Below, piece by piece: positions 1 through 64,000 of a DNA stretch of 64,000 nucleotides; position 1 is the stretch's first letter, and each line of letters starts with the position of its first letter. The notes beneath the pieces are model-generated. The model ran no database searches and was not told the DNA's origin. It saw nothing but the letters and a program-made list of their open reading frames with translations. The stretch is from an uncultured Bacteroidales bacterium (GTDB lineage: Bacteria; Bacteroidota; Bacteroidia; Bacteroidales; F082): the NCBI GenBank assembly GCA_947303395.1, contig CAMYYD010000007.1:1-64000 (forward strand), read 5' to 3'. The position numbers and the translations under genes are program-made.

Positions 1-54
<54 letters not shown>

Positions 55-65
55 CTGATATAAGT

Positions 66-150
66 GCCTGAGTGGCGGAATCGGTAGACGCGCCGGACTT
101 AAAATCCTGTGTCCATTGTGGACGTGCCGGTTCGACCCCGGCCTCAGGTA
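66..150 (+). tRNA. tRNA-Leu (UAA)
   Basis: This is a class II tRNA with a long variable arm. The acceptor strands GCCTGAG (66-72) and CTCAGGT (143-149) pair with one G-T at the end. The anticodon loop CTTAAAA gives anticodon UAA (leucine). The variable arm is a GTCCATTGTGGAC hairpin, and the T-arm has GGTTCGACCCC. Discriminator A is at 150; CCA is not encoded. Confidence 0.95.
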
Positions 151-165
151 CGAATTATAAAAAAT

Positions 166-208
166 AATCCCTTGTAAATCAATGATTTGCGAGGGATTTC
201 TCTTTTTT
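166..208 (+). terminator. Rho-independent terminator after the tRNA pair
   Basis: A 15-bp stem (166-180 with 184-198, two G-U pairs) has a 3-nt loop and is followed by a T-rich tract to 208. It lies directly after tRNA-Leu and before the promoter of the next gene, so it likely ends the tRNA transcript. Confidence 0.8.
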
Positions 209-256
209 AGGTAGTAAAAGGGTAGCAAATTTCAACAATTATTAAAAAAAATAGCT

Positions 257-264
257 TATATTTG
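257..264 (+). promoter_or_regulatory. Bacteroidota -7 promoter box for the YitT gene
   Basis: TATATTTG matches the TAnnTTTG -7 element of the Bacteroidota primary sigma factor. It lies 28 bases before the ATG of the YitT-family gene. Confidence 0.65.
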
Positions 265-291
265 CATCTGGATTAATAAAATTGATAGAGT

Positions 292-1176
292 ATGAAAAAA
301 TCCTCAAATATCTTAATCGAGATCAAAAACTATGCTGTAATTACAGTGTGTTTGTTTATTATCGCACTCGGTTGGACGGCGTTTCTCATTCCAAACAATA
401 TGTTGGGTGGCGGAGTTAACGGTATCGCTACAATCGTTTATTGGGTGACGGGACTCTCGACAGGTTATACCATTTTTACACTTAACGCAATCCTTATCTT
501 ATTCTCTTTCAAGATATTAGGTTGGAAATTCGGCGTTAAGACGATTTATTGCATCGCAGTGATGTCGTTCTTCTTCTCGCTTCTGCAGAACCTCATCGGC
601 GACGTGCCAGTTATTTCTGATAAATTCCTCGCAGCTATCATCGGAGGTGGAATTGGCGGCTTTGCCAACGGTATCATTTTCCTGCAAGGTGGTAGTACGG
701 GTGGTGTTGATATCATCACAATGGTGGTCAACAAATACCGTAATATCTCGCTTGGACGATTCACTTTGGCGATGAATTTGGTCATTATCGGAAGCTCGTT
801 TTTCGTGTTTCAAGACTTGGAAGTCCTTCAGCGTGTGGAACTTATCATCTACAGCTTGGTCGGAAACTTTGTGAGCAGCTACTGCATGGACCTTGCTTTT
901 ACAGGAAGCAAGCAGTCGGTGCAGATGTTTATTTTCTCATCAAAACCTGAAGTTATCGCCGACCGTATCAGCAATGAGCTTCATCGCGGCGTTACGATCA
1001 TTCGCGGAACAGGCTGGTACACCAAGCAGGACAGCGACATTGTGATGGCGGTGGTGCGCAAAACACAATGCCAACCTGTCATTAGAATAGTGAAACAGGA
1101 AGATCCGAAAGCCTTCGTTTCCGTGAATACCGTGATGGGAGTTTACGGCAAGGGATTCGAGGTGATGAAGAAATAG
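292..1176 (+). CDS. YitT family membrane protein (DUF2179 C-terminus)
   Basis: This is an integral inner-membrane protein of unknown substrate. The first about 200 residues hold several hydrophobic segments (for example 14-33, 42-75, 84-105, 112-132 and 153-175). The family motif GGSTGGVDII is at 133-142. The C-terminal soluble part (about 210-290, containing RGVTIIRGTGWY) is the DUF2179 domain typical of YitT proteins. The length of 294 residues is normal for the family. It is monocistronic, with its own -7 box. The stop codon abuts a short heptad repeat array. Family assignment is firm; the function is not known from sequence. Confidence 0.88.
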   Translation: MKKSSNILIEIKNYAVITVCLFIIALGWTAFLIPNNMLGGGVNGIATIVYWVTGLSTGYTIFTLNAILILFSFKILGWKFGVKTIYCIAVMSFFFSLLQNLIGDVPVISDKFLAAIIGGGIGGFANGIIFLQGGSTGGVDIITMVVNKYRNISLGRFTLAMNLVIIGSSFFVFQDLEVLQRVELIIYSLVGNFVSSYCMDLAFTGSKQSVQMFIFSSKPEVIADRISNELHRGVTIIRGTGWYTKQDSDIVMAVVRKTQCQPVIRIVKQEDPKAFVSVNTVMGVYGKGFEVMKK

Positions 1177-1202
1177 TTGGCAGTTAGCAGTTGGAAGTTG
1201 AC
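1175..1202. repeat. Heptad repeat array (about 4 copies of AGTTGGC)
   Basis: Four consecutive 7-bp units with consensus AGTTGGC run from the last base-pairs of the YitT stop codon into the 3' end of the convergent CYTH gene. They encode the last residues of CYTH (SLSTSNC region) on the minus strand. Similar heptad arrays with other unit sequences occur at 25084-25147 and 33764-33798. Confidence 0.6.
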
Positions 1203-1642
1203 AGGGAGGAGTTGTAGTATCTTTTGTTGCCGGTGACTTCCTCTCCGAGCCATGATGGACGGTCGAAAGGTTCATTCTCGTCGTCGAGTTCAATCTCAGC
1301 AATAACTATACCTTCTTTGCGGCCATGGAAGACATCCACTTCCCATGTGTGTTTGCCGTCGGTGTTTTTAATCAGGTGTCGGGTCTTGTCGACGAGTCCA
1401 GGCTCGCAGAGTTCTAAAAGTTTCTTGGCCTCTTCGACGGGTATTTCTTTTTCCCATTCGAAGCGTGTGGCGCCGACATTCTTCCCTTTGATGGTGATAA
1501 ATCCTTTGTCGTCTTTGATTCTGATGCGAACTACTCGTTCAGGCACTCTTGAGAGGTAGCCTTGAACGATATGAACGGTTTTGAACACTTCATTTCTGAA
1601 GTCGCCCTTAACCAAAAATTTTTTTTCGATTTCCTGTAACAC
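1184..1642 (-). CDS. CYTH domain protein (triphosphate tunnel metalloenzyme family)
   Basis: A small single-domain CYTH protein of 152 residues. The diagnostic EIEKKF motif (ExExK type) is at residues 4-9, followed by alternating charged beta strands (RVRIKDDKGFITIKG, RFEWEKEI, EVDVFHGRKEG, AEIELDDE) that would line the tunnel. Bacterial relatives hydrolyse inorganic tripolyphosphate or have adenylate-cyclase-like folds; the substrate here cannot be read from sequence. The last residues are encoded by a heptad repeat array, so the C-terminus is probably unconserved. The start is preceded by an octad hairpin rather than a clear promoter. Confidence 0.85.
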   Translation of the reverse strand: MLQEIEKKFLVKGDFRNEVFKTVHIVQGYLSRVPERVVRIRIKDDKGFITIKGKNVGATRFEWEKEIPVEEAKKLLELCEPGLVDKTRHLIKNTDGKHTWEVDVFHGRKEGIVIAEIELDDENEPFDRPSWLGEEVTGNKRYYNSSLSTSNC

Positions 1643-1649
1643 TTTTTTA

Positions 1650-1729
1650 GTTGTTTAGTTGTTCAGTTGTTCAGTTGAATCAATTAAAAAAATAACTGAC
1701 TAACTGAACAACTGACTAACTGACTAACT
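1650..1729. repeat. Inverted octad-repeat hairpin, copy 1
   Basis: The left half contains about four 8-bp units of the type GTTGTTCA. The right half contains about five units of the complementary type AACTGACT. The halves are separated by an A-rich spacer, so the whole can fold into a long imperfect hairpin. It fills the gap between the stop of the C1 peptidase gene and the start of the CYTH gene (both minus strand). A second copy in the same context is at 50032-50105. Confidence 0.65.
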
Positions 1730-1730
1730 A

Positions 1731-2972
1731 TTACTTGATACCAAGTTTCTTTCTGATAGCTTTTGGAAGAGCGTCTTTGTGAACCACATAGTTCAAAGTC
1801 TTGTAGCGCACGAAAGCTTCTGAGCAGTACCAGTTGCCGTTGTAGTTGCCAGCATCGCCCCATGAGTTCTTAACCATGAAGTAGACGTTGCCCATCTGGT
1901 CTTTTGCCTTGCCGTAGATCACCATGCCGTGGTCGTCGGTTGTCTCATAGTTGTTGTAAGCGTCGATACGGTCCTGGTTGGTGACCCAGCGCTGTGGCGT
2001 TGGCTTGCTCATAGCTTCTTTCTGGCGGTCAGCTGCGCTGAGGCCGTTCCAATGTGCGAAGTCTGTTCCTGACTTGTCGGCTGCCTGGCTTTCAAGGTCT
2101 GGAAGCACGCAAACGCCTGCCATTTTGCCACGGAGCCAGCCTCTTTCGCTGACGTCAGCGCCCCAAGCGATCGGGTAGCCGTTGTCGATAGCGTTGTTCA
2201 TCACCTCCATGAACTCGTCGACTGGGAGGTTATAAGCCTTTCCCCAGCGCCAGTTGTCCTGAACCTCGATTACGAATGGTTCATACCATGGCTCGTGTGA
2301 GAATGAAGCGAGGTTAACGTAGTCATCCATGTTCAAGCCTGTTGACTCTGCAAATGACTTTGGAGTGTATTTTTTGCCGTTGTAGGTGAATTCCTCTGGG
2401 CATTTGCCGATGTAGGCGTCGAGGATGCCGTTGAAAGCGGTTTTCCAGAGTGGAGTGTGGTTTTCGTCGGTGCCAAGTTGGAGAGTCTTGCATTTTACAA
2501 CGCCCTCGAGGAACTTACCGCTGACGCTTGAAAATTCTGAGAAGTCGCTGAGACTGTCGCCGTGCATCTGACCTGCTCTCATCTCAACATCCGGAACGAG
2601 TCCGTAATGTTTGATAGCGTAGATGACATCGCCGAAAGCGCCGCCTTCTGCGAAAGATACATCGCCGTGGGTGCGGACGTGACGGTCGGCACGATCCTGA
2701 TATGTCTTGTAAACGATGTACATCTCAGAGAAATCGTACTCAGGTTTGCCCATACGGAGCAATTCTGCCTCGAAGAAACCGAGTGACGAGTAGCACCAGC
2801 ATGTACCGGCTCTGTTCTGGTCTTTCACAGGAGTGATAGGTAATTCTTTGATGACTTCAAATTTGTAGCCTTCATCTTCTTTTTGTGGCTCTCCTTGCGG
2901 AGGCATCGGCTGTGCGAATGCTGACACGCCCAGGAAAAGGGCTGCAGTCAATAAGAAATGTTTGAATTTCAT
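1731..2972 (-). CDS. Exported C1 family cysteine peptidase (bleomycin hydrolase/PepC-like), second gene of a pair
   Basis: The 413-residue protein has a signal peptide (about 1-20, ending SAFA). The papain-type active site is present: oxyanion Gln52 and catalytic Cys58 in QNRAGTCW, His in DDHGMVIYG and Asn in VKNSWGD near the C-terminus. The long insert between the Cys and His segments is typical of the bleomycin hydrolase/aminopeptidase C branch. It is probably periplasmic or surface-exposed and trims peptides. It lies 12 bp downstream of a paralogue and is clearly co-transcribed with it. The N-terminal PMPPQGEPQ stretch after the signal is a short proline-rich linker. Confidence 0.88.
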   Translation of the reverse strand: MKFKHFLLTAALFLGVSAFAQPMPPQGEPQKEDEGYKFEVIKELPITPVKDQNRAGTCWCYSSLGFFEAELLRMGKPEYDFSEMYIVYKTYQDRADRHVRTHGDVSFAEGGAFGDVIYAIKHYGLVPDVEMRAGQMHGDSLSDFSEFSSVSGKFLEGVVKCKTLQLGTDENHTPLWKTAFNGILDAYIGKCPEEFTYNGKKYTPKSFAESTGLNMDDYVNLASFSHEPWYEPFVIEVQDNWRWGKAYNLPVDEFMEVMNNAIDNGYPIAWGADVSERGWLRGKMAGVCVLPDLESQAADKSGTDFAHWNGLSAADRQKEAMSKPTPQRWVTNQDRIDAYNNYETTDDHGMVIYGKAKDQMGNVYFMVKNSWGDAGNYNGNWYCSEAFVRYKTLNYVVHKDALPKAIRKKLGIK

Positions 2973-2984
2973 TGTGTTTTTATT

Positions 2985-4184
2985 TTATTTGATTGATAAA
3001 TTGTTTCTCATTTCGTTTGAAAGTCCGGCTTTGTTCACAGTGAAGAACACGGTGTGCAGTTTTACGAATTCCTCTGAGCAGTACCAATAGCCTTTGTATG
3101 GGCCAGCCTCACCCCATGAGTTTTTCACCTTATAATATTTGTTGCCGTTTTGGTCGTGAGCGATGCCGACGATGAGCATGCTGTGGTCGTCGCCGGTGCT
3201 CCAGTCGTTGTAGGCGCGCTGGTGCATCTCGTCGGTCACTTCTTTTTCAGGCATGATATATTCGAAAGAGTATTGTTTTGCGAGAACTTCTTCATCACTC
3301 ATCTTCTTGAAAGCCTTAGGGTTGCTTTCGCGGATTTTGTTGACGTCGGTTTCTGGAACAATGGCAACGCCGGCATTGCGTGAGAATCCTTTGTCGCTGA
3401 CATCCTGTGCCCAGCCCACTGTGTAGCCGTTGTTCAAGGCGTTGTCGAGCTCAGCCATCATCTCGTCGAAGCCCATGTTGTAAGTCATGGTGTAGGTCCA
3501 GTTGTCAGGGATGAGAAGGAGGAACGGCTTGTACATCTCCTGATCCATGAATGATGAGAACTGCACATATTCGTCGATGTCGAGTTTATATTTCTCGGCA
3601 AATGATTTTGGAGTGTATTTCACGCCATCGTATTCGAAATTCTCCGGGACTTCGCCAAGATATCCGTCGAGGATGCCGTTGAGAACCTTAGGATATGTTT
3701 CATAGAGGATTCGTCCGTTGCTTTTCTGAGTCACGAGTTTGGCATAGCCTTCGACAGCTTTCTGAAGCTCCGAGTGATTATGTCTGTCGTCGCCGATTAC
3801 GAGGCCGCTATAAGCTTCGTCGGTAATCATGCCAGCGTCATTAATTGCGTAAAGCACATCAAATACTTCGCCGCCGCAACTGAGGTTGGTGGCGCTGTGC
3901 AGTTGCACGAAACGGTCAAATTTCTTGGTGTAAGCCCAACGCACCGAGAACATCTCTGAAAGGTTGAGTTTTACATCGTATTTTCTAAGGATTTCAGCCT
4001 CGACGAATCCTGTTCCGGCAAAGCACCAGCATGTTCCTGATTTTGCCTGGTTTTGAACTATTGTGTGAGGGACTTCCACATTGTCGGTGAACTGGTAGAC
4101 TGGTTTTTCATCCTTCTGAGCATTGGCTGGCATTGCAAAAAGCATCGCTGCCGCTAATAAAAGTGCGTATTTTAAATTTTTCAT
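2985..4184 (-). CDS. Exported C1 family cysteine peptidase (bleomycin hydrolase/PepC-like), first gene of a pair
   Basis: The 399-residue protein has a signal peptide (about 1-22, ending ANA). The active-site motif QAKSGTCW has Gln46 and Cys52. The His motif is GDDHSMLIVG and the Asn motif VKNSWGEAG. It shares the whole architecture with the downstream gene (Gln-to-Cys spacing, AEILRK helix, GILDGYLGE, PKSFAEK, WYCSEEFV), so the two are tandem duplicates. A -7 box at 4215-4222 on the minus strand drives the pair. It is likely a periplasmic aminopeptidase or peptidase; the substrate is unknown. Confidence 0.88.
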   Translation of the reverse strand: MKNLKYALLLAAAMLFAMPANAQKDEKPVYQFTDNVEVPHTIVQNQAKSGTCWCFAGTGFVEAEILRKYDVKLNLSEMFSVRWAYTKKFDRFVQLHSATNLSCGGEVFDVLYAINDAGMITDEAYSGLVIGDDRHNHSELQKAVEGYAKLVTQKSNGRILYETYPKVLNGILDGYLGEVPENFEYDGVKYTPKSFAEKYKLDIDEYVQFSSFMDQEMYKPFLLLIPDNWTYTMTYNMGFDEMMAELDNALNNGYTVGWAQDVSDKGFSRNAGVAIVPETDVNKIRESNPKAFKKMSDEEVLAKQYSFEYIMPEKEVTDEMHQRAYNDWSTGDDHSMLIVGIAHDQNGNKYYKVKNSWGEAGPYKGYWYCSEEFVKLHTVFFTVNKAGLSNEMRNNLSIK

Positions 4185-4214
4185 GATATTATAATTTTAC
4201 TCATTTTCGGGTTA

Positions 4215-4222
4215 CAAAGATA
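4215..4222 (-). promoter_or_regulatory. -7 promoter box for the C1 peptidase pair
   Basis: On the minus strand this reads TATCTTTG, the Bacteroidota -7 consensus, 31 bases before the start codon of the first peptidase gene. It is divergent from the promoter at 4294-4301. Confidence 0.6.
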
Positions 4223-4293
4223 TGAAATTATTGTTAATAATTTTAAACAAAAGGAAAATTTTATCTTTTTTTAGAAAAAGTAAAATATTTTAC

Positions 4294-4301
4294 TATCTTT
4301 G
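4294..4301 (+). promoter_or_regulatory. -7 promoter box that fixes the start of the cysteate-synthase-like gene
   Basis: TATCTTTG followed by CA. Transcription would begin around 4307, so a start codon at 4222 in the same frame is upstream of the promoter and cannot be used. The translation start must be at 4315 or 4324. Confidence 0.65.
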
Positions 4302-4314
4302 CACTCTTAAAAAT

Positions 4315-5616
4315 ATGGATTTTATGGCTTTTACACCAACGAAATATCAGGTAAAATGCGTCGCTGACGGACGTGTTTGCGAAGATTCAGGCTGGATGCT
4401 CGATTTCCCGAACAGCGAGAAACCTAGTTTGATCCGCGCGATTTATGAAAAGAAACAACTTGAGGTGAAAGAGGAGAACGGAGGCTTGTACCGTTTTGCC
4501 GACTGGATGCCTCTGAAGAACCTTTTGAAAGGCGCTTCGTGTCCGGTGACTTATAAAAGTGAAAAGCTTGCTAAGAAATTGGGACTCAAGAATTTATATG
4601 TCACCTTTAACGGATATAATCCAGAGATTGGAGCAAAGATGCGCACATGCTCTTTTAAGGAGACGGAGGCCTATTCTGTTTGCGGTCGTCTCGACGACAA
4701 GCTTCGTGAGCAGGTGATGGTGGTGTCGTCGGCTGGAAACACAGCGAGAGCTTTCGCGCAGGTGTGTTCCGACAACAATATCAAGCTTTTGCTTACGGTT
4801 CCGGAGGATAACATCGACGCTTTGTGGTTTGAGAAACCATTAAATCCTTGTGTGAAACTGCTTTGCACAGAGCATGGCAGCGACTATTTTGACGCAATCA
4901 ACCTTGGAAACATTGTTTGCGAGATGGATGGATTTTTCGCTGAAGGCGGAGCCAAAAACATCGCACGTCGTGACGGCATGAGCACCACGATGATGTCGGC
5001 GGTGACATTCATCGGTCGCATTCCGGATTTCTATTTCCAGGCTGTTGGAAGTGGCACTGGCGCCATCGCGGCATGGGAAGCCAATTTACGTTTCATCGAG
5101 GACGGAAGATTCGGCTCAAACAAGGCGAAACTGTATGTCTCACAGAACAAGCCGTTTACTCCGATGTACGACGCTTGGAAGGCGAAATCAAGAGCCATGT
5201 TGCCTTACGATGCCGATCAGGCTCGTAAAGACGCAAGCGAGATCTGCGCGAAAGTGTTATCGAACAGAAAACCGCCATATTCATTGGCTGGCGGACTCTT
5301 CGATGCGCTCGAAGACACTGACGGCGACATGTTTGCTGTAACCAACGCCGAGGCTCAGATGGCATGCGATATGTTTAAGGAACTCGAAGGCGTTGACATC
5401 TATCACGCAGCAGGTGTGGCAACGGCTTCACTTATTCAAGCCATTGAAAATAAACAAGTTAAAGCGGACGATGTCATCATGCTGAACATCACAGGTGGAG
5501 GCGAGGCGTTGTTTAAAGAACACAACGATGTCTGGTATTTGAAACCGGATAAGGTTTTCAAAGTTGATGCAAGCAAGGAAGAGATTAAAGAATTCGTGAA
5601 AACGAATTTGAAATAA
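4315..5616 (+). CDS. Cysteate synthase / threonine-synthase-like PLP enzyme
   Basis: A fold-type II PLP enzyme of 433 residues. The PLP-lysine segment is TCSFKETEA, where classical threonine synthase has SFKDR. The phosphate/cofactor loop is SSAGNTARAFAQV. A glycine-rich AVGSGTGAIAAWEA and a C-terminal NITGGGEA segment are also present. The altered lysine segment and overall layout fit the cysteate synthase branch (phosphoserine plus sulfite to cysteate), which in Bacteroidota feeds sulfonolipid (capnine) synthesis. That assignment is from family knowledge. True threonine synthase is the alternative. The start was moved to 4315 because a -7 box lies at 4294; 4324 (MAFTPTKY) is equally possible. 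It is monocistronic with a hairpin terminator. Confidence 0.72.
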   Translation: MDFMAFTPTKYQVKCVADGRVCEDSGWMLDFPNSEKPSLIRAIYEKKQLEVKEENGGLYRFADWMPLKNLLKGASCPVTYKSEKLAKKLGLKNLYVTFNGYNPEIGAKMRTCSFKETEAYSVCGRLDDKLREQVMVVSSAGNTARAFAQVCSDNNIKLLLTVPEDNIDALWFEKPLNPCVKLLCTEHGSDYFDAINLGNIVCEMDGFFAEGGAKNIARRDGMSTTMMSAVTFIGRIPDFYFQAVGSGTGAIAAWEANLRFIEDGRFGSNKAKLYVSQNKPFTPMYDAWKAKSRAMLPYDADQARKDASEICAKVLSNRKPPYSLAGGLFDALEDTDGDMFAVTNAEAQMACDMFKELEGVDIYHAAGVATASLIQAIENKQVKADDVIMLNITGGGEALFKEHNDVWYLKPDKVFKVDASKEEIKEFVKTNLK

Positions 5617-5635
5617 TTCAATTCGTTATAAAACA

Positions 5636-5671
5636 GCAGAGACGCCACATTGTGACGTCTCTGCGTTTTTT
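5636..5671. terminator. Hairpin terminator built on a GAGACG palindrome
   Basis: GCAGAGACG (5636-5644) pairs with CGTCTCTGC (5656-5664), with an inner CACA/TGTG pairing. It is followed by a T-run (5666-5671). It sits between the convergent cysteate-synthase-like and Omp28-like genes and can serve both. Its arms resemble the palindrome at 33733-33760. Confidence 0.65.
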
Positions 5672-5685
5672 ATCGGATGATATTT

Positions 5686-7710
5686 TTATTTTTTCACAAC
5701 TTTGTTAACCGTTGCGTTTCCGTTGCCATCAACGATCTTCACCATGTAAACGCCTGTTGAGAGAGCGCTCATGTTGACGTTCACGTTGTTTGAGTTGGCT
5801 TTCACTGACATTACTTTCTGTCCGCAGATGTTGTAAACCTCAACCATGTTGATTTCGTCACCGCAAATTGTGATGTTGCCGTTGGTTGGGTTAGGATAGA
5901 TGTTATAAACATTTTCCTGATTTTCAGCGACTGATGTGTGGTCTTGGTAATCAATGCCTTTTACCATCTTTACTGAAGTCATTTCATTTTCATACAGTGC
6001 TTCCACTGCAAATACATAGAATCCGTAATCGCATTCCATTGTAATTTGTGTGTCTGTAATGTTTTCCATTGCGAGTACGCCATCGCTATAGAAATTGTAA
6101 GCTATCGCGTTGCCACCTTCCGGAGCGTTCCAATTGATTGTGAGAGAATGATCGCCTTCTTCGATTGTTAAATCTTGAACCGGATAAGGATGGATGTCGG
6201 TGTATTCATACATGAAGTGGCTGTTGATTACCTCGTGTGAAGCGATGTCCTGAATCCATGCTGAAACTTCGAGGTCGCTCATCTCCTCAACGTGTGTTGA
6301 TGACATGTCTTGTGACCATTCGAAATGCTGATATTCGCCTGCAGGGATGTTGAGAGCGTCACCTGAAGGTGAGGTTAAGAATTTCATGAAGACATGGTGG
6401 AATTCTGTCTCGCCATTGCCACCAACGTTGTTGTGTGTCACTTTTTCGTTCACTGTGACGAAGGCTTTTTCAACGGTCATATCATAAAATGACATGAAGT
6501 CGACCTTTACGTTGATGGTGTTACCAGTGACATTGAAAGAACCTCTTACATCACCAAATGAAGGTGTGTTGTATGCGTTATCCAATTGGGCTTGTGTCAT
6601 TACAGTTGCGCCCAAATTTGTTCCTTCGAGGCATACATTAGGCACAGCGTTCACGCCGTAGAATTGTCTTCTAACGCCGCCTTCTTCAGTGTAATATGGG
6701 TCACCGTTGCCAGGCCAGTTCATCTGATATTTGGTGTAGGTGAATTTACCAGGGTTAGCGTTGGTGAGGTTGCCCATACCTGTGTTAACGCTGACGCATG
6801 GTCCGCAAGTTGAACTTGAGAAGTGCTCAATCATAGGTATTCTTTGTGTTTCACCGAAAGCCACGCTGATAGTCTTTTCCAAAGTGTTGTTTGAAGGATC
6901 ATCGTCATCGCCACCGTTCACTTCCATTATGCTGACAGTGATGTTGTATGAACCTGGTGTTAATGATGCAAGCTCTGCAAAGGAGATCTGCTGAACATCC
7001 AATGATGACAATGATATGTCAAAGATTTCTTCAACAGGTTCTTCTTCGTTAATCTGATAACCCATCTTGAACTGGTTGATTGTCTCAACACCTTTGTTCT
7101 GAACCGTGAATGTGACGTTGGCGTTGCCGGCACCCATTGTGCTGTTCATGTTGATGCTGTTCAAAGCGAGGTCGAGGTTTTCCATTGAGAAGATCTCGAT
7201 ATCGTCGAAATACCAGTTGTTGATGTTGTAGCTGTTGCCTGTGTAGAAGATGCAGAAATTAACGTTGTTGTTGCCCATGTCGGCTGTTGAGATGTTTTCT
7301 GTCACCGTCCATACGTTGCTTGAGCTGTAGGTTTGTTGCCATCCCACATTCCATGTTGTGCCGCCGTCTGATGATGTTGCGACACCGAGGGTGTGACCGC
7401 CTGAGTAGTTGTCGAGAGCATGTTTGAAGCTGAAAACCACGCTTGAAACGCCTGTGAGGTCAACGGCTGGCATAACCATGCGTGATGTTCCGTTGAACTG
7501 TGGGCTCCATACGAGGACGAGCTCGTTGGCTTCGCCGCCAGCGTTCTGTGTTGCTGAAATACCCCAGTTTGAGGTGCCTGATCCTGCGACTTGCCATCCG
7601 GCAGGTGCTGTTGAGCTATTGAAATGCTCACTGATGAATGTTGTTCTTGTCTGTGCGAATACTGATACTGACATCAATATTGCCGCAATGAATAGTAATG
7701 ATTTTTTCAT
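5686..7710 (-). CDS. T9SS-exported Omp28-like protein with adhesin-type N-domain
   Basis: A 674-residue secreted protein. It has a signal peptide (1-20, MKKSLLF...SVFAQ). A choice-of-anchor-J/MAM-like beta domain follows (about 25-180, ending WYFDDIEIF). Next come a CARDB-like Ig domain (about 185-290), an Omp28/thioredoxin-like region with a CGPC motif near residues 299-302 (EHFSSSTCGPC), and a fibronectin-III-like domain. The C-terminus is a type A T9SS sorting domain (YPNPTNG ... GVYMVKI ... VVKK). It is probably surface-attached or secreted; the CGPC motif suggests a redox or disulfide role, which is unproven. The start at 7710 follows the -7 box at 7738-7745; the longer frame to 7770 begins upstream of that promoter. 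Confidence 0.82.
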   Translation of the reverse strand: MKKSLLFIAAILMSVSVFAQTRTTFISEHFNSSTAPAGWQVAGSGTSNWGISATQNAGGEANELVLVWSPQFNGTSRMVMPAVDLTGVSSVVFSFKHALDNYSGGHTLGVATSSDGGTTWNVGWQQTYSSSNVWTVTENISTADMGNNNVNFCIFYTGNSYNINNWYFDDIEIFSMENLDLALNSINMNSTMGAGNANVTFTVQNKGVETINQFKMGYQINEEEPVEEIFDISLSSLDVQQISFAELASLTPGSYNITVSIMEVNGGDDDDPSNNTLEKTISVAFGETQRIPMIEHFSSSTCGPCVSVNTGMGNLTNANPGKFTYTKYQMNWPGNGDPYYTEEGGVRRQFYGVNAVPNVCLEGTNLGATVMTQAQLDNAYNTPSFGDVRGSFNVTGNTINVKVDFMSFYDMTVEKAFVTVNEKVTHNNVGGNGETEFHHVFMKFLTSPSGDALNIPAGEYQHFEWSQDMSSTHVEEMSDLEVSAWIQDIASHEVINSHFMYEYTDIHPYPVQDLTIEEGDHSLTINWNAPEGGNAIAYNFYSDGVLAMENITDTQITMECDYGFYVFAVEALYENEMTSVKMVKGIDYQDHTSVAENQENVYNIYPNPTNGNITICGDEINMVEVYNICGQKVMSVKANSNNVNVNMSALSTGVYMVKIVDGNGNATVNKVVKK

Positions 7711-7737
7711 ATGCAATATTTTTAAATGTTCACGTTG

Positions 7738-7745
7738 CAAATATA
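7738..7745 (-). promoter_or_regulatory. -7 promoter box for the Omp28-like gene
   Basis: On the minus strand this reads TATATTTG, 28 bases before the ATG at 7710. It rules out the upstream in-frame ATG at 7770. Confidence 0.6.
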
Positions 7746-7755
7746 ATAAAAATAT

Positions 7756-7783
7756 GTAAGGGCGAAACATTTTTCGCCCCTAC
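7756..7783. repeat. Palindromic element, GGGCGAA type (intergenic copy)
   Basis: The arms GTAAGGGCGAAA and TTTCGCCCCTAC pair with one A-C mismatch around a 4-nt spacer. It lies between the Omp28-like promoter and the 3' end of the carboxyltransferase gene. Related copies lie inside genes at 42520, 45349, 51063 and 51123. Confidence 0.7.
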
Positions 7784-7806
7784 ATTAAAAATTTTCGATA
7801 AACTCA

Positions 7807-9573
7807 TTATTTCTCGATAAACGCTAGGATGTCGCCTTTTTTCACGTTTTTGCCTTGCTCTGCAACAACTTCCACGAGCTTGCCGCTCCAGTTGGTGATG
7901 ACGGATTCAGGTGCGTAAGGTGTCTGGATGTAGCAGAATGTGTCGCCTTCGTTATATTTCGTGCCTGTTGCAGGTGCCATCGATTTGTCGTAGGCATCGA
8001 GTTCCCAGATGATTTGTCCGCTTGTCGGTGCTGTGATGGCTTCGGCGTTAGGGTGACGCATTTTACGTAAGTCATCGAGGTTGACGGTCATGCCGCTCTT
8101 CTCGGCCTTGGCCTGCATCTTTGCCTCGAGTTCTTGGTTGAAGCGGCGTTTTGCCTCCCCTGATTTGTATTCACGATACTGTTTCTCATGCATTGCGAAC
8201 TCGAACAGCTCTTCGTCGTCCTGACCGCGATCCCATCCTTCTTTTTCCATCATCTCGATGAAATGAGGCAAAGCATTCGGGTAGTTGTCCTGCGGGTTGC
8301 CGGTGAAGAACTCGAAGCCTTTCTTCTTTGCAAGTTCCACGATTTCAGGATCCAATGTGCCCGGGAGTTTTCCCGCCTTGCCGAGAATCATGTCCCAAGC
8401 GGCTGGGTCGATTGATGTCTCGTAACGAGGCTCGCCCTTGCTCATCGCGAAGAGGTTCATCAAGGCGATGTTCTTGGTGTACTGGCTGAACGGCGTCACT
8501 AATGGCGGGTTGCCGAGTTTAGGCCAGATATTCTGCACTTCCTCGAACAGTTCGACGAGCATCTCGTCTTCTGAAAGCTCAGGAAGTCCTTGATTCTTGC
8601 GGTTCATGTTGATGGCGGCGTGTACCGGCTTGAGGTCGGCCATCAAAGATCCCATCATTCCACCTGGAAGTCCGCAACCGAGCAATAATGAATTGACGTA
8701 ACGGTTACGCGGGTCGATCCAATAGCCGAGGAAATCGTCGATGAAACTCTGTGTCATGCTGCGTGCAGCCATATATTTCTTCATGTCGATGTCTTTGACG
8801 AGGAAACCTGCGTCTTTCAGCATTGCCTGAACGCTGATCACGTCCGGGTGGACAGTGCCCCATGAAAGCGGCTCCATAGCCACGTCGACGTAGTCGCAGC
8901 CGGCTTTGCAGACTTCAAGCATTGATGCCATCGAGAGGCCAGGAGTGGTGTGACCGTGATACTGAACTTTAATCTCAGGGTGTTGGGTCTTGATATGGTT
9001 GACGATCTTGCCCAAAGAAACAGGACGACCGACACCGGCCATGTCTTTGAGTGCGATTTCCTTAGCGCCAGCGGCGATGAGTTCATCGGCCATGTGCATG
9101 TAATATTCAGCGGTATGCACCTGTGAATAGGTGATACTCATTGCGGCTTGCGAGATCATACCTGCCTCGTTTGCCCACTGAATCGACGGGATGATGTTAC
9201 GCACGTCGTTCAATCCGCAGAAGATACGGGTGATATCGACGCCTTGTGCTTTCTTGACTTTATACATCAGCTGACGAACGTCGGCTGGAACAGGATTCAT
9301 TCTCAGTGCGTTAAGAGCGCGGTCGAGCATGTGACACTCGATGCCGCCCTTATGCAGAGCCGCCGTGAATGCGCGAACTGAAGGGTTAGGATTCTCGCCA
9401 TAAAGCAGATTCACCTGCTCGGCGGCACCACCGTTTGTCTCAACACGGTCGAAACAACCCATGTCGATGATGAGCGGCGCGATCTTCTCCAACTGGTCCT
9501 TGCGAGGCACGTATTTGCCTGAGCTTTGCCACATGTCACGGTAAACGAGACTAAATTTAACTTCCTTTTTCAT
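7807..9573 (-). CDS. Pyruvate carboxylase B / oxaloacetate decarboxylase alpha-like carboxyltransferase
   Basis: A 588-residue protein. The N-terminal HMGL-like TIM barrel (about 1-290) includes FSLVYRDMWQSSGKYVPRKD, QVHTAEYY, LKDMAGVGRP and the metal-binding YHGHTTPG. A conserved PYC_OADA domain (about 300-470; GNPPLVTPFSQYTKNIALMN) follows, and the protein ends in a biotinyl-like barrel-sandwich domain (about 515-588). In that last domain the expected EAMKM biotin-attachment motif is replaced by QTPYAP, with Tyr at the lysine position, so it cannot be biotinylated there. The enzyme would need a separate carrier, or does something else. The start at 9573 (MKKEVKF) is downstream of the -7 box at 9625-9632; the longer frame to 9627 overlaps that box and is rejected. 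Confidence 0.82.
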   Translation of the reverse strand: MKKEVKFSLVYRDMWQSSGKYVPRKDQLEKIAPLIIDMGCFDRVETNGGAAEQVNLLYGENPNPSVRAFTAALHKGGIECHMLDRALNALRMNPVPADVRQLMYKVKKAQGVDITRIFCGLNDVRNIIPSIQWANEAGMISQAAMSITYSQVHTAEYYMHMADELIAAGAKEIALKDMAGVGRPVSLGKIVNHIKTQHPEIKVQYHGHTTPGLSMASMLEVCKAGCDYVDVAMEPLSWGTVHPDVISVQAMLKDAGFLVKDIDMKKYMAARSMTQSFIDDFLGYWIDPRNRYVNSLLLGCGLPGGMMGSLMADLKPVHAAINMNRKNQGLPELSEDEMLVELFEEVQNIWPKLGNPPLVTPFSQYTKNIALMNLFAMSKGEPRYETSIDPAAWDMILGKAGKLPGTLDPEIVELAKKKGFEFFTGNPQDNYPNALPHFIEMMEKEGWDRGQDDEELFEFAMHEKQYREYKSGEAKRRFNQELEAKMQAKAEKSGMTVNLDDLRKMRHPNAEAITAPTSGQIIWELDAYDKSMAPATGTKYNEGDTFCYIQTPYAPESVITNWSGKLVEVVAEQGKNVKKGDILAFIEK

Positions 9574-9624
9574 GTTCGTTTTCTTTAATTTTTTAAAAAA
9601 TTTCCGACTCTTACAATTGGAGCG

Positions 9625-9653
9625 CAAAGGTACTATTTTTTTTCATATCTTTG
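9625..9653. promoter_or_regulatory. Divergent -7 boxes for the carboxyltransferase and M20 genes
   Basis: The minus-strand box TACCTTTG is at 9625-9632 and the plus-strand box TATCTTTG at 9646-9653. The two -7 elements are only 13 bases apart, so the -33 region of each lies beyond the other's -7 box and the two promoters should compete for polymerase. Confidence 0.6.
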
Positions 9654-9671
9654 CAAAAAATAAAATTAATA

Positions 9672-10841
9672 ATGAAGCAATTGATAAAAGCCAAGTGTGA
9701 CGCGTATTTCGATGAGGTTGTGGCCATCCGCCGACAGCTTCATCAGCATCCCGAGTTGAGTTTTTGCGAGAAAGAAACCGCCGAACTCATCAAAAAATGT
9801 CTTGCTTCAAAAAATATTGAGTTTCAATCTGATATCGCAGGATTTGGAGTGGTTGCAACAATAAAGGGTGCTGTACGGACAGACCGCGTCTGTCCTATAA
9901 TCGCATTGCGAGCCGATATGGACGCATTGCCGATTCAGGAGAAAAAAGACCTTCCATACCGTTCCGTCAATGACGGCGTAATGCATGCCTGCGGTCACGA
10001 TGCTCATGTGGCGATGCTTCTTGGCACGGCATTCATCCTCAATGAGTTAAAAGATAAATTTTCAGGCACGATAAAGCTTATTTTCCAGCCTGGCGAGGAA
10101 AAATTGCCTGGCGGAGCGTCGTTGATGATTAAAGAAGGCGTTTTGGATGATGTCGATTTGATCATCGGGCAACACGTTTACTCTGATTTGCCTTGCGGTG
10201 AAGTCGGTTTCCATGCCGGAGCTTACATGGCATCGTCCGACGAGGTCAACATCACCGTGAAGGGCAGGGGCGGTCATGCCGCGAAACCTGCTGAACGAGA
10301 CAATGCGGTTCTGGCAGTAGCAAAAATCGTGACAAAATTATCCGAATTATATCCTGAAAATGGCGACGTTTTACTGGCATTTGGCGGTTTAGTTGCCGAC
10401 GGAACCTACAACGTCATTCCATCGGAAGTTCATTTGAAAGGCACGATGCGCACCTTTGATGAAGATAAACGTAAAGCATTGAAAGAGACTATTTTAAAGG
10501 TTTCAAAAGAAATAGCATCAGAGTTTGGCTGCGAGGCAGATGTCTTTATCGAATCAGGCTATCCTTCATTGAAAAATGATGAGAAATTGACAGAAAAATG
10601 TGCCGCTTTCGCGAAAGAGATTTTAGGTGAATCGAAGGTGAAAGAACTGCCTCAACTGATGACCGCCGAAGATTTTGCCTGGTATTCGCAAAAAGTGCCT
10701 GCATGTTTCTACCGTTTAGGAACTGCAAATCCTGCGAAAGGTATTGATTCTAAACAACATACATCAAATTTTGACATTGATGAAAATGCAATGAAAATCG
10801 GAATGGAAATGATGACATTTTTAACAATAAATTTGCTATGA
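9672..10841 (+). CDS. M20 family amidohydrolase (M20D, hippurate/N-acyl-amino-acid hydrolase-like)
   Basis: A 389-residue cytoplasmic metallo-amidohydrolase. It shows the N-terminal RRQLHQHPELSF motif (about 20-31), metal ligands in CGHDAH (107-112), GEE (141-143) and GQHVY, the dimerisation insert with GRGGHAAKP, and the C-terminal TAEDFAWY segment. M20D enzymes hydrolyse N-acyl amino acids or related amides. The start at ATG 9672 was chosen because the upstream TTG at 9651 lies within the -7 box. A palindromic element encodes RTDRVCP (about 69-75) in the loop before ALRADMDALP, so the loop is element-derived. The stop overlaps the next start (ATGA). Confidence 0.88.
   Translation: MKQLIKAKCDAYFDEVVAIRRQLHQHPELSFCEKETAELIKKCLASKNIEFQSDIAGFGVVATIKGAVRTDRVCPIIALRADMDALPIQEKKDLPYRSVNDGVMHACGHDAHVAMLLGTAFILNELKDKFSGTIKLIFQPGEEKLPGGASLMIKEGVLDDVDLIIGQHVYSDLPCGEVGFHAGAYMASSDEVNITVKGRGGHAAKPAERDNAVLAVAKIVTKLSELYPENGDVLLAFGGLVADGTYNVIPSEVHLKGTMRTFDEDKRKALKETILKVSKEIASEFGCEADVFIESGYPSLKNDEKLTEKCAAFAKEILGESKVKELPQLMTAEDFAWYSQKVPACFYRLGTANPAKGIDSKQHTSNFDIDENAMKIGMEMMTFLTINLL
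9873..9895. repeat. Palindromic element, GGACAGAC type, inside the M20 gene
   Basis: GTAC is followed by GGACAGAC-CGC-GTCTGTCC, an 8-bp perfect stem with a 3-nt loop. It encodes RTDRVCP in frame. Two more copies of the same palindrome lie at 38783-38804 and 38842-38860 in non-coding DNA. Confidence 0.75.
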
Positions 10842-11401
10842 AATTACTTTTAGTTATGAAGATTCTATTAGTTTACGCTATTCCTGAGGAAAAAATTGAG
10901 ATTAATATCCCGAATGCGGAAGTGATTTATGTGGAAACCGGCATGGGTAAGGTGAATGCCTCAATGCGTCTGATGCGCGCTATCTGCGAATATCATCCCG
11001 ACATGGTGATTAACGCCGGCTCTGCTGGTACTTTGAATCATAAAGTTGGTGATATCATTGTTTGTAACCGTTTCATTGACAGAGATTTACGTAAGGTTAC
11101 TCTCGATGGTGTGATATCTGAAATTGAATTTGAAAAATTTTCAACTTTTTCAAATTCAATTTGGGGTACCTGCAATACCGGCGATTCCTTCATCACTGAA
11201 GGCAACGATATCGAAGGCGATGTCATCGATATGGAATCCTTTGCCGAAGCTGACGTTTGCCGTGAGATGGGAATTCCATTCGTTTCTGTGAAATACGTTA
11301 CCGACATAGTCGGACAGAATTCAAGTCAGGAATGGTTTGCCAAGCTCGCTGACGCAAGAGAAGGTCTTTCTGCGTTTTTCCGTGATTTCTGCGTGAAATA
11401 A
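10838..11401 (+). CDS. Nucleosidase / phosphorylase-superfamily protein (MTA/SAH- or futalosine-nucleosidase-like)
   Basis: A small PNP_UDP-superfamily enzyme of 187 residues. Visible motifs are NAGSAGTL (phosphate/ribose-binding loop region), DMESFAEADVC (the purine/ribose-contact Met-Glu pair) and VKYVTDIVG, where the family has VSD. Members cleave N-glycosidic bonds of nucleosides; the exact substrate is unclear. It overlaps the M20 stop by 4 bp and is followed by ygiQ after 1 bp, so these form one operon. An alternative start is 10856 (MKILLVYAIPEE). Residues around EFEKFSTFSNSI are encoded by a 17-bp perfect inverted repeat, which looks like an inserted element. Confidence 0.78.
   Translation: MKLLLVMKILLVYAIPEEKIEINIPNAEVIYVETGMGKVNASMRLMRAICEYHPDMVINAGSAGTLNHKVGDIIVCNRFIDRDLRKVTLDGVISEIEFEKFSTFSNSIWGTCNTGDSFITEGNDIEGDVIDMESFAEADVCREMGIPFVSVKYVTDIVGQNSSQEWFAKLADAREGLSAFFRDFCVK
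11121..11162. repeat. AT-rich perfect inverted repeat inside the nucleosidase gene
   Basis: A 17-bp arm at 11121-11137 (AAATTGAATTTGAAAAA) is exactly complementary to 11146-11162, with an 8-nt spacer. It stays in frame and is more AT-rich than the surrounding coding sequence. Confidence 0.75.
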
Positions 11402-11402
11402 T

Positions 11403-13217
11403 ATGGACCTCAAGTGGCTGCCGATAACGAAGAAGGAATCCGACCTGCGCGGATGGGACGAGCTCGACATCGTGCTCGTGAGCGGCGACGCATACGTTGA
11501 CCATCCATCGTTCGGAGCAGCGGTTATCGGGCGCACACTTGAAAAAGAAGGCTATCGTGTAGCGATAATCCCGCAACCAAACTGGCGTGACGACCTCCGC
11601 GACTTCCGCAAATTCGGCAAACCGCGACTGTTTTTCGGCGTGTCAGCAGGCTGCATGGACTCGATGGTGAACCACTACACAGCCAACAAACGCCTGCGTT
11701 CTAACGACGCATATACTCCAGGTGGCGAAGCAGGATTTCGTCCGGATTACGCATCGGTGGTTTACTGCAACATCCTGAAACAGATTTATCCGGATGTTCC
11801 TGTTGTTCTTGGCGGAATAGAAGCATCTCTTCGTCGAGTGACTCATTACGATTACTGGTCAGATTCATTAAAACCAAGCATTCTCGTTGATTCTCACGCT
11901 GATATGGGCGTTTATGGTATGGGCGAACTCGCCAATATTGAAATCGCAAAAGCGCTGTCTGAAGGCAAAAAAATCGATGAGATAACCGATATTCCGCAGA
12001 CGTTTTTCCTGAAAAAGAAATCGCAACCTGTTGAATCTCAATGGCAAGATATAAAACTTGTATCGCATGAGGTTTGTCTGAAAGATAAAAAACTTTACGC
12101 CTCGAATTTCAAGCATGTGGAGGAGGAGTCGAACAAAAAACACGCAGCTCGATTGCTTCAAGATGTAGGAAATTATACGCTTTACATCAATCCGCCTTAT
12201 CCTACATATACAACAGAACAGATTGATGCCGCATTCGACCTTCCATACACCCGCATGCCGCACCCGAAATACGCCAAACGCGGACCGATTCCGGCTTACG
12301 AGATGATTCGTCATTCGGTGAATATCCATCGCGGATGCTTCGGTGGCTGCGCCTTCTGCACCATCTCGGCACATCAAGGAAAATTTGTGGCATCGAGGAG
12401 CAAAAAATCGATTTTACGTGAGGTTGAGCAAGTGACGCAAATGTCTGATTTTAAAGGCTATATCAGCGATTTGGGCGGTCCGTCGGCAAACATGTATCGC
12501 ATGCGCGGCAAAGACGAGTCGTTATGCGAGAAATGTGTGCGTCCGACCTGCATCCAGCCGAATATATGCAAAAATCTTAACACCGACCATCATCCTTTGA
12601 TTGAGCTTTACAAGGAGGTTGACAATAATCCGAATGTTAAAAAAGTGACCATCGGCTCGGGCATCCGCTACGACTTGTTTTTGACCAACGAAGACCCCGA
12701 CGGCCGTCTCGGCTACGACGAATATTTTGAGCAGCTGATGCGCCGTCATGTGAGCGGACGACTGAAGGTTGCGCCGGAGCAAGTTAGTGATAACGTGTTG
12801 AAACTCATGCGTAAACCACCATTTTCGCTATTTAACAAACTGAAAAAACGTTTCGATCAGGTCAACGAGAAATATCATCTCAACCAGCAGCTGATACCTT
12901 ATTTTATATCGAGTCACCCGGCTTGCACCTTGATGGATATGGCCGAACTTGCGGTGAGAACCAAGGAGTTAGGCTATCATCTCGAGCAGGTTCAGGACTT
13001 CACGCCTACGCCGATGACTTTGGCGACTGAAATCTATTATTCGGGCTATGACCCGTACACTTTGAAACCTGTTTTTGTCGCGAAAAACAAGGAAGACAAG
13101 CTTGCGCAACAACGTTTCTTCTTCTGGTATAAAAACGAAAACCGCCAGTGGGTGAAGCAGACATTAAGAAAAATGGGCAAGTCCGATTGGATCAGACGAC
13201 TTTATGGAGACAAATGA
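11403..13217 (+). CDS. YgiQ family radical SAM protein
   Basis: A 604-residue protein. It has a B12-binding-like N-terminal half (VSGDAYVDHPSFGAAVIGR ... NWRDDLRDFRKFGKPRLFFGVSAG) and a radical SAM core. The [4Fe-4S] motif CFGGCAFC supplies Cys312, Cys316 and Cys319. A C-terminal region (about 480-604) includes KVAPEQVSDNVLKLM and SSHPAC. This matches the UPF0313/YgiQ family in motifs and length. The reaction catalysed is unknown. It is in an operon with the upstream nucleosidase (1-bp gap) and overlaps recX by 14 bp. Confidence 0.92.
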   Translation: MDLKWLPITKKESDLRGWDELDIVLVSGDAYVDHPSFGAAVIGRTLEKEGYRVAIIPQPNWRDDLRDFRKFGKPRLFFGVSAGCMDSMVNHYTANKRLRSNDAYTPGGEAGFRPDYASVVYCNILKQIYPDVPVVLGGIEASLRRVTHYDYWSDSLKPSILVDSHADMGVYGMGELANIEIAKALSEGKKIDEITDIPQTFFLKKKSQPVESQWQDIKLVSHEVCLKDKKLYASNFKHVEEESNKKHAARLLQDVGNYTLYINPPYPTYTTEQIDAAFDLPYTRMPHPKYAKRGPIPAYEMIRHSVNIHRGCFGGCAFCTISAHQGKFVASRSKKSILREVEQVTQMSDFKGYISDLGGPSANMYRMRGKDESLCEKCVRPTCIQPNICKNLNTDHHPLIELYKEVDNNPNVKKVTIGSGIRYDLFLTNEDPDGRLGYDEYFEQLMRRHVSGRLKVAPEQVSDNVLKLMRKPPFSLFNKLKKRFDQVNEKYHLNQQLIPYFISSHPACTLMDMAELAVRTKELGYHLEQVQDFTPTPMTLATEIYYSGYDPYTLKPVFVAKNKEDKLAQQRFFFWYKNENRQWVKQTLRKMGKSDWIRRLYGDK

Positions 13218-13656
13218 CGCTATATTAAAAAAGGTGTTGCGCTATTGCGCCTATCAGGACAGGTGCACGCAGGAGGTGAGAACCAAGCTCGCCACTTTCG
13301 ACATGCCTAATCCCGAGAAGGAGAAAATCGTGAAACTCCTTGTAGATGAAGGCTATCTCGACGATGAACGTTATGCGTCAACTTTCGTGAGAAGCAAGAT
13401 TCATTTGAAAAAATGGGGCGTGAACAAGATTAAAATGTCGTTGAAAATCAAAGGTATTAGCGATGAAATAATCTCCAATGCCTTGTCGGAAATCGACCCT
13501 GAGATTTATAAAGACGAATTGATAAAAGTGTTGAAAGCCAAGAAAATCAACGAGTCAGACCCTTATAAAAAAAAGGCGAAACTGGCGCAATATGCCATTC
13601 AGAAAGGGTACGAACCGTCACTGGTTTGGGATACACTTCGTGTCATTTCGAGTTAA
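13204..13656 (+). CDS. recX: Regulatory protein RecX
   Basis: A 150-residue all-helical protein with the RecX repeats: LRYCAYQDRCTQEVRTKL (repeat 1), VDEGYLDDERYASTFVRSK (repeat 2, the most diagnostic stretch) and a degenerate third repeat (KKAKLAQYAIQKGYEPSLVWDTL). RecX binds RecA filaments and inhibits their extension. It overlaps the end of ygiQ by 14 bp, so the two are translationally coupled. Its last residues (VISS) and stop codon are encoded by the first unit of a GTCATTTCGA repeat, so the natural C-terminus was probably replaced by the repeat. Confidence 0.88.
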   Translation: METNDAILKKVLRYCAYQDRCTQEVRTKLATFDMPNPEKEKIVKLLVDEGYLDDERYASTFVRSKIHLKKWGVNKIKMSLKIKGISDEIISNALSEIDPEIYKDELIKVLKAKKINESDPYKKKAKLAQYAIQKGYEPSLVWDTLRVISS

Positions 13657-13736
13657 ACGATTCTTTCTCGTCATTTCGACCGAAGCGAATCTTTTCCTTC
13701 GTCATTTCGACCGTAGCGAAGCGGAGTGGAGAAATA
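13642..13736. repeat. Cluster of GTCATTTCGACC-type repeats
   Basis: GTCATTTCGA recurs at 13642, 13670 and 13701. The last copy extends through CGACCGTAGCG and AAGCGGAGTGGAGAAAT. The same unit occurs inside the methyltransferase gene (22180) and, inverted, at 25015-25053. The first copy supplies the recX stop codon. Confidence 0.75.
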
Positions 13737-13760
13737 TCATGAATAATAATTACAAATAAT

Positions 13761-14516
13761 ATGAAAATGAAGAATTTGTCAAAATTGATTTTAACGTTTG
13801 TCCTTGTCACCGGATTCCTTTGGAACGTCAACGCACAAGGCTATCAGCCGACCACTTATTTCACAACTGAGGAAATGCCTGATTTGATACAATGTCTGCC
13901 AGCACCTCCCGACAGTACGTCGGAGGCCTTCAGCTACGATATCCTTCGTTATATGTGGGGTAAGTTGCAACGTTTCGACACTGAGCGTGCCGAAATGGCA
14001 AAACGCGACGCCGTGTGGAGTTACGAGGCTCTTTTGGCTGAGATGAGTGTGCCGTTCGGACTTGAGATTTCTGAAGAAGACACTCCTGAGATATGGAAAC
14101 TCATCACCAACAGCCTTGCTACCGTCGATCAGATGCGTGTGGCACCGAAGGCATATTACCATCGCACTCGTCCTTTTGTGTATTTCCACGAGGAGCCTTT
14201 CATGGAAAGCGACAAGGAATTCTGCAACGAAGGCAGCTATCCGTCGGGACATACCATGCGCTGCTGGGCCACGGCGTTGCTGCTCTCTGAAATAAACCCT
14301 GAGGCATCAGGTGCCATCTTCAGCCGAGCCTGGCTGTATTGCGAAAACCGCGTCATCACGGGAGCGCATTGGCAAAGCGACATCGACGCCACACGTTCCG
14401 GTGCAAGTATAGGATATGCGCGACTCCAGACAAGCCCTGAGTTTCAGAAGCAGATGTCCAAAGCGCAGAAAGAATTCAAGAAACTAATTAAAAGCACCAA
14501 GAGTAGCCGACCTTAA
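13761..14516 (+). CDS. Exported PAP2-family acid phosphatase (class A PhoN-like)
   Basis: A 251-residue protein with a signal peptide (about 1-25, ending VNAQ). It carries the three PAP2 phosphatase signature blocks: KAYYHRTRPF (KxxxxxxRP), GSYPSGHTMRCWA (PSGH with the catalytic His) and SRAWLYCENRVITGAHWQSD (SRxxxxxHxxxD type). It is therefore a periplasmic non-specific phosphatase of the vanadium-haloperoxidase-like fold. The 3' end overlaps the convergent beta-barrel gene by 29 bp. The start ATG follows the GTCATTTCGA repeat cluster; ATG 13767 is an alternative. No clear -7 box was seen. Confidence 0.88.
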   Translation: MKMKNLSKLILTFVLVTGFLWNVNAQGYQPTTYFTTEEMPDLIQCLPAPPDSTSEAFSYDILRYMWGKLQRFDTERAEMAKRDAVWSYEALLAEMSVPFGLEISEEDTPEIWKLITNSLATVDQMRVAPKAYYHRTRPFVYFHEEPFMESDKEFCNEGSYPSGHTMRCWATALLLSEINPEASGAIFSRAWLYCENRVITGAHWQSDIDATRSGASIGYARLQTSPEFQKQMSKAQKEFKKLIKSTKSSRP

Positions 14517-15180
14517 CAAACACGCCCAGCATAGAGCCGATTGCGGTGTGCTGCTCGAAGTAAAGCCTGTTGTGTTGGTCAATCTGGTATTCGGCACCGA
14601 AACCGACGTTAAGACCGCCACCGAATGAGAAAAACTTATCAAGTCGGTCTTTGTAATAGTATTTCTTGCCATCATCAAGATAAACAGTGCTTTCGATGAG
14701 ATCGTCCTCGTTTATCGTTATTTCTCCTAATGTGACGAGGTCATAAACCGTGGCCATTATTTTGCCTGCTCGTGAATAACCTACTGTAGCGTAAAAACCG
14801 GCAATCAGATAGATGTGGAATTGTTCTCTACCGAAGATGAAGTTGGCGTTGAAGTTGAGGTCGGCACGTCGTCCCCAAGCGATTGTACCTCTATTCAACG
14901 TGTCATATCTGTCAACAGTGTATTTTGTAGCTCTTTTTGACGAATAGAAATAATAGTTGCCGTCGATAGTGAAACGCACATTTTCAGTGTAGTCGTAAGA
15001 AAATCTGACACCGACGCCCGCTTTTGTCAGCGAAACCGGTATCTGAAATGAAATGGCATGTTTAGGAAGATTGGATAAACGGAGTGAATGGTTCTCAAAA
15101 TTGCTGTTTTCCTGTGCATTAACAGCCTGTAATCCAAACAAAAACATTAAAAAAGCTGTGTAGAGTAGTTTTTTTGTCAT
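14488..15180 (-). CDS. Outer-membrane beta-barrel protein, unknown function
   Basis: A 230-residue protein with a signal peptide (about 1-22, ending VNAQ). Alternating polar/hydrophobic strands follow (SFQIPVSLTKAGVGVRFSYDY, FTIDGNYYFYS, GRRADLNFNANFIFG, FHIYLIAGFYATVGY, LNVGFGAEYQI, RLYFEQHT), and it ends with an aromatic-terminated strand (VKVGYSWCF), as expected for an OM barrel. No named family was recognised. It is convergent with the PAP2 gene, and their coding ends overlap. Confidence 0.7.
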   Translation of the reverse strand: MTKKLLYTAFLMFLFGLQAVNAQENSNFENHSLRLSNLPKHAISFQIPVSLTKAGVGVRFSYDYTENVRFTIDGNYYFYSSKRATKYTVDRYDTLNRGTIAWGRRADLNFNANFIFGREQFHIYLIAGFYATVGYSRAGKIMATVYDLVTLGEITINEDDLIESTVYLDDGKKYYYKDRLDKFFSFGGGLNVGFGAEYQIDQHNRLYFEQHTAIGSMLGVFVKVGYSWCF

Positions 15181-15242
15181 GATAAAATAAGTTTAGTTGG
15201 TGTAAAGGTATGATTTTTTTTAATAATCAAAAAATTTTTTCA

Positions 15243-15250
15243 TAATTTTG
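15243..15250 (+). promoter_or_regulatory. -7 promoter box for the mscS-like gene
   Basis: TAATTTTG followed by CA, 20 bases before the start codon at 15271. Confidence 0.55.
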
Positions 15251-15270
15251 CAATCGTTAAGTTTTAGCAG

Positions 15271-17772
15271 ATGGCAAAGAGGTTTATTGTCTTTTTTATT
15301 GCGATTTTGATGTTAGTCAGACCGGCGTTCGCCGAGGAGATGCAGACGCTTCCGCAACGACTGCAGACGCTGAGATATTCGCTTCAGCGTGACTATCAGC
15401 AGATGGAGCATACAAAAGAGGATATTTCGGCAAATTATGAGGCGCAACACCAGGAGATGGTCGAAATCATGAAGCATTGTAACGAGTTGTCGCTGCGACT
15501 TTATTCGCAAAAGCAGGAATACACGCTCGATATCTGCTTCGCCTTGGAGAAAGTCAAAAATGAATATGAGAATTTCAATATAAACAGGATGCCTTACAAT
15601 CGTATTGTAAACAATCTTGACATTGAGATAGAACGCTACAACCATATGATTGAGTCGCTGCAAAACATCGACCAGACCCTGCCGATTCTTGACCCTGCCG
15701 ATAAACTCAGCCGTGACACTTGTGTCTTTTTTGCCAAAGAGCTTCTGAGATTATATGCCGAAAGCCGCGACATCATTGTAAACGACAGCATTCATTACAA
15801 TGAGACGTATTCCCAGCTTAAAGAATCGTATGACTATGCAAGCCGATATTATAAACTGCTCCAGAACAAGATTTTTGTTGAAGGGCAGACGCCTTGGATT
15901 ACAATTCTTGCCAATCCGCGGATATATTGGAAAAAGACCGTTGACGACATAAAGGAAAAATATACTCTTTTCTTTATGAATGACGACGAAAATGTTGACT
16001 TGTACGACTATTATTGGGAGCCTTCAGTCCTGGTGGTTTTCATCTCGATGATGCTCGGATTGCTGGTGGCTAGCTGGCTGATAGTCAATCTGTTGGCTAT
16101 TCCATTGTTCCGACATGTCAAAATCCTGACAAATACCGCTAAAGTACAGAAACGGCAAATCATCCTGCTTGTTTCGATGTTGCTGTGTTTATTGTTGAAT
16201 GGCATAATCTTCAACTCTGACGAGTTGGTTTTAAAAGCTATCAGGCTCTTCAACACTTTCATCTGGCTGCTTACCGCTATCATCGCCGCCTTGCTTATCA
16301 GGCTTGAGGCGAAACAGCTTAAAAACAGCATCAGACTTTATTTGCCTGTCATCATCACGGCCGTTGTGGTTATCGGTTGCCGCGTGATATTCGCCCCGAA
16401 CTCGTTCATGAACTTTATCTTCCCACCATTGTTGATGGTCTTTTCAGCATGGCAGTTTTTGGCTTGTATCCGTCATGGCAAGACAGCCGAGAAGAGCGAC
16501 CGCGTCATGGGATGGATTTCGCTGTCAGTCACTGTGGTGGCTATGATTGTGTCGATAGCGGGTTATATCTTCGCCGCTTTGATGATATTGATTTGGTGGT
16601 ATTTCCAGCTTGCCGCTATCCACACCATGACAACGATATGGTATCTCATCACTCTTTATAAGGAAAAACGCATGAAACACCGTATCGACGAATATCGCAA
16701 ACGCATCAACTTCGTGGGCGGTGCCGATAAAGAGGCTCTGCTGTTCGGCGCCACTTGGTTCTACGATTTGATTAAGGATGTGGCTCTTCCGGCTCTGGCT
16801 CTGATGTCGTTGCCGTTCTGCATACATCTGGCTCTCAACGTGTTCGATTTTGAGGATATATACCATAATATTTACGACAATCCATTCTATCAATTCGTCG
16901 ATGCCAACGGAATAAGCACTTTCAGACTTTCGTTCAATGCCATCATAATCCTGATTGGATTAGTGTTTGTCTTCAGATATCTCAACAAAGCCCTGCATGT
17001 GATATGGCAGTATAGCCGATATACGCAGTTTATGCGGAAAAACAAGCGCACAAGCATCCGAAAGAACGAAATCAACCTGTCGCTGGGCAATAGCATCATC
17101 AGCGTTTTGGTGTGGATGGTCTATGTCATTATTGTAATTTCTATGTTGCAGATTCCGACAGGTTCGCTGGGTCTTATCCTTGGAGGTTTCTCGGCCGGTA
17201 TCGGTTTGGCCATGAAAGATATAATCAACAACTTCATCTACAGCATCCAGCTTATGACGGGACGCCTGAAGATCGGCGACTGGATTGAGTGCGACGGCAT
17301 ACGTGGCGTTGTCACAGATATAAGCTATCAGAGCACGCAGGTGGAGACTATCAACGAAACCACGGTGTCGTTCCTAAATGCTGACTTGTTCGCAAAGAAC
17401 TTCATCAACCTGACAAAGAGCAACTCCTACGAGCTGTTGAGTATTCCTGTCGGTGTGGCGTATGGCACCGATGTGCAACATGTTCGTGAGATACTTGAAA
17501 AAGCCATGCAGGTGATGCGCACCAAAGACGCATACGGTCGTGATGTGGTTGAGCCTAAGAGAGGAATCTACGTGGTGTTTGGCAATTTTAACGACAGCGC
17601 AGTCGAGATTTGGGTGAAACAGTACATTCTGGCAGCCGAGCGCATCGGCTATATCGACCGTGCTAAAGAAGTGATTTATAACGCATTGACTGCCAATGGA
17701 ATAAGTATTCCGTTCCCGCAATGCGACGTTCACGTCATCAAAGATGATGAGAAGGCGTTTACGAATGATTAA
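15271..17772 (+). CDS. Large MscS-family mechanosensitive ion channel
   Basis: An 833-residue inner-membrane channel. It has a signal peptide (1-21) and then a helical, coiled-coil-prone periplasmic domain (about 22-245). About eight or more hydrophobic segments follow (first about 252-278). The C-terminal MscS core has the pore helix region GGFSAGIGLAMKDIINNFIYS and the beta domain (GRLKIGDWIECDGIRGVVTDI), and then the cytoplasmic alpha/beta domain. The extended N-terminus resembles MscK/MscM-type channels. It would release solutes on hypo-osmotic shock. It is followed after 17 bp by a DUF4421-like gene, probably in one transcript. Confidence 0.88.
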   Translation: MAKRFIVFFIAILMLVRPAFAEEMQTLPQRLQTLRYSLQRDYQQMEHTKEDISANYEAQHQEMVEIMKHCNELSLRLYSQKQEYTLDICFALEKVKNEYENFNINRMPYNRIVNNLDIEIERYNHMIESLQNIDQTLPILDPADKLSRDTCVFFAKELLRLYAESRDIIVNDSIHYNETYSQLKESYDYASRYYKLLQNKIFVEGQTPWITILANPRIYWKKTVDDIKEKYTLFFMNDDENVDLYDYYWEPSVLVVFISMMLGLLVASWLIVNLLAIPLFRHVKILTNTAKVQKRQIILLVSMLLCLLLNGIIFNSDELVLKAIRLFNTFIWLLTAIIAALLIRLEAKQLKNSIRLYLPVIITAVVVIGCRVIFAPNSFMNFIFPPLLMVFSAWQFLACIRHGKTAEKSDRVMGWISLSVTVVAMIVSIAGYIFAALMILIWWYFQLAAIHTMTTIWYLITLYKEKRMKHRIDEYRKRINFVGGADKEALLFGATWFYDLIKDVALPALALMSLPFCIHLALNVFDFEDIYHNIYDNPFYQFVDANGISTFRLSFNAIIILIGLVFVFRYLNKALHVIWQYSRYTQFMRKNKRTSIRKNEINLSLGNSIISVLVWMVYVIIVISMLQIPTGSLGLILGGFSAGIGLAMKDIINNFIYSIQLMTGRLKIGDWIECDGIRGVVTDISYQSTQVETINETTVSFLNADLFAKNFINLTKSNSYELLSIPVGVAYGTDVQHVREILEKAMQVMRTKDAYGRDVVEPKRGIYVVFGNFNDSAVEIWVKQYILAAERIGYIDRAKEVIYNALTANGISIPFPQCDVHVIKDDEKAFTND

Positions 17773-17789
17773 CTAATTTTTTTTATAAG

Positions 17790-18818
17790 ATGAAAAAGCT
17801 TTTTTTAACTGTAGTATCTTTGTTTTTCTGCTTGGTGACAATGGCACAGGATGTGGAGGTGGATGGCAATTTTTTTAGTCGCCGATACAACAAAATAACC
17901 TATGACACCAACTATATAGTGCGTCCAAAGTGCAAATGGACTTTCAAGTTGAGAACCATGACGCTTATGCAGGAATTCAGCACCAAGGGCGAGTTTGAAG
18001 GTACGACGTTTGAGTCGAATCTGACCACAGGGCTGAAGCCGAAACTCAATGTGCAGGTCGGATATATGGGAATTGCTCTCGCAGGCGGCATCAGTTTCAA
18101 CAAGCTGAAAGGTCAGAAAGACTTAGACTTTGACGTGAAACTCAATATGTATGGCAAAAAATTCGGCTTCGAGCTTGGCTTGAGCGGAATAGAGAGCCTT
18201 CGCGGCAAATATATGCTGGATGTTCCTGGAATGGATGGCATCTACATAGATGATTCCCTCTATATAGAATTCCCACTTGATTTTGAGGTGCCTGAAGGTA
18301 AAGTCTCGCAAGCCGTCTTTAACTTCAACTTTTACTATGCCTTCAATAATAAGAAATTCTCATATCCGGCGGCTTTTACACAGATGTTTATCCAGAAGAA
18401 GAGTGCCGGTAGCATCCTTGCGGGCGGTGAGCTTCATGTGAATACCATCAATATAGGCGACACAGTATCGTATGATGAGCTTTTCAGGCTCAGAAATGTC
18501 ACATGCGGACTCGGCGTGGGCTACGGATATAATTTTGTATTGTCGCGCCACTTGCTTATACATGCGTCAGCTCTCCCATACCTCGTGCTTAATAGCAGAA
18601 CATTTGTCAGAAACTATATGGAAGGTGATGGCAAAACTGTGGTATCCGACTTTCCGGAACTGTTTGTCGTAGGTAGGCTCGCTGTCGTTTATGATTTCAA
18701 TAAAAGATGGTTCGCTGGCGCTACCGGGCAGGTTAACTGGTCTAATGTCAATTCCAGAAAACTGAAAACAGGCAACGCCTTATATCAAGTTTTTGTATTT
18801 CTTGGAATCAGATTGTAA
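17790..18818 (+). CDS. DUF4421-like outer-membrane beta-barrel protein
   Basis: A 342-residue protein with a signal peptide (about 1-19, ending TMAQ). The N-terminal YDTNYIVRPKCKWTFKLR stretch resembles the start of DUF4421 proteins of Bacteroidota. The rest is a series of amphipathic beta strands (TTGLKPKLNVQVGYMGIALAGG, KLNMYGKKFGFELGLSG, VFNFNFYYAFN, RLAVVYDFNKRWFAGATGQ) ending with a short aromatic/hydrophobic strand (QVFVFLGIRL). It is likely an OM barrel of unknown function. It lies 17 bp after the MscS gene. The DUF assignment is from memory of the family and is moderately sure. Confidence 0.68.
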   Translation: MKKLFLTVVSLFFCLVTMAQDVEVDGNFFSRRYNKITYDTNYIVRPKCKWTFKLRTMTLMQEFSTKGEFEGTTFESNLTTGLKPKLNVQVGYMGIALAGGISFNKLKGQKDLDFDVKLNMYGKKFGFELGLSGIESLRGKYMLDVPGMDGIYIDDSLYIEFPLDFEVPEGKVSQAVFNFNFYYAFNNKKFSYPAAFTQMFIQKKSAGSILAGGELHVNTINIGDTVSYDELFRLRNVTCGLGVGYGYNFVLSRHLLIHASALPYLVLNSRTFVRNYMEGDGKTVVSDFPELFVVGRLAVVYDFNKRWFAGATGQVNWSNVNSRKLKTGNALYQVFVFLGIRL

Positions 18819-18826
18819 AAAAATTG

Positions 18827-18834
18827 TAATTTTG
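18827..18834 (+). promoter_or_regulatory. -7 promoter box for prfB
   Basis: TAATTTTG followed by TA, 28 bases before the prfB ATG at 18863. Confidence 0.55.
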
Positions 18835-18862
18835 TAACCTAAATCATACACCTTATATTAAT

Positions 18863-19973
18863 ATGGTCACTTTAGACAGCATAAAAGAGTTAAGTAAGAG
18901 GATTGATGCCTTGAGGAGGTATCTTTGACATCGACACCAAACTGTCGAAAATAGCTGAATTAGAAGAGAAAACGAAGGCCGACGGCTTCTGGGACGACCC
19001 GAAAAACGGCAAGGTCATCATGCGCCAGATCCGCGACGTGAAGAGCTGGGTGACAGCTTACGACGAGATAGTGAAAGCTAACGACGACCTCGGAGTTTTG
19101 TACGATTTTGCCAAGGAAGGCGAGGCGACGGAAGAGGAAGTCGACAAACAGTATGCCGACGTCATCAAACTCGTTGAAGACCTTGAGTTCCGCAACATGC
19201 TTCACGATGAGGCCGACTCGATGAGCTGCGTGCTGAAAATCAACGCGGGTGCAGGCGGAACGGAGTCGCAGGACTGGGCCGACATGCTCATGCGTATGTA
19301 TATGCGCTACGCCGAGGCTCATAACTATAAGGTGAGAATAAGTAACATCCTTGAAGGCGACGACGCCGGAATAAAGTCATGCACCATGGAGATCGACGGC
19401 GACTACGCCTATGGTTACCTCAAAGGCGAGAACGGAGTGCACCGTCTCGTGCGTGTGTCGCCATTCAACGCTCAGGGCAAACGCATGACGTCGTTCAGCT
19501 CGGTGTTTGTGACACCTCTCATCGACGACACCATAGAGATAGTCATCGACCCCTCGCGTTTGACATGGGATACATTCCGCAGCGGCGGCGCTGGCGGTCA
19601 GAACGTCAACAAAGTGGAGTCGGGAGTGCGCTTGAGATATCAATATAAAGACCCTTACGACGGTCACGAAGAGGAGATTCTGATTGAGAATACTGAGACT
19701 CGCGACCAGCCGAAAAACAAGGAGAACGCTATGCGACTGCTGAAGTCACAGCTGTACGACAAGGAGCTGCAGCATCGCATGGAGGAGAAAAACAAGATCG
19801 AGGCGTCGAAGAAGAAGATTGAGTGGGGCTCGCAGATCCGCTCTTATGTGTTCGACGACCGCCGCGTGAAAGACCATCGCACCAACTATCAGACCAGTAA
19901 TGTGCAGGCCGTGATGGACGGTAAAATCGATGAGTTTATTAAGGCTTACCTAATGGAATTTGGACAGAAATAA
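18863..19973 (+). CDS. prfB: Peptide chain release factor 2, with programmed +1 frameshift
   Basis: RF2 recognises UGA and UAA stop codons. Frame 1 runs from ATG 18863 for 21 codons to CTT and then meets TGA (926-928 within 18926-18928). A +1 slip continues in frame from GAC at 18927 to the stop at 19971-19973, giving 369 residues, normal for RF2 (E. coli has 365). The stop-recognition tripeptide SPF is in VRVSPFNAQGKR. The peptidyl-tRNA hydrolysis motif GGQ is in SGGAGGQNVNKV. An ATG at 19020 would miss the first domain and is not the real start. cstA follows after 8 bp. Confidence 0.93.
18914..18929 (+). promoter_or_regulatory. prfB programmed frameshift signal
   Basis: AGGAGG (18914-18919) acts as an internal Shine-Dalgarno three bases before the slippery CTT-TGA-C. 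This is the autoregulatory element of RF2: low RF2 lets the ribosome slip at the in-frame UGA. Confidence 0.93.
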
Positions 19974-19981
19974 TTAAGATT

Positions 19982-21436
19982 ATGATAACATTTTTCATAG
20001 CCCTTGCCGTCTTGATTGTCGGCTATATCGTTTACGGAAAGTTTATCGAGAAGCTCTTCGGCGCTGATCCGAAACGTGCAACACCGGCTGTCACCATGGC
20101 CGACGGTGTCGACTACGTGCCTATGAAGCCGTGGCGTATCTTCTTGATTCAGTTTTTGAATATCGCCGGCGTCGGTCCAATCATCGGCGCTATCATGGGA
20201 GCTCAGTTCGGAACGGCTTCGTTCCTGTGGATTGTGCTTGGCAGCATCTTTGCAGGTGCCGTCCACGACTATCTTGCAGGCATGATCTCGTTACGTACAA
20301 AGGGTTCAAGTCTGCCTGAGATTCACGGCATGTTTCTCGGCAACGGCATGAAACAGGTAATGCGTGGATTCACGGTTTTATTGATGATTCTGGTGGGCGT
20401 GGTGTTCGTCAATACCCCAGCGACGTTGTTAATCAACAACTTCACTCCAGGTTGGAATCCGTACATCTGGGTCATCATCATCTTGGCATATTATCTCATC
20501 GCGACATTGCTTCCTATCGACAAGCTGATAGGACGACTTTACCCGATTTTCGGAATACTTTTGCTCGGCATGGCGGTCGCTATCTTTGTGGCGTTTATCA
20601 TTTATCGTCCCGAGATTCCTGAGATCTGGAGCGGATTATACAATCGTCATCCGGGAGGTGAACACTGTCCTATCTTCCCGATGATGTTTATCAGCATCGC
20701 ATGCGGCGCAATTTCAGGTTTTCATGCCACACAGTCTCCGTTGATGGCACGTTGCATGGTCAACGAGAAGCAGGGACGTCCGATTTTTTATGGTGCGATG
20801 ATCACTGAAGGCATCGTCGCCTTGATTTGGGCAGCTGCAGCGGCTTATTTCTTCAGTCCCGACAGCATCGTTGACGTGACAGGCAAGAGCGGAGCTGCCA
20901 TCGTGGGTGTGATTGCCAACACTTGGTTTACCCCAGTGATTGCTGTGATTACCATCCTCGGCGTCATCTCGGCAGCCATCACCTCGGGCGATACAGCGTT
21001 ACGTTCGGCTCGTCTCATCATCGCCGACTTCCTGCATTACGACCAGAAGCCTATCAAGAACCGTCTCATCATCGCTCTCCCGATGTTCGCGGTGACAGCA
21101 ATAATCTTGGTTTACAGCCTTGCCGACGCGAGAGGCTTCGACATGATCTGGCGTTATTTCGCTTGGGCAAATCAGGTCTTGGCAATGGTAACTCTTTGGG
21201 CAATAACGGTTTATCTTGCGAAGGAAAAGAAAAATTACATCTTCAGCCTCATCCCTGCGATGTTCATGACAATGGTCACGATGACATACATTTTTGAGTT
21301 CCCTGCCGGAAAATATGTCGAAGGCGTAGGCTTCTCGAATGTCGTCGCTCCGATAATTGCGGGCTGCATAACGATATTGTTCACGGTTTTGTTCTTCAAT
21401 TTCCGTAGGAAATACAATAACGCCTTAAAAAGCTGA
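19982..21436 (+). CDS. CstA family carbon starvation transporter
   Basis: A 484-residue polytopic inner-membrane protein with about a dozen hydrophobic segments. Conserved CstA blocks are visible: DGVDYVPMKPWRIFLIQF, IAGVGPIIGAIMGAQFG, VHDYLAGMISLR, ACGAISGFHATQSPLMARC and ITSGDTALRSARLIIAD. This is the short Bacteroidota form (E. coli CstA is about 700). Family members take up peptides or pyruvate; the substrate here is unknown. It shares a transcript with prfB (8-bp gap) and overlaps the next gene by 1 bp. Confidence 0.88.
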   Translation: MITFFIALAVLIVGYIVYGKFIEKLFGADPKRATPAVTMADGVDYVPMKPWRIFLIQFLNIAGVGPIIGAIMGAQFGTASFLWIVLGSIFAGAVHDYLAGMISLRTKGSSLPEIHGMFLGNGMKQVMRGFTVLLMILVGVVFVNTPATLLINNFTPGWNPYIWVIIILAYYLIATLLPIDKLIGRLYPIFGILLLGMAVAIFVAFIIYRPEIPEIWSGLYNRHPGGEHCPIFPMMFISIACGAISGFHATQSPLMARCMVNEKQGRPIFYGAMITEGIVALIWAAAAAYFFSPDSIVDVTGKSGAAIVGVIANTWFTPVIAVITILGVISAAITSGDTALRSARLIIADFLHYDQKPIKNRLIIALPMFAVTAIILVYSLADARGFDMIWRYFAWANQVLAMVTLWAITVYLAKEKKNYIFSLIPAMFMTMVTMTYIFEFPAGKYVEGVGFSNVVAPIIAGCITILFTVLFFNFRRKYNNALKS

Positions 21437-22635
21437 TGAATACAGCTACACGAGATTTCATCGAGTCGCATCTGAAGGATGACGTGCGCCAATTGGCGTT
21501 GCAGAAGTTTCCTGATGATGTAGATAAGGCGTTGGTGCTCAATCAGATAGAGGCGCGGCAGCTTCTGTCGAAGAAGGTGCCGTCGTGGGCTTCTAATCCC
21601 GATTTGCTGTTTCCGAGACATCTCTCCATTGAGCAATGTTCTTCCGAACTTACTGCGAAATATAAAGCTTCTATCATCGAAGGAGGTGACACGTTTGTCG
21701 ACTTGACAGGCGGTCTGGGTGTCGATTCATATTTTCTTTCGGAGAAATTCAAAACCTCCTATTACGTTGAAAATCAAAAGGAACTATGTGATTTGGCGAA
21801 GCATAATTTTGGGGTTTTAGGACGAAAAATAAAGGTTGTTAATGATGATTCTGAATCATTTTTATCCAATAATAAAGGTTTTGATTTGATTTTCATTGAT
21901 CCTGCCCGCAGGGATGTATATAACCGAAAAATGGTTTCTCTGCATGATTGTTCGCCTGATGTCATTGATTTGCAAAATATTTTGTTAAAAAATGCAAAAA
22001 ATGTTTTAATCAAGGCATCTCCGATGTTGGATATTTCCTTGATTACCAACGAATTGCAAAACATTTCAGAAATCCATATCGTTTCGGTGAAGAACGAATG
22101 CAAGGAGATTTTGATAAAGATTGAACCAGGTTTTGATGGGGAGATAAAATATTTTTGTGTGAATTTGCAAAACGACACCGTCATTTCGACCGCAGTGAAG
22201 CGGAGCGGAGAAATCTCCTTCGAGTTCTCCGAGAGCTCTGAGAACTCCGCGGTCTCCACATTTGCGCCAACAATAAAACGCTATCTTTACGAGCCCAACG
22301 CTTCCCTCATGAAATCCGGCGCGTTCAAGCTGATATCGCAGCGTTTCGCCATCGAAAAATTACACGTTAACAGCCATCTCTACACTTCCGATAATCTGAT
22401 TTCCGATTTCCCTGGTCGCGTTTTCGAGGTCGTCGGTTTCGCGCCGTTCAACAAAAAAATCAAAAAAGAATTATTAAACAACATCACCAAGGCGTCTGTC
22501 GCTACACGTAATTTCCCATTGAGTGCCAACGAGTTACGAAAGAGTCTCAATCTCAAGGAAAGCGATAAAAATTTCGTTTTCGGCACGACATTGATAGGGG
22601 AGAAGAAGGTGGTGATTTTATGTAAAAAGATATAA
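21436..22635 (+). CDS. Class I SAM-dependent methyltransferase with THUMP-like domain
   Basis: A 399-residue protein. The N-terminal helical part (about 1-85) precedes a Rossmann methyltransferase core. Motif I is VDLTGGLGVDSYFLS, and motif IV is FDLIFIDPARRD, a DPAR/DPPR-type motif as in RNA or base methyltransferases. The C-terminal region (about 280-399; YLYEPNASLMKSGAFKLI ... FPLSANELRKSLNLKES) is the THUMP-like domain of a Bacteroidota family. The substrate is unknown, probably RNA. Residues about 248-275 (between NLQND and APTIKRY) are encoded by a GTCATTTCGACC repeat and a second palindrome, inserted in frame. It starts within the cstA stop (TGATG). Confidence 0.82.
   Translation: MNTATRDFIESHLKDDVRQLALQKFPDDVDKALVLNQIEARQLLSKKVPSWASNPDLLFPRHLSIEQCSSELTAKYKASIIEGGDTFVDLTGGLGVDSYFLSEKFKTSYYVENQKELCDLAKHNFGVLGRKIKVVNDDSESFLSNNKGFDLIFIDPARRDVYNRKMVSLHDCSPDVIDLQNILLKNAKNVLIKASPMLDISLITNELQNISEIHIVSVKNECKEILIKIEPGFDGEIKYFCVNLQNDTVISTAVKRSGEISFEFSESSENSAVSTFAPTIKRYLYEPNASLMKSGAFKLISQRFAIEKLHVNSHLYTSDNLISDFPGRVFEVVGFAPFNKKIKKELLNNITKASVATRNFPLSANELRKSLNLKESDKNFVFGTTLIGEKKVVILCKKI
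22180..22260. repeat. GTCATTTCGACC-type repeat plus palindrome inside the methyltransferase gene
   Basis: GTCATTTCGACCGCAGTGAA continues through GCGGAGCGGAGAAATCTCC. It is followed by the palindrome GAGTTCTC...GAGCTC...GAGAACTC (about 22220-22246). The reading frame stays open across all of it and encodes a Ser/Glu-rich stretch (SGEISFEFSESSENS). Confidence 0.75.
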
Positions 22636-22637
22636 AG

Positions 22638-23051
22638 ATGAAAAAGAAAATCTACTTCGCAGGTTCCATCCGTGGCGGTCGCGTCGATGCCGACCTCTAC
22701 AACCGCATCATCTCCTACATCCAGCGCACCGATATCGTGCTTACCGAGCATGTCGGTGGCAGCAATTTATGCCTTGAAGAGCAAGGTTTTGAACGCGATT
22801 CGAAGATTTACAACCAAGACACCTCCTGGCTACGCGAAAGTGACCTCCTCATCGGTGAATGCACCTGCCCGTCGCTTGGTGTCGGCTATGAGCTCGCCTA
22901 TGCCGAACGCTTCGGAATCCCTTGCCACATCTTCTACAACAGGACAAAAGCCCATCTCTCCGCGATGCTCACCGGCAACCCGTATTTCAAGATTTATCCT
23001 TACGAGAGGGAAGAGGAGATTTATGCGGTGATTGATGAGATTTTGAAATAG
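22638..23051 (+). CDS. DNPH1/RCL-like nucleoside 2-deoxyribosyltransferase-family hydrolase
   Basis: A 137-residue protein. The N-terminal FAGSIRGGR motif and the downstream ECTCPSLGVGYELAYAE segment, which carries the catalytic Glu region, match the 2'-deoxynucleoside 5'-phosphate N-hydrolase group. That group removes bases from damaged or excess deoxynucleotides. The HIFYNRTKAHLSAMLTGN segment fits the family's C-terminal half. It sits 2 bp after the methyltransferase stop, in the same operon. Assignment to the superfamily is strong; the substrate is inferred. Confidence 0.8.
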   Translation: MKKKIYFAGSIRGGRVDADLYNRIISYIQRTDIVLTEHVGGSNLCLEEQGFERDSKIYNQDTSWLRESDLLIGECTCPSLGVGYELAYAERFGIPCHIFYNRTKAHLSAMLTGNPYFKIYPYEREEEIYAVIDEILK

Positions 23052-23057
23052 CAATAA

Positions 23058-23369
23058 TTACAGCACCGCTGCGACTTTTCTGACCCCTTTCAACACACTC
23101 AAGAAAGATTTGTCGTTCCTTGCAGTCTGCATGTTGTATTTCATTTGAAGATACATAAGAGAGTCGGCAGGAACATCGAGAGCAGCCTCAAACATAAGGG
23201 CAGTTTTGGCTGTCAGAGAACGGCGGCCGTTCAGAATTTCGTTGACCACCGAATATGTAAGTCCCATGCTGTCAGCCAGTTGTCTCTGACTGATGCCGCG
23301 AGATTCGATTTCATCTTTCAAAACCTCTCCAGGATGAGTGGGATATGCCCCATAGCCTAAGTTGCCCAT
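23058..23369 (-). CDS. higA: HigA family antitoxin (HTH)
   Basis: A 103-residue XRE-type DNA-binding protein. The N-terminal YPTHPGEVLKDEIESRGIS and the helix-turn-helix SQRQLADSMGLTYSVVNEILNGRRSLT are the HigA/VapI signature. The C-terminal AALDVPADSLMYLQMKYNM is also typical. As a HigA it should neutralise the upstream toxin and repress its own promoter. It follows the toxin gene by 2 bp (toxin-first order, normal for higBA). It is convergent with the DNPH1-like gene. Confidence 0.9.
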   Translation of the reverse strand: MGNLGYGAYPTHPGEVLKDEIESRGISQRQLADSMGLTYSVVNEILNGRRSLTAKTALMFEAALDVPADSLMYLQMKYNMQTARNDKSFLSVLKGVRKVAAVL

Positions 23370-23371
23370 AT

Positions 23372-23692
23372 CTATCTTTTTTTATAATGGTTCGACAATT
23401 CAGTTATATTGCAGATTGTTATACTTTTTTCTACGTTTTCCGTCGATTTAAACTCAATTCGATACTGGTCGTTCACGCGCACTGATTCAAATCCTTCCTT
23501 GTCATCATGCAACTTCTCATAATGCAAGGAATTATATCGGAAAAGGTCTTCAACTTTGGTGACTGCATCAAGGATATTAACCACATTGACGTATTTCTTC
23601 ACAATTTGTGGCTGATAGCGATGATGTTTGTCGTTTGTTTTTCCATCGTAGTAAAGCTCCCTCAAATAATCTTTCTCAAAAACAATCTCCAT
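23372..23692 (-). CDS. higB: HigB-like RelE-superfamily toxin
   Basis: A 106-residue toxin of the RelE/HigB superfamily, expected to be a ribosome-dependent mRNA endonuclease. The start was set at 23692 (MEIVFEKDYLREL), because the -7 box at 23712-23719 rules out the longer frame to 23800. Features seen: an N-terminal helical part with YQPQIVKKYVNVV, then EDLFRYNSLHYEKLHDDKEGFESVRVNDQYRIEFK, where the RVNDQYRIEF strand is the HigB signature, and CNITELSNHYKKR at the end. The C-terminal His/Tyr/Lys are plausible catalytic residues. Confidence 0.88.
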   Translation of the reverse strand: MEIVFEKDYLRELYYDGKTNDKHHRYQPQIVKKYVNVVNILDAVTKVEDLFRYNSLHYEKLHDDKEGFESVRVNDQYRIEFKSTENVEKSITICNITELSNHYKKR

Positions 23693-23711
23693 AACAAACA
23701 AATTACGCCTG

Positions 23712-23719
23712 CAAAGATA
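23712..23719 (-). promoter_or_regulatory. -7 promoter box for higBA
   Basis: TATCTTTG on the minus strand, 19 bases before the higB ATG at 23692. This is the region where HigA would be expected to bind; no clean operator palindrome was identified. Confidence 0.6.
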
Positions 23720-23826
23720 ATACTTTTTATAATATATTCGCACTTTTTGCGAACTTTTTTTTGAAAAATATAAAACTGTGTCATTATTGTAATCCGACAC
23801 AGTTTATATGAATTCTTCGATAAGGA

Positions 23827-24660
23827 TTAATGGTACTTTTCTTTTATCAACACATCATAAGCAAGAAGTACATCTCTTATACCTTTAATCTCGTCATTTG
23901 ATAAGTTTCTTGTATGTGTATATTTCCCACTTAATCTCATTTTAACAGTTTTTCCATTAACCATGTTTTCCAAAAAAGTTAAAATTGAACTATTTACAGG
24001 AACATCAATCCATTCTTCTACACCGTAATCAACTTCTGTTTTTTTATCACGGTATTCGTCAAAGTATATCTCTTTTGTATTACCATCATATGATAAATAT
24101 GCGTTTTTAAAAAAGATCCAATTATCACCTGAATATGACATTTTTAATCTTAGCCATACACTATTGTCTTGTTGACCGATATAAATTGATGTCAGATTTT
24201 TACTGTTATAATGGACAAAATATGGATTATAATACCAAGTAATACCAGATACATCATCATATTTTTTCCTAAGTTTTTTTACGGCAGAAAGACGCTTGTT
24301 TCTTTCTTTTACTTTTTGTTCATAACACTCTTTTTTGATATTATCAATCTTTTTTTCTAGTATTTGTCTTTCTGGTGCTGCGGGGTGGTATGTGATTATC
24401 GTTTGTAAAATCTTTTCAAGATTAATTGTGTCTTGTGTTTTTATATAATTTGAAGCACTTTCCATTAATTGTTCTGGAGAGGTTTCGTATTTTTCAATTT
24501 CATTAATAAGAGAGTCGTTGTCTCGCTTTAATAGCTCATAGTCTTTCTTCAATGATTCATAGTCACTTAATAAACTTTCATATTTGTGTTTTGGTGTACA
24601 TGAATACATAAAAAACAGACTCACTAAAACAATTATGTATTTTAGTCTAGTTTTTTCCAT
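23827..24660 (-). CDS. Predicted lipoprotein with N-terminal coiled coil, unknown function
   Basis: A 277-residue protein starting at ATG 24660. A lipoprotein signal ends in the lipobox-like FFMYSC, with the lipidated Cys at about residue 21. A strong heptad coiled coil follows (SLLSDYESLKKDYELLKRD...NEIEKYE, about 28-60), then a charged helical stretch and a beta-rich C-terminal domain (about 140-277). No family was recognised. The DNA is clearly more AT-rich than the flanking genes, which together with the neighbouring higBA suggests an acquired patch. The upstream frame extension to 24732 lies in a structured non-coding region and is rejected. Confidence 0.7.
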   Translation of the reverse strand: MEKTRLKYIIVLVSLFFMYSCTPKHKYESLLSDYESLKKDYELLKRDNDSLINEIEKYETSPEQLMESASNYIKTQDTINLEKILQTIITYHPAAPERQILEKKIDNIKKECYEQKVKERNKRLSAVKKLRKKYDDVSGITWYYNPYFVHYNSKNLTSIYIGQQDNSVWLRLKMSYSGDNWIFFKNAYLSYDGNTKEIYFDEYRDKKTEVDYGVEEWIDVPVNSSILTFLENMVNGKTVKMRLSGKYTHTRNLSNDEIKGIRDVLLAYDVLIKEKYH

Positions 24661-24732
24661 GGGTTTATCCCTATTTCGTGTCGGGCGCAACTTTTTTGTC
24701 CTTTCAGTGCCAATAAGGACAATTAAGCACAT

Positions 24733-24938
24733 AAAAGAAGCGTGCTACTGAATGTCTAATCGCTAATGAAGGTCGTAGGAAACCCAAGGTAGAGAAAAGA
24801 AAAACAGTCCACGCATATGCGCGAACCATTACACCGACTTTCACTACCTTAAAATGAAAATTTCCTACGTTTTCATTAGCAAGTCGAGCATAGCGCTTCG
24901 TTAAATTTCAATAAATAAGAGGTTTAATTGCTTAAACC
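24733..24938 (-). ncRNA. Candidate structured RNA (rod-like, 6S-like shape) or long structured leader
   Basis: No plausible ORF lies here. On the minus strand a -7 box at 24944-24951 would start a transcript near 24938. The transcript can fold into one long rod. The outer stem is CGCTTC/GAAGCG (24737-24742 with 24893-24898). A main stem pairs 24762-24782 with 24861-24880. An inner stem pairs AAGGTAG with CTACCTT (24786-24792 with 24844-24850). The tip is at CGCATATGCG. A T-rich stretch follows the outer stem. Rods with an internal bubble resemble 6S RNA, but no family was confirmed. Alternatively it is the leader of the lipoprotein mRNA. Confidence 0.4.
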
Positions 24939-24943
24939 AGTGG

Positions 24944-24951
24944 CAAAGATA
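24944..24951 (-). promoter_or_regulatory. -7 promoter box for the structured RNA / lipoprotein transcript
   Basis: TATCTTTG on the minus strand. The lipoprotein start codon is about 280 bases downstream, so the transcript either has a very long structured leader or is a separate small RNA. Confidence 0.55.
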
Positions 24952-25014
24952 ATACAATTTTCCATTCCCCACAAAATTAATTTGCAGAAAACAGCTATTT
25001 CCAAATGATTTTTT

Positions 25015-25053
25015 GAGATTTCTCCACTTCGCTCCGCTACGGTCGAAATGACG
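25015..25053. repeat. GTCATTTCGACC-type repeat, inverted copy
   Basis: Reading the minus strand gives GTCATTTCGACCGTAGCGGA continuing through GCGAAGTGGAGAAATCTC. This is the same unit as at 13701 and 22180. It lies in the 530-base stretch without a protein gene between the lipoprotein and hisS. Confidence 0.75.
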
Positions 25054-25083
25054 AAGTGGCTGTGATGATATGACGTAAGGAAA

Positions 25084-25147
25084 AGCTAATGGCTAACGGC
25101 TAATAGCCAATGGCTAAAAATCTTTTATCTTTTATCTCTTATCTTTT
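25084..25147. repeat. Two adjacent heptad repeat arrays upstream of hisS
   Basis: Five 7-bp units of consensus GGCTAAT (25084-25118) are followed directly by four units of consensus ATCTTTT (25120-25147). Units differ by one or two bases from each other. They end 12 bases before the hisS -7 box. Confidence 0.65.
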
Positions 25148-25159
25148 AACAAAAATTCC

Positions 25160-25167
25160 TATCTTTG
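25160..25167 (+). promoter_or_regulatory. -7 promoter box for hisS
   Basis: TATCTTTG followed by CA, 22 bases before the hisS ATG. Confidence 0.65.
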
Positions 25168-25189
25168 CAGTTTGTAAATCTTTCAAAAA

Positions 25190-26551
25190 ATGGCACAGAA
25201 ACCGTCAATTCCTAAGGGCACGCGCGACTTCCTTCCGGATGTCATGATGCGCCGAAATTATATATTCGACACCATAAAGACCGTGTTCAAACGCTTTGGT
25301 TTTCAACCGATTGAGACCCCTTCGATGGAGAACCTCTCCACCCTGATGGGCAAATACGGCGACGAAGGCGACAAACTGCTGTTCCGCATCCTCAACTCCG
25401 GTGACTTCATGTCGGGCGTGGAGCAGAACGGCCAGCCGCTTGACTCTCAGAAGCTCTCAAGCAAGATATGCGAGAAAGGTCTCCGTTATGACCTCACAGT
25501 GCCGTTCGCGCGCTTCGTGGTGCAGTACCGCGACCAGATCGCATTCCCGTTCAAACGCTACCAGATGCAGCCGGTGTGGCGCGCCGACCGCCCTCAGAAA
25601 GGCCGTTACCGCGAGTTCTACCAGTGCGACGTCGACATCATCGGCAGCGACTCACTCCTCAACGAAGCTGAGCTCGTCCAGATAGTCGACGAGGTGTTCA
25701 ACAACCTCGGCATCAAAGTCGTCCTGAAGATAAACAACCGTAAGGTCCTTGCCGGAATAGCCGAATACATCGGGAAACCTGACGCTCTCGTCGACATCAC
25801 CGTGGCAATCGACAAGCTCGACAAGATAGGAATCGACGCGGTGAACGCCGAACTCGCCGAGAAAGGCCTCGACAATGAAGCCATCGCAAAACTGCAGCCT
25901 ATCCTCTTCATGCAAGGCAGCGCCCGCGAGAAGATGGCACAGCTTAAATCGCTGATGAGCGGCATCGAAATCGGCACAAAAGGCATCGAAGAACTCGAGA
26001 CCTTGTTCAACTACCTGGACGTCATGGGTTTACGTATAGAATATGAACTCGACCTTACCCTCGCTCGCGGCCTCAACTATTACACCGGAGCCATTTTCGA
26101 GGTCAAGGCTAAAGACGTGGCTATGGGCAGCATATCGGGCGGCGGACGTTACGACAACCTCACCGGAATATTCGGCCTGCCTAACGTCTCAGGCGTGGGC
26201 ATCAGCTTCGGCGCCGACCGTATCTACGACGTCTTGAACGAGCTCAACCTCTTCCCGGAGAAGAACGCCGAGAACACCGAGGTCATCTTCCTGAACTTCG
26301 GCAAAAACGAAGAGCTTTACTGCCTCCCATATCTGCAACAGCTTCGCCGTCAAGGCATTAACGCCGAGATTTATCCCGATGCAAGCAAGATTCAGAAGCA
26401 GATGAAATATGCCGACCAGCGCAACATCCCGGTGGTGGTGATGGCAGGGGAGACCGAGGTCAACGACAAGACTTTCACCGTGAAATGGATGAAAGAAGGC
26501 CGTCAGGAGAGCGTGAAAGCCGAAAATTTAATCGAAATAATCAAAAAATAA
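25190..26551 (+). CDS. hisS: Histidyl-tRNA synthetase
   Basis: A class II aminoacyl-tRNA synthetase of 453 residues that charges tRNA-His. It shows the N-terminal [10 protein letters not shown] signature and motif 2 ([26 protein letters not shown], about 117-142). The histidine-binding [13 protein letters not shown] block is present. Motif 3 is [17 protein letters not shown]-terminal anticodon-binding domain (about 360-453) follows. Length is within the family range. hutH follows closely (6-bp gap to its original ATG), so histidine charging and histidine breakdown are neighbours, possibly on one transcript. Confidence 0.95.
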
Positions 26552-26557
26552 CATACA

Positions 26558-28066
26558 ATGAAGACACATTATATCTCAACAGAAACCCTCACATTTGAGG
26601 AAGTCAACCGAATCATCAGCGAACATTAGCAGCTCGCATTGTCAGACGACGCGAAACAGCGCATCCAGAAGTGCCGCGACTATCTCGACAAGAAGATGGA
26701 GACTCAGAAAACCCCGATTTACGGCGTCACAACAGGCTTCGGCTCACTCTGCAACGTCAACATCTCGAAGGAAGACCTCAGCACTCTCCAGAAAAACCTG
26801 GTGATGTCGCACGCTTGCGGCACCGGTGACCTCGTCCCGGAAGAGATCATCCGCATCATGCTCCTGCTGAAGATTCAGAACATGTCGTATGGTAACTCGG
26901 GCGTGCAACTCGTTACAGTTCAGCGCCTTATCGACTTCTTCAACAACGACGTTTTGCCAGTCGTTTATGACGAGGGCTCACTCGGCGCATCAGGCGACCT
27001 TGCACCTTTGGCCAACCTCATGCTGCCTCTGCTTGGCTTAGGTGAGGTGCATTACAAAGGCGAGATCCGTCCGGCTGCTGAAGTCAGCAAGATTTTCGGT
27101 TGGGAGCCTATCACACTTCAGTCGAAGGAAGGTCTGGCACTGCTCAACGGCACACAGTTCATGTGCTCATACGGCACCTATGTGTTGCTCAAGGCATTCC
27201 GTCTGCAGTACCTCGCCGATATGATTGGCGCCGTCTCATTGGACGCTTTCGACGGCCGCATCGAGCCGTTCTTCGACCAGATTCATCAGATCCGTCATCA
27301 CCGCGGACAGATTGTCACCGCTGAGCGTTTCCGTAACTTCCTGAAGGGCAGCGAGATGATCGCACGCGAGAAACAGCATGTCCAGGATCCATATTCGTTC
27401 CGTTGCATCCCACAGGTGCACGGAGCATCAAAAGACGCCATCGCCTACGTGTCACAGATCCTCGGTGAGGAAATTAACGCAGTCACCGATAACCCGACAG
27501 TGTTCCCTGATGAGGACATGGTCATCTCGGCAGGAAACTTCCACGGACAGCCTCTGGCATTGAGCCTTGACTTCTTGGCCATCGCAATGGCTGAGCTCGG
27601 CAACATCTCAGAGCGCAGAACATACCAGCTCATCGCCGGAAAACGCGGTCTGCCGTCGTTCCTTGTCGCTGAGCCGGGTCTGAACTCAGGCTTCATGATT
27701 CCTCAGTATGCCGCAGCGGCTATCGTCAGCCAGAACAAACAGCTCTGCACACCGGCATCAGTCGACAGCATCGAGTCGTCACAGGGTCAGGAAGACCACG
27801 TGAGTATGGGTGCCAACGCAGCAACAAAGGCATTGCGCGTCGCCAACAACCTCGAGCGTATCCTCGCCATCGAGCTCTTCAACGCAGCACAGGCCCTCGA
27901 CTTCCGCAAGCCTATAAAATCATCAGCATTCATTGAGAATTTCGTGGCTGAATACCGCAAGAAAGTCGAATTCGTGAAAGTCGACAAGGTGATGTACACC
28001 GAAATCGCTAAGTCAGTGAAATTCTTGCAGGATTACGACCTTGGTGAGAAAATCTTTGAAAAATAA
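26558..28066 (+). CDS. hutH: Histidine ammonia-lyase, interrupted by an in-frame amber codon at codon 24
   Basis: HutH deaminates histidine to urocanate. From ATG 26558 the frame reads MKTHYISTETLTFEEVNRII..SEH, then TAG (26627-26629), then continues QLALSDDAKQ to 28066 without another stop. Counting the stop as a residue the protein is 502 long, the normal size. With this numbering the MIO cofactor triad is Ala144-Ser145-Gly146 and the active-site Tyr is 55 (YGVTTGFG), only two off the well-studied Pseudomonas enzyme, which confirms the original start. Translation could restart at TTG 26639 (475 residues), losing only the N-terminal strand and helix. The gene may therefore be inactive, weakly expressed, or affected by a sequencing error. 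Confidence 0.88.
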
Positions 28067-28071
28067 TAATT

Positions 28072-28569
28072 ATGGAAGACCAATTCAATAACGAGCAAAA
28101 CTGCAACGAGTTCATCGAACAGAAGCCTCAGCGTCCGTTCGGTCTCTCGCTCTTTTGCGTACTCTCGTTCATCAACGCTGTGTATCAGGTTATCGTTGGC
28201 GCAATTTTGTTTTTGTCGTTCAACTTCTTGAAGGAGTTGTTTAGCAATGAGGATTTTCTTGAACAGATGGAGGAAAGCAACGTCGGAATGGGCGATTTCA
28301 GTGCCGCAATCGATGCCTTGTTCGCTCCTGGAAGAAGTTACTACATCATCTTGGCTTTGCTTTATGCAGCGTCGTTTGTCGGCGTCTATTACATGTGGAA
28401 ACTTCTTAAAAAAGGATTCCATATCTACGCCATCGCTCAAATCTTGATTCTGATCGCCGAAGTGCTGATGGTTACCAACGTTACCGGCACATCACCTTGG
28501 GGCAGCGTCGTCATAACAGCGGTGTTTATCTCGATGTATTACGTTCATTATAAACGAATTATGGAATAA
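28072..28569 (+). CDS. Small membrane protein, unknown function
   Basis: A 165-residue protein with a short acidic, glutamine-rich cytoplasmic N-terminus. Four hydrophobic segments follow (about 25-50, 88-108, 115-130 and 138-160), separated by an acidic loop (NEDFLEQMEESN). It begins 5 bp after hutH and ends overlapping the next gene by one base (TAATG), so it belongs to the hutH operon. No family was recognised. Confidence 0.65.
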   Translation: MEDQFNNEQNCNEFIEQKPQRPFGLSLFCVLSFINAVYQVIVGAILFLSFNFLKELFSNEDFLEQMEESNVGMGDFSAAIDALFAPGRSYYIILALLYAASFVGVYYMWKLLKKGFHIYAIAQILILIAEVLMVTNVTGTSPWGSVVITAVFISMYYVHYKRIME

Positions 28570-29054
28570 TGGAACAGGTCGAAAAAGAGAAAAAGAGTAT
28601 TTTTAAGGAGCGCAAGCATATCACACTTGGCATGAAGCTGGTGTGCGCCTTCGCGGTGACTTATTACATCCTCTTTTTCTCTTTCATGACCTACATTCTC
28701 ATCAAATACAACACCGTTTTCGACGAGGCTTATATCGACCGAAACAACCTTAATGAGGTGGTGGCGGCGAACCATTACACCTTGTTCGTCATCGAATGGG
28801 CTTTGCTGGCTTCGATAGTCATAAGCCTCTTCATGGTCTTTTTCAAAAAACGTTTCGGTAAGTTTCTCTTCATGATTTTCACTATCTTACTCGTTGTGTG
28901 TCAATTCTATACGACTTATCCGCCAGCGATGGAAGTCTACGTCATGGAGCTTGTCATAGTGCTGATAATCGCGCCTCTGAGGGTGATTTCGAAATTTACC
29001 GACATCATTCAAACTGAAACACAAAAAATTAATCCTTTTAAAGATAAAAAATGA
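28569..29054 (+). CDS. Small membrane protein, unknown function
   Basis: A 161-residue protein with a Lys/Glu-rich N-terminus and about four hydrophobic segments (22-46, 72-92, 96-112 and 122-140), ending with a charged tail (QTETQKINPFKDKK). It overlaps the upstream gene by 1 bp and the downstream kinase-like gene by 4 bp (ATGA), so the three are translationally coupled. No family was recognised; it may pair with the preceding membrane protein. Confidence 0.65.
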   Translation: MEQVEKEKKSIFKERKHITLGMKLVCAFAVTYYILFFSFMTYILIKYNTVFDEAYIDRNNLNEVVAANHYTLFVIEWALLASIVISLFMVFFKKRFGKFLFMIFTILLVVCQFYTTYPPAMEVYVMELVIVLIIAPLRVISKFTDIIQTETQKINPFKDKK

Positions 29055-29788
29055 ACCACATCACATTGTCGGGCGAGCTGGGTAGCGGAAAAAGCACCGT
29101 CGCCAATTATCTGATAAGTAAAATGCCTTTCAAAATCGTTTCAGCAGGCTTGTTATTCAGACAATTAGCAGCCAAACACGGCATGTCGGCGAAGGAATTC
29201 AACGAGTTTATCGAGAATGACCCGAAATACGACCACTATGTCGACGACACCATGGCTGAACTTGGCCGCACCGACGAAAAAATCATCTTCGACTCGCGCA
29301 TGGCATGGCATTTTGTGCCTTCTTCGTTCAAGATTTACCTCTATGTCGATGTGGACACCGCAACCGAAAGAATCTTCAACGACAAAGGCCGCGTCAGCGA
29401 GTCGTATTCCGACAAGGCGACAGCTCGTCAGGAAATCATCGACCGCCGCAAGAGCGAGCTGCTCCGTTACCAGAATTTCTACCACTGCAACCTCGACGAC
29501 TACAGCAACTATGATCTTATCGTCGATACGAGCCACGCCAGCAGAGATGAGGTTAACGAATTGATTTACAATAGTTTCAAGGCTTTTGAAGAAGGAAAAG
29601 AATATACCAAAATCTGGCTTTCGCCTAAGTCATTAATATTAAAAGGTGGTGTAGAAAACGACTCGTCAAATGAACTTGTAATCAACAAAAAGGATGGCCA
29701 ATTCATCGTCGAAAAGGGTGGGGCAAGGGTGAAAAAAGCGCTCGAAAATCGCCAAAGCCTTGTGGCTGTTGACTTTGTGAATTGTTGA
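29051..29788 (+). CDS. Cytidylate-kinase-like P-loop NTPase
   Basis: A 245-residue protein. The Walker A motif GELGSGKST (about 7-15) is at the extreme N-terminus, followed by ISKMPFKIVSAGLLFRQLAAKHGMS and DSRMAWHF, the CMP-kinase-like NMP-binding region. The lid-like stretch is RVSESYSDKATARQEIIDRRKSE. This matches the (d)CMP kinase family (Cmk/Cytidylate_kin2) in its first 180 residues. The last about 60 residues (from KIWLSPKSL) are an extra tail of unknown role. The substrate is uncertain. It is the last gene of the hutH operon; nrdD has its own promoter downstream. Confidence 0.75.
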   Translation: MNHITLSGELGSGKSTVANYLISKMPFKIVSAGLLFRQLAAKHGMSAKEFNEFIENDPKYDHYVDDTMAELGRTDEKIIFDSRMAWHFVPSSFKIYLYVDVDTATERIFNDKGRVSESYSDKATARQEIIDRRKSELLRYQNFYHCNLDDYSNYDLIVDTSHASRDEVNELIYNSFKAFEEGKEYTKIWLSPKSLILKGGVENDSSNELVINKKDGQFIVEKGGARVKKALENRQSLVAVDFVNC

Positions 29789-29842
29789 TAATTTTGTTAA
29801 TAAAAACTTTATTTTAAGTTAAAAATTCATAAAAGTTTTGTA

Positions 29843-29850
29843 TAATTTTG
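29843..29850 (+). promoter_or_regulatory. -7 promoter box for nrdDG
   Basis: TAATTTTG, 47 bases before the nrdD ATG. The gap 29789-29896 is AT-rich; no convincing NrdR box was recognised in it. Confidence 0.5.
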
Positions 29851-29896
29851 TCTTGTCAATAAACGGGCAATTACAAACTTATATATTACTGATTTT

Positions 29897-31987
29897 ATGG
29901 AGTTTAACCAAGTTTTCATCATTAAGAGAAATGGTAAGCGCGAGCCTTTCTCTGTCGATAAGATTAAAAATGCTATTCAGAAGGCCTTCCTCTCGGTCGG
30001 AAGTTTTGCCTCACAGGAAGTCCTGACCAACATCATGAGCCGTGTCAGCATCCATGATGGAATTTCTGTCGAAGAGATTCAGAATCAAGTGGAAAACGCG
30101 CTCATGGCCGAACGTTACTACAATGTTGCGAAGTCGTATATCATTTACCGTCAGCGTCATTACGAAGACCGTGAGGTGAAAGATAAACTCGATTTCCTTA
30201 TCAACTACTGCAACGCTCAAAACGCCGCGACAGGCAGTAAATACGATGCCAACGCGAACGTGGAGAAGAAAAACATCGCTACTCTTATCGGTGAACTGCC
30301 GAAGTCAAACTTCATCCGCCTCAACCGCCGTATGCTCTGCGACCGTATCAAAGATATGTACGGCAAGGAAGTGGCCGACAAATACATCGATTTGCTCAAC
30401 CATCACTTCATCTATAAAAATGATGAGACAAGCATCGCAAACTATTGCGCTTCTATCACGATGTATCCTTGGCTGCTGGAAGGAACAAAATCTATCGGCG
30501 GCAATGCCACACGTCCAACTAACCTGAAATCGTTCTGCGGAGGATTCATCAATATGGTGTTTATGGTGTCGAGTATGCTCAGCGGCGCCTGCGCAACACC
30601 TGAATTCCTCATGTATCTCAACTATTTCATCGGGATGGAATACGGTAAAGACTACCATAAACGCGCAAATGAAGTGGTCGACCTATCGAACCGCAAACGC
30701 ACCCTCGACAAGGTCATAACCGACTGCTTCGAACAAATCGTTTACTCCATCAATCAGCCTACAGGAGCTCGTAACTATCAGTCGGTGTTCTGGAACATCT
30801 CATACTACGACAAATATTATTTCAAGAGCCTCTTCGGAAACTTCTACTTCCCTGATGGCAGTCAGCCTGACTGGGATTCGCTCAACTGGCTCCAGAAACG
30901 CTTCATGAAGTGGTTCAACGCCGAACGTCTCAAGACCGTCTTGACTTTCCCTGTTGAGACAATGGCTCTCCTTTCACAAGATGGTGACATCGCCGACAAA
31001 GAATATGCCGACTTCACAGCTGAGATGTACGCCGAAGGCCACTCGTTCTTCACATATGTGAGCGACAATGCCGACTCATTGAGCTCATGCTGCCGTCTCC
31101 GTAACGAGATTCAAGACAACGAGTTCAGCTACACCCTCGGCGCCGGTGGCGTGTCGACAGGTTCAAAGAGCGTGCTCACAATCAACATGAACCGCTGCAT
31201 CCAGTACGAAGAGCAGAACCGCATGCCATTCCTGAGCTTCGTCGAGGAAGTAATCGACCTCATGCATAAAGTGCAGATGGCTTACGACACCAACCTCCGT
31301 TACCTCCGCGACAAAGGAATGTTGCCATTGTTCGACGCAGGTTACATCGCAATCGACCGTCAGTACCTCACAATAGGCGTGAACGGTATCGTCGAAGCAG
31401 CTGAGTTTAAAGGCATCGAGATTAGCGATAATCCTGAATATCAACACTTTGTGGAAGAAATCCTCAGCCTCATCGAGAAATACAACAAACAGTACAAGAA
31501 ACCTGGTCTGATGTTCAACTGCGAAATGATTCCTGCCGAAAACGTGGGCGTGAAACATGCTAAATGGGACAAGGAAGATGGTTTTAAAGTGCCTCGCGAC
31601 TGCTACAACAGTTACTTCTATGTCGTTGAGAATCAGAATACTAACGTTCTCGATAAGTTCAAACTTCACGGCGAGCGTTACATCAAACATCTCACTGGCG
31701 GCTCGGCATTGCACTGCAACCTCGAGGAACACCTCACACAGGATCAGTATCGCCAGCTCCTCAGAGTGGCATCGAAAGAAGGCTGTAACTACTTCACCTT
31801 CAACATCCCGAACACGGTGTGCAACGACTGCGGACATATCGACAAGCGTTACCTCAAGAAATGCCCGAAGTGCGGTAGCGAAAACCTCGACTACCTCACA
31901 CGTGTCATCGGTTACATGAAACGCGTCAGCAACTTCTCACAGGCACGTCAGGTGGAAGCTGGCAAACGTTTCTACGCCAAATTCTAA
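29897..31987 (+). CDS. nrdD: Anaerobic ribonucleoside-triphosphate reductase
   Basis: A class III ribonucleotide reductase of 696 residues that makes dNTPs without oxygen. It has an N-terminal ATP-cone regulatory domain (about 5-95; IIKRNGKREPFSVDKI). A large catalytic barrel follows, with SSCCRLRNEI among its conserved cysteines. The C-terminal zinc-binding cysteines are CNDCGHIDKRYLKKCPKCGS (about 640-659). The glycyl-radical site is RVIGYM (about 668-673). The radical is installed by NrdG, encoded 8 bp downstream. Confidence 0.95.
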   Translation: MEFNQVFIIKRNGKREPFSVDKIKNAIQKAFLSVGSFASQEVLTNIMSRVSIHDGISVEEIQNQVENALMAERYYNVAKSYIIYRQRHYEDREVKDKLDFLINYCNAQNAATGSKYDANANVEKKNIATLIGELPKSNFIRLNRRMLCDRIKDMYGKEVADKYIDLLNHHFIYKNDETSIANYCASITMYPWLLEGTKSIGGNATRPTNLKSFCGGFINMVFMVSSMLSGACATPEFLMYLNYFIGMEYGKDYHKRANEVVDLSNRKRTLDKVITDCFEQIVYSINQPTGARNYQSVFWNISYYDKYYFKSLFGNFYFPDGSQPDWDSLNWLQKRFMKWFNAERLKTVLTFPVETMALLSQDGDIADKEYADFTAEMYAEGHSFFTYVSDNADSLSSCCRLRNEIQDNEFSYTLGAGGVSTGSKSVLTINMNRCIQYEEQNRMPFLSFVEEVIDLMHKVQMAYDTNLRYLRDKGMLPLFDAGYIAIDRQYLTIGVNGIVEAAEFKGIEISDNPEYQHFVEEILSLIEKYNKQYKKPGLMFNCEMIPAENVGVKHAKWDKEDGFKVPRDCYNSYFYVVENQNTNVLDKFKLHGERYIKHLTGGSALHCNLEEHLTQDQYRQLLRVASKEGCNYFTFNIPNTVCNDCGHIDKRYLKKCPKCGSENLDYLTRVIGYMKRVSNFSQARQVEAGKRFYAKF

Positions 31988-31995
31988 AGTAGACG

Positions 31996-32454
31996 ATGCT
32001 GAAGTATTACAACTACGACGTAGTTTTTCAGGAAGTCCCCGACGAGGTTAGTCTGGCAATAAATCTTACCAACTGCCCTAACCACTGTCCCGACTGCCAT
32101 AGCAAACATCTTTGGGAGGATATTGGCGAGGAACTCACTGAAAATGAACTGAATAGGCTCGTTGAGATTTACAGGGGCGACATCACCTGCGTGCTGATCA
32201 TGGGTGGTGACGCCTCAAAAAACGAGGTTGAGACTTTGGCACACTACATCAAAAACACAATGAAACTGAAAGTCGCCTGGTATTCCGGCAGATACGACAA
32301 GCCAGTGAACATCAACGACTTCGATTATATAAAATTCGGTCCGTATATCGAAGAGAAAGGCGGACTGAAGTCGCCGGACACCAACCAGCGATTTTATAAG
32401 GTGATTGACGGCAATCTTATCGATTGCACCGAACGCTTTCAAAGAAAACATTAG
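31996..32454 (+). CDS. nrdG: Anaerobic ribonucleotide reductase activating protein
   Basis: A radical SAM activase of 152 residues. The cluster motif is CPNHCPDCHS (CxxxCxxC, about residues 28-35), typical of NrdG. The downstream VLIMGGDA is the SAM-binding glycine-rich strand. It generates the glycyl radical on NrdD. It is co-transcribed with nrdD and ends before a bidirectional terminator. Confidence 0.93.
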   Translation: MLKYYNYDVVFQEVPDEVSLAINLTNCPNHCPDCHSKHLWEDIGEELTENELNRLVEIYRGDITCVLIMGGDASKNEVETLAHYIKNTMKLKVAWYSGRYDKPVNINDFDYIKFGPYIEEKGGLKSPDTNQRFYKVIDGNLIDCTERFQRKH

Positions 32455-32456
32455 CA

Positions 32457-32480
32457 AAAACGCCCCGTCAGGGGCGTTTT
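32457..32480. terminator. Bidirectional terminator between nrdG and the M23 gene
   Basis: AAAACGCCCC-GTCA-GGGGCGTTTT is a perfect 10-bp stem with a 4-nt loop. It has A-runs and T-runs at its outer ends, so it works in both directions for the convergent nrdG and M23 genes. Confidence 0.9.
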
Positions 32481-32495
32481 CCTTTCTCAAATATC

Positions 32496-33713
32496 CTAAT
32501 GTTCTTTCAAAATCTTCATCAGCACAGCAATATCTTTCTTGTATTGCTCTAAATTTTCTTTCTTCACTGGATCTGCACTCGGCGACTTGAACTTCAGCGG
32601 GTCGATGTATTTTCCATTTTTCTGCAGACGGAAATCGAGATGCGGTCCGGTGGCGGTGCCTGTCATGCCAACATAGCCAATCGTCTGCCCCTGTTTCACT
32701 TTGCATCCCTGTGAGATGCCTTTTGCAAAGCCTTTCAAGTGCATGTAAGTGGTGGTGTAGGTGCTGTTATGCTTTATTTTCAGATAGTTGCCACCACCTT
32801 TCTTGTCCCATCCCTTGTCGATGACGGTTCCGTCGCCAATCGACTGCACAGGAGTTCCGCTCGGAGCCGCATAATCCACTCCATGGTGAGGTCTGACTAT
32901 CTTATGCACCGGATGAAGCCTTGCCTCCGAAAATGTCGAGCTGATTCTTCTATAGCTCAAAGGCGCCTTCAAAAACGCCTTGCGCATATTGTCGCCGTTC
33001 TCGTCGAAATACTCCTTTCGACCGTTCTGTTCATAGCTGAAAGCATACTTTCCTTCACCGTTGTTCTTGAAATATGCCGCCAACACATTACCGATGCCAA
33101 ACGGGACGGTGTCTCCGGCAATAAACCGCTCCTCAAAAATGACCTTGCACGAGTCGCCCGCTTGTATGCCGAAGAAATCGATGGTCCAAGCGTAAATGTC
33201 TGATAATTCAAGGATTAGACTTGCATCGCAACCTGCTTCAGCCATGGCGTTCCAAAGACTTGATTTGATTTCAACGCCAACATGTTCCACTTTGGTGATG
33301 ACTTCTTTTTCGCCTCTCCATGCTGATAATGAATCGGTTAGCTGAAAAACGGCGTAATTGGTCCTGTCGATTTCATAAATCCAGTATTTGGCTGTCGGGA
33401 TGCTGTCGCGTGTCTTCAAAAACACGTATTTGTTCCCGACTTTTATCTTTCTCACATCAAAAACATTTCTCTTGTTTCGGTCAATGTTGTTGATTGTGTT
33501 GTAATTCACACCTTCTTTCTGTAAAATATTCGCCAAAAACTCGTTTTTCTGAACCTTCCCTTCAACCACATCCAATGAATCTATGCAGATGCCGTATAAA
33601 AACTTCGGCTCAGCGCATTTTTTCGATGTCTTTTTCGTGGAATTATCATTATTTCCGCCTCCGCAAGAAACCAGAAACAATAACAAAATCAAAAATGGTG
33701 TGATTTTTTTCAT
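32496..33713 (-). CDS. M23 family metallopeptidase lipoprotein
   Basis: A 405-residue protein. Its lipoprotein signal ends in LLFLVSC (Cys at about 17) with GGGNND after it, a serine/asparagine/lysine linker that may favour outer-membrane placement. The middle region contains LysM/OapA-like and linker segments (about 40-270). The C-terminal M23 peptidase domain (about 280-385) has HHGVDYAAP (first metal ligands), YMHLKGF and GPHLDFRL. Active M23 enzymes have HxH in the last block; here it is HLD, a variant also common among envelope M23 proteins, so catalysis is uncertain. It probably cuts or remodels peptidoglycan, or regulates enzymes that do. Confidence 0.87.
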   Translation of the reverse strand: MKKITPFLILLLFLVSCGGGNNDNSTKKTSKKCAEPKFLYGICIDSLDVVEGKVQKNEFLANILQKEGVNYNTINNIDRNKRNVFDVRKIKVGNKYVFLKTRDSIPTAKYWIYEIDRTNYAVFQLTDSLSAWRGEKEVITKVEHVGVEIKSSLWNAMAEAGCDASLILELSDIYAWTIDFFGIQAGDSCKVIFEERFIAGDTVPFGIGNVLAAYFKNNGEGKYAFSYEQNGRKEYFDENGDNMRKAFLKAPLSYRRISSTFSEARLHPVHKIVRPHHGVDYAAPSGTPVQSIGDGTVIDKGWDKKGGGNYLKIKHNSTYTTTYMHLKGFAKGISQGCKVKQGQTIGYVGMTGTATGPHLDFRLQKNGKYIDPLKFKSPSADPVKKENLEQYKKDIAVLMKILKEH

Positions 33714-33732
33714 AATGATGAATTTTTAAAAT

Positions 33733-33760
33733 GTAGAGACGTGCCATGGCGCGTCTCTAC
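33733..33760. repeat. Palindromic element, GTAGAGACG type
   Basis: GTAGAGACG pairs with CGTCTCTAC around a TGCCATGGCG core that is itself nearly palindromic, so 28 bases are symmetric except for one T-G pair. It sits in the promoter-side gap of the M23 gene, directly before a heptad array. Confidence 0.8.
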
Positions 33761-33763
33761 TAA

Positions 33764-33798
33764 GGTCTAAAGTCTAAGGTCTAACGTCTAAAGACTAA
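33764..33798. repeat. Heptad repeat array (about 5 copies of GGTCTAA)
   Basis: Five consecutive 7-bp units of consensus GGTCTAA. The last unit overlaps the stop codon of iorB on the minus strand (33795). The array directly follows the GTAGAGACG palindrome. Confidence 0.65.
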
Positions 33799-34364
33799 CG
33801 ACGTGCAACGTCGTAACCTGCTCTCACAGCCTTGATGTTAAGGTCAACAACATCCTGGCCTTTCTTGCCGAAGATATGTGCGATAGCCTCTTCGACTTTC
33901 TCAATAGAGATGCCGAGATAAGGAACTGTGGCACCCAAAAGCACCATGTTGGAACGTGCCTTGAGCTGTTTGGCTATCTCGCTGGCATCGAACGAAACCA
34001 CATGTGGAAGTTTTGCCAACTCGGCATGCACCTTCTCAATGGCAGGGTAGTTGTTAATGTTGATGAACGGGTCTGAATTTGTAATCACCCAACCTTCCTT
34101 GCTGAGCCATGGCAGATAACGCAATGCCTCCATCGGCTCGCTCGACAGGATAATATCAGCCTTGCCTTCTGGAATGACATCGGCAAAGATTGGCTCACTC
34201 GACAAACGAAGGTGCGAGAACACCGAGCCGCCGCGCTGCGACATGCCGTGGATTTCCGATTGTTTCAGGTTCATACCCATGTTGAGGGCAGCATCTGAGA
34301 TGATTTTGGCAACTGACACGATGCCGTCACCACCAACACCACACAAAACGATATCTTTTTTCAT
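33795..34364 (-). CDS. iorB: Indolepyruvate ferredoxin oxidoreductase, beta subunit
   Basis: A 189-residue gamma-type domain subunit of a 2-oxoacid:ferredoxin oxidoreductase. It shows CGVGGDGIVSVAKI at the N-terminus, SEIHGMSQRGGSVFSHLR and DIILSSEPMEALRYL, all typical of IorB. With IorA it oxidatively decarboxylates aryl pyruvates from aromatic amino acids to aryl-acetyl-CoA, reducing ferredoxin. It is the second gene of the iorAB operon, 20 bp after iorA. Confidence 0.92.
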   Translation of the reverse strand: MKKDIVLCGVGGDGIVSVAKIISDAALNMGMNLKQSEIHGMSQRGGSVFSHLRLSSEPIFADVIPEGKADIILSSEPMEALRYLPWLSKEGWVITNSDPFININNYPAIEKVHAELAKLPHVVSFDASEIAKQLKARSNMVLLGATVPYLGISIEKVEEAIAHIFGKKGQDVVDLNIKAVRAGYDVARR

Positions 34365-34384
34365 ATTGAATTCTTTTTTAATGG

Positions 34385-35965
34385 TTATTTCTTAATATGT
34401 TTTTTCAACTCGACGATGCAGGTGCGGTGAGGGATGATCACAGAAACACCGTTGTATTTTACTTCTTCTTCAATGATCTTGACATTTTCCTCGTGGTTCT
34501 TTGGCAACGGGATGATGTCGCGGATATGCTCAGGCTCGACACCGAGACCTTCGCAGATGCGGCGGATCTTGTTGTGTGCCGATGATGGCTGACCACCTGT
34601 CATAGCTGTGATGTCATTATCGAGAATCATGACCACAACGTTGGCCTTCTCGTTGACACAGTCCATAAGACCTGTCAAGCCGCTGTGACCGAATGTACCG
34701 TCACCGATAACTGCCACGCTCGGGAAGATACCAACCTCGCTTGCGCCCTTTGCCATTGTGATTGAAGCACCCATACACACTGTTGTGTTGATAGCGCCCA
34801 TGTTGAAGCCTAAAGTATAGCAACCGATGTCGCCAAATACCTTGCCACCTTTGTGGTTGGCCATCACTTCGTTCAAAGCTGTGTAGCTGTCGACGTGTGG
34901 GCAGCCCTGGCACAACGCTGGAGGACGGTTGGTTACGACTTCCGGAACTGCTAATGTTGCCTCAGCCTTCATTCCCAATGCTTTAGCCACTTTCTCAGCG
35001 TTGAGTTCTCCGTCGCGGCGGATGGTCTCGTCAAGACGGCCTCTCACTTTCTTTCCCTTGCCGAGGAAGCCTTTGATCTGCTCCTCAACGAATGGCTGTC
35101 CGTCTTCGAGAACGAGAATCTCGTCGCATTCGTCATAAAGACGGTTGATCATGTTGTATGGCAATGGATATTGAGTAATCTTCACCACTGGATATGGACA
35201 TTTTCCGCCAGGGAAGTTCTCCATGAGATAATTGTATGCAATACCTGTAGTGATGATGCCTATTTTCTTGTCGGTGCCTTCAATGAATTTGTTGAAGCCA
35301 GATTCTTCCGACATCTTTGTGAATTTCGGCTGTTTGTCGATTAAGTCTCTGTAAAGACGTTTCGCGTTGGCTGGGAGGAGCACGAATGACTTTGCGTCGG
35401 CTGGTTCTGTGAGCTCGTTCTGCTTGCGAACTGGTTTCAACTCAACACCTGCGCGGCTGTGTGCCAAACGGGTAGGGATACGGTAAAGCACTGGAGTGCC
35501 AAGCTGTTCGCTCAACTCATATCCATAATGTACCATGTCGTAAGCCTCTTGCTGGTTTGAAGGCTCCAGCATCGGGATCATGGCCCAGTGACCGTAGAAA
35601 CGGCTGTCTTGCTCATCCTGCGATGAGAACATGCTCGGGTCGTCGGCAACAACTATCAAAACGCCCTTGGTTCCAATGATGGCGGCGTTCATAAACGGGT
35701 CGCCACACACGTTAAGACCGACATGCTTCATACATGTCATGGCGCGTTTACCGGCATAAGCCACACCTAAAGAAGCCTCGAGAGCTGTCTTCTCATTGGC
35801 GCACCAGTTGGCAATCACGCCTTGTTCCTTGGCCTGTTTAGAGTTTATGACATACTCCGTAATCTGTGTGGAAGGAGTGCCCGGATAACTGTTGATGGCA
35901 CTGCCTCCGGCATCAATAAAGCCCTGCGCAATGGCCTCATCACCAAGTAATAAGATTTTCTTCAT
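34385..35965 (-). CDS. iorA: Indolepyruvate ferredoxin oxidoreductase, alpha subunit (no C-terminal ferredoxin domain)
   Basis: A 526-residue protein. The N-terminal pyrimidine-binding domain has GDEAIAQGFIDAGGSAINSYPGTPSTQ and ASLGVAYAGKRAMTCMKHVG. The middle domain II and a TPP-binding domain follow, with LCQGCPHVDSY, FGDIGCYTLG and GDGTFGHSGL...DNDITAMTGGQ. Many IorA proteins are about 600 long and end in a two-cluster ferredoxin domain. Here the chain ends at IIPHRTCIVELKKHIKK, before that domain, so electrons must pass to a separate ferredoxin or subunit. A -7 box is at 36012-36019. Confidence 0.92.
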   Translation of the reverse strand: MKKILLLGDEAIAQGFIDAGGSAINSYPGTPSTQITEYVINSKQAKEQGVIANWCANEKTALEASLGVAYAGKRAMTCMKHVGLNVCGDPFMNAAIIGTKGVLIVVADDPSMFSSQDEQDSRFYGHWAMIPMLEPSNQQEAYDMVHYGYELSEQLGTPVLYRIPTRLAHSRAGVELKPVRKQNELTEPADAKSFVLLPANAKRLYRDLIDKQPKFTKMSEESGFNKFIEGTDKKIGIITTGIAYNYLMENFPGGKCPYPVVKITQYPLPYNMINRLYDECDEILVLEDGQPFVEEQIKGFLGKGKKVRGRLDETIRRDGELNAEKVAKALGMKAEATLAVPEVVTNRPPALCQGCPHVDSYTALNEVMANHKGGKVFGDIGCYTLGFNMGAINTTVCMGASITMAKGASEVGIFPSVAVIGDGTFGHSGLTGLMDCVNEKANVVVMILDNDITAMTGGQPSSAHNKIRRICEGLGVEPEHIRDIIPLPKNHEENVKIIEEEVKYNGVSVIIPHRTCIVELKKHIKK

Positions 35966-36011
35966 GTTATAACGTATTTAATTATTGTTGATTCCTTAAA
36001 TTATAATTCGG

Positions 36012-36019
36012 CAAATTTA
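36012..36019 (-). promoter_or_regulatory. -7 promoter box for iorAB
   Basis: TAAATTTG on the minus strand, 47 bases before the iorA start codon. Confidence 0.45.
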
Positions 36020-36100
36020 TGGAATTTTTTTCACATGGCAATGCGTTTTTCATTTTATTGTAAATAAAATTTAAATTGATTGTCGTATTGAAAAAAGTTG

Positions 36101-36108
36101 TATATTTG
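36101..36108 (+). promoter_or_regulatory. -7 promoter box for the fused acyltransferase gene
   Basis: TATATTTG followed by CA, 18 bases before ATG 36126. Confidence 0.6.
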
Positions 36109-36125
36109 CAAGTTAAAATCAAGTG

Positions 36126-37907
36126 ATGAAAAAGTTAATAACAAGTAACGACCTTGTGAGGTATTTCAAATGGAGCCCTCTGACTAAACCGCTGGTGGCT
36201 TTAGCCTTGAATATCATGGGATTCCGTAAGATTAACCGACTGTATTCTCCTTCTGCCGACCTGAAAAACAAGGAGTTTACAGAGGATATGCTGCGTCGTT
36301 ATAACACAACATACGATGTCAATGAAAATGAGTTGAACTGCATCCCGAAGGAAGGTCCGTTCATGCTCGTATGCAACCATCCGTTTGGCGCCATCGAAGG
36401 TATCATCCTCTACGACGCCATCGCAAAAATCCGTCCTGACTTCAAAATCATGGCGAATTTCATCCTTGGTTTTATCCCGAATCTGAAAGATGTATTCTTC
36501 TCAGTCAATCCTTTTGAAAATAATCCGGAGTTTGGCGGCAGCACCGGAGGTATCAGAGCATCATTGATGCAAATCACTGAAGGTCACGGACTTGGCGTGT
36601 TTCCGGCAGGCGAAGTGGCTCGTTATCACGGACATAGTTATCCGGAAGATATCGCATGGTCACCTTCAATAGCAAAAATCATCCAGAAGACGAAAGTGCC
36701 GGTGATTCCTGTCTATTTCGACGGCAACAACTCACGCAAATTCTATTTCTGGGCTAGAATATATTCGATGTTCGCAACAGTGCGTCTCGTGAGAGAGCTT
36801 CTTAACAAGCGTAACAAGAAGATAATCATGAAGTTAGGCAAGCCTATTCTTCCTGCTGAGGTCGCACAATACGAAACAGCGGAAGCTCTGGCGGCATATC
36901 TGAAAAACCGCAGCTATGCCTTGCAGGCTAACATCACCAACGAACAGAAACGTTTCCGCTCACGTGTTTCCGACCCTATCGACCCGCCTTACCGCCCGTC
37001 GTTGCTGGCTCGCGAACTCAACGCTATCCGCGCGAAATCGTTGCTGTTCACCATCGCCGACTTCGAGTGCTATCTCGCTGATTATGACAAAATTCCGCAT
37101 GTCATCCGTGAGATTGGCCGCCGCCGTGAAGAGGCTTTCCGCGCAGTGGGCGAGGGTACAGGCAAGAGTATCGACACCGACGATTACGACACATACTATA
37201 AACATCTCATCCTTTGGGATACAAAGGAACAGACTATCGCTGGCGGTTACCGTATCGGCATAGGCGATCAGATTTATGAGAAATACGGCGCACGCGGCTT
37301 CTACGTCGACTCTCTGTTTAATATCGACCCGAAATTCGAACCTTATCTGAAAGAGACCATAGAACTCGGTCGTTCATTCGTATCTGTTGATTATCAAAAG
37401 GATATACTTCCTCTTATGCTTCTCCTCAAGGGCTTGATGGAGACTATCATGAGATATCCGAAGATGAATTATTTCATCGGCCCTGTGAGCATCAGCAGCT
37501 GGTATCCTAAATTCTACCAGAGCCTCATGGTGTATTATGTCACCACAGTGCACACCAACGAGGAGATGTCGAAACTGTTCCACCCGAAAACTCCATTCGT
37601 GCCGAACTTCAACAAATGCGATGTCAACGTGCTTCTTGAGAAAAACATGGAGACAGTCGATAAGTTCGACCGTTATCTCATGAAACTCAGCAACGGCGAC
37701 TACCGCATGCCGACTTTGTTCAAGAAATATCTGAAAATCAACTCTAAGTTCTTGTGCTTCAACGTCGACCCTGACTTCAACGACACCCTCGACGGACTTC
37801 TGTTGCTGAAGTTCACCGACTATCCGAAAGACGAACTCGACATGATGCTTAAAGACATCGAGGAAGAAAAACGTCCAGCCTACTACAAACGCTTCGGAAA
37901 GGAATAA
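36126..37907 (+). CDS. Bifunctional PlsC-type / GNAT-type acyltransferase (OlsF/GlsF-like)
   Basis: A 593-residue fusion. The N-terminal half (about 60-280) is a PlsC/lysophospholipid-acyltransferase-like domain with CNHPFGAIEG, VNPFENNPEFGGSTGGIRAS and FPAGEVAR. The C-terminal half (about 310-590) is the GNAT-like N-acyltransferase domain found in OlsB/OlsF (GGYRIGIGDQIYEKYGARGFYVDSLF, ELGRSFVS, GPVSISSWYPKFYQSLMVYY). Known fusions make N-acyl-O-acyl aminolipids (ornithine or glycine lipids) in Bacteroidota and Serratia. By that family knowledge this enzyme should make membrane aminolipids; the amino acid is not predictable. Start ATG 36126 (preceding GTG rejected). Confidence 0.85.
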   Translation: MKKLITSNDLVRYFKWSPLTKPLVALALNIMGFRKINRLYSPSADLKNKEFTEDMLRRYNTTYDVNENELNCIPKEGPFMLVCNHPFGAIEGIILYDAIAKIRPDFKIMANFILGFIPNLKDVFFSVNPFENNPEFGGSTGGIRASLMQITEGHGLGVFPAGEVARYHGHSYPEDIAWSPSIAKIIQKTKVPVIPVYFDGNNSRKFYFWARIYSMFATVRLVRELLNKRNKKIIMKLGKPILPAEVAQYETAEALAAYLKNRSYALQANITNEQKRFRSRVSDPIDPPYRPSLLARELNAIRAKSLLFTIADFECYLADYDKIPHVIREIGRRREEAFRAVGEGTGKSIDTDDYDTYYKHLILWDTKEQTIAGGYRIGIGDQIYEKYGARGFYVDSLFNIDPKFEPYLKETIELGRSFVSVDYQKDILPLMLLLKGLMETIMRYPKMNYFIGPVSISSWYPKFYQSLMVYYVTTVHTNEEMSKLFHPKTPFVPNFNKCDVNVLLEKNMETVDKFDRYLMKLSNGDYRMPTLFKKYLKINSKFLCFNVDPDFNDTLDGLLLLKFTDYPKDELDMMLKDIEEEKRPAYYKRFGKE

Positions 37908-38035
37908 CACCTCCCGTCATTTTGTCATTTTTTCACGTCATTATGCAGCAAAATCATATTTTTTTCGTTATATAAGCGAAAAAAGCCATTGTGGCATGAT
38001 ATTTGATAAAGAAAAAGTGTAACAAAAAATTAATC

Positions 38036-38476
38036 ATGGAAAACAACAATAAAAGACTTGAACGTTCCCGCACCAACAGAGTGATTGCGGGTGTGTGCGC
38101 CGGCCTCGCCGACTATTTTAACATCGACATCGCCCTTATGCGCGTGCTTTTCGTCGTGGCTACCATCTGCGGTAGCTTCGGATTCTGGATGTATGTCATC
38201 CTCTGGATAGTCGTTCCTGAAGAAAACATCCTAGGTCCGGGCAACCAACAGACTTATGGCGATACCATCGACATCACGCCGAAGGAAAATGAAGGTAAAA
38301 CACCGGCAAAAGGTGCTATGATTGCCAGTTTGATATTGATTTTCATCGGTGTTGTGGCTCTTGTCGACAACTTCACGTCATGGTCGTGGATTTGGAAACT
38401 GTGGCCTGTGCCGATCATTATAATAGGTGTTGTGATTTTGTTGAATTCTTTAAAAAACAATAACAATGAGCAATAA
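38036..38476 (+). CDS. PspC domain membrane protein
   Basis: A 146-residue protein. The N-terminal PspC domain (about 5-65; KRLERSRTNRVIAGVCAGLADYFNIDIALMRVLF) has its hydrophobic segment VVATICGSFGFWMYVILWIVVPEE. A charged linker and two further membrane segments (about 88-105 and 120-138) follow. The start at 38036 was chosen because MENNNKRL begins the conserved region. It overlaps the next small membrane gene by 11 bp. It is likely part of an envelope-stress module; no PspA or sensor gene is adjacent. Confidence 0.82.
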   Translation: MENNNKRLERSRTNRVIAGVCAGLADYFNIDIALMRVLFVVATICGSFGFWMYVILWIVVPEENILGPGNQQTYGDTIDITPKENEGKTPAKGAMIASLILIFIGVVALVDNFTSWSWIWKLWPVPIIIIGVVILLNSLKNNNNEQ

Positions 38477-38780
38477 CGAACAAAATAAAAACGACGGCTT
38501 CGGTAGCGGTCTCACCTTGATAATTTTAGGCGTTATCGCCCTCATGGTGACATTCTTCGATTTCGAAATCGATTGGCATATGATGGCTAAATTATGGCCT
38601 TTGCTGCTGATAATCATAGGAGTATGCATTATGCCAATCAACAGATGGATTAGAACGGTGCTCGCACTGTTGTTACTCGCACTCGGATTTGTGGCATATC
38701 AAAACAAGATAAATGACGACAAAGTCCTTGACAAAACTGAAATAATCTCGTCATTTAACGGTGATGACGACGAATTTTGA
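38466..38780 (+). CDS. Small membrane protein, LiaF/LiaI transmembrane-like
   Basis: A 104-residue protein with three or four short hydrophobic segments (about 14-30, 42-60, 64-82), separated by a WHMMAKLWPLLLIIIG motif. Its tandem GLTLIILGVIALM and KLWPLLLIIIGV segments repeat the pattern of the C-terminal half of the preceding PspC protein (KLWPVPIIIIGVVIL). The tail is acidic (NGDDDEF). It is translationally coupled to pspC (11-bp overlap) and probably forms a complex with it. Confidence 0.65.
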   Translation: MSNNEQNKNDGFGSGLTLIILGVIALMVTFFDFEIDWHMMAKLWPLLLIIIGVCIMPINRWIRTVLALLLLALGFVAYQNKINDDKVLDKTEIISSFNGDDDEF

Positions 38781-38782
38781 TT

Positions 38783-38860
38783 GTACGGACAGACCCGTCT
38801 GTCCAAAATATAAAAAAACAAATATAAATGATTTACTGTGGGGACAGACCGCGTCTGTCC
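38783..38860. repeat. Two GGACAGAC-type palindromes between the LiaF-like and cbpA-like genes
   Basis: Copy one (GTACGGACAGACC-CGTCTGTCC, 38783-38804) begins 3 bases after the upstream stop codon. Copy two (GGACAGACCGCGTCTGTCC, 38842-38860) ends 25 bases before the cbpA-like ATG. Each is a stem of about 8 bp with a 2-3-nt loop. The same palindrome is inside the M20 gene at 9873. Confidence 0.75.
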
Positions 38861-38885
38861 TTTTGTTATTGGAGGTACAAACATT

Positions 38886-39791
38886 ATGGAATATAAAGAT
38901 TATTATAAGGTTTTAGGCGTTGACCGTTCTGCAAAACAGGACGAGATCAAGAAAGCCTATCGTAAACTTGCCGTGAAATATCATCCAGATAAGAATCCGG
39001 GCGACAAGGCGGCAGAGGAGAAGTTTAAAGAGATTTCAGAGGCTTACCAGGTGCTCGGCAACGAAGAGTCGCGTAAGAAATACGATGAGCTCGGCGCCAA
39101 CTGGAAACAGTATGAGAATATGGGCTACGGAGGTCAGGGATTCCAAGGTTTCGAGGGCTTCCAGGGCTTCGGCGGCAGCGGATTCTCCGACTTCTTCGAC
39201 GCTTTCTTCGGCGGCCAGGGTGGCGGCTTCGATTTTGGCGATATCAGTGGCTTTAGCGGCGGTCGCGGACGTGCTCGCACCAGAACAATGAAAGGTCAGG
39301 ATCTGACAGCGTCAATCGACATGACTTTGCGTGAGGCTTATTCCGGCTCACAGAGGATGTTTAAAATCGGCAACGAGACTATCAAAATCAGCATCAAACC
39401 GGGTGTCAAGGACGGTCAGACTTTGCGAGTGAAAGGCAAGGGACATCCGGGCATTAACGGTGGCGAGAACGGCGACCTTCTGATGAAGATTCATATCTTG
39501 CAAGACCCTGTGTATCAACGTGATGGCGATGATTTAATAAAGACTGTCAACATCGATATCTACACTGCTATCCTTGGCGGAAAAATCGAAATCGACACAA
39601 TGAAAGGCAACGTCAACGTGCCGATAAAACCACAGACACAAAACAACAGCATGCTTCGTCTGAAAGGCCTCGGAATGCCGCATTACGGCAAGGAAGGCGC
39701 AGGCTCTCTGTTGCTTAAAATTCAACTGATGCTGCCAAATCATTTCTCCGATAAGGAACTTGAACTGATAAAACAGGCAAAAGAAACGTAA
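38886..39791 (+). CDS. CbpA/DnaJ-type J-domain chaperone (no zinc finger)
   Basis: A 301-residue Hsp40. J domain at about 3-70 ([41 protein letters not shown]), then a Gly/Phe-rich linker (about 80-145). The DnaJ C-terminal beta domains follow (about 150-300; [22 protein letters not shown]). The cysteine zinc-finger of classical DnaJ is absent, which places it in the CbpA class. It stimulates DnaK. The start is ATG 38886; the in-frame GTG upstream lies in a palindromic repeat and is rejected. No promoter box was seen directly upstream, so it may be transcribed from the pspC side. Confidence 0.88.
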
Positions 39792-39831
39792 TTTCTTGAA
39801 AAATTGTTTGAGCCGTAATAAAAAAATCATT

Positions 39832-39839
39832 ATCTTTGC
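39832..39839 (+). promoter_or_regulatory. -7 promoter box for the TonB-dependent receptor operon
   Basis: TATCTTTG followed by CA, 35 bases before ATG 39875. Confidence 0.6.
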
Positions 39840-39874
39840 ACGTTTTTAATAATTCTATTTAAAACTGCTTGACA

Positions 39875-42214
39875 ATGAATATTATTACGGCCAAAACAAG
39901 GTATATTTTTTTACTGGTTTTCATAATGATGACCAGCGTTTGGGCTTTTGCACAAGGTGATAACTCGGTAAAAGGTTTTGTTTATGAGAAATCGAACGGC
40001 GAACCGATGATGTTTGCCAACGTGTTTCTGAAAGGCACAACGCATGGCGCGACAACCGATATCAACGGATATTTCAGCATCACCCGAATCCCTGACGGCA
40101 CTTACACTATCATGGTGACATCTATCGGTTACGATACCATTTCCGAAAATATCTCATTGAAAGGCAACCAGATAGTAAATAAAAAATTCAGCATTGAGGA
40201 GACTTCAATTCAGCTTGCCGCTGTGAGCATCAGCGCCGATAAGATTGAGGCTAAGACCGAGACAAAAACATCTGTCGTTTATATCACTCCAAAGACTATC
40301 ACCAAAATTCCTGCAGTGGGCGGACAGGCTGACCTTGCCCAGTATCTGCAAGTGATTCCAGGCGTCGTGTTTACTGGCGACCAAGGCGGTCAGCTCTATA
40401 TCCGCGGCGGTTCCCCGATTCAAAATAAGGTGCTTCTCGACGGCATGATCGTCTACAACCCGTTCCACAGCATCGGTCTTTTCTCTGTGTTCGATACCGA
40501 TATCATCAGAAATGCTGAGGTTTACACTGGCGGCTTCGGCGCTGAATACGGCGGAAGAGTGTCTTCAATTATGGATATCACTACCCGCGACGGTAACAAA
40601 AAACGTATCTCAGGAAAGATCGGCGGCTCAACATTCGGTGCCAAGGTGATGGTGGAAGGTCCACTAAAGAAAGCGAAAAACGACAACGACATGACGGTCT
40701 CGTTCCTCGTTTCAGCGAAAAACTCTTATCTCGAGCAGACAAGCCAGACGATTTACAAATCGATTCTGAATAACGAGGTGCTTCCTTATAACTTCCAGGA
40801 TGTTTACGGAAAAGTCTCGTTGAACGCCCCTAACGGCAGTAAAATCAACTTCTTCGGCTTTAACTTCAACGACCAGGTAAATAACTATAAGGCTATTTCC
40901 GACTTCAGCTGGATTTCTTACGGAGGTGGCGCTAACTTCGTGCTTATCCCAGGAAAATCACCGGTTCTCATCGAAGGTAATGTGGCTTATTCAAAATATG
41001 ATGCGAAGCTTTCAGAAACCAACAATCCTGGCCGTTCAAGTTCTATCGACGGCTTCAACGCTGGCTTCACTTTCTCATATTTCCTTGGCAAAAACACTTT
41101 GAAATATGGTGTTGAGCTCCTCGGTTTCAAGACTGTCTTCGATTACACGAAATCAAACGGCATCAATCTGAATCAGACAGAAAATACTACCGAACTTGGC
41201 GCATTTATCAAGTATAAATGGCAACTTGGCAAACTCATCGTTGAACCGAGCATGCGTATCCAGTGGTACGCTTCATTGGCTGAAGTCTCACCAGAGCCTC
41301 GTCTCGCTGTGAAATACAACGTTTGCGAATGGTTCCGCGTGAAAGCCGCTGCAGGTATGTATTCACAGAACCTCATCGCAGCTAACAGCGACCGTGACGT
41401 CGTCAACCTGTTCTACGGATTCCTTTCAGGACAAGACAATATCCCTAAGAAATTCAACGGCAAAGCTGTCAAAACAAAATTGCAGAAAGCAAATCATTAT
41501 ATCATTGGAACAGAATTCGATGTGTATGATAATGTGACACTTAACATCGAGGGTTATTTAAAAGATTTCAAACAGCTGACCAATATGAACCGTAATCAGG
41601 TTTATTCGGAAAGCAATCATCCTGACGATGCCTCTGAGATTGAATGGCGTGACTTCATGATTGAGAACGGTATGGCTTATGGTGTTGATTTCTCAGTGAA
41701 ATATGAGTTTATGAGATGGTATTTCTGGGCGGCATATTCGTTGGCTTGGGTCAACAAAAACTATGAGAACGCGGCAGGTCAGCTTGTCAACTACCGCACT
41801 CACTACGACCGTCGTCATAACATCAATATCATGATGACATACACCGGTGGCGCCCGTAAACAATGGGAATTCAGCGGTCGTTGGAACGTTGGTTCAGGTT
41901 TCCCGTTCACACAAGTCAGCGGATTCTATGAGCATTATCAGTTCGACGATATGGGCATGAGTATCATTGAGAACAATGGCGACCTCGGCATCATCTACGG
42001 TGAACTCAACAGAGGTCAGCTGCCATGGTATCACCGCCTCGACCTCGACGTGAAACGTAAGTTCTGGTTCGGCGAACATACAATACTCGAAGCCGACTTC
42101 AGCGTCACCAATGTCTATAACAGAGATAACATTTTCTATGTCGACATTGTCACAAGCGAAAACATCTATCAGCTGCCGCTGATGCCGAGCTTAGGCTTGA
42201 CCTTAACATTCTAA
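39875..42214 (+). CDS. TonB-dependent receptor with carboxypeptidase-regulatory-like domain
   Basis: A 779-residue OM receptor. It has a signal peptide (about 1-27, ending WAFAQ). The carboxypeptidase-D regulatory-like domain (about 32-115; VKGFVYEKSNGEPMMFANVFL) is followed by the plug domain with LAQYLQVIPGVVF and GQLYIRGGSPIQNKVLLDG. The 22-strand barrel ends with the terminal strand LPLMPSLGLTLTF. No SusD-like partner is adjacent, so it is not a typical SusC. It heads a likely operon with an S9 peptidase (2-bp gap). The ligand is unknown; peptide or metal uptake is possible. Confidence 0.87.
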   Translation: MNIITAKTRYIFLLVFIMMTSVWAFAQGDNSVKGFVYEKSNGEPMMFANVFLKGTTHGATTDINGYFSITRIPDGTYTIMVTSIGYDTISENISLKGNQIVNKKFSIEETSIQLAAVSISADKIEAKTETKTSVVYITPKTITKIPAVGGQADLAQYLQVIPGVVFTGDQGGQLYIRGGSPIQNKVLLDGMIVYNPFHSIGLFSVFDTDIIRNAEVYTGGFGAEYGGRVSSIMDITTRDGNKKRISGKIGGSTFGAKVMVEGPLKKAKNDNDMTVSFLVSAKNSYLEQTSQTIYKSILNNEVLPYNFQDVYGKVSLNAPNGSKINFFGFNFNDQVNNYKAISDFSWISYGGGANFVLIPGKSPVLIEGNVAYSKYDAKLSETNNPGRSSSIDGFNAGFTFSYFLGKNTLKYGVELLGFKTVFDYTKSNGINLNQTENTTELGAFIKYKWQLGKLIVEPSMRIQWYASLAEVSPEPRLAVKYNVCEWFRVKAAAGMYSQNLIAANSDRDVVNLFYGFLSGQDNIPKKFNGKAVKTKLQKANHYIIGTEFDVYDNVTLNIEGYLKDFKQLTNMNRNQVYSESNHPDDASEIEWRDFMIENGMAYGVDFSVKYEFMRWYFWAAYSLAWVNKNYENAAGQLVNYRTHYDRRHNINIMMTYTGGARKQWEFSGRWNVGSGFPFTQVSGFYEHYQFDDMGMSIIENNGDLGIIYGELNRGQLPWYHRLDLDVKRKFWFGEHTILEADFSVTNVYNRDNIFYVDIVTSENIYQLPLMPSLGLTLTF

Positions 42215-42216
42215 AC

Positions 42217-44283
42217 ATGACAAAGCCTTCTTTGAAAAAGATACCACACGAGATGACCATTCACGGTCACACTCGTGTGGATAACTACTATTGGCTTAAC
42301 CAGCGCGAAAATCCTGAGGTCTTGGAATATCTGAAAGCTGAAAACGCTTATCAGGAAGCAATGATGAAACACACTGAACCGCTTCAGGATCAGCTGTTTA
42401 AGGAGATTGTGGCACGCATCAAACAAGATGATATGTCGGTGCCAGTGAAGCACAAAGGATATTGGTATTATTCTCGCTACGAAGAAGGGATGGAATACCC
42501 TTTATATTGCCGCAAACCTGTAGGGGCGAATGATATTCGCCCGAATGAAATAGAAAAAGATAAAGACGAACAAATCCTTCTCAACGGCTACGAGATGTCG
42601 AAAGGCTACACCTTCTTCGACGTCGGCGGCTACAGCATCAGCCCCGATAACTCGTTGATAGCCTATAGCATCGACACAGTGAGCCGCCGCCAGTACAAGA
42701 TTTTTTTCAAAGAGATAGCGACAGGCAAAATGTTCTCGGAAGTGATTGAAAACACTTCGGGAAACATGGTCTGGGCGAACGACAACAAGACGATTTTCTA
42801 TTCAGTAAAAGACGAATCGCTGCGTCCTTGTAGGATTATGCGCCATGAACTCGGTACCGATCCGAAAGATGACGTGGAAGTCTATTTTGAAGATGACACG
42901 ACATTTGTCTCTTTCGTAAGTAAAACAAAATCAGACAAATACATCCTGATTATACTTGAAAGCACTCTGACTTCCGAGATTCGTTTCATCGATGCCGACC
43001 ACCCGAAAGACGAATTTAAAATTGTGCAGAAACGCCAGCACGACCTGCTTTACGGCGTAGGTCATTACGGGGATTATTTCTATATTCTGACCAATGCCGA
43101 CGGAGCGAAGAATTACAAACTGATGCGGACTCCAGTAAATGCTACTGCAAAGGAGAACTGGGAAGAGTTTCTGCCGCATCGTGATGATGTTCTGATTGAG
43201 GATTTCGACCTTTTCGCCGATTTCATGGTTGTGGAAGAGCGCTCGAAAGGTCTTGTAAATCTTAGAGTTATGTCGTGGGATGGCAAGATGGATTATTACA
43301 TCAACTTCGGTGAACCTACTTACACCGTCGAGACCTCGGCGAATCCTGAGTTCAACACGCATCTGTTGCGATATATCTACACCTCAATGACGACGCCAGC
43401 CTCTGTGTATCAATATGATATGAAGGCAAAGACCGTTGAACTTCTGAAACGTCAGGAGATTGTGGGCGGCTTCGAACCGGCTGATTATGTCACTGAAAGA
43501 CTTTACGCGCCTGCAAAAGACGGCGTTCAAGTGCCGATTTCGCTGGTTTATAAGAAAGGATTAGTGAAAAATGGCGATAATCCGTTAGTTTTGTTCGGCT
43601 ACGGTTCATATGGCAACAGCGTCGACGCTTATTTCTCAACGGCACGACTCAGCATGCTCGACCGTGGCTTTGTGTGGGCTATCGCACATATCCGTGGAGG
43701 CGAGGAGATGGGGCGTTGGTGGTATGAAGACGGCAAGCTTCTGAAAAAGAAAAACACGTTTACGGATTTTATTGCTTGCGCTGAATATCTTGTAAAACAA
43801 GGGTTTACGAATAGCAAGAAGATGTTTGCCATGGGTGGAAGCGCCGGCGGACTTCTTGTTGGCGCAGTCGCTAACATGGCTCCGCTGCTGTTTAAAGGCA
43901 TCATCGCACAGGTGCCGTTCGTCGATGTCGTTACAACCATGTTGGATGACTCGATTCCGCTAACTACGGGCGAATACGACGAATGGGGCAATCCGAACGA
44001 GAAAGAGTATTACTATTATATGCTTTCATATTCGCCATACGATAACGTGGAGGCGAAGGAATATCCTGCAATGCTAGTGACTACAGGACTTCACGACAGT
44101 CAAGTGCAGTATTGGGAGCCGGCTAAATGGGTAGCGAAGCTGCGCGAACTCAAGACCGACGACAACCCATTGTACCTGCGCACGGAGATGGACTTCGGTC
44201 ATGGTGGAGCGTCGGGACGCTTCGAGCCTTACCACGAGGTGGCGATGGAATACGCTTTTATGCTTGATTTGCTTGAAAAATGA
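42217..44283 (+). CDS. S9 family prolyl oligopeptidase / oligopeptidase B-like
   Basis: A 688-residue serine peptidase. The N-terminal seven-bladed beta-propeller occupies about 70-410. The C-terminal alpha/beta hydrolase domain has FGYGSYG, RGGEEMGRWWYEDG, nucleophile Ser542 in GGSAGG, acid Asp in LHDSQVQYWEP and catalytic His in FGHGGASGR. The sequence pattern fits PtrB/oligopeptidase B, which cuts after basic residues in short peptides. No signal peptide, so cytoplasmic. A GGGCGAAT-type palindrome encodes VGANDIRP (about 102-109) in frame, between CRKP and EIEKDKDEQ. Its stop overlaps the next start by 4 bp. Confidence 0.88.
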   Translation: MTKPSLKKIPHEMTIHGHTRVDNYYWLNQRENPEVLEYLKAENAYQEAMMKHTEPLQDQLFKEIVARIKQDDMSVPVKHKGYWYYSRYEEGMEYPLYCRKPVGANDIRPNEIEKDKDEQILLNGYEMSKGYTFFDVGGYSISPDNSLIAYSIDTVSRRQYKIFFKEIATGKMFSEVIENTSGNMVWANDNKTIFYSVKDESLRPCRIMRHELGTDPKDDVEVYFEDDTTFVSFVSKTKSDKYILIILESTLTSEIRFIDADHPKDEFKIVQKRQHDLLYGVGHYGDYFYILTNADGAKNYKLMRTPVNATAKENWEEFLPHRDDVLIEDFDLFADFMVVEERSKGLVNLRVMSWDGKMDYYINFGEPTYTVETSANPEFNTHLLRYIYTSMTTPASVYQYDMKAKTVELLKRQEIVGGFEPADYVTERLYAPAKDGVQVPISLVYKKGLVKNGDNPLVLFGYGSYGNSVDAYFSTARLSMLDRGFVWAIAHIRGGEEMGRWWYEDGKLLKKKNTFTDFIACAEYLVKQGFTNSKKMFAMGGSAGGLLVGAVANMAPLLFKGIIAQVPFVDVVTTMLDDSIPLTTGEYDEWGNPNEKEYYYYMLSYSPYDNVEAKEYPAMLVTTGLHDSQVQYWEPAKWVAKLRELKTDDNPLYLRTEMDFGHGGASGRFEPYHEVAMEYAFMLDLLEK
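42520..42542. repeat. GGGCGAAT-type palindrome inside the S9 peptidase gene
   Basis: GTAG is followed by GGGCGAAT-GAT-ATTCGCCC, an 8-bp perfect stem. It encodes VGANDIRP in frame. Confidence 0.8.
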
Positions 44284-45695
44284 TAATATATCAGCTTTTT
44301 CCACGGGTTTACGGCGCGATGCCAACAAAGCGCTGCGGCACTTTCAGCGACATCAATGATGATGAGATTGAAAGGATTAAGTCGCTGAGCATCAGTCATA
44401 TATGGCTCACTGGCGTGATACGTCACTCGGGATGGCGCGACACCAATCCTGCCGTTACCAAAGGAAATGCTGGTTCGCCTTATGCTATCGTCGATTACTA
44501 CGATATCGACCCTGACCTTGCCGACAACGAGGCGAGTAGGATGGAGGAATTTGAAAAAACTGTCGAACGTATTCATTCTCATGGACTTAAGGTAATTATC
44601 GACTTCGTTCCAAACCACCTGGCACGCGAATACAAAGGCGATTTCACTGATGAGAATTTCTATATTTTGCCGAATCAGAAATTCGTTGCCCCGACAGAAA
44701 ATGCCAGCGATTATTATGAGTTTCCGGCAAAAGCCACTGGAAATGACGTTTTCTCGCCTACGCCTACGTTAAACGACTGGTACGACACAGTGAAACTCAA
44801 TTACACCAACCATGATACAGGGCATAAAATGTTGAAAATCATGCAGTTCTGGTGTGGAAAAGGCGTTGATGGCTTCCGTTGCGATATGGCCGAGATGGTG
44901 CCTGTGGAATTTTGGCGTTGGTCAATTGTAGAATTACGTAAATCATTCAATATCATAATGATAGCTGAGATTTACCAACCGAATTTATATCAGAGTTACG
45001 TTGATGCCGGTTTCGATTATCTTTACGATAAGGTTGGACTCTACAATACGTTGGAAAACATCTATCGTTATGGTCAACGTGCCGACACCATTTCTGATGT
45101 ATGGAAAAATCTTAACGGATTGGACGACAATATGTTGCGATTCATGGAAAACCACGACGAGGTGCGACTGGCATCACGGTTTTTCATGCAGAAACCCGAA
45201 AACGCATTTCCGTTTGTTGCCCTGTCCACCCTGATGAACCGCGGCCCATTCATGATTTACAACGGTCAGGAATATGGCGAAAACGCCGCCGATTCCGATA
45301 ATGGAAAAACATCCATATTTGATTACGTTTACCTCCCATCAATGGTCTGTAGGGGCGAATCATCATTCGCCCACGAATCATCATTCGCCCGTGTTTTTGA
45401 TTTTTACAAAAAATTATTGCATTTCCGTGAATCGCATCCAGCCATCCTGCATGGCGCATTTTACGACCTGATGTGGGCGAATCCATGGTACAACAATTTC
45501 GATCCGCAATACGTTTATGCGTTCCTGCGTTATCATGGCGATGATAAATTATTGATTGTCATCAATTTCAACCTGAAAGAGGACAGAAATGTGACGGTGT
45601 CAATTCCATACGACGCCCGCCAATTGGTTGGTGGTTGCAATGAAAAATATGAAATACAATTGTCCCCAGGTGACATTAAAATAATAAAATTATGA
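44280..45695 (+). CDS. GH13 alpha-amylase-family enzyme
   Basis: A 471-residue cytoplasmic GH13 enzyme. Conserved regions are DFVPNH, the nucleophile block DGFRCDMAEM (Asp202), the acid/base block IAEIYQ (Glu about 231) and the FMENHDE block (Asp about 289). It has a short C-terminal beta domain. It degrades or rearranges alpha-glucans; the exact specificity is not predictable. It is coupled by 4-bp overlaps to the S9 peptidase upstream and the branching enzyme downstream. A GGGCGAAT-type palindrome and a partial second copy (45349-45390) encode RGESSFAHESSFAR at about 357-371, within the catalytic barrel after the final conserved block. Confidence 0.88.
   Translation: MIIYQLFPRVYGAMPTKRCGTFSDINDDEIERIKSLSISHIWLTGVIRHSGWRDTNPAVTKGNAGSPYAIVDYYDIDPDLADNEASRMEEFEKTVERIHSHGLKVIIDFVPNHLAREYKGDFTDENFYILPNQKFVAPTENASDYYEFPAKATGNDVFSPTPTLNDWYDTVKLNYTNHDTGHKMLKIMQFWCGKGVDGFRCDMAEMVPVEFWRWSIVELRKSFNIIMIAEIYQPNLYQSYVDAGFDYLYDKVGLYNTLENIYRYGQRADTISDVWKNLNGLDDNMLRFMENHDEVRLASRFFMQKPENAFPFVALSTLMNRGPFMIYNGQEYGENAADSDNGKTSIFDYVYLPSMVCRGESSFAHESSFARVFDFYKKLLHFRESHPAILHGAFYDLMWANPWYNNFDPQYVYAFLRYHGDDKLLIVINFNLKEDRNVTVSIPYDARQLVGGCNEKYEIQLSPGDIKIIKL
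45349..45390. repeat. GGGCGAAT-type palindrome with partial tandem duplication inside the GH13 gene
   Basis: GTAG is followed by GGGCGAAT-CATC-ATTCGCCC (45353-45372), then a second CGAATCATCATTCGCCC (45374-45390). The duplication encodes the repeated peptide ESSFA twice in frame. Confidence 0.8.
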
Positions 45696-47689
45696 AAATC
45701 GTTGATCGCGACAGTTGGTTAAACCCCGTAGCGGATGAAGTACAGAAACGTTTTGAACGTTATCAAAACCGCCTGAAAAGCATTGAAAAACAATATGGTA
45801 GCCTTGGCACCTTCGCCTCGGCGCACCAGTTCTTTGGGCTTCATTACGACCGTATCCGCCGAGGCTGGTGGTACCGCGAATGGGCTCCGGCAGCGCATTA
45901 TTTATCGATTTTCGGCGATTTCAACGGCTGGCAGAGATATGCGAATCCTCTTGAAAATACTGGCAATGGCATCTGGGAGATATTCCTTCCCGACGACGAG
46001 TATAAAAACAAACTCGTGCATGGCAGTCTGCTCAAAGTGATAGTGCAGTCGAGCATTGGCGAGCAGGAACGCCTACCTATATATATTAATAGAGTCGTCC
46101 AGGACGAGAATACAAAAGATTTTTCGGCACAGTTTTGGAATCCTGAGAAGTATTATGTATTTGAAAATCAATCACCTAAACTAAAAGACGAGCCTCTGCT
46201 GATTTACGAGTCGCATGTGGGTATGGCACAGGAAAAAGAAGAGGTTGGAAGCTATAACGAATTCATTACCAATGTCATACCTCGAATAAAAGCCGATGGA
46301 TACAACGCTGTGCAGCTGATGGCAATCGCCGAGCACCCTTATTACGGCTCGTTCGGCTACCATGTTTCGAATTTCTTCGCTGCCAGCTCACGTTTCGGCA
46401 CTCCGGAAGAGTTGAAAAAGCTTGTGGATACTGCTCATGGCATGGGTCTGCTCGTGATTATGGACCTCGTTCATTCGCATACAGTGAAAAACGTGCGTGA
46501 AGGCATAAATCTCTTCGATGGTACTGAATATCAATATCTTAAGCCTGGTATGGAAGGCGTTCATCCTCAATGGGATTCGAAACTTTTCAACTACGGAAAG
46601 ACAGAAACGCTGCAGCTTCTACTTTCAAATGTGCGCTATTGGCTCGATGAATATCATTTCGATGGCTACCGTTTCGATGGTGTGACCTCGATGTTGTATA
46701 AAAATCATGGCATCGACGAGACTTTCGACAGTCCGTGGAAATATTTCGGCGATAATGTTGACAACGACGCTGTCACATATCTGCAACTTGCCAATAAACT
46801 GATTCATGATATTGACAATCAGAATGTTACAATAGCTGAAGACGTAAGCGGAATGCCAGGCATCTGCGCTAAAATTGAAGACGGAGGCATTGGTTTCGAC
46901 TTTCGCCTAGGCATGGGCTTGCCCGATTTCTGGATTAAGGTGCTGAAAGACCAGACCGACGAGCAATGGAACATGCATGAGTTCTTCTTCACCATGACAA
47001 ACCGTTTGCAAGACGTGAAAACCATAGCTTACGCTGAGTCGCATGACCAAGCGCTCGTTGGCGATAAGACATTGGCGTTCAGACTAATGGACAAGGAGAT
47101 GTACACAGCCATGGACAAGGCTTCGCAGAATCTCATCATCGACAGAGGTATCGCTCTGCACAAGATGATAAGGTTTTTTACCATCACCCTCGGAGGCGAT
47201 GCCTGGCTCAACTTCATGGGCAACGAGTTCGGTCATCCCGAGTGGATCGACTTTCCGCGATACGACAACGGCTGGAGCTACAAATACGCAAAACGCCAGT
47301 GGTCGTTGGCTGACGCCGATTATCTGAAATACCATTGGCTGGGCGATTTCGACAAGGCGATGCTCGATTTTGTGAAGAAAAACAAGGTGATGTCGGCGGC
47401 TCCGGCATGGCTTTTGAACGCCGATGAGGACAATAAAACCATCGTTTTCGAGCGAAATAACCTCATTTTCGTGTTCAACTGGGGACAAAAATCATTGCCC
47501 GATTACAAGATTAAGGTGAAGCAAACTGGCGACTACAAAATCATCTTCAGTAGCGATGACAAATCCTTCGGAGGCTTTGAAAACATTGATAAAAGCGCAG
47601 TTTTCCCATCTGAGAAAATAGGCGATGAAATCACCATGAAGATTTATAACGTGGCACGTACGGCAGTAGTTTATAGCCTGAAAAAATGA
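45692..47689 (+). CDS. 1,4-alpha-glucan branching enzyme (GH13, eukaryote-like type)
   Basis: A 665-residue protein. The N-terminal CBM48-like domain (about 40-150; WYREWAPAAHYLSIFGDFNGW) precedes the GH13 barrel with YESHVGMAQEKEEVGSY, AIAEHPYYGSFGYHV, DLVHSH, nucleophile Asp329 in GYRFDGVTSM, acid/base Glu383 in IAEDVSGMPG and YAESHDQALVGDKT. These blocks are those of the GH13_8 group (plant/animal-type branching enzymes), not bacterial GlgB. It introduces alpha-1,6 branches in glycogen-like glucan. It is the last gene of the S9-GH13-GH13 operon. Confidence 0.9.
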   Translation: MKIVDRDSWLNPVADEVQKRFERYQNRLKSIEKQYGSLGTFASAHQFFGLHYDRIRRGWWYREWAPAAHYLSIFGDFNGWQRYANPLENTGNGIWEIFLPDDEYKNKLVHGSLLKVIVQSSIGEQERLPIYINRVVQDENTKDFSAQFWNPEKYYVFENQSPKLKDEPLLIYESHVGMAQEKEEVGSYNEFITNVIPRIKADGYNAVQLMAIAEHPYYGSFGYHVSNFFAASSRFGTPEELKKLVDTAHGMGLLVIMDLVHSHTVKNVREGINLFDGTEYQYLKPGMEGVHPQWDSKLFNYGKTETLQLLLSNVRYWLDEYHFDGYRFDGVTSMLYKNHGIDETFDSPWKYFGDNVDNDAVTYLQLANKLIHDIDNQNVTIAEDVSGMPGICAKIEDGGIGFDFRLGMGLPDFWIKVLKDQTDEQWNMHEFFFTMTNRLQDVKTIAYAESHDQALVGDKTLAFRLMDKEMYTAMDKASQNLIIDRGIALHKMIRFFTITLGGDAWLNFMGNEFGHPEWIDFPRYDNGWSYKYAKRQWSLADADYLKYHWLGDFDKAMLDFVKKNKVMSAAPAWLLNADEDNKTIVFERNNLIFVFNWGQKSLPDYKIKVKQTGDYKIIFSSDDKSFGGFENIDKSAVFPSEKIGDEITMKIYNVARTAVVYSLKK

Positions 47690-47730
47690 GGTTTTTGAAA
47701 AATAATTGTCGAACGTAAAAAAATATTTTC

Positions 47731-47738
47731 TAACTTTG
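47731..47738 (+). promoter_or_regulatory. -7 promoter box for the first OM beta-barrel gene
   Basis: TAACTTTG followed by CT, 33 bases before the ATG at 47772. Confidence 0.55.
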
Positions 47739-47771
47739 CTGATTGGAAAACAAATTTAAAATTATAATATC

Positions 47772-48551
47772 ATGAAAAAATTTACTTTAGTAGCATTTTT
47801 AATGCTTGTTAGCGTTCTCGCTTTCGCACAGAAACCAGTTAGATTTGGTGTTTATGTTGGTGAAGCAACTCCATTTGGCCAGATGGGACAGGGTGATGAA
47901 ATCGCGACCACTGGTGTCAATGCTTTTCAAGGTCTTGAAAACTATGCTTTGTTTTATGAAAACGGTAAGCAGGGATATGCAGGTATCGGCTTTAACGTGG
48001 GCTTTGATGTGACAGTTAATCTTCCAGTTAAAGGTCTTGGCGTATTTGGCGGTGTTGATTTCTTCTATAATACCAATAGCTCATATATTAAAGATGCTTA
48101 TGCTGACTTGGCAGCATATATGGTTGCAATGAATCCTTTCCTTGCAGAGTATTCATACAGCTTACCTAATTTTATGAATATCCCGATTCTTTTCGGTGTG
48201 AACTATCAATATGATTTTAACCATATTGTTGGTCTGTTCTGTGAGGCAGCTGTCGGTCCTAACTTCAGAGTGATTGGAAAATATGAGGATACAGAAAAAT
48301 ATGTAGGTGCACCAGATGATAAGGTCACAGTTAATTACGATTCTGCAACAACATTAGGCTTCAAGATTGGCGCAGGTGTCATGATGTGGAACCGCATGAG
48401 CATCGTTCTTGATTACTATTCACTTGGCAGCGCCAAGATTAAAGGCACCGCAAAAGTGGAAAGTAATAACATAACTGTTGAAAACAAATTTGAAGGCAAA
48501 AATGATATCTCAGCTTCAGAACTCGTAGTAAGAGTAGGTTATCACTTCTAA
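47772..48551 (+). CDS. Outer-membrane beta-barrel protein (porin-like, PF13568-type)
   Basis: A 259-residue protein with a signal peptide (about 1-19, ending AFAQ). Beta strands with aromatic girdles follow (RFGVYVGEATPFGQ, GYAGIGFNVGFDVTVN, GLGVFGGVDFFYN, MNIPILFGVNYQYDF, VGLFCEAAVGPNFRV, GFKIGAGVMMWNRMSIVLDYYSLG), and it ends VVRVGYHF with the terminal Phe typical of OM barrels. Its function is unknown. It is in line with a second barrel gene, but separated from it by a hairpin and a new promoter. Confidence 0.78.
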   Translation: MKKFTLVAFLMLVSVLAFAQKPVRFGVYVGEATPFGQMGQGDEIATTGVNAFQGLENYALFYENGKQGYAGIGFNVGFDVTVNLPVKGLGVFGGVDFFYNTNSSYIKDAYADLAAYMVAMNPFLAEYSYSLPNFMNIPILFGVNYQYDFNHIVGLFCEAAVGPNFRVIGKYEDTEKYVGAPDDKVTVNYDSATTLGFKIGAGVMMWNRMSIVLDYYSLGSAKIKGTAKVESNNITVENKFEGKNDISASELVVRVGYHF

Positions 48552-48614
48552 AATAAATAGTTTTATCGGCAATATCTATTGTTGATAACTATTTTCAATG
48601 TTGATAAAAAAAAG

Positions 48615-48650
48615 TCACCGCAATAGATATATTACTTATCTTTGCGGTGA
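48615..48650 (+). promoter_or_regulatory. Hairpin that contains the promoter of the second OM beta-barrel gene
   Basis: TCACCGCAA (48615-48623) pairs with TTGCGGTGA (48642-48650). The -7 box TATCTTTG (48637-48644) overlaps the right arm. A 94-base AT-rich leader (48651-48744) follows before the ATG. The hairpin could also end the upstream transcript. Confidence 0.55.
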
Positions 48651-48744
48651 TTTATCTTTTATGACGATAAAATTTTAAAAAAGAATAAGAGAGGATGCCG
48701 AAAATCTCATAACAAGAGTAGGCGTAATTAAAATTATTAACAAC

Positions 48745-49422
48745 ATGAAAAAATTATTTATCACAATCGCTTTCGTAGCAGCAGCTATGTTCGCACAGGC
48801 ACAATTCTTTGTAGGTGGTAACCTCGGAATGGGCACAACAAGCAACACTTACAAATTGGAAGGTGGTGGCATTTCTGTCACCCAGGATTTGCCAAAGACA
48901 TTTAATCTTACAATAGCTCCTTCAGTTGGTTTTATGTTCAGCGACAACATGGGCGTCGGTCTTGACCTCGGTTTCGGCTTTGGCAAAACAACTAGAAAAA
49001 ATTATGACGACGAAACAGGTGAATTGGTAAACACAACAACAATTAAGGAAACAACTATCGGTTTCGCTCCTTATTTCCGTTATGTGTTTGCAGAAGTTGA
49101 AAACTTCAAATTCTATGCTGATGCAAGAATTGAATACATGATGACTAAACCGAAAGCTACTATTGAAGGTAGCGGTATGACAATGACAGTCGATGGCAAC
49201 AAGACCACTAAATTCGGCATCGGCGTTGTTCCTGGAATGGCTTACATGCTCACAGACAACATCTCAATGAACTGCGCTCTTAACATTCTTGAGCTCGGTT
49301 TCAGCACAACAAAAGAAAAAGCTGAAAGTGACGGCGTTACAGAAACATATAAGACAAACGAATTTGGTTTCGGTGTCAATGGTGCAACACCTATCACAAT
49401 CGGTTTCTTCTACACATTCTAA
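48745..49422 (+). CDS. Outer-membrane beta-barrel protein, unknown function
   Basis: A 225-residue protein with a signal peptide (about 1-19, ending FAQAQ). Barrel strands include FFVGGNLGMGTTS, NLTIAPSVGFMFSDNMGVGLDLGFGFGK, IGFAPYFRYVF, KFYADARIEYMM and FGIGVVPGMAYML, with terminal strand PITIGFFYTF. It is probably a small OM or adhesion-type barrel; no specific family was recognised. It has its own promoter and terminator. Confidence 0.76.
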   Translation: MKKLFITIAFVAAAMFAQAQFFVGGNLGMGTTSNTYKLEGGGISVTQDLPKTFNLTIAPSVGFMFSDNMGVGLDLGFGFGKTTRKNYDDETGELVNTTTIKETTIGFAPYFRYVFAEVENFKFYADARIEYMMTKPKATIEGSGMTMTVDGNKTTKFGIGVVPGMAYMLTDNISMNCALNILELGFSTTKEKAESDGVTETYKTNEFGFGVNGATPITIGFFYTF

Positions 49423-49440
49423 TCTAAGAAGAAGTTGAAA

Positions 49441-49472
49441 TAAAAAAGCCGGGTCGTATGACTCGGCTTTTT
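49441..49472. terminator. Bidirectional terminator between the barrel and FKBP genes
   Basis: AAAAAAGCCGGGTC-GTAT-GACTCGGCTTTTTT is a 14-bp stem including one G-T pair, with A- and T-runs on the two sides. It serves the convergent genes. Confidence 0.9.
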
Positions 49473-49488
49473 TTGTTGTCAAAAAACC

Positions 49489-50025
49489 TTATTTGCAACT
49501 GTCGCAGCCGCCATCGCAGCTACCTTTGTCGCAGCCGCCATCACAATGACCGCAGCCACCTCCGAGGTCTTCCTCCTTCAGCTCGCGCACGGCAAGAATC
49601 TCGCCCTCGAAATAAAGCGGCACGCCTGCCAATTCATGGTTGAAGTCGATTTCAACAAGCTCGACGCTCACTTTCTTAATCTTACCTGGCATGATGCCAT
49701 TGCCAACATTGAACTGCAGGGTGTTGCCTTCTTTGCAAAGCTCGCTGAGTTTTCCGTTCTCGTCGAGAAACATGTCTTTCTTAGCTGTGAGAACCATATC
49801 CTCGTTGCGCTCGCCGTAACCTTCGGCAGGGGTGAGGTGGAAACCGAATGTGTCGCCTGGTTCGAGACCTTGCAGACATTCCTCAAAACGTGGTAAGAAC
49901 ATTCCGTGACCGAAAATGCCCTCGAGTGGATGTTCCTTGGTGGCCTGGTCGATGACCGCGCCCTCTTTTGTGTCGTTGTGCAACGTGTAAGTCAACGTTA
50001 CAACTGTGTTATTTGCTACTTTCAT
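49489..50025 (-). CDS. SlyD-type FKBP peptidyl-prolyl isomerase with Cys-rich tail
   Basis: A 178-residue protein. The split FKBP domain is shown by VVTLTYTLHND, EGIFGHGMFLPRFEECLQGLEPGD and FHLTPAEGYGERNED. An IF (insert-in-flap) chaperone domain (about 80-135) follows. The C-terminal FDFNHELAGVPL-like block appears here as IDFNHELAGVPLYFEGEILAV. The last about 25 residues form a Gly/Cys-rich tail (GGGCGHCDGGCDKGSCDGGC), likely binding Ni or Zn, as the His/Cys tail of SlyD does. It is a cytoplasmic proline isomerase and chaperone. An octad hairpin lies directly upstream of the start. Confidence 0.9.
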   Translation of the reverse strand: MKVANNTVVTLTYTLHNDTKEGAVIDQATKEHPLEGIFGHGMFLPRFEECLQGLEPGDTFGFHLTPAEGYGERNEDMVLTAKKDMFLDENGKLSELCKEGNTLQFNVGNGIMPGKIKKVSVELVEIDFNHELAGVPLYFEGEILAVRELKEEDLGGGCGHCDGGCDKGSCDGGCDSCK

Positions 50026-50031
50026 CTTTTT

Positions 50032-50105
50032 AAGTTATTCAGTTGTTCAGTTATTCAGTTGTTCAGTTAACTGACTAACTGACCAACTGACTAACTGATT
50101 AACTA
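50032..50105. repeat. Inverted octad-repeat hairpin, copy 2
   Basis: The left arm has four 8-bp units alternating AGTTATTC and AGTTGTTC. The right arm has about four units of AACTGACT type. The arms meet directly at AGTTAACT, giving a hairpin of about 36-nt arms with period 8. It fills the gap between the VWA gene stop (50107) and the FKBP start (50025), both minus strand, the same placement as copy 1 at 1650-1729. Confidence 0.75.
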
Positions 50106-50106
50106 A

Positions 50107-52026
50107 TTAATAAATTCCAAATATTTTTCTTAAAAGCCATTCAATTGTTATCAATGCTAATATGCTGAAAAACAACCATTTAAGGTTTATCAAGTCGTCG
50201 TATCTCGTCTCTTCGCGTGCGATTGATGTGATACGGCTGTCGTCTTCCAAATCTTTTATAATCTGTTGAATATCAGTGATATAATAATGTTTTCCTCCAG
50301 TCTGTGATGCCAACGAGCGCATTCGTTCGATGTTGGCTGTCAAATCCTGCGCCTCGATGCCGATTGATTCGACGGTGAAAGTGCCGTTGGCGTTGTAATC
50401 GACGCCGCCTAACGAGGTATGAGCACGGTAATTGTAAATGCCTTCTGGCAACATGCCTATGTTCAGGTTGTAATTGTTTTCGCCTTTGGTAAAAACATAT
50501 TCATATTGATTATTAATCACAATATGCAAATCCGGATCATTAATCAGTTCCCTGCTAGGATTTCGTAATTCCGCGGTCAACGTGATGTTTTCGGTGTTGA
50601 GGTAGCTGTCTTTGTGGTTGATTGTCAGTTCTTTGTCCTTTTCGGTGAGCAGATATTTCACCGTTTTACTGAAAATCTCGTTGAAGCCGTCGTTGTTTTT
50701 GTGATGGAAATATTCGTAAAGTTTCCAGCGCCAGCAGCCTGTTCCGAAGAAATAGGCGTGTTTGTTGCCATTTGAGTCCGTTGAGAAGGTGAGGAGAGGG
50801 TTCGGCGTCTCGATGTCCATGACGTTCATGAGCAGAGCGTCGTCGTGTCGACCGTTAAACATGATTTCGCAATGCGGCAATGCCAGTGGCGGATACGATT
50901 TCAATTCGTTTTTGATGTCGGATGATATCGTGAACAACCCGAAGGCGTTGTTGTATCGGCCCCTAACGTCAAGGTTGGTGTTTGCCGCACCACGGGTGAT
51001 TTTCACGATGTTATGCGATTCGTTGAATGCATCGAAATCCGACCCGATAATTGACAATATTGGTAGGGGCGAATCATCATTCGCCCGAACAAACGCATTG
51101 TGCATTATCACCAAATCATATTGTAAGGGCAAATCATTATTTGCCCCAACGTTATCATAATAAATAACATCAAATTCAAAATGATCATCCAATGCCGATT
51201 TTATTGCGGCGATATCGGGATGCGGCGCCTTTGCGAGGCAGAGAATGCGATATTTTTTGTCGGTCACGGTGATGAAAACACGGCGTGACGATTGACCGGC
51301 AATAATCTCAATATTTTTAACGCCTTCATTTTCGGAATCGATATTGAAATCAAAGGTTTTCGAGAATCTGTTAGATGTCACAGGCACAGTGACGTTCTCA
51401 ACCTCGTTGCCGTCCATTTTCACGATGACGTTCATTCCTTCGCCTTTGAAATTCTGGGCGTTGGCGGTCACACGCAACGGAAACAGCATGTTTGCCTGCA
51501 CCGTTTTGTTGTATTTCACCTCCTTAATCGTCATCGAAGGATATGCGACAGTGTCGCCGAGGGTGACGGAATATATCGGAAATGGATAACTCTCGATATT
51601 TAATTCCGGGTTAACACCTTGATTTACAATGCCATCGGAAATCAAGACGACAGAACCGACATTTTTTTTGTAATATTGACGAGAGATTGTTGAAAGTGCT
51701 TCGGAAATGTTGGTGTATTGATCACCAAAATTATAATAATCAACCTCGTATTTCTTTTCGAGCGTATTTGCAACAGAATCAACGCTTTGCGGGTATTCAA
51801 CCATCGATTCTGACTTGTCTTGTGCAAAAACGATGATAGGTTTCTCAATTTTATAGCTTTTCTGCTTAATGTAAGGGTTGATGAACAGCATCACCACGGT
51901 GGCTACGACTATGGTTCTGATGGCAAACAACAATGCAGTCAGCGGTTTGCTGTATTTCTTCGAGAAGAGATACAGCAGCGAGGCGTAAACCAAACCGATT
52001 GCCAGTGCCAATAAAATCAACCACAT
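50107..52026 (-). CDS. VWA-domain-like membrane protein
   Basis: A 639-residue protein. Two N-terminal membrane helices (about 2-20 and 28-50) lead into a periplasmic or cytoplasmic VWA-like domain. Its DxSxS metal site is DKSES (about 70-74). LISDGIVNQGVNP, then Ig-like beta domains and a CARF-unrelated middle region, follow. A final membrane helix (LKWLFFSILALITIEWLL) is near the C-terminus. This layout is common in Bacteroidota proteins related to BatA/aerotolerance operons; the function is unknown. Two palindromic elements are read in frame (VRANDDSPLP and VGANNDLPL). The start at 52026 was fixed by the -7 box at 52052-52059. Confidence 0.75.
   Translation of the reverse strand: MWLILLALAIGLVYASLLYLFSKKYSKPLTALLFAIRTIVVATVVMLFINPYIKQKSYKIEKPIIVFAQDKSESMVEYPQSVDSVANTLEKKYEVDYYNFGDQYTNISEALSTISRQYYKKNVGSVVLISDGIVNQGVNPELNIESYPFPIYSVTLGDTVAYPSMTIKEVKYNKTVQANMLFPLRVTANAQNFKGEGMNVIVKMDGNEVENVTVPVTSNRFSKTFDFNIDSENEGVKNIEIIAGQSSRRVFITVTDKKYRILCLAKAPHPDIAAIKSALDDHFEFDVIYYDNVGANNDLPLQYDLVIMHNAFVRANDDSPLPILSIIGSDFDAFNESHNIVKITRGAANTNLDVRGRYNNAFGLFTISSDIKNELKSYPPLALPHCEIMFNGRHDDALLMNVMDIETPNPLLTFSTDSNGNKHAYFFGTGCWRWKLYEYFHHKNNDGFNEIFSKTVKYLLTEKDKELTINHKDSYLNTENITLTAELRNPSRELINDPDLHIVINNQYEYVFTKGENNYNLNIGMLPEGIYNYRAHTSLGGVDYNANGTFTVESIGIEAQDLTANIERMRSLASQTGGKHYYITDIQQIIKDLEDDSRITSIAREETRYDDLINLKWLFFSILALITIEWLLRKIFGIY
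51063..51086. repeat. GGGCGAAT-type palindrome inside the VWA gene, copy a
   Basis: GTAG is followed by GGGCGAAT-CATC-ATTCGCCC. On the coding (minus) strand it encodes RANDDSPL in frame. Confidence 0.8.
51123..51147. repeat. GGGCAAAT-type palindrome inside the VWA gene, copy b
   Basis: GTAA is followed by GGGCAAAT-CATT-ATTTGCCC and a C. On the coding strand it encodes VGANNDLPL in frame, 36 bases from copy a. Confidence 0.78.
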
Positions 52027-52051
52027 ATTTCTGAAAAACGAAAAATTTTTG

Positions 52052-52079
52052 CAAAAATACAAAAAAAATAGTATTTTTG
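52052..52079. promoter_or_regulatory. Divergent -7 boxes for the VWA and GT9 genes
   Basis: TATTTTTG on the minus strand (52052-52059) and TATTTTTG on the plus strand (52072-52079), 12 bases apart. The two genes therefore start from a very short shared regulatory region. Confidence 0.55.
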
Positions 52080-52097
52080 TAGTTTGTTTTGCGTATT

Positions 52098-53084
52098 ATG
52101 AAAAAGTTTCTAGTCATCCAAACCGCATCCATTGGCGATGTTATTCTCGCGACAGCTGTTGCAGAGAAGTTGCATTCGTATTTTCCTGATAGTCAGATAG
52201 ATATGATGATTAAAAAAGGTTACGAAAGTCTTTTTGAGGATCATCCGTATTTAAATAAGGTGTACGCCTGGGATAAGAAAAATCACAAATATGGCAGCCT
52301 GTTATCGATTTGGCGTCAGGTGCGCAAGCAGCGTTACGACTTGATTGTCAACATCCAACGTTATGCCGCTACAGGATTCATCACCGCTTTTGGCAAGGCG
52401 AAGGAGACGGCAGGTTTCAACAAAAACCCGTTCAGTTGCTTCTTCACGCATAAGATTAAGCATGAGATAGGGGTGAAGGGAGTGCATGAGGTCGACAGAA
52501 ATCAGAAGCTGATTGAACATATCACCGACAATAAGGCTGTGCGTCCGGCGTTGTATCCGAGCGAGAAGGTTTTTGAAAAGGTAAAGCATTATAAAACAGA
52601 TACTTACATTTGTGTGGCACCATGTTCATTGTGGTTTACAAAACAGTTTCCGGAGGAGCGTTGGGTGCATTTCCTGAACCTAGTTCCCGATGATTTGAAG
52701 GTGTATCTTCTTGGAGGAAGAGACGACATCGCATATTGCGACCGAATCATCGCTAACGTGCCGAACAAGCAGATCGAGAGCCTTGCGGGTCAGCTAAACC
52801 TCTTGGAATCAGCGGCTTTGATGCGCGACGCGAAGATGAATTTCGTCAACGACTCTTCGCCAATGCACCTCGCCAGCTCGCAAAACGCACCGACAACGGC
52901 AATTTTCTGCTCGACAGTGGCTGATTTCGGCTTCGGTCCGCTTTCGGATGACTCCGTCGTGGTTCAGGAAAACCGTAATCTGAAATGCCGTCCATGCGGA
53001 TTGCACGGCTACAAAAAATGTCCTGAAGGTCATTTCAGATGCGCTGAATATATTGAAATTAAAGAACTTACTGATAGATTATGA
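52098..53084 (+). CDS. Glycosyltransferase family 9 (heptosyltransferase-like)
   Basis: A 328-residue GT-B glycosyltransferase. The N-terminal VIQTASIGDVILATAVAEKL and the C-terminal nucleotide-sugar region (LLGGRDDIAYCD, LAGQLNLLESAALMRDAKMNFVNDSSPMHLASSQNAPTTAIF) match GT9/ADP-heptose:LPS heptosyltransferases. It probably adds a sugar to the lipopolysaccharide core or a related surface glycan at the cytoplasmic membrane face. The start is ATG 52098 (an upstream TTG in frame is rejected). Its stop overlaps the tsaC-like start by 4 bp. Confidence 0.88.
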   Translation: MKKFLVIQTASIGDVILATAVAEKLHSYFPDSQIDMMIKKGYESLFEDHPYLNKVYAWDKKNHKYGSLLSIWRQVRKQRYDLIVNIQRYAATGFITAFGKAKETAGFNKNPFSCFFTHKIKHEIGVKGVHEVDRNQKLIEHITDNKAVRPALYPSEKVFEKVKHYKTDTYICVAPCSLWFTKQFPEERWVHFLNLVPDDLKVYLLGGRDDIAYCDRIIANVPNKQIESLAGQLNLLESAALMRDAKMNFVNDSSPMHLASSQNAPTTAIFCSTVADFGFGPLSDDSVVVQENRNLKCRPCGLHGYKKCPEGHFRCAEYIEIKELTDRL

Positions 53085-53650
53085 ACACTTTTGAACAAGA
53101 AGTCGAATTGTGTGTGAAGTTGCTTTCGGAAGGCAAGGTCTTCATTTATCCGACCGACACCATTTGGGGAATCGGCTGCGATGCCACTAATTCCAAAGCT
53201 ATCGACAAGATTTTCAAGATAAAAAACCGTCCAGCGGGCAAGGGACTGATAATTTTGGTCGACTCCGTTGAACGTCTCAAGGATTATGTCAAGAATCCGT
53301 CGCCTATTGCGGCAGATTTGATAAAGTCGGCACATAACCCGTTGAGTATCATATATAACGAGTCAAAGGGACTGGCGAAAAACCTGTCGGGTGACGGCAG
53401 CGTGTGCATTCGAGTGACGACCAATGAGTTCTGCAAGGAAGTGATAAAACGTCTTGGACATCCGATAACGTCGACGTCGGCAAACCTCAGCGGCGAGCCT
53501 TCACCGGCAAATTTTATTGACATTTCCGAAGAGATGAAAAACGCCGCAGATTACGTGGTGAGCCTCTATCATGATGAAATTGTAAAGCCGAAGGCATCGA
53601 CAATCATCAAAATAAATGACGATAACACATTTGAAGTTGTAAGATCGTAA
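53081..53650 (+). CDS. L-threonylcarbamoyladenylate synthase (Sua5/YrdC/TsaC family)
   Basis: A 189-residue protein consisting of the YrdC domain: GKVFIYPTDTIWGIGCDATN, KIFKIKNRPAGKGLIILVDS (with the KxR-x-KG substrate residues), VCIRVTTNEF and PITSTSANLSGEPSP. It makes threonylcarbamoyl-AMP for the t6A37 modification of tRNA. It lacks the extra C-terminal Sua5 domain. Translationally coupled to the GT9 gene (ATGA overlap). A perfect palindrome follows its stop. Confidence 0.92.
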   Translation: MNTFEQEVELCVKLLSEGKVFIYPTDTIWGIGCDATNSKAIDKIFKIKNRPAGKGLIILVDSVERLKDYVKNPSPIAADLIKSAHNPLSIIYNESKGLAKNLSGDGSVCIRVTTNEFCKEVIKRLGHPITSTSANLSGEPSPANFIDISEEMKNAADYVVSLYHDEIVKPKASTIIKINDDNTFEVVRS

Positions 53651-53655
53651 TGCCC

Positions 53656-53679
53656 GTATGGACAAGGCATGCCTTGTCC
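53656..53679. repeat. GGACAAGGCATGCCTTGTCC palindrome
   Basis: A perfect 20-base palindrome at 53660-53679 is preceded by GTAT, giving the same outer GTA-x-GGAC frame as the GGACAGAC type but with another core. It lies in the 52-base gap between the tsaC-like and S41 genes. Confidence 0.85.
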
Positions 53680-53702
53680 TTAAAGGATGTAAAAAAGAAA
53701 AT

Positions 53703-55292
53703 ATGAGAAAAAGTATATTAGTTATTTTATTGGCAATCAGCCAGTTGTGTTTTGCACAAAACAAAAAAGGCGCGGCGGAAACCACGCAGAAGATGGCGAC
53801 AACGATGTATCTCATCGAGAATTTTTATGTCGACAGCACCGATATGCCGAAATTGACTGAGGAAGCCATCGTCGCGATGTTGAAGAGCCTCGACCCGCAT
53901 AGCGCCTACATCGCCGCGAAAGATGTGCAGAAGGCAAACGAGGAGCTGGTTGGCAGTTTCGAAGGCATTGGCGTGACATTCCAGATTTTGCGCGACACGA
54001 TTCTTGTCGTTTCGGCAGTGCCGGGCGGTCCGTCGGAGAAGGTCGGCATCATGGCAGGCGACAGAATAGTGACCATCGATGGGGAAGACGCGTTCGGCAA
54101 AAAGGTTAATAATGAATACGTTACCAAACATCTGCGTGGCAAGAAAGGTTCAAAAGTGGTGCTTGGAATAAAACGAGGTCAAGATTCTGAACTTATTGAT
54201 TTTGAAGTTGTTAGAGATAAAATCCCGTTGAATAGCATTAACACCTATTTCATGGTTGATAAGAAAATCGGCTACATCAAACTTGACAAGTTCGCACAGC
54301 AGTCGGTGGAAGAGTTTGAGACTGCGCTCAATGCATTGAAAAAACAAGGCATGAAGTCGCTGATTTTCGATTTGAGAGGCAATTCAGGAGGCTATCTGCA
54401 GACAGCTTTCGGTTTGGGCAACGAGTTTCTTGGAAATCAGAAAACAGTAGTGTTTACTGAGGGTTTGAAGAGTCCGAAACAAGTTTTTGAGACTGACAAA
54501 AACGGCGAGTTCCGTGATGGCAGACTTGTCATCTTGATCGACGAGGGCAGCGCTTCGGCCAGCGAGATTGTTTCGGGTGCCATTCAGGATTGGGACCGTG
54601 GCGTGCTTATTGGTCGCAGATCATTCGGAAAAGGCTTGGTGCAAAGGCCTTTCAACCTTCCTGACGGCTCGCAGATTCGTCTCACCACTGCGCGTTACCA
54701 CACCCCGACGGGACGATGCATCCAGCGTTCATACGACGAGGGCTCGGAGGAGTATTTCAAGGAGATGACCAAACGTTTGGAACATGGCGAGTATTATCAT
54801 GCCGACAGCATCCATTTTCCTGATTCTCTTAAGTATTTCACGCTAAACAACCACAGGACGGTGTATGGCGGCGGAGGCATCATGCCCGACATTTTCATGC
54901 CTGCCGACACCACATATTCCACCAAACTTTTGACCAATTTGATCAGGAAAAACGTGTTCAACAGCTATTGCATCGACTATGTCTTGGCAAACAGGGAAAA
55001 GATTGACCTTGAATACACTGATTTTGCTAAGTTTAATACTAAATTCACGGTTGACGACGTTATGATAGAGGAATTCAAGAAGATGGCGGAGCAGAAGGGA
55101 GTGAAGTGGGACGATGAGCAATATGAACGTTCGGAGGCTTGGATTAAATTGAGAATCAAGGGGATGATAGCTCAGGACATATGGAATATCGACAAATATT
55201 ATCAGGTTGTGATGAGAGAAGACAAAGTGGTTCAGAAAGCAGTGGAGGTGTTGAATTACAAGAAAGAATACGATAAAATACTGGGAAAATGA
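53703..55292 (+). CDS. S41 family C-terminal processing peptidase
   Basis: A 529-residue exported protease. It has a signal peptide (about 1-19, ending CFAQ). A PDZ domain (about 75-160; EGIGVTFQILRDTILVVSAVPGGPSEKVGIMAGDRIVTIDGE) precedes the S41 core, which has DLRGNSGGYLQTA, the Ser region EGSASASEIVSGAIQD and the catalytic Lys in RSFGKGLVQ. A C-terminal helical region (about 420-529) follows. Ctp proteases degrade or trim periplasmic proteins after a C-terminal tag. The start at 53703 is the ATG before the signal peptide; the frame upstream (53658) runs through the palindrome and is rejected. Confidence 0.9.
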   Translation: MRKSILVILLAISQLCFAQNKKGAAETTQKMATTMYLIENFYVDSTDMPKLTEEAIVAMLKSLDPHSAYIAAKDVQKANEELVGSFEGIGVTFQILRDTILVVSAVPGGPSEKVGIMAGDRIVTIDGEDAFGKKVNNEYVTKHLRGKKGSKVVLGIKRGQDSELIDFEVVRDKIPLNSINTYFMVDKKIGYIKLDKFAQQSVEEFETALNALKKQGMKSLIFDLRGNSGGYLQTAFGLGNEFLGNQKTVVFTEGLKSPKQVFETDKNGEFRDGRLVILIDEGSASASEIVSGAIQDWDRGVLIGRRSFGKGLVQRPFNLPDGSQIRLTTARYHTPTGRCIQRSYDEGSEEYFKEMTKRLEHGEYYHADSIHFPDSLKYFTLNNHRTVYGGGGIMPDIFMPADTTYSTKLLTNLIRKNVFNSYCIDYVLANREKIDLEYTDFAKFNTKFTVDDVMIEEFKKMAEQKGVKWDDEQYERSEAWIKLRIKGMIAQDIWNIDKYYQVVMREDKVVQKAVEVLNYKKEYDKILGK

Positions 55293-55345
55293 CAATTTGA
55301 TTAAATTTTTTGCAAAAAAATAGATGTCAGATTGAAAATTATTTG

Positions 55346-55353
55346 TAATTTTG
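55346..55353 (+). promoter_or_regulatory. -7 promoter box for the first C25 protease gene
   Basis: TAATTTTG, 73 bases before the ATG, giving an AT-rich leader of about 67 bases. A TTTG-like -33 element is near 55331. Confidence 0.5.
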
Positions 55354-55426
55354 TAGCTTGTAAAATTTACAACTTAATCAGAAAGAAAAAGAAGAAAAAA
55401 ATTAACAACAAATTAATTTTAAGCAA

Positions 55427-58400
55427 ATGAAAAAAAATCAACTCAGAAAACTCGCAATGGCATTGGTAGTCATTATGTTTGGCTTCCAGGCTTTTGCTCA
55501 AGGTCGTATTGACCTTGCACCTAAGGGTGTGAAAGCTCCAAAGGCACAGAACGTGACTATGAGCGGTTTCTCAGCAACATTCTCATTCAACAGCATTGAG
55601 AGTGAGCTCGTTTCTACAGAGAAAGGTGATTTCTCAATCATCAGCATGGACAACTCGGTTTTCGGTGGTAATATCGGTGAGCCTGAAGTTCCAGTAAATC
55701 GTGAACTTATTGCTGTTCCATTTGGCGCAAATCCAGTTGTGACAGTTAAGAATTACACGGTTAAGGAGTACAATCTCGCTGACTATGGTATCGAGAGAAT
55801 CTATCCTCACCAGGCTTCAGTTAGCAAGAGCGAGAAAGATCCTAAGTTCGTCTACAGCGAGGCAGCTTATGCAGCTAAAGGTTTCAACGAGGAACTCCCA
55901 CTCGCAATGGTAACAGTTATGGGTCAGATGCGTGGTATCCAGATTGGTGCTTTGCAGCTCAACGCAGTGAGATACAATGCTTCAGCAAACACAATCCGTG
56001 TTTACAACGACATCGAGGTTGAAGTGACATTTGAAAACGCTGACCTTGAACTCACAGAGAAGACATTGGTCAACACTTACAGCCCTTACTTCAGAACAGT
56101 TTACGCTACATTGTTCAACGACAGAGCTATCCAGGATATTTATGATGAGCATCCAGACCTCTGGGCAGTGCCAGTAAGAGTTTTGGTTGTCGCTAACCGT
56201 ATGTTCGAAGCAGCTATGGAACCATGGATCACATGGAAGACCGAAAAAGGTTTCTACATGGATGTCAACTACACAGACGTTATCGGTACATCAGCATCAG
56301 CTATCAAGACTTTCATCACCAACAAGTATAATGAAGGTCTTGCAGCAGGTCAGACCCCAACATTTGTCATCATCATTGGTGACACCGCACAGGTCCCGGC
56401 TTCACAGACAGGTGCTTCATCACAGAAGGTAACCGACCTTTACTACTATGCAGTGGCAGGCGGTGCTAACGACTACTTCGGCGATATGTTCCACAGCCGT
56501 TTCACATGCGAAAATGTTGCTGAATTTGAAGCAGCACGTGACAAAGGTATGATGTATGAGCAGTACACAATGCCAGATCCATCATATCTCGACAATGTTC
56601 TTCTTATTGCTGGTTGGGATTCATCATGGAACCCAAGAATCGGTAAGCCAACCATCCAGTATGCAACAAACTACTACTACAACTCAACACACGGCTTTGC
56701 TAATGTTTACGAGTTCTTACAGACTCCTTACAACAACCCATACGCAAGCTTGAACACAGGTGTCAACTTTGTGAACTACACCGCTCACGGTGGTGAGACA
56801 AGCTGGTCAGACCCATCATTCTCAGTGAGCAACGCTAACTCATTGACAAACACAGACAAGTACTTCCTCGCAATGGGTAACTGCTGCTTGGCTGCTAACT
56901 GGGGTTATTCAACCAAGTGCTTAGGTGAAGCTATGATTACAGCTCCTAACAAAGGTGCTTACGCATACATCGGCTCATGCCCAAGTTCATACTGGTATGA
57001 GGACTACTACTTTGGAGTAGGTTGCACAAACGTCATGAACCAGATGCCTCCGATTGAGCAGACAACAATGGGTGTTTATGATGCAACATTCCGCGATGAC
57101 TTCAACAGCGTTTCAGCTATTCCATTCGTTGGTAACGTCGCTGTTGCTTACGGTCACGCTAACGGTTATCAGGGTAGTGTGAGCGATCAGTATTACTGGG
57201 AGTCATACCACGTCCTCGGTGATGGTACTATCTGCCCATTCCACACAAATCCTATCGAGAACACAGTTTCACACATGCCAACACTTCCTATCGGAATGGA
57301 CTTCTACACAGTTTCAGCTGATCCAGGTTCATACGTTGGTATTTCAAAGGACGGCGTCCTCTACGGCGCTGGCGAAATCGGTGAAGAAGGCACAGCCGAC
57401 ATCCCGATCACTCCTGTTACATCAGGCGGTAACGTCAAGATCGTTGTGACACATCCACAGCGTCAGCCTTACGTAGCTGAAGTTCCAGCTGCAGCAATGA
57501 CAGGCGCTTACGTAGCAGTTGACTCATATGAATTGAATGCAGATCAGGCTAACTATGGCGAGACAATCGACATGGACATCACTTTGAAGAACGTCGGTAC
57601 ATTGGCATCAGGCGCTATCACAGCTACACTCACAACAGATTGCGAATATGTCAACATTTTGAATGGTAACGGTTCAACAGCAGCTTTGGATCCAGAAGCT
57701 ATGGCAACAATTGAAGGCTATCAGTTTATTGTTGCAGAAAACGTTCCTGACAAGACAAAGGCACAGTTTGTCCTTGAAGTGACAGACGGCACAGACACAT
57801 GGAATGCTAACATCAACATTACACTCCACGCTCCAGTCGTTGTTTTCGAAGCTATCGCAAAGACAAGCAACACAGTGACACTCTCATTCAAGAACACAGG
57901 TACAGCTCCATTCTATGGCGGTGAACTTTCACTTACAAGCTGCTCACCAGACTTGGTATTTGACCCAGAGACTGTCACTTCACAAGACGCAATCGCAGGT
58001 GGTGAGACACTCGAATTGACTGCAAACTATTCAGTTAACCAAAGCGTTGAACCAGGTACAACATTCGAGGTGGCATATAGCTTCGCAACAGGTCAATTCC
58101 TCCTTGAAGACATCTTCGTAGTATCATACGGTACTATCATGGAAGACTTCGAATCAGGTGTGTTTGGTCCAGAATGGACATTGAGTTCAACCAACCCATG
58201 GGAGATCACTGCTGGTGGTAGAGGTAACTACTGCGCTAAGTCAAATAACAACGGACAGCACAGCTCATCAGGTTACATGCAGTTGTCAGTCAACGTGTTG
58301 GCAGCAGGTGAACTTTCATTCTGGTACAAAGTTTCATCAGAAAACAACTACGATAAGCTCCACTTCTACATGGACGGTCAGGAGAAGGGTGTTTGGTCAG

Positions 58401-59041
58401 GCACAGTGGCATGGACAGAGTTCACACAGGCTGTGACAGTTGGTAACCACACATTCAAGTGGGAATACACCAAGGATTCATCAGTTAGTTCAGGCGACGA
58501 CTGCGCATGGGTTGACGATATCATCTTCCCACCAACCAATGTCATCACATTCATCGATCCTGCAACTAACCTCGAGACAGTTGTTGAAGGTCACGAAGTG
58601 CACCTTACATGGACAGCATCAGCTGACGCAGTGTCATACGTTGTGAAACGTGACGGCCAGACAGTTGGTACACCAACAGAGACAGAGTTTACAGAAACTC
58701 TCGAAGAAAGCGGTAACTACATGTATTCAGTCTATGCAGTCGATGCAGAAGGTTCAATGTCAGCTCCTATTTCAATGATGGTTACTGTTAACTACGACGG
58801 TGTCATTGAAAATGAAGATGTTAAGGTTAGCGTATATCCAAACCCAGCAAACGGTGTTTTGAATGTGGTTGCTAACGCAAACAACTATGAATACCAGATG
58901 ATCAACTGCGTTGGTCAGGTTGTTCTCAGCGGCAACGCAAACGGCAGAACAGCTATCGACGTTAACGGTCTCAACGGTGTTTACTTCTTGAGAATCGTTG
59001 CTGACGGTGATGTTATCGTAAGAAAAGTCACTGTTAAGTAA
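55427..59041 (+). CDS. Gingipain-like C25 cysteine protease, T9SS-exported, first of three
   Basis: A 1204-residue secreted protease. It has a signal peptide (about 1-24), a propeptide (about 25-235) and a C25 catalytic domain (about 240-600). His454 (NYTAHGGETSW) and Cys486/Cys487 (GNCCLAANW) match the gingipain His-Cys dyad; the 33-residue spacing from His454 to Cys487 equals that of gingipain R. Ig and CARDB-like domains follow. A choice-of-anchor-J domain (about 905-1045) is next, then an FnIII-like domain (about 1055-1120). A type A T9SS sorting domain (about 1130-1204; VYPNPANGVLNV ... GVYFLRIV) ends the protein. Codon choice here (Ser TCA-rich) differs from most neighbours, consistent with high expression. 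Confidence 0.87.
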   Translation: MKKNQLRKLAMALVVIMFGFQAFAQGRIDLAPKGVKAPKAQNVTMSGFSATFSFNSIESELVSTEKGDFSIISMDNSVFGGNIGEPEVPVNRELIAVPFGANPVVTVKNYTVKEYNLADYGIERIYPHQASVSKSEKDPKFVYSEAAYAAKGFNEELPLAMVTVMGQMRGIQIGALQLNAVRYNASANTIRVYNDIEVEVTFENADLELTEKTLVNTYSPYFRTVYATLFNDRAIQDIYDEHPDLWAVPVRVLVVANRMFEAAMEPWITWKTEKGFYMDVNYTDVIGTSASAIKTFITNKYNEGLAAGQTPTFVIIIGDTAQVPASQTGASSQKVTDLYYYAVAGGANDYFGDMFHSRFTCENVAEFEAARDKGMMYEQYTMPDPSYLDNVLLIAGWDSSWNPRIGKPTIQYATNYYYNSTHGFANVYEFLQTPYNNPYASLNTGVNFVNYTAHGGETSWSDPSFSVSNANSLTNTDKYFLAMGNCCLAANWGYSTKCLGEAMITAPNKGAYAYIGSCPSSYWYEDYYFGVGCTNVMNQMPPIEQTTMGVYDATFRDDFNSVSAIPFVGNVAVAYGHANGYQGSVSDQYYWESYHVLGDGTICPFHTNPIENTVSHMPTLPIGMDFYTVSADPGSYVGISKDGVLYGAGEIGEEGTADIPITPVTSGGNVKIVVTHPQRQPYVAEVPAAAMTGAYVAVDSYELNADQANYGETIDMDITLKNVGTLASGAITATLTTDCEYVNILNGNGSTAALDPEAMATIEGYQFIVAENVPDKTKAQFVLEVTDGTDTWNANINITLHAPVVVFEAIAKTSNTVTLSFKNTGTAPFYGGELSLTSCSPDLVFDPETVTSQDAIAGGETLELTANYSVNQSVEPGTTFEVAYSFATGQFLLEDIFVVSYGTIMEDFESGVFGPEWTLSSTNPWEITAGGRGNYCAKSNNNGQHSSSGYMQLSVNVLAAGELSFWYKVSSENNYDKLHFYMDGQEKGVWSGTVAWTEFTQAVTVGNHTFKWEYTKDSSVSSGDDCAWVDDIIFPPTNVITFIDPATNLETVVEGHEVHLTWTASADAVSYVVKRDGQTVGTPTETEFTETLEESGNYMYSVYAVDAEGSMSAPISMMVTVNYDGVIENEDVKVSVYPNPANGVLNVVANANNYEYQMINCVGQVVLSGNANGRTAIDVNGLNGVYFLRIVADGDVIVRKVTVK
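58140..58550 (+). repeat. Near-identical anchor-J module shared by the first two C25 genes (copy 1)
   Basis: This part of the first gene and 61818-62215 of the second encode almost the same protein (GYMxLSVNVLAAG, FWYKVSSENNYDKLHFYMDG, EYTKDSSVSSG, CAWVDDIIFPPT), while the catalytic domains have diverged. This indicates recent duplication or gene conversion of the module. Confidence 0.8.
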
Positions 59042-59060
59042 AAGATTTTTCAAAAAAATT

Positions 59061-59090
59061 AAGGATGTCGGTTTACGGCATCCTTTTTTT
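59061..59090 (+). terminator. Terminator after the first C25 gene
   Basis: AAGGATGTC-GGTTTAC-GGCATCCTT, a 9-bp stem with one G-T pair, followed by a T-run. Confidence 0.85.
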
Positions 59091-59093
59091 TTA

Positions 59094-59101
59094 TATCTTT
59101 G
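59094..59101 (+). promoter_or_regulatory. -7 promoter box for the second C25 gene
   Basis: TATCTTTG followed by CA, directly after the T-run of the preceding terminator and 60 bases before the ATG at 59162. Confidence 0.6.
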
Positions 59102-59161
59102 CAAGCTTATTAATATAAAAGGTATAAATAGATTAAAAATTATTAAACCATTTTTATAATT

Positions 59162-62100
59162 ATGAGAAAATTATCATTACTAACAGCTTTGTTCCTGATG
59201 TTCTCATTTATGGGATTTGCTCAGGAATGGCATGGAATCACAAGTGATTCTCCAACAAAGATGAAGAAGACTTTGGTCTCTTCGACAGCTAACGAGATCG
59301 TCGTCAACGTAAATCTCGACGGTTTCTACACACAGAGTGTGACTACACCTAACGGCAAACAAGTCGTTGTTTCTGTTGACAAGATGGCTACAGAGCTTGA
59401 GGCGGGTGCCCCACAGCTTCCATACGAAGTCATTCCGGTTATGATCGGTGACTTGGCAGAGATGACAGTTAACGTTACAAATGCAGCTTACGTTGATTTT
59501 GAAAACGTTGAAGTGGCTCCTTCAAAAGGTAACTTCAGCCGTCAGATCAACCCGGAGGATGTTCCTTACACCTACGGTGAGATGTATTCACAGAACGCAT
59601 TTTGGCCAGCAACACAGGCAACACTTGAAGCTCCATACATTATCAGGGACTTCCGTGGTCAGAACATTTGGGTTCGTCCATTCGCTTACAACCCTGTGAC
59701 AAAGACATTGCGTGTTTATACAAGCATGACAGTTGTTATGACCAAGGTTAGCGACAATGGTGAGAACCAGATGTCAGCTCGCAAGGCTACAACAAAGGTT
59801 GCTCCTGAATTCAAGGCAGCTTACGAACGCCGTTTCATCAACTTCGACCAGGCAGCTAAGGATTATCCTTTCGTTGAGGACGCTGGTGAGATGCTCGTTA
59901 TCTGCGCAGACCAGTTTATGACAAGCATGCAGCCATTGGTTGACTGGAAGAACATTTCAGGTCGTCCAACCACAATGGTTAGCGTTACAGCAGCTGGTGG
60001 TAACAGCGATACACAGATCAAGAGCTACATCACAAACATGTACAACGATCCTAATCACAACCTCGCATACGTTTTGTTCGTTGGTGACTATGAGCACATC
60101 ACTCCGCACTTGCTCAGTCAAGAACGTTCAGACAACTGGTTTGGTCAGATCAGCGGTTCGGACCACTATCCGGAGGTTCTTATTGGCCGTTTCTCAGTTC
60201 AGACAGATGCTCACGTGACATCACAAGTCAACAAAGTGCTCTACTATGAGCGCGATTTGCAGGGTGGTGTGAACTGGGTCGACAAAGGTATGGGTATCGG
60301 TTACTATGGCGCAGGTAGCGGTCACTATGGTGAAGATGACTATCAGCACATTGACTTAATCCGCGACACCCTGTTACACTACACATATTCAACAGTTACA
60401 GAGCACCATGGTGGCTCGGGCGGTGACGCAAGCGTTTCAACAATCAGCGGTACAACCAACCAGGGTATCAGTATCATCAACTACTGCAACCATGGTTCAG
60501 AGACAAGTTGGGGTGTTGCAAACTACAGCACAAGCAACGTCAATGCTTTGACAAACGATAATATGTGGCCAGTTGTTTGGTCAGTTGCATGCTTGAATGG
60601 TAAGTTCAACCACGGCGGTGCAAACGGCGAGTGCTTCGGTGAAGCATGGATGCGTGCAACCAACAACTCCACAGGTGTTCCTACAGGTGCTATCGGTGGT
60701 ATGTTCTCATGGATGTCACAGCCTTGGGTTCCACCAATGTACGGTCAGGATGAGATGGTTGACATTTTGTGCGGATGGCGCAGTGCTGACCAGTTCAACC
60801 ACACTTTGGGTGGCGCTTCAATCAATGGTGACATGGCTGTTATCGACAAGTCAGGTTCAAGCGGTTATGATTGCCACGACACATGGGTTCTCTTCGGCGA
60901 TCCTACAACTATGCTTCGTACAGCTAACCCAACCGACATGGCTGTTACAGCCAGCCCATCAGTGTTGATGCTCGGTATGGATGCACTCACAGTCAATGCA
61001 AATGCTGACTATGCTATCGCAACATTGTCAATGAATGGCGAAGTCATCGCAACAGGTAATGTCGTCAATGGTCAGTGCGAACTTACATTCCCAGCATTGA
61101 GCAATGTCGGAATGGCAGACCTTGTTGTTCTCGGTTATAACAAAGTGACTTATGTGGGTCAAATTGAAGTTGTTCCTGCAGCAGGTCCATACGTAACAAT
61201 TAACGATTACGCTATGAGCGGTCCGGCAAACTATGGCGAGACAGTCGACATGAGTGTTGAGGTTAAGAACGTCGGTGTTGAGACAACAACAAATGTTGCT
61301 GTCACTCTGTCAACAGAGAGTGAATATCTTACAATTACTTCAGCTGAAGGTACAGTTGCAACACTTGCAGCTGGCGCAACAGCAACAGTTGAAGGCTTCC
61401 AGTTCGCAGTCGCAGAAAACGTTCCTGACGGAGCAACAGCTCAGATTGATGTTACAATGACAAGCGGTGCAAATACTTGGACTGGCAAGATCATGGTTTC
61501 ATTACACGCTCCAGTAGTTGTTTTGGAAAGCATGAATGTCAATGCAAGTGCTGTCGAATTCTCATTCAAGAATAACGGTTCAGCTCCATTTGTTGGCGGT
61601 CAGTTAACAATGACAAGCTGCTCACCAGACCTCGTATTTGATCCAGAGGTTTTGGTTGCAGAAGATGTTGTCGAGGCAGGTCAATCATTGCCTTTGACAG
61701 TGGCTTACACTGTTGATTCAAGTATTGAACCAGGTACAACATTTGAGGCAGCATACTCATTCACAACAGGTTTGTTCGACCTTTCAAGCGTGTTCGTAGT
61801 GAGCTACGGTGCTATCATGGAAGACTTCGAAACAGGTAGCTTTGGTACAAACTGGACATTAAGCTCAACTAATCCATGGCAGATTGTTTCTGGCGGTAGA
61901 GGTAGCTACTGCGCTAAGTCAAACAACGGCGGACAGCACAACTCATCAGGCTACATGGAGTTGTCAGTCAACGTGTTGGCAGCAGGTCAATTCTCATTCT
62001 GGTACAAAGTTTCTTCAGAAAACAACTATGATAAGCTTCACTTCTACATGGACGGTCTTGAGAAGGGCACATGGTCAGGCACAGTGGCGTGGACAGAGTT

Positions 62101-62719
62101 TACACAGGCTGTGACAGCTGGTCAACACACTTTGAAGTGGGAATACACCAAGGATTCATCAGTGAGCTCAGGCGAAGACTGCGCATGGGTTGACGATATC
62201 ATCTTCCCACCAACACATGTTTACACATTCATCGCTCCTGCAACAGACCTTGAGGCAACAGTTGACGGTGGCAATGTTAACCTCACATGGGCAGCATCAG
62301 CAGACGCTGTGTCATATGTTGTGAAACGTGATCTTGAGGAAATTGGAACACCAACCGAGACAAGCTTTACAGACGTTGTAGAGGAAGGCGGATATTACAA
62401 ATATTCAGTGTATGCAGTCGATGCAAACGGTTCGATGTCGGCCCCTGTTTCAACAGTTGTTTTGGTTGAATTCACTGGTGTTGAAGAAAATGAAGTTCGC
62501 TTCGGAATCTATCCTAACCCGGCAGAAAACGAGTTGAACATCAATTCAAGTGCAGCAAGCTTTGAATATCAGATGATCAACAGCGTCGGTCAGGTGGTGA
62601 TGAGCGGTGTCGCAAACGGCAACGTGAAACTCAATGTGAGCGAGTTGAAAAATGGCGTGTACTTCCTGAAAGTCGTCGCCAACGGCAACACAAGCGTTGA
62701 GAAGGTCGTCATCAAGTAA
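59162..62719 (+). CDS. Gingipain-like C25 cysteine protease, T9SS-exported, second of three
   Basis: A 1185-residue protein with a signal peptide (about 1-20). The propeptide-like N-terminal region includes FSRQINPEDVPYTYGEMY, shared with the third copy. In the C25 domain His444 (NYCNHGSETSW) and Cys477 (WSVACLNGKF) are 33 residues apart, as in gingipain R. The ACLNG context matches the canonical protease more closely than the first copy does. CARDB-like domains, an anchor-J domain (about 885-1020), an FnIII-like domain and a T9SS sorting domain (YPNPAENELNI ... NGVYFLKVV) follow. It is an extracellular or cell-surface endopeptidase; P1 specificity is unknown. Confidence 0.88.
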   Translation: MRKLSLLTALFLMFSFMGFAQEWHGITSDSPTKMKKTLVSSTANEIVVNVNLDGFYTQSVTTPNGKQVVVSVDKMATELEAGAPQLPYEVIPVMIGDLAEMTVNVTNAAYVDFENVEVAPSKGNFSRQINPEDVPYTYGEMYSQNAFWPATQATLEAPYIIRDFRGQNIWVRPFAYNPVTKTLRVYTSMTVVMTKVSDNGENQMSARKATTKVAPEFKAAYERRFINFDQAAKDYPFVEDAGEMLVICADQFMTSMQPLVDWKNISGRPTTMVSVTAAGGNSDTQIKSYITNMYNDPNHNLAYVLFVGDYEHITPHLLSQERSDNWFGQISGSDHYPEVLIGRFSVQTDAHVTSQVNKVLYYERDLQGGVNWVDKGMGIGYYGAGSGHYGEDDYQHIDLIRDTLLHYTYSTVTEHHGGSGGDASVSTISGTTNQGISIINYCNHGSETSWGVANYSTSNVNALTNDNMWPVVWSVACLNGKFNHGGANGECFGEAWMRATNNSTGVPTGAIGGMFSWMSQPWVPPMYGQDEMVDILCGWRSADQFNHTLGGASINGDMAVIDKSGSSGYDCHDTWVLFGDPTTMLRTANPTDMAVTASPSVLMLGMDALTVNANADYAIATLSMNGEVIATGNVVNGQCELTFPALSNVGMADLVVLGYNKVTYVGQIEVVPAAGPYVTINDYAMSGPANYGETVDMSVEVKNVGVETTTNVAVTLSTESEYLTITSAEGTVATLAAGATATVEGFQFAVAENVPDGATAQIDVTMTSGANTWTGKIMVSLHAPVVVLESMNVNASAVEFSFKNNGSAPFVGGQLTMTSCSPDLVFDPEVLVAEDVVEAGQSLPLTVAYTVDSSIEPGTTFEAAYSFTTGLFDLSSVFVVSYGAIMEDFETGSFGTNWTLSSTNPWQIVSGGRGSYCAKSNNGGQHNSSGYMELSVNVLAAGQFSFWYKVSSENNYDKLHFYMDGLEKGTWSGTVAWTEFTQAVTAGQHTLKWEYTKDSSVSSGEDCAWVDDIIFPPTHVYTFIAPATDLEATVDGGNVNLTWAASADAVSYVVKRDLEEIGTPTETSFTDVVEEGGYYKYSVYAVDANGSMSAPVSTVVLVEFTGVEENEVRFGIYPNPAENELNINSSAASFEYQMINSVGQVVMSGVANGNVKLNVSELKNGVYFLKVVANGNTSVEKVVIK
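61818..62215 (+). repeat. Near-identical anchor-J module shared by the first two C25 genes (copy 2)
   Basis: Partner of 58140-58550. The encoded stretch FWYKVSSENNYDKLHFYMDG is identical in both. Confidence 0.8.
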
Positions 62720-62740
62720 GCGACTTTTTTGAAAAAAAGT

Positions 62741-62770
62741 AAAGGACGTCTGTTGAAGGCGTCCTTTTTT
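62741..62770 (+). terminator. Terminator after the second C25 gene
   Basis: AAAGGACGTC-TGTTGA-AGGCGTCCTTT: an 8-bp main stem (AAAGGACG/CGTCCTTT) with a weaker inner pairing, followed by a T-run. Confidence 0.85.
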
Positions 62771-62774
62771 TATT

Positions 62775-62782
62775 TATATTTG
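62775..62782 (+). promoter_or_regulatory. -7 promoter box for the third C25 gene
   Basis: TATATTTG followed by CA, 14 bases before the ATG at 62797, immediately after the terminator of the second gene. Confidence 0.6.
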
Positions 62783-62796
62783 CAAAAAATTATACC

Positions 62797-64000
62797 ATGA
62801 AAAAAATAATAATCTTAGCTATCGGTCTGATATGCATGCAGTTAGCAACTGCACAGGGATGGAATCAGCGATTGGTTTCATCGACAGAAAATGAGATCAA
62901 AGTTGAAATCAATGTCGACGGTTTTGTTAAAAATGCCGTTGTTACACCTAATGGTGACGCTTTTGTCATTACAAACAATAAGATGATGCAGATGGCACAG
63001 GCAGGGGAGCCTAACGTGCCAAGTCTGGTAATTCCAGCAATTATTGGCGATAACGCTTTGATGAGTGTGGAAGTTACTGATGTTCAATATGTTGACTATG
63101 AAAATATTGAAGTCGCACCTTCGAAAGGCGATTTCCCGCGCAGCATCAATCCGGAGGATGTACCGTACACCTATGGCGTTATGTATCAGCAAGATGCATT
63201 CTATCCGAATGAGATTGCAAAACTCGACGAACCATATATTCATAGAGATGTGAGAGCTCAAAATATGATGGTCACACCTTATTCATATAATGCGGTGACA
63301 AAGACCCTCAGAGTTTACACACATTTTACGGTGAAGATGGAGAAAGTCGGCATCGATAACAGAAATGTTTTCGTAAATCGTGCAAAATCAAACAGTTTGG
63401 ACGCGGAGTTTAAGAAGATTTACGAGAGCCGTTACATCAACTACAATGAAGCGATGTCGAGATACACATCTATTGCTGATGACGGTGAACTGTTGATTAT
63501 CTGCCATGACGCTTTCATGACAGCGATGGAGCCATTTGTAGCTTGGAAGAAACAGATTGGACGTCCAACAACTATGGTTGGAACATCGGTGACTGGCAAT
63601 ACAGCGGCAGCGATTCAATCGTACATTGCAACATATTATGCTTCACATCCGAATTTGACGGATATTCTTCTTGTTGGTGATGTGGCTCAGATTCCTGGAG
63701 TTTATATTTCGGCCAATGGTGGTTGGAATAACGATTATTCAGGTTATGGCGATATGCAGTACGGACAACTTGCCGGTAATGACTATTACAATGAGGTTGT
63801 TGTCGGCCGTTTCTGCTGTGCAACAGAGGCTCAGGTGACAAATCATGTCAACAAAGTCTTGAATTACGAAAGAGATTTGGATGAGACAGCCACATGGCTT
63901 TCAGTTGGTCAAGGTGTGAGTAAAAATGAGGGAGCAGGCTCGGGACATTATGGCGAGGCAGATCATGAACATATCGACAACATAAGAACTGATTTGTTGG
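62797..64000 (+). CDS. Gingipain-like C25 cysteine protease, third of three, cut by window end
   Basis: An open frame from ATG 62797 to the window edge encodes about 401 residues with no stop. The signal peptide is about residues 1-20 (IILAIGLICMQLATAQ). The N-terminal region aligns with the second copy (STENEIKVEINVDGFVKN, VEVAPSKGDFPRSINPEDVPYTYGV, SYNAVTKTLRVYTHF) and with the start of the C25 domain (LLIICHDAFMTAMEPFVAWKK). The catalytic His (expected near residue 440) lies beyond the edge. It has its own promoter. It was recognised by translating through the edge, since no stop codon is present. Confidence 0.85.
   Translation, partial: MKKIIILAIGLICMQLATAQGWNQRLVSSTENEIKVEINVDGFVKNAVVTPNGDAFVITNNKMMQMAQAGEPNVPSLVIPAIIGDNALMSVEVTDVQYVDYENIEVAPSKGDFPRSINPEDVPYTYGVMYQQDAFYPNEIAKLDEPYIHRDVRAQNMMVTPYSYNAVTKTLRVYTHFTVKMEKVGIDNRNVFVNRAKSNSLDAEFKKIYESRYINYNEAMSRYTSIADDGELLIICHDAFMTAMEPFVAWKKQIGRPTTMVGTSVTGNTAAAIQSYIATYYASHPNLTDILLVGDVAQIPGVYISANGGWNNDYSGYGDMQYGQLAGNDYYNEVVVGRFCCATEAQVTNHVNKVLNYERDLDETATWLSVGQGVSKNEGAGSGHYGEADHEHIDNIRTDLL

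Follow-up and report, generated by a model that had tools for sequence, protein, structure and literature searches.

Palindromic repeats that appear to rewrite certain protein loops again and again in uncultured Bacteroidales

Palindromes within protein-coding genes

The window, a stretch of 64,000 nucleotides from an uncultured Bacteroidales bacterium (contig CAMYYD010000007.1), carries four short palindromes inside three protein-coding genes. The first gene (positions 42217 to 44283, plus strand) encodes an S9 serine peptidase, as proposed in the initial annotation; profile matches and a 50-sequence alignment refine it to a relative of oligopeptidase B. Ser542, Asp627, and His662 are invariant in this alignment and, from what is known of the family, presumably form the catalytic triad. 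The palindrome in this gene (GTAG-GGGCGAATGATATTCGCCC-GAAT, positions 42520 to 42546, plus strand) is read as V-G-A-N-D-I-R-P-N-E. The second gene (44280 to 45695, plus strand) belongs to the GH13 alpha-amylase family by profile matches. Its palindrome (45349 to 45372, plus strand), read as C-R-G-E-S-S-F-A at codon offset 1, is followed by an 18-nt partial tandem duplication (45373 to 45390, plus strand) read as H-E-S-S-F-A.

The third gene is an open reading frame on the minus strand (50107 to 52062) for a 651-aa protein that was initially named a VWA protein, a name based on a motif recognized in the sequence. This name finds no backing in Pfam or NCBIfam, where the protein has no match at an E value of 0.001 or below. 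It contains two palindromes on the minus strand, one at site VWA2 (51063 to 51090), read as V-R-A-N-D-D-S-P-L-P, and one, a GGGCAAAT variant, at site VWA1 (51123 to 51150), read as V-G-A-N-N-D-L-P-L-Q. All three genes are under purifying selection, with dN/dS values of 0.03 to 0.12.

The central observation of the initial annotation thus stands. The reading frame stays open at each of the four copies, which encode VGANDIRP in the S9 peptidase, CRGESSFAHESSFAR in the GH13 enzyme, and VRANDDSPLP and VGANNDLPLQ in the 651-aa protein; the partial tandem duplication is present, and more than one frame and orientation is used, with two codon offsets and, as judged by the GTAG foot, both orientations.

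A dispersed family of GTAG-footed repeats

All four palindromes are copies of a 28-bp repeat, GTAG-GGGCRAATNATNATTYGCCC-CTAC, which is dispersed in the genome and is designated family A. The window holds 10 occurrences of the string GGGCGAAT, where 1.88 would be expected and 100 shuffles gave at most 5. Seven of these occurrences are parts of palindromic copies, namely, both arms at 42524 to 42542, at 45353 to 45372, and at 51067 to 51086, and the duplicated arm at 45383 to 45390; the copy at 51127 to 51146 has the GGGCAAAT variant instead. The other three, at 16389, 43968, and 45475, are lone half-sites and are taken as chance; the one at 43968 falls within the codons for the conserved TTGEYDEWGNP of oligopeptidase B. 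A further variant copy, GTAAGGGCGAAACATTTTTCGCCCCTAC (7756 to 7783), lies between the minus-strand open reading frames 5686 to 7770 and 7807 to 9627 and overlaps the listed start of the former.

In the host genome, the family A pattern has 15 strict and 28 relaxed matches, and the reversed pattern has none. Two of the 28 matches, on different contigs, have identical flanks and probably represent one place, so that the true copy number is about 27. An exact GTAG foot is found on at least one side of 20 of the 28 copies, on both sides of 5, and on neither side of 8. Eleven matches lie inside plausible genes and 17 outside them, and in 8 copies the final sense codon of the upstream open reading frame ends 10 to 15 nt 5' of the core. 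A dispersed palindrome within the 20- to 40-bp range, a GTAG foot, and a mostly extragenic location, often just past the 3' end of a gene, are all features of GTAG REPs. The feet of family A are GTAG/CTAC rather than CGTC; in another repeat, family B, CGTC is present solely within the arm (CGTCTCTAC). An Rfam search of positions 41000 to 53000 of the window gave no match to the palindromes. Across the phylum, two-footed palindromes are found in 119 of 395 genomes.

The consensus of family A has a frame, GTA-GGG-GCG-AAT-NAT-NAT-TCG-CCC-CTA, that is always open, and the frame TGT-AGG-GGC-GAA-TNA-TNA-TTC-GCC is open if N yields no stop; that two of three frames are able to stay open would help copies to survive as coding sequence.

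A second repeat family, family C, has no GTAG REP character and is unrelated to family A. Its copy in the window (GTCATTTCGACCG...GAGAAATCT, 22180 to 22216, plus strand) lies inside a 399-aa open reading frame and is read as VISTAVKRSGEIS.

Comparison with orthologous loops

In the sequence alignments, the palindromes stand out as insertions when compared with orthologues, and the repeats do, as had been suggested, add peptides to conserved proteins. Among 37 aligned S9 homologues outside the close clade, the corresponding loop has 20 to 21 residues in 35 and 29 residues in two. A peptide of the VGANDIRP type, whose presence at the same site in unrelated genera would have marked it as ancestral, occurs in none of these 37 sequences of the 50-sequence alignment. 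Both 29-residue loops come from horse relatives. The GH13 loop has 27 residues in the window, whereas none of the 22 further orthologues for which the loop was measured exceeds 21; among 15 GH13 loops compared in sequence, the tandem duplication is confined to the window copy.

Seven sites in six genes were compared with orthologues. At all seven, the site is empty in some relatives, and at all seven at least one relative holds a different repeat in the same loop; for the 651-aa protein, 2 of the 14 fetched regions are missing at contig ends. Two B labels were disregarded here as double labels of an A copy, one (4 mismatches) next to the A copy of the S9 loop in the window and one on the A copy of AnmK itself. 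The AtoE copy of the window's genome, assigned to family A in the genome-wide scan, is missed by the pattern used for loop labeling. Since the family B pattern also gave 3 matches in a shuffled-letter control (2 of them in open reading frames), B labels with 3 to 4 mismatches are uncertain, above all L139 in GH13. The presence of other repeats in the same loops of sister species had been overlooked in the initial annotation.

Relative to the short-loop state, the net change in length is +3 to +42 nt and seldom equals the length of the element, so the loop inserts do not look like clean insertions. No target-site duplication, as would be expected of a MITE of that type, was seen by eye at the compared loops.

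Pairing between the two arms is conserved among these repeats. In 34 hand-chosen, hand-aligned, gap-free units from 8 sites, pairing is kept in 244 of 272 cells, versus 50 to 108 after sliding. Orthologous copies differ in the left arm in 202 cases; in 149 of these the difference is compensated, versus 0 to 36 after sliding. The set leaves out the 27-nt S9 copies, the AtoE copy of the window's genome, every family C copy, site 3 in the 651-aa protein, site 2 of DUF4175, and copies equal or close to those used (e.g., GH13 of L091, L094, L098, and L104). Single loops hold several subtypes, with conserved self-complementarity.

RAYT-like partner genes

RAYT-like genes of relatives and of other Bacteroidota are flanked by or contain GTAG palindromes. 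The RAYT model returned 14 loci, 11 of which are RAYT-like, and GTAG palindromes are present at all 11; they are present at none of the 12 Y1 loci found with PF01797. The remaining three loci, two short partial matches (L235 and L238) and an IS200-like gene (L236), have no palindrome and were excluded from the eleven. Two RAYT-like loci, L227 and L234, carry GTAG hairpins of a sequence other than A or B. Genome G038 has palindromes (GTAGAGACGGATGAAAATCCGTCTC) around its RAYT-like gene that are very similar to its own insert in AnmK. The RAYT-like gene that contains family A (L233) comes from another family of the order, outside the genus. All 11 aligned RAYT-like proteins have WQ, with NH.H or DH.H as the HuH motif and YIxNNP, YIxNNV, or a near form as the Y motif. 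The signature given for TnpA-REP subclass 2.4 in the relevant part of PMC6006769 is NH[IFV]H, WQ, and YIxNNP.

At the curated cutoff of 80 bits, the RAYT model is passed by L227 (92.8 bits), and the other listed matches score 20.8 to 65.3 bits; a match above the cutoff occurs in 1 of 21 genomes, one from outside the genus. At an E value of 0.001 or below, matches occur in 6 of the 14 genomes of the genus, of which four were judged RAYT-like and two IS200-like or fragments. PF01797, with Y1 matches in no more than 4 of these 14 genomes, had pointed to a genus without RAYTs, a view overturned by the RAYT model. In the window's genome, an assembly that is 92% complete, this model detected no RAYT gene, and the palindromes there therefore look like orphans, probably of a RAYT that has been lost or is unassembled. 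The sole PF01797 gene of this genome was considered as a RAYT and rejected: it scores 55.7 bits with NF033573 (cutoff, 55), thus passing the IS200 model, and 28.5 bits with NF047646 (cutoff, 80), below the RAYT cutoff, and so is IS200-like only. It is framed by two copies of a different direct repeat of 72 nt, with no palindrome of the present kind nearby. From the association in relatives, RAYTs may be the enzymes that move these palindromes.

Relation to known repeats

The family A repeats fit the GTAG REPs of the double-foot type that belong to TnpA-REP subclass 2.4 (RAYT group 4). As described in part of PMC6006769, the REPs of this subclass resemble family A in having a GT[AG]G foot at one end and the complement of this foot at the opposite end, and they are abundant in Cyanobacteria and Bacteroidetes. 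In contrast to subclass 2.4, the REPs described here reside in host genes not involved in transposition, the same loops are refilled across species by different subtypes, and no transposase was detected in the window's genome. The GTAG and CGTC REPs, sister superfamilies in PMC3733652, are palindromes of 20 to 40 bp; as in family A, the former have a GTAG foot, they occur near 3' ends of genes, and some lie in open reading frames with their encoded residues given. The taxa named for GTAG REPs in the pertinent section of that paper are Proteobacteria, Cyanobacteria, Chloroflexi, and the PVC group, and not Bacteroidetes. That paper also describes recB of Xanthomonas campestris and X. oryzae, in which the two species have different REPs at nearly the same position, a single such case, compared with all seven sites tested here.

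The initial remark that such repeats were undescribed in gut-type Bacteroidota was too strong. In-frame REPs in transposase genes of subclass 2.4, as well as intragenic REPs in other genes, have been published (PMC6006769 and PMC3733652, the relevant papers among those listed for REPs and RAYTs in Bacteroidetes). What is new is the recurrence, that is, other repeats at the same loop in relatives, with pairing conserved. The exact strings GTAGGGGCGAAT, GTAGAGACGCG, GGGCGAATCATCATTCGCCC, and ATTCGCCCCTAC are absent from the literature searched, the listed matches to shorter strings look like chance, and none of the papers listed for repeats together with Limimorpha contains that name.

Alternative explanations

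The initial annotation likened the palindromes to the palindromic elements (RPEs) of Rickettsia. The likeness extends to the outcome, as RPEs also occur in frame, and are tolerated, in many unrelated proteins (PMC2229807), and it is closer than size suggests, given that PMC3733652 treats two short elements of R. conorii, RPE-4 and RPE-6, as CGTC REPs. Identity with RPEs proper is very improbable nevertheless: the unit is 28 bp rather than 105 to 146 bp, its foot is GTAG and not CGTC, and family A has RAYT-like partners in relatives, whereas the pertinent passages of PMC2229807 mention neither a GTAG foot nor a RAYT partner. The reading of the segments as ancestral protein sequence in which a palindrome arose by chance has a next to negligible probability. 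The three lone half-sites do look like chance, and repeat-free loops can match the filled length, as in the two horse relatives for S9 and in L058 and L060 for GH13, but chance does not yield 28 dispersed matches against none for the reversed pattern, and the S9 homologues outside the clade have short loops in 35 of 37 cases and never the peptide. Selection of the peptides for function, with the loops maintained as variable regions, would account for repeated refilling of the same loops in several proteins; it is quite improbable, as the subtypes encode unrelated peptides, the proteins themselves are unrelated, and short-loop orthologues persist in sister species.

Two further explanations concern the way in which the subtypes came to alternate. 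In a loop that already holds a GTAG...CTAC palindrome, other REP copies with the same outer arms could have donated a new core in place, by ectopic gene conversion or template switching; the subtypes at one site would then reflect replacement and not fresh insertion. By eye, the A and B repeats at GH13, VWA2, and AtoE share boundaries and partly flanks and differ in their cores; the arms are compensated; and a net gain smaller than the element (e.g., +9 at AnmK) fits replacement of host bases. Against this, it is common for one of two sister species to have a filled loop and the other a short one (L096 versus L129 at GH13 and AnmK; L090 versus L091 at GH13), and the subtypes found at site 2 of AnmK have boundaries about four codons apart, which points to separate insertions. 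In-place exchange is possible, if somewhat doubtful. Homologous recombination between species might instead shuffle filled and empty alleles and make turnover look faster than it is, as suggested by the patchy distribution on the tree and by L094, which has the window's 27-nt S9 copy while its sister L098 has family C at that loop. This is unlikely, because it leaves unexplained the many cores per site, e.g., at site 4 in the 651-aa protein, where four are clear and a fifth is eroded.

Proposed mechanism and implications

The palindromes are probably small, nonautonomous mobile DNA, GTAG-footed double-foot REPs of about 28 bp linked to RAYT/TnpA-REP subclass 2.4, which insert genome-wide, survive in permissive loops, and recolonize them. 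REP elements would insert across the genome, and most insertions within genes would presumably be purged. The survivors would be those that alter the length by a multiple of three in loops tolerant of such a change, and would be read as protein. Such loops may then be colonized, eroded, and recolonized by differing REP subtypes in different species, and the unrelated family C would colonize the same loops. The encoded peptides would stay in the mature proteins, with an effect that may be near neutral.

A stronger version is doubtful and is offered tentatively. The loops might be standing docking sites, in which REP palindromes are exchanged like cassettes across species, and the element might have evolved to be coding, with the frame of its own transposase as its home; a selfish element of this kind would repeatedly edit host proteins. 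A process that swaps one palindrome for another in place within a translated loop would, to our knowledge, be a new one.

The loops provide a natural series of short, filled, and eroded insert sites in enzymes of related uncultured gut Bacteroidales, which makes it testable how REPs enter genes and how selfish DNA supplies new protein segments. The series also carries a warning for annotation: peptides such as VGANxxSPL, VETRHGTSL, and VISSEVEKS in these proteins are repeat-derived and are not conserved motifs. In the window, the repeat-encoded segments include VGANDIRP in the S9 peptidase and RGESSFAHESSFAR in the GH13 enzyme.

Family A in the host genome

The motif GGGCGAAT occurs 10 times in the window (1.88 expected), and seven of these copies are parts of palindromic units of family A, a REP whose best form is GTAG-GGGCRAATNATNATTYGCCC-CTAC (28 bp). 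Searches of the host genome G000 (2.42 Mb in 40 contigs, 92% complete) returned 15 strict and 28 relaxed matches, two of the latter probably representing one place on two contig ends, and none to the reversed pattern. The GTAG foot is exact at one or both ends of 20 of the 28 copies, and at both ends of 5. Eleven copies lie inside plausible genes: those for an oligopeptidase B-like S9 peptidase (42217..44283, +), a GH13 alpha-amylase family enzyme (44280..45695, +), a 651-aa protein (50107..52062, −) with two copies (site 1, 51123..51150; site 2, 51063..51090), AnmK, a DUF4175-like protein, the short-chain fatty acid transporter AtoE, a PhzF relative and DUF2490, and the ORFs of loci L004 and L020. 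Two more ORF matches (loci L006 and L025) look spurious. The codon offset of the in-gene copies is 0 in eight (V-G-A-N type), 1 in two (R-G-E-S-S-F-A type) and 2 in PhzF. Eight of the 28 copies are found just 3' of ORFs (loci L001, L016, L017, L021, L025, L026, L031 and L032), where the last sense codon ends 10 to 15 nt before the palindrome core, at an identical distance in five.

Insertion into conserved genes

Judged from alignments with orthologues, the palindromes inside the window genes are insertions. The S9 gene has a match in 58 of 60 genus genomes, 34 of them (G000 included) at an identity of at least 66%; 30 returned matches were examined as loci. Scanning named genomes yielded 68 loci, 67 of them with an S9 frame over threshold, and 49 were aligned with the window. 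Bacteroidales MAGs make up the close relatives; going by their titles, most come from ruminant and horse gut, and one is “Candidatus Limimorpha caballi” (L107). The loop segment comprises 20 or 21 residues in 35 of the 50 aligned sequences, some of these falling in the same GTDB genus, taken broadly (e.g., L109, probably genome G009). It has 29 residues and is repeat-free in two horse relatives (L105 and L107); the remaining sequences, from the window and 12 close relatives, have 29 to 49 residues there. Ser542, Asp627 and His662 are invariant throughout this alignment. With insert columns excluded, dN/dS between the window and four relatives is 0.03 to 0.06 for S9 and 0.05 to 0.08 for GH13; for the 651-aa protein (three relatives), it is 0.09 to 0.12.

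Different repeats in the same loops

At all seven orthologue-compared sites, which were picked for the presence of family A in G000 and are biased accordingly, some relative carries a different repeat in the same loop; the seven are those in S9, GH13, the 651-aa protein (two sites), AnmK, AtoE and the DUF4175-like protein. Among 23 other taxa, the S9 loop contains family C in 12 (four as an inverted pair), family A in one (L094) and no recognised repeat in ten. Family C appears here as GTCATTTCGAGCG...GAGAAATCT and in a GTCATTCCG form, read VISSEVEKS or VIPSVAEES. The GH13 loop, with data from 22 other taxa, holds family A in six and a B-type palindrome, GTAGAGACG...CGTCTCTAC, in three (L139 uncertain), the remainder having none recognised. 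In the comparison of the 651-aa protein with 18 other taxa, both sites carry A in the window and L092; B is found in L101 at site 1 and in six relatives (one eroded) at site 2. AnmK has A in G000, and its 19 relatives show B-like palindromes of three kinds in four, a short loop in eight close and six more distant ones, and other sequence in L182. Between similar flanks, the AtoE loop (13 taxa) is A-like in two relatives and B-type in five. For the DUF4175-like loop, 17 relatives include two with B, nine with a short loop and six of intermediate length without a recognised repeat. The B palindrome in AtoE of genome G011 (L192) is partly tandem-duplicated (VETHGHASNENAS), as is the GH13 copy of the window.

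Outside the compared loops, the same genes (182,682 bases) yield no A matches, 23 to B and 6 to C. By our own count, four more loops hold 20 of the 23 B matches: AnmK site 2, the 651-aa protein sites 3 (three cores) and 4 (one eroded core besides four clear ones), and DUF4175 site 2, with 21 nt more in three genomes than in the other 15. The AnmK of G000 (L003) also has a B-type palindrome at its second loop, near VKTCHGASLQ; it is common to genomes G045, G031 and G034, and the same core occurs in G053, with different cores or none in other relatives. Across 713 kb from 34 loci around the window's three genes, a biased sample, 12 of 13 A, 21 of 46 B and 23 of 40 C repeats lie within called ORFs; shuffled-letter controls in these loci gave 0, 3 and 0 matches, respectively.

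Intragenic REPs themselves are known: PMC3733652 describes them, including recB of two Xanthomonas species, in which distinct REPs occupy roughly the same position, and PMC6006769 reports in-frame REPs in their own transposase gene. The new part is that the same loops in unrelated host proteins are recurrently refilled by differing REP subtypes across a genus, for which the papers listed in the literature searches offered no precedent.

Palindrome behaviour and tempo

The copies show the variation of palindromes rather than that of protein sequence; protein-level selection does not predict arm compensation. In 34 ungapped 28-nt units from eight orthologous sites, the arms pair in 244 of 272 cells (50 to 108 with a slid partner) and 149 of 202 left-arm differences between orthologues are compensated (0 to 36 when slid). 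Sequence relatedness inflates these counts but is shared by the slid controls, and the choice of A- or B-like units favours pairing.

On a tree built from 1,420 aligned residues of the three window genes, with loop states as pattern-based labels and an inferred genome-to-locus correspondence for AnmK, AtoE and DUF4175, contrasts appear between sister species: in both GH13 and AnmK, L096 has B and L129 a short loop, and the GH13 loop is short in L090 but carries eroded A in L091. Between-species recombination may add to this patchy distribution.

Candidate transposases

A PF01797 search of G000 found one Y1 transposase, IS200-like, and no palindromes of this kind near its gene. This sole PF01797 gene (L024) is flanked by a 72-nt direct repeat (1378-1449 and 2018-2089), and its motif YIKRQKEHH resembles the YIKNQKEHH printed for subclass 1.2. 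The RAYT model NF047646 matched at E ≤ 0.001 in 12 of 21 author-selected genomes, only one match being over the cut-off. RAYT-like genes are present at 11 of the 14 returned loci (two each in G118 and G015, and one each in G113, G195, G211, G005, G078, G011 and G038). All 11 have GTAG palindromes inside or near them, two (L227 and L234) of sequence unlike A or B; none were found at the remaining three loci or at 12 loci retrieved via PF01797. The AnmK, AtoE and DUF4175 loci have such palindromes in 21 of 57 cases, at 0.12 per kb versus 0.73 per kb at RAYT-like loci. At L233 (G078), family A lies inside the RAYT-like gene and is read FVGANYHSPE. The layout of these loci is that published for TnpA-REP subclass 2.4, which PMC6006769 describes as having double-foot REPs and frame-keeping insertions in the transposase gene and as abundant in Cyanobacteria and Bacteroidetes. 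Within the genus, RAYT-like genes were found in only 4 of 14 genomes (G015, G005, G011 and G038), so the family A copies of G000 are best seen as orphans.

Distribution in Bacteroidota

In an evenly drawn sample of 395 Bacteroidota genomes, two-footed palindromes of the form GTAGRGRCG(7-12)CGYCYCTAC occur in 119 genomes and 65 of 171 genera, with 31 in G000 and a maximum of 42 per genome; the reversed control gave one match each in six genomes. A stricter 24-base family A pattern matched 15 of 100 genomes, the window's own included. Family A is abundant in G078, from another family of the order (30 forward and 37 reverse matches), often as REPIN-like inverted pairs about 42 nt apart (e.g., C14:143632-143697).

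Other features of the window

Family C, GTCATTTCGACCG...GAGAAATCTC, is a second dispersed repeat of the window (13697-13739, 22168-22217 and 25014-25056), its middle copy lying in frame within a 399-aa ORF. Two arrays of 8-nt units (AGTTGTTC / AACTGACT; 1634-1738 and 50018-50121) each have inverted halves and could form a long hairpin. Positions 48688-48724 match Rfam RF02914 (the cis-regulatory DUF805b RNA; 38.3 bits). Two adjoining ORFs of about 1,200 aa each (55427-59041 and 59162-62719) contain stretches of about 71% DNA identity and are probably a tandem duplication.
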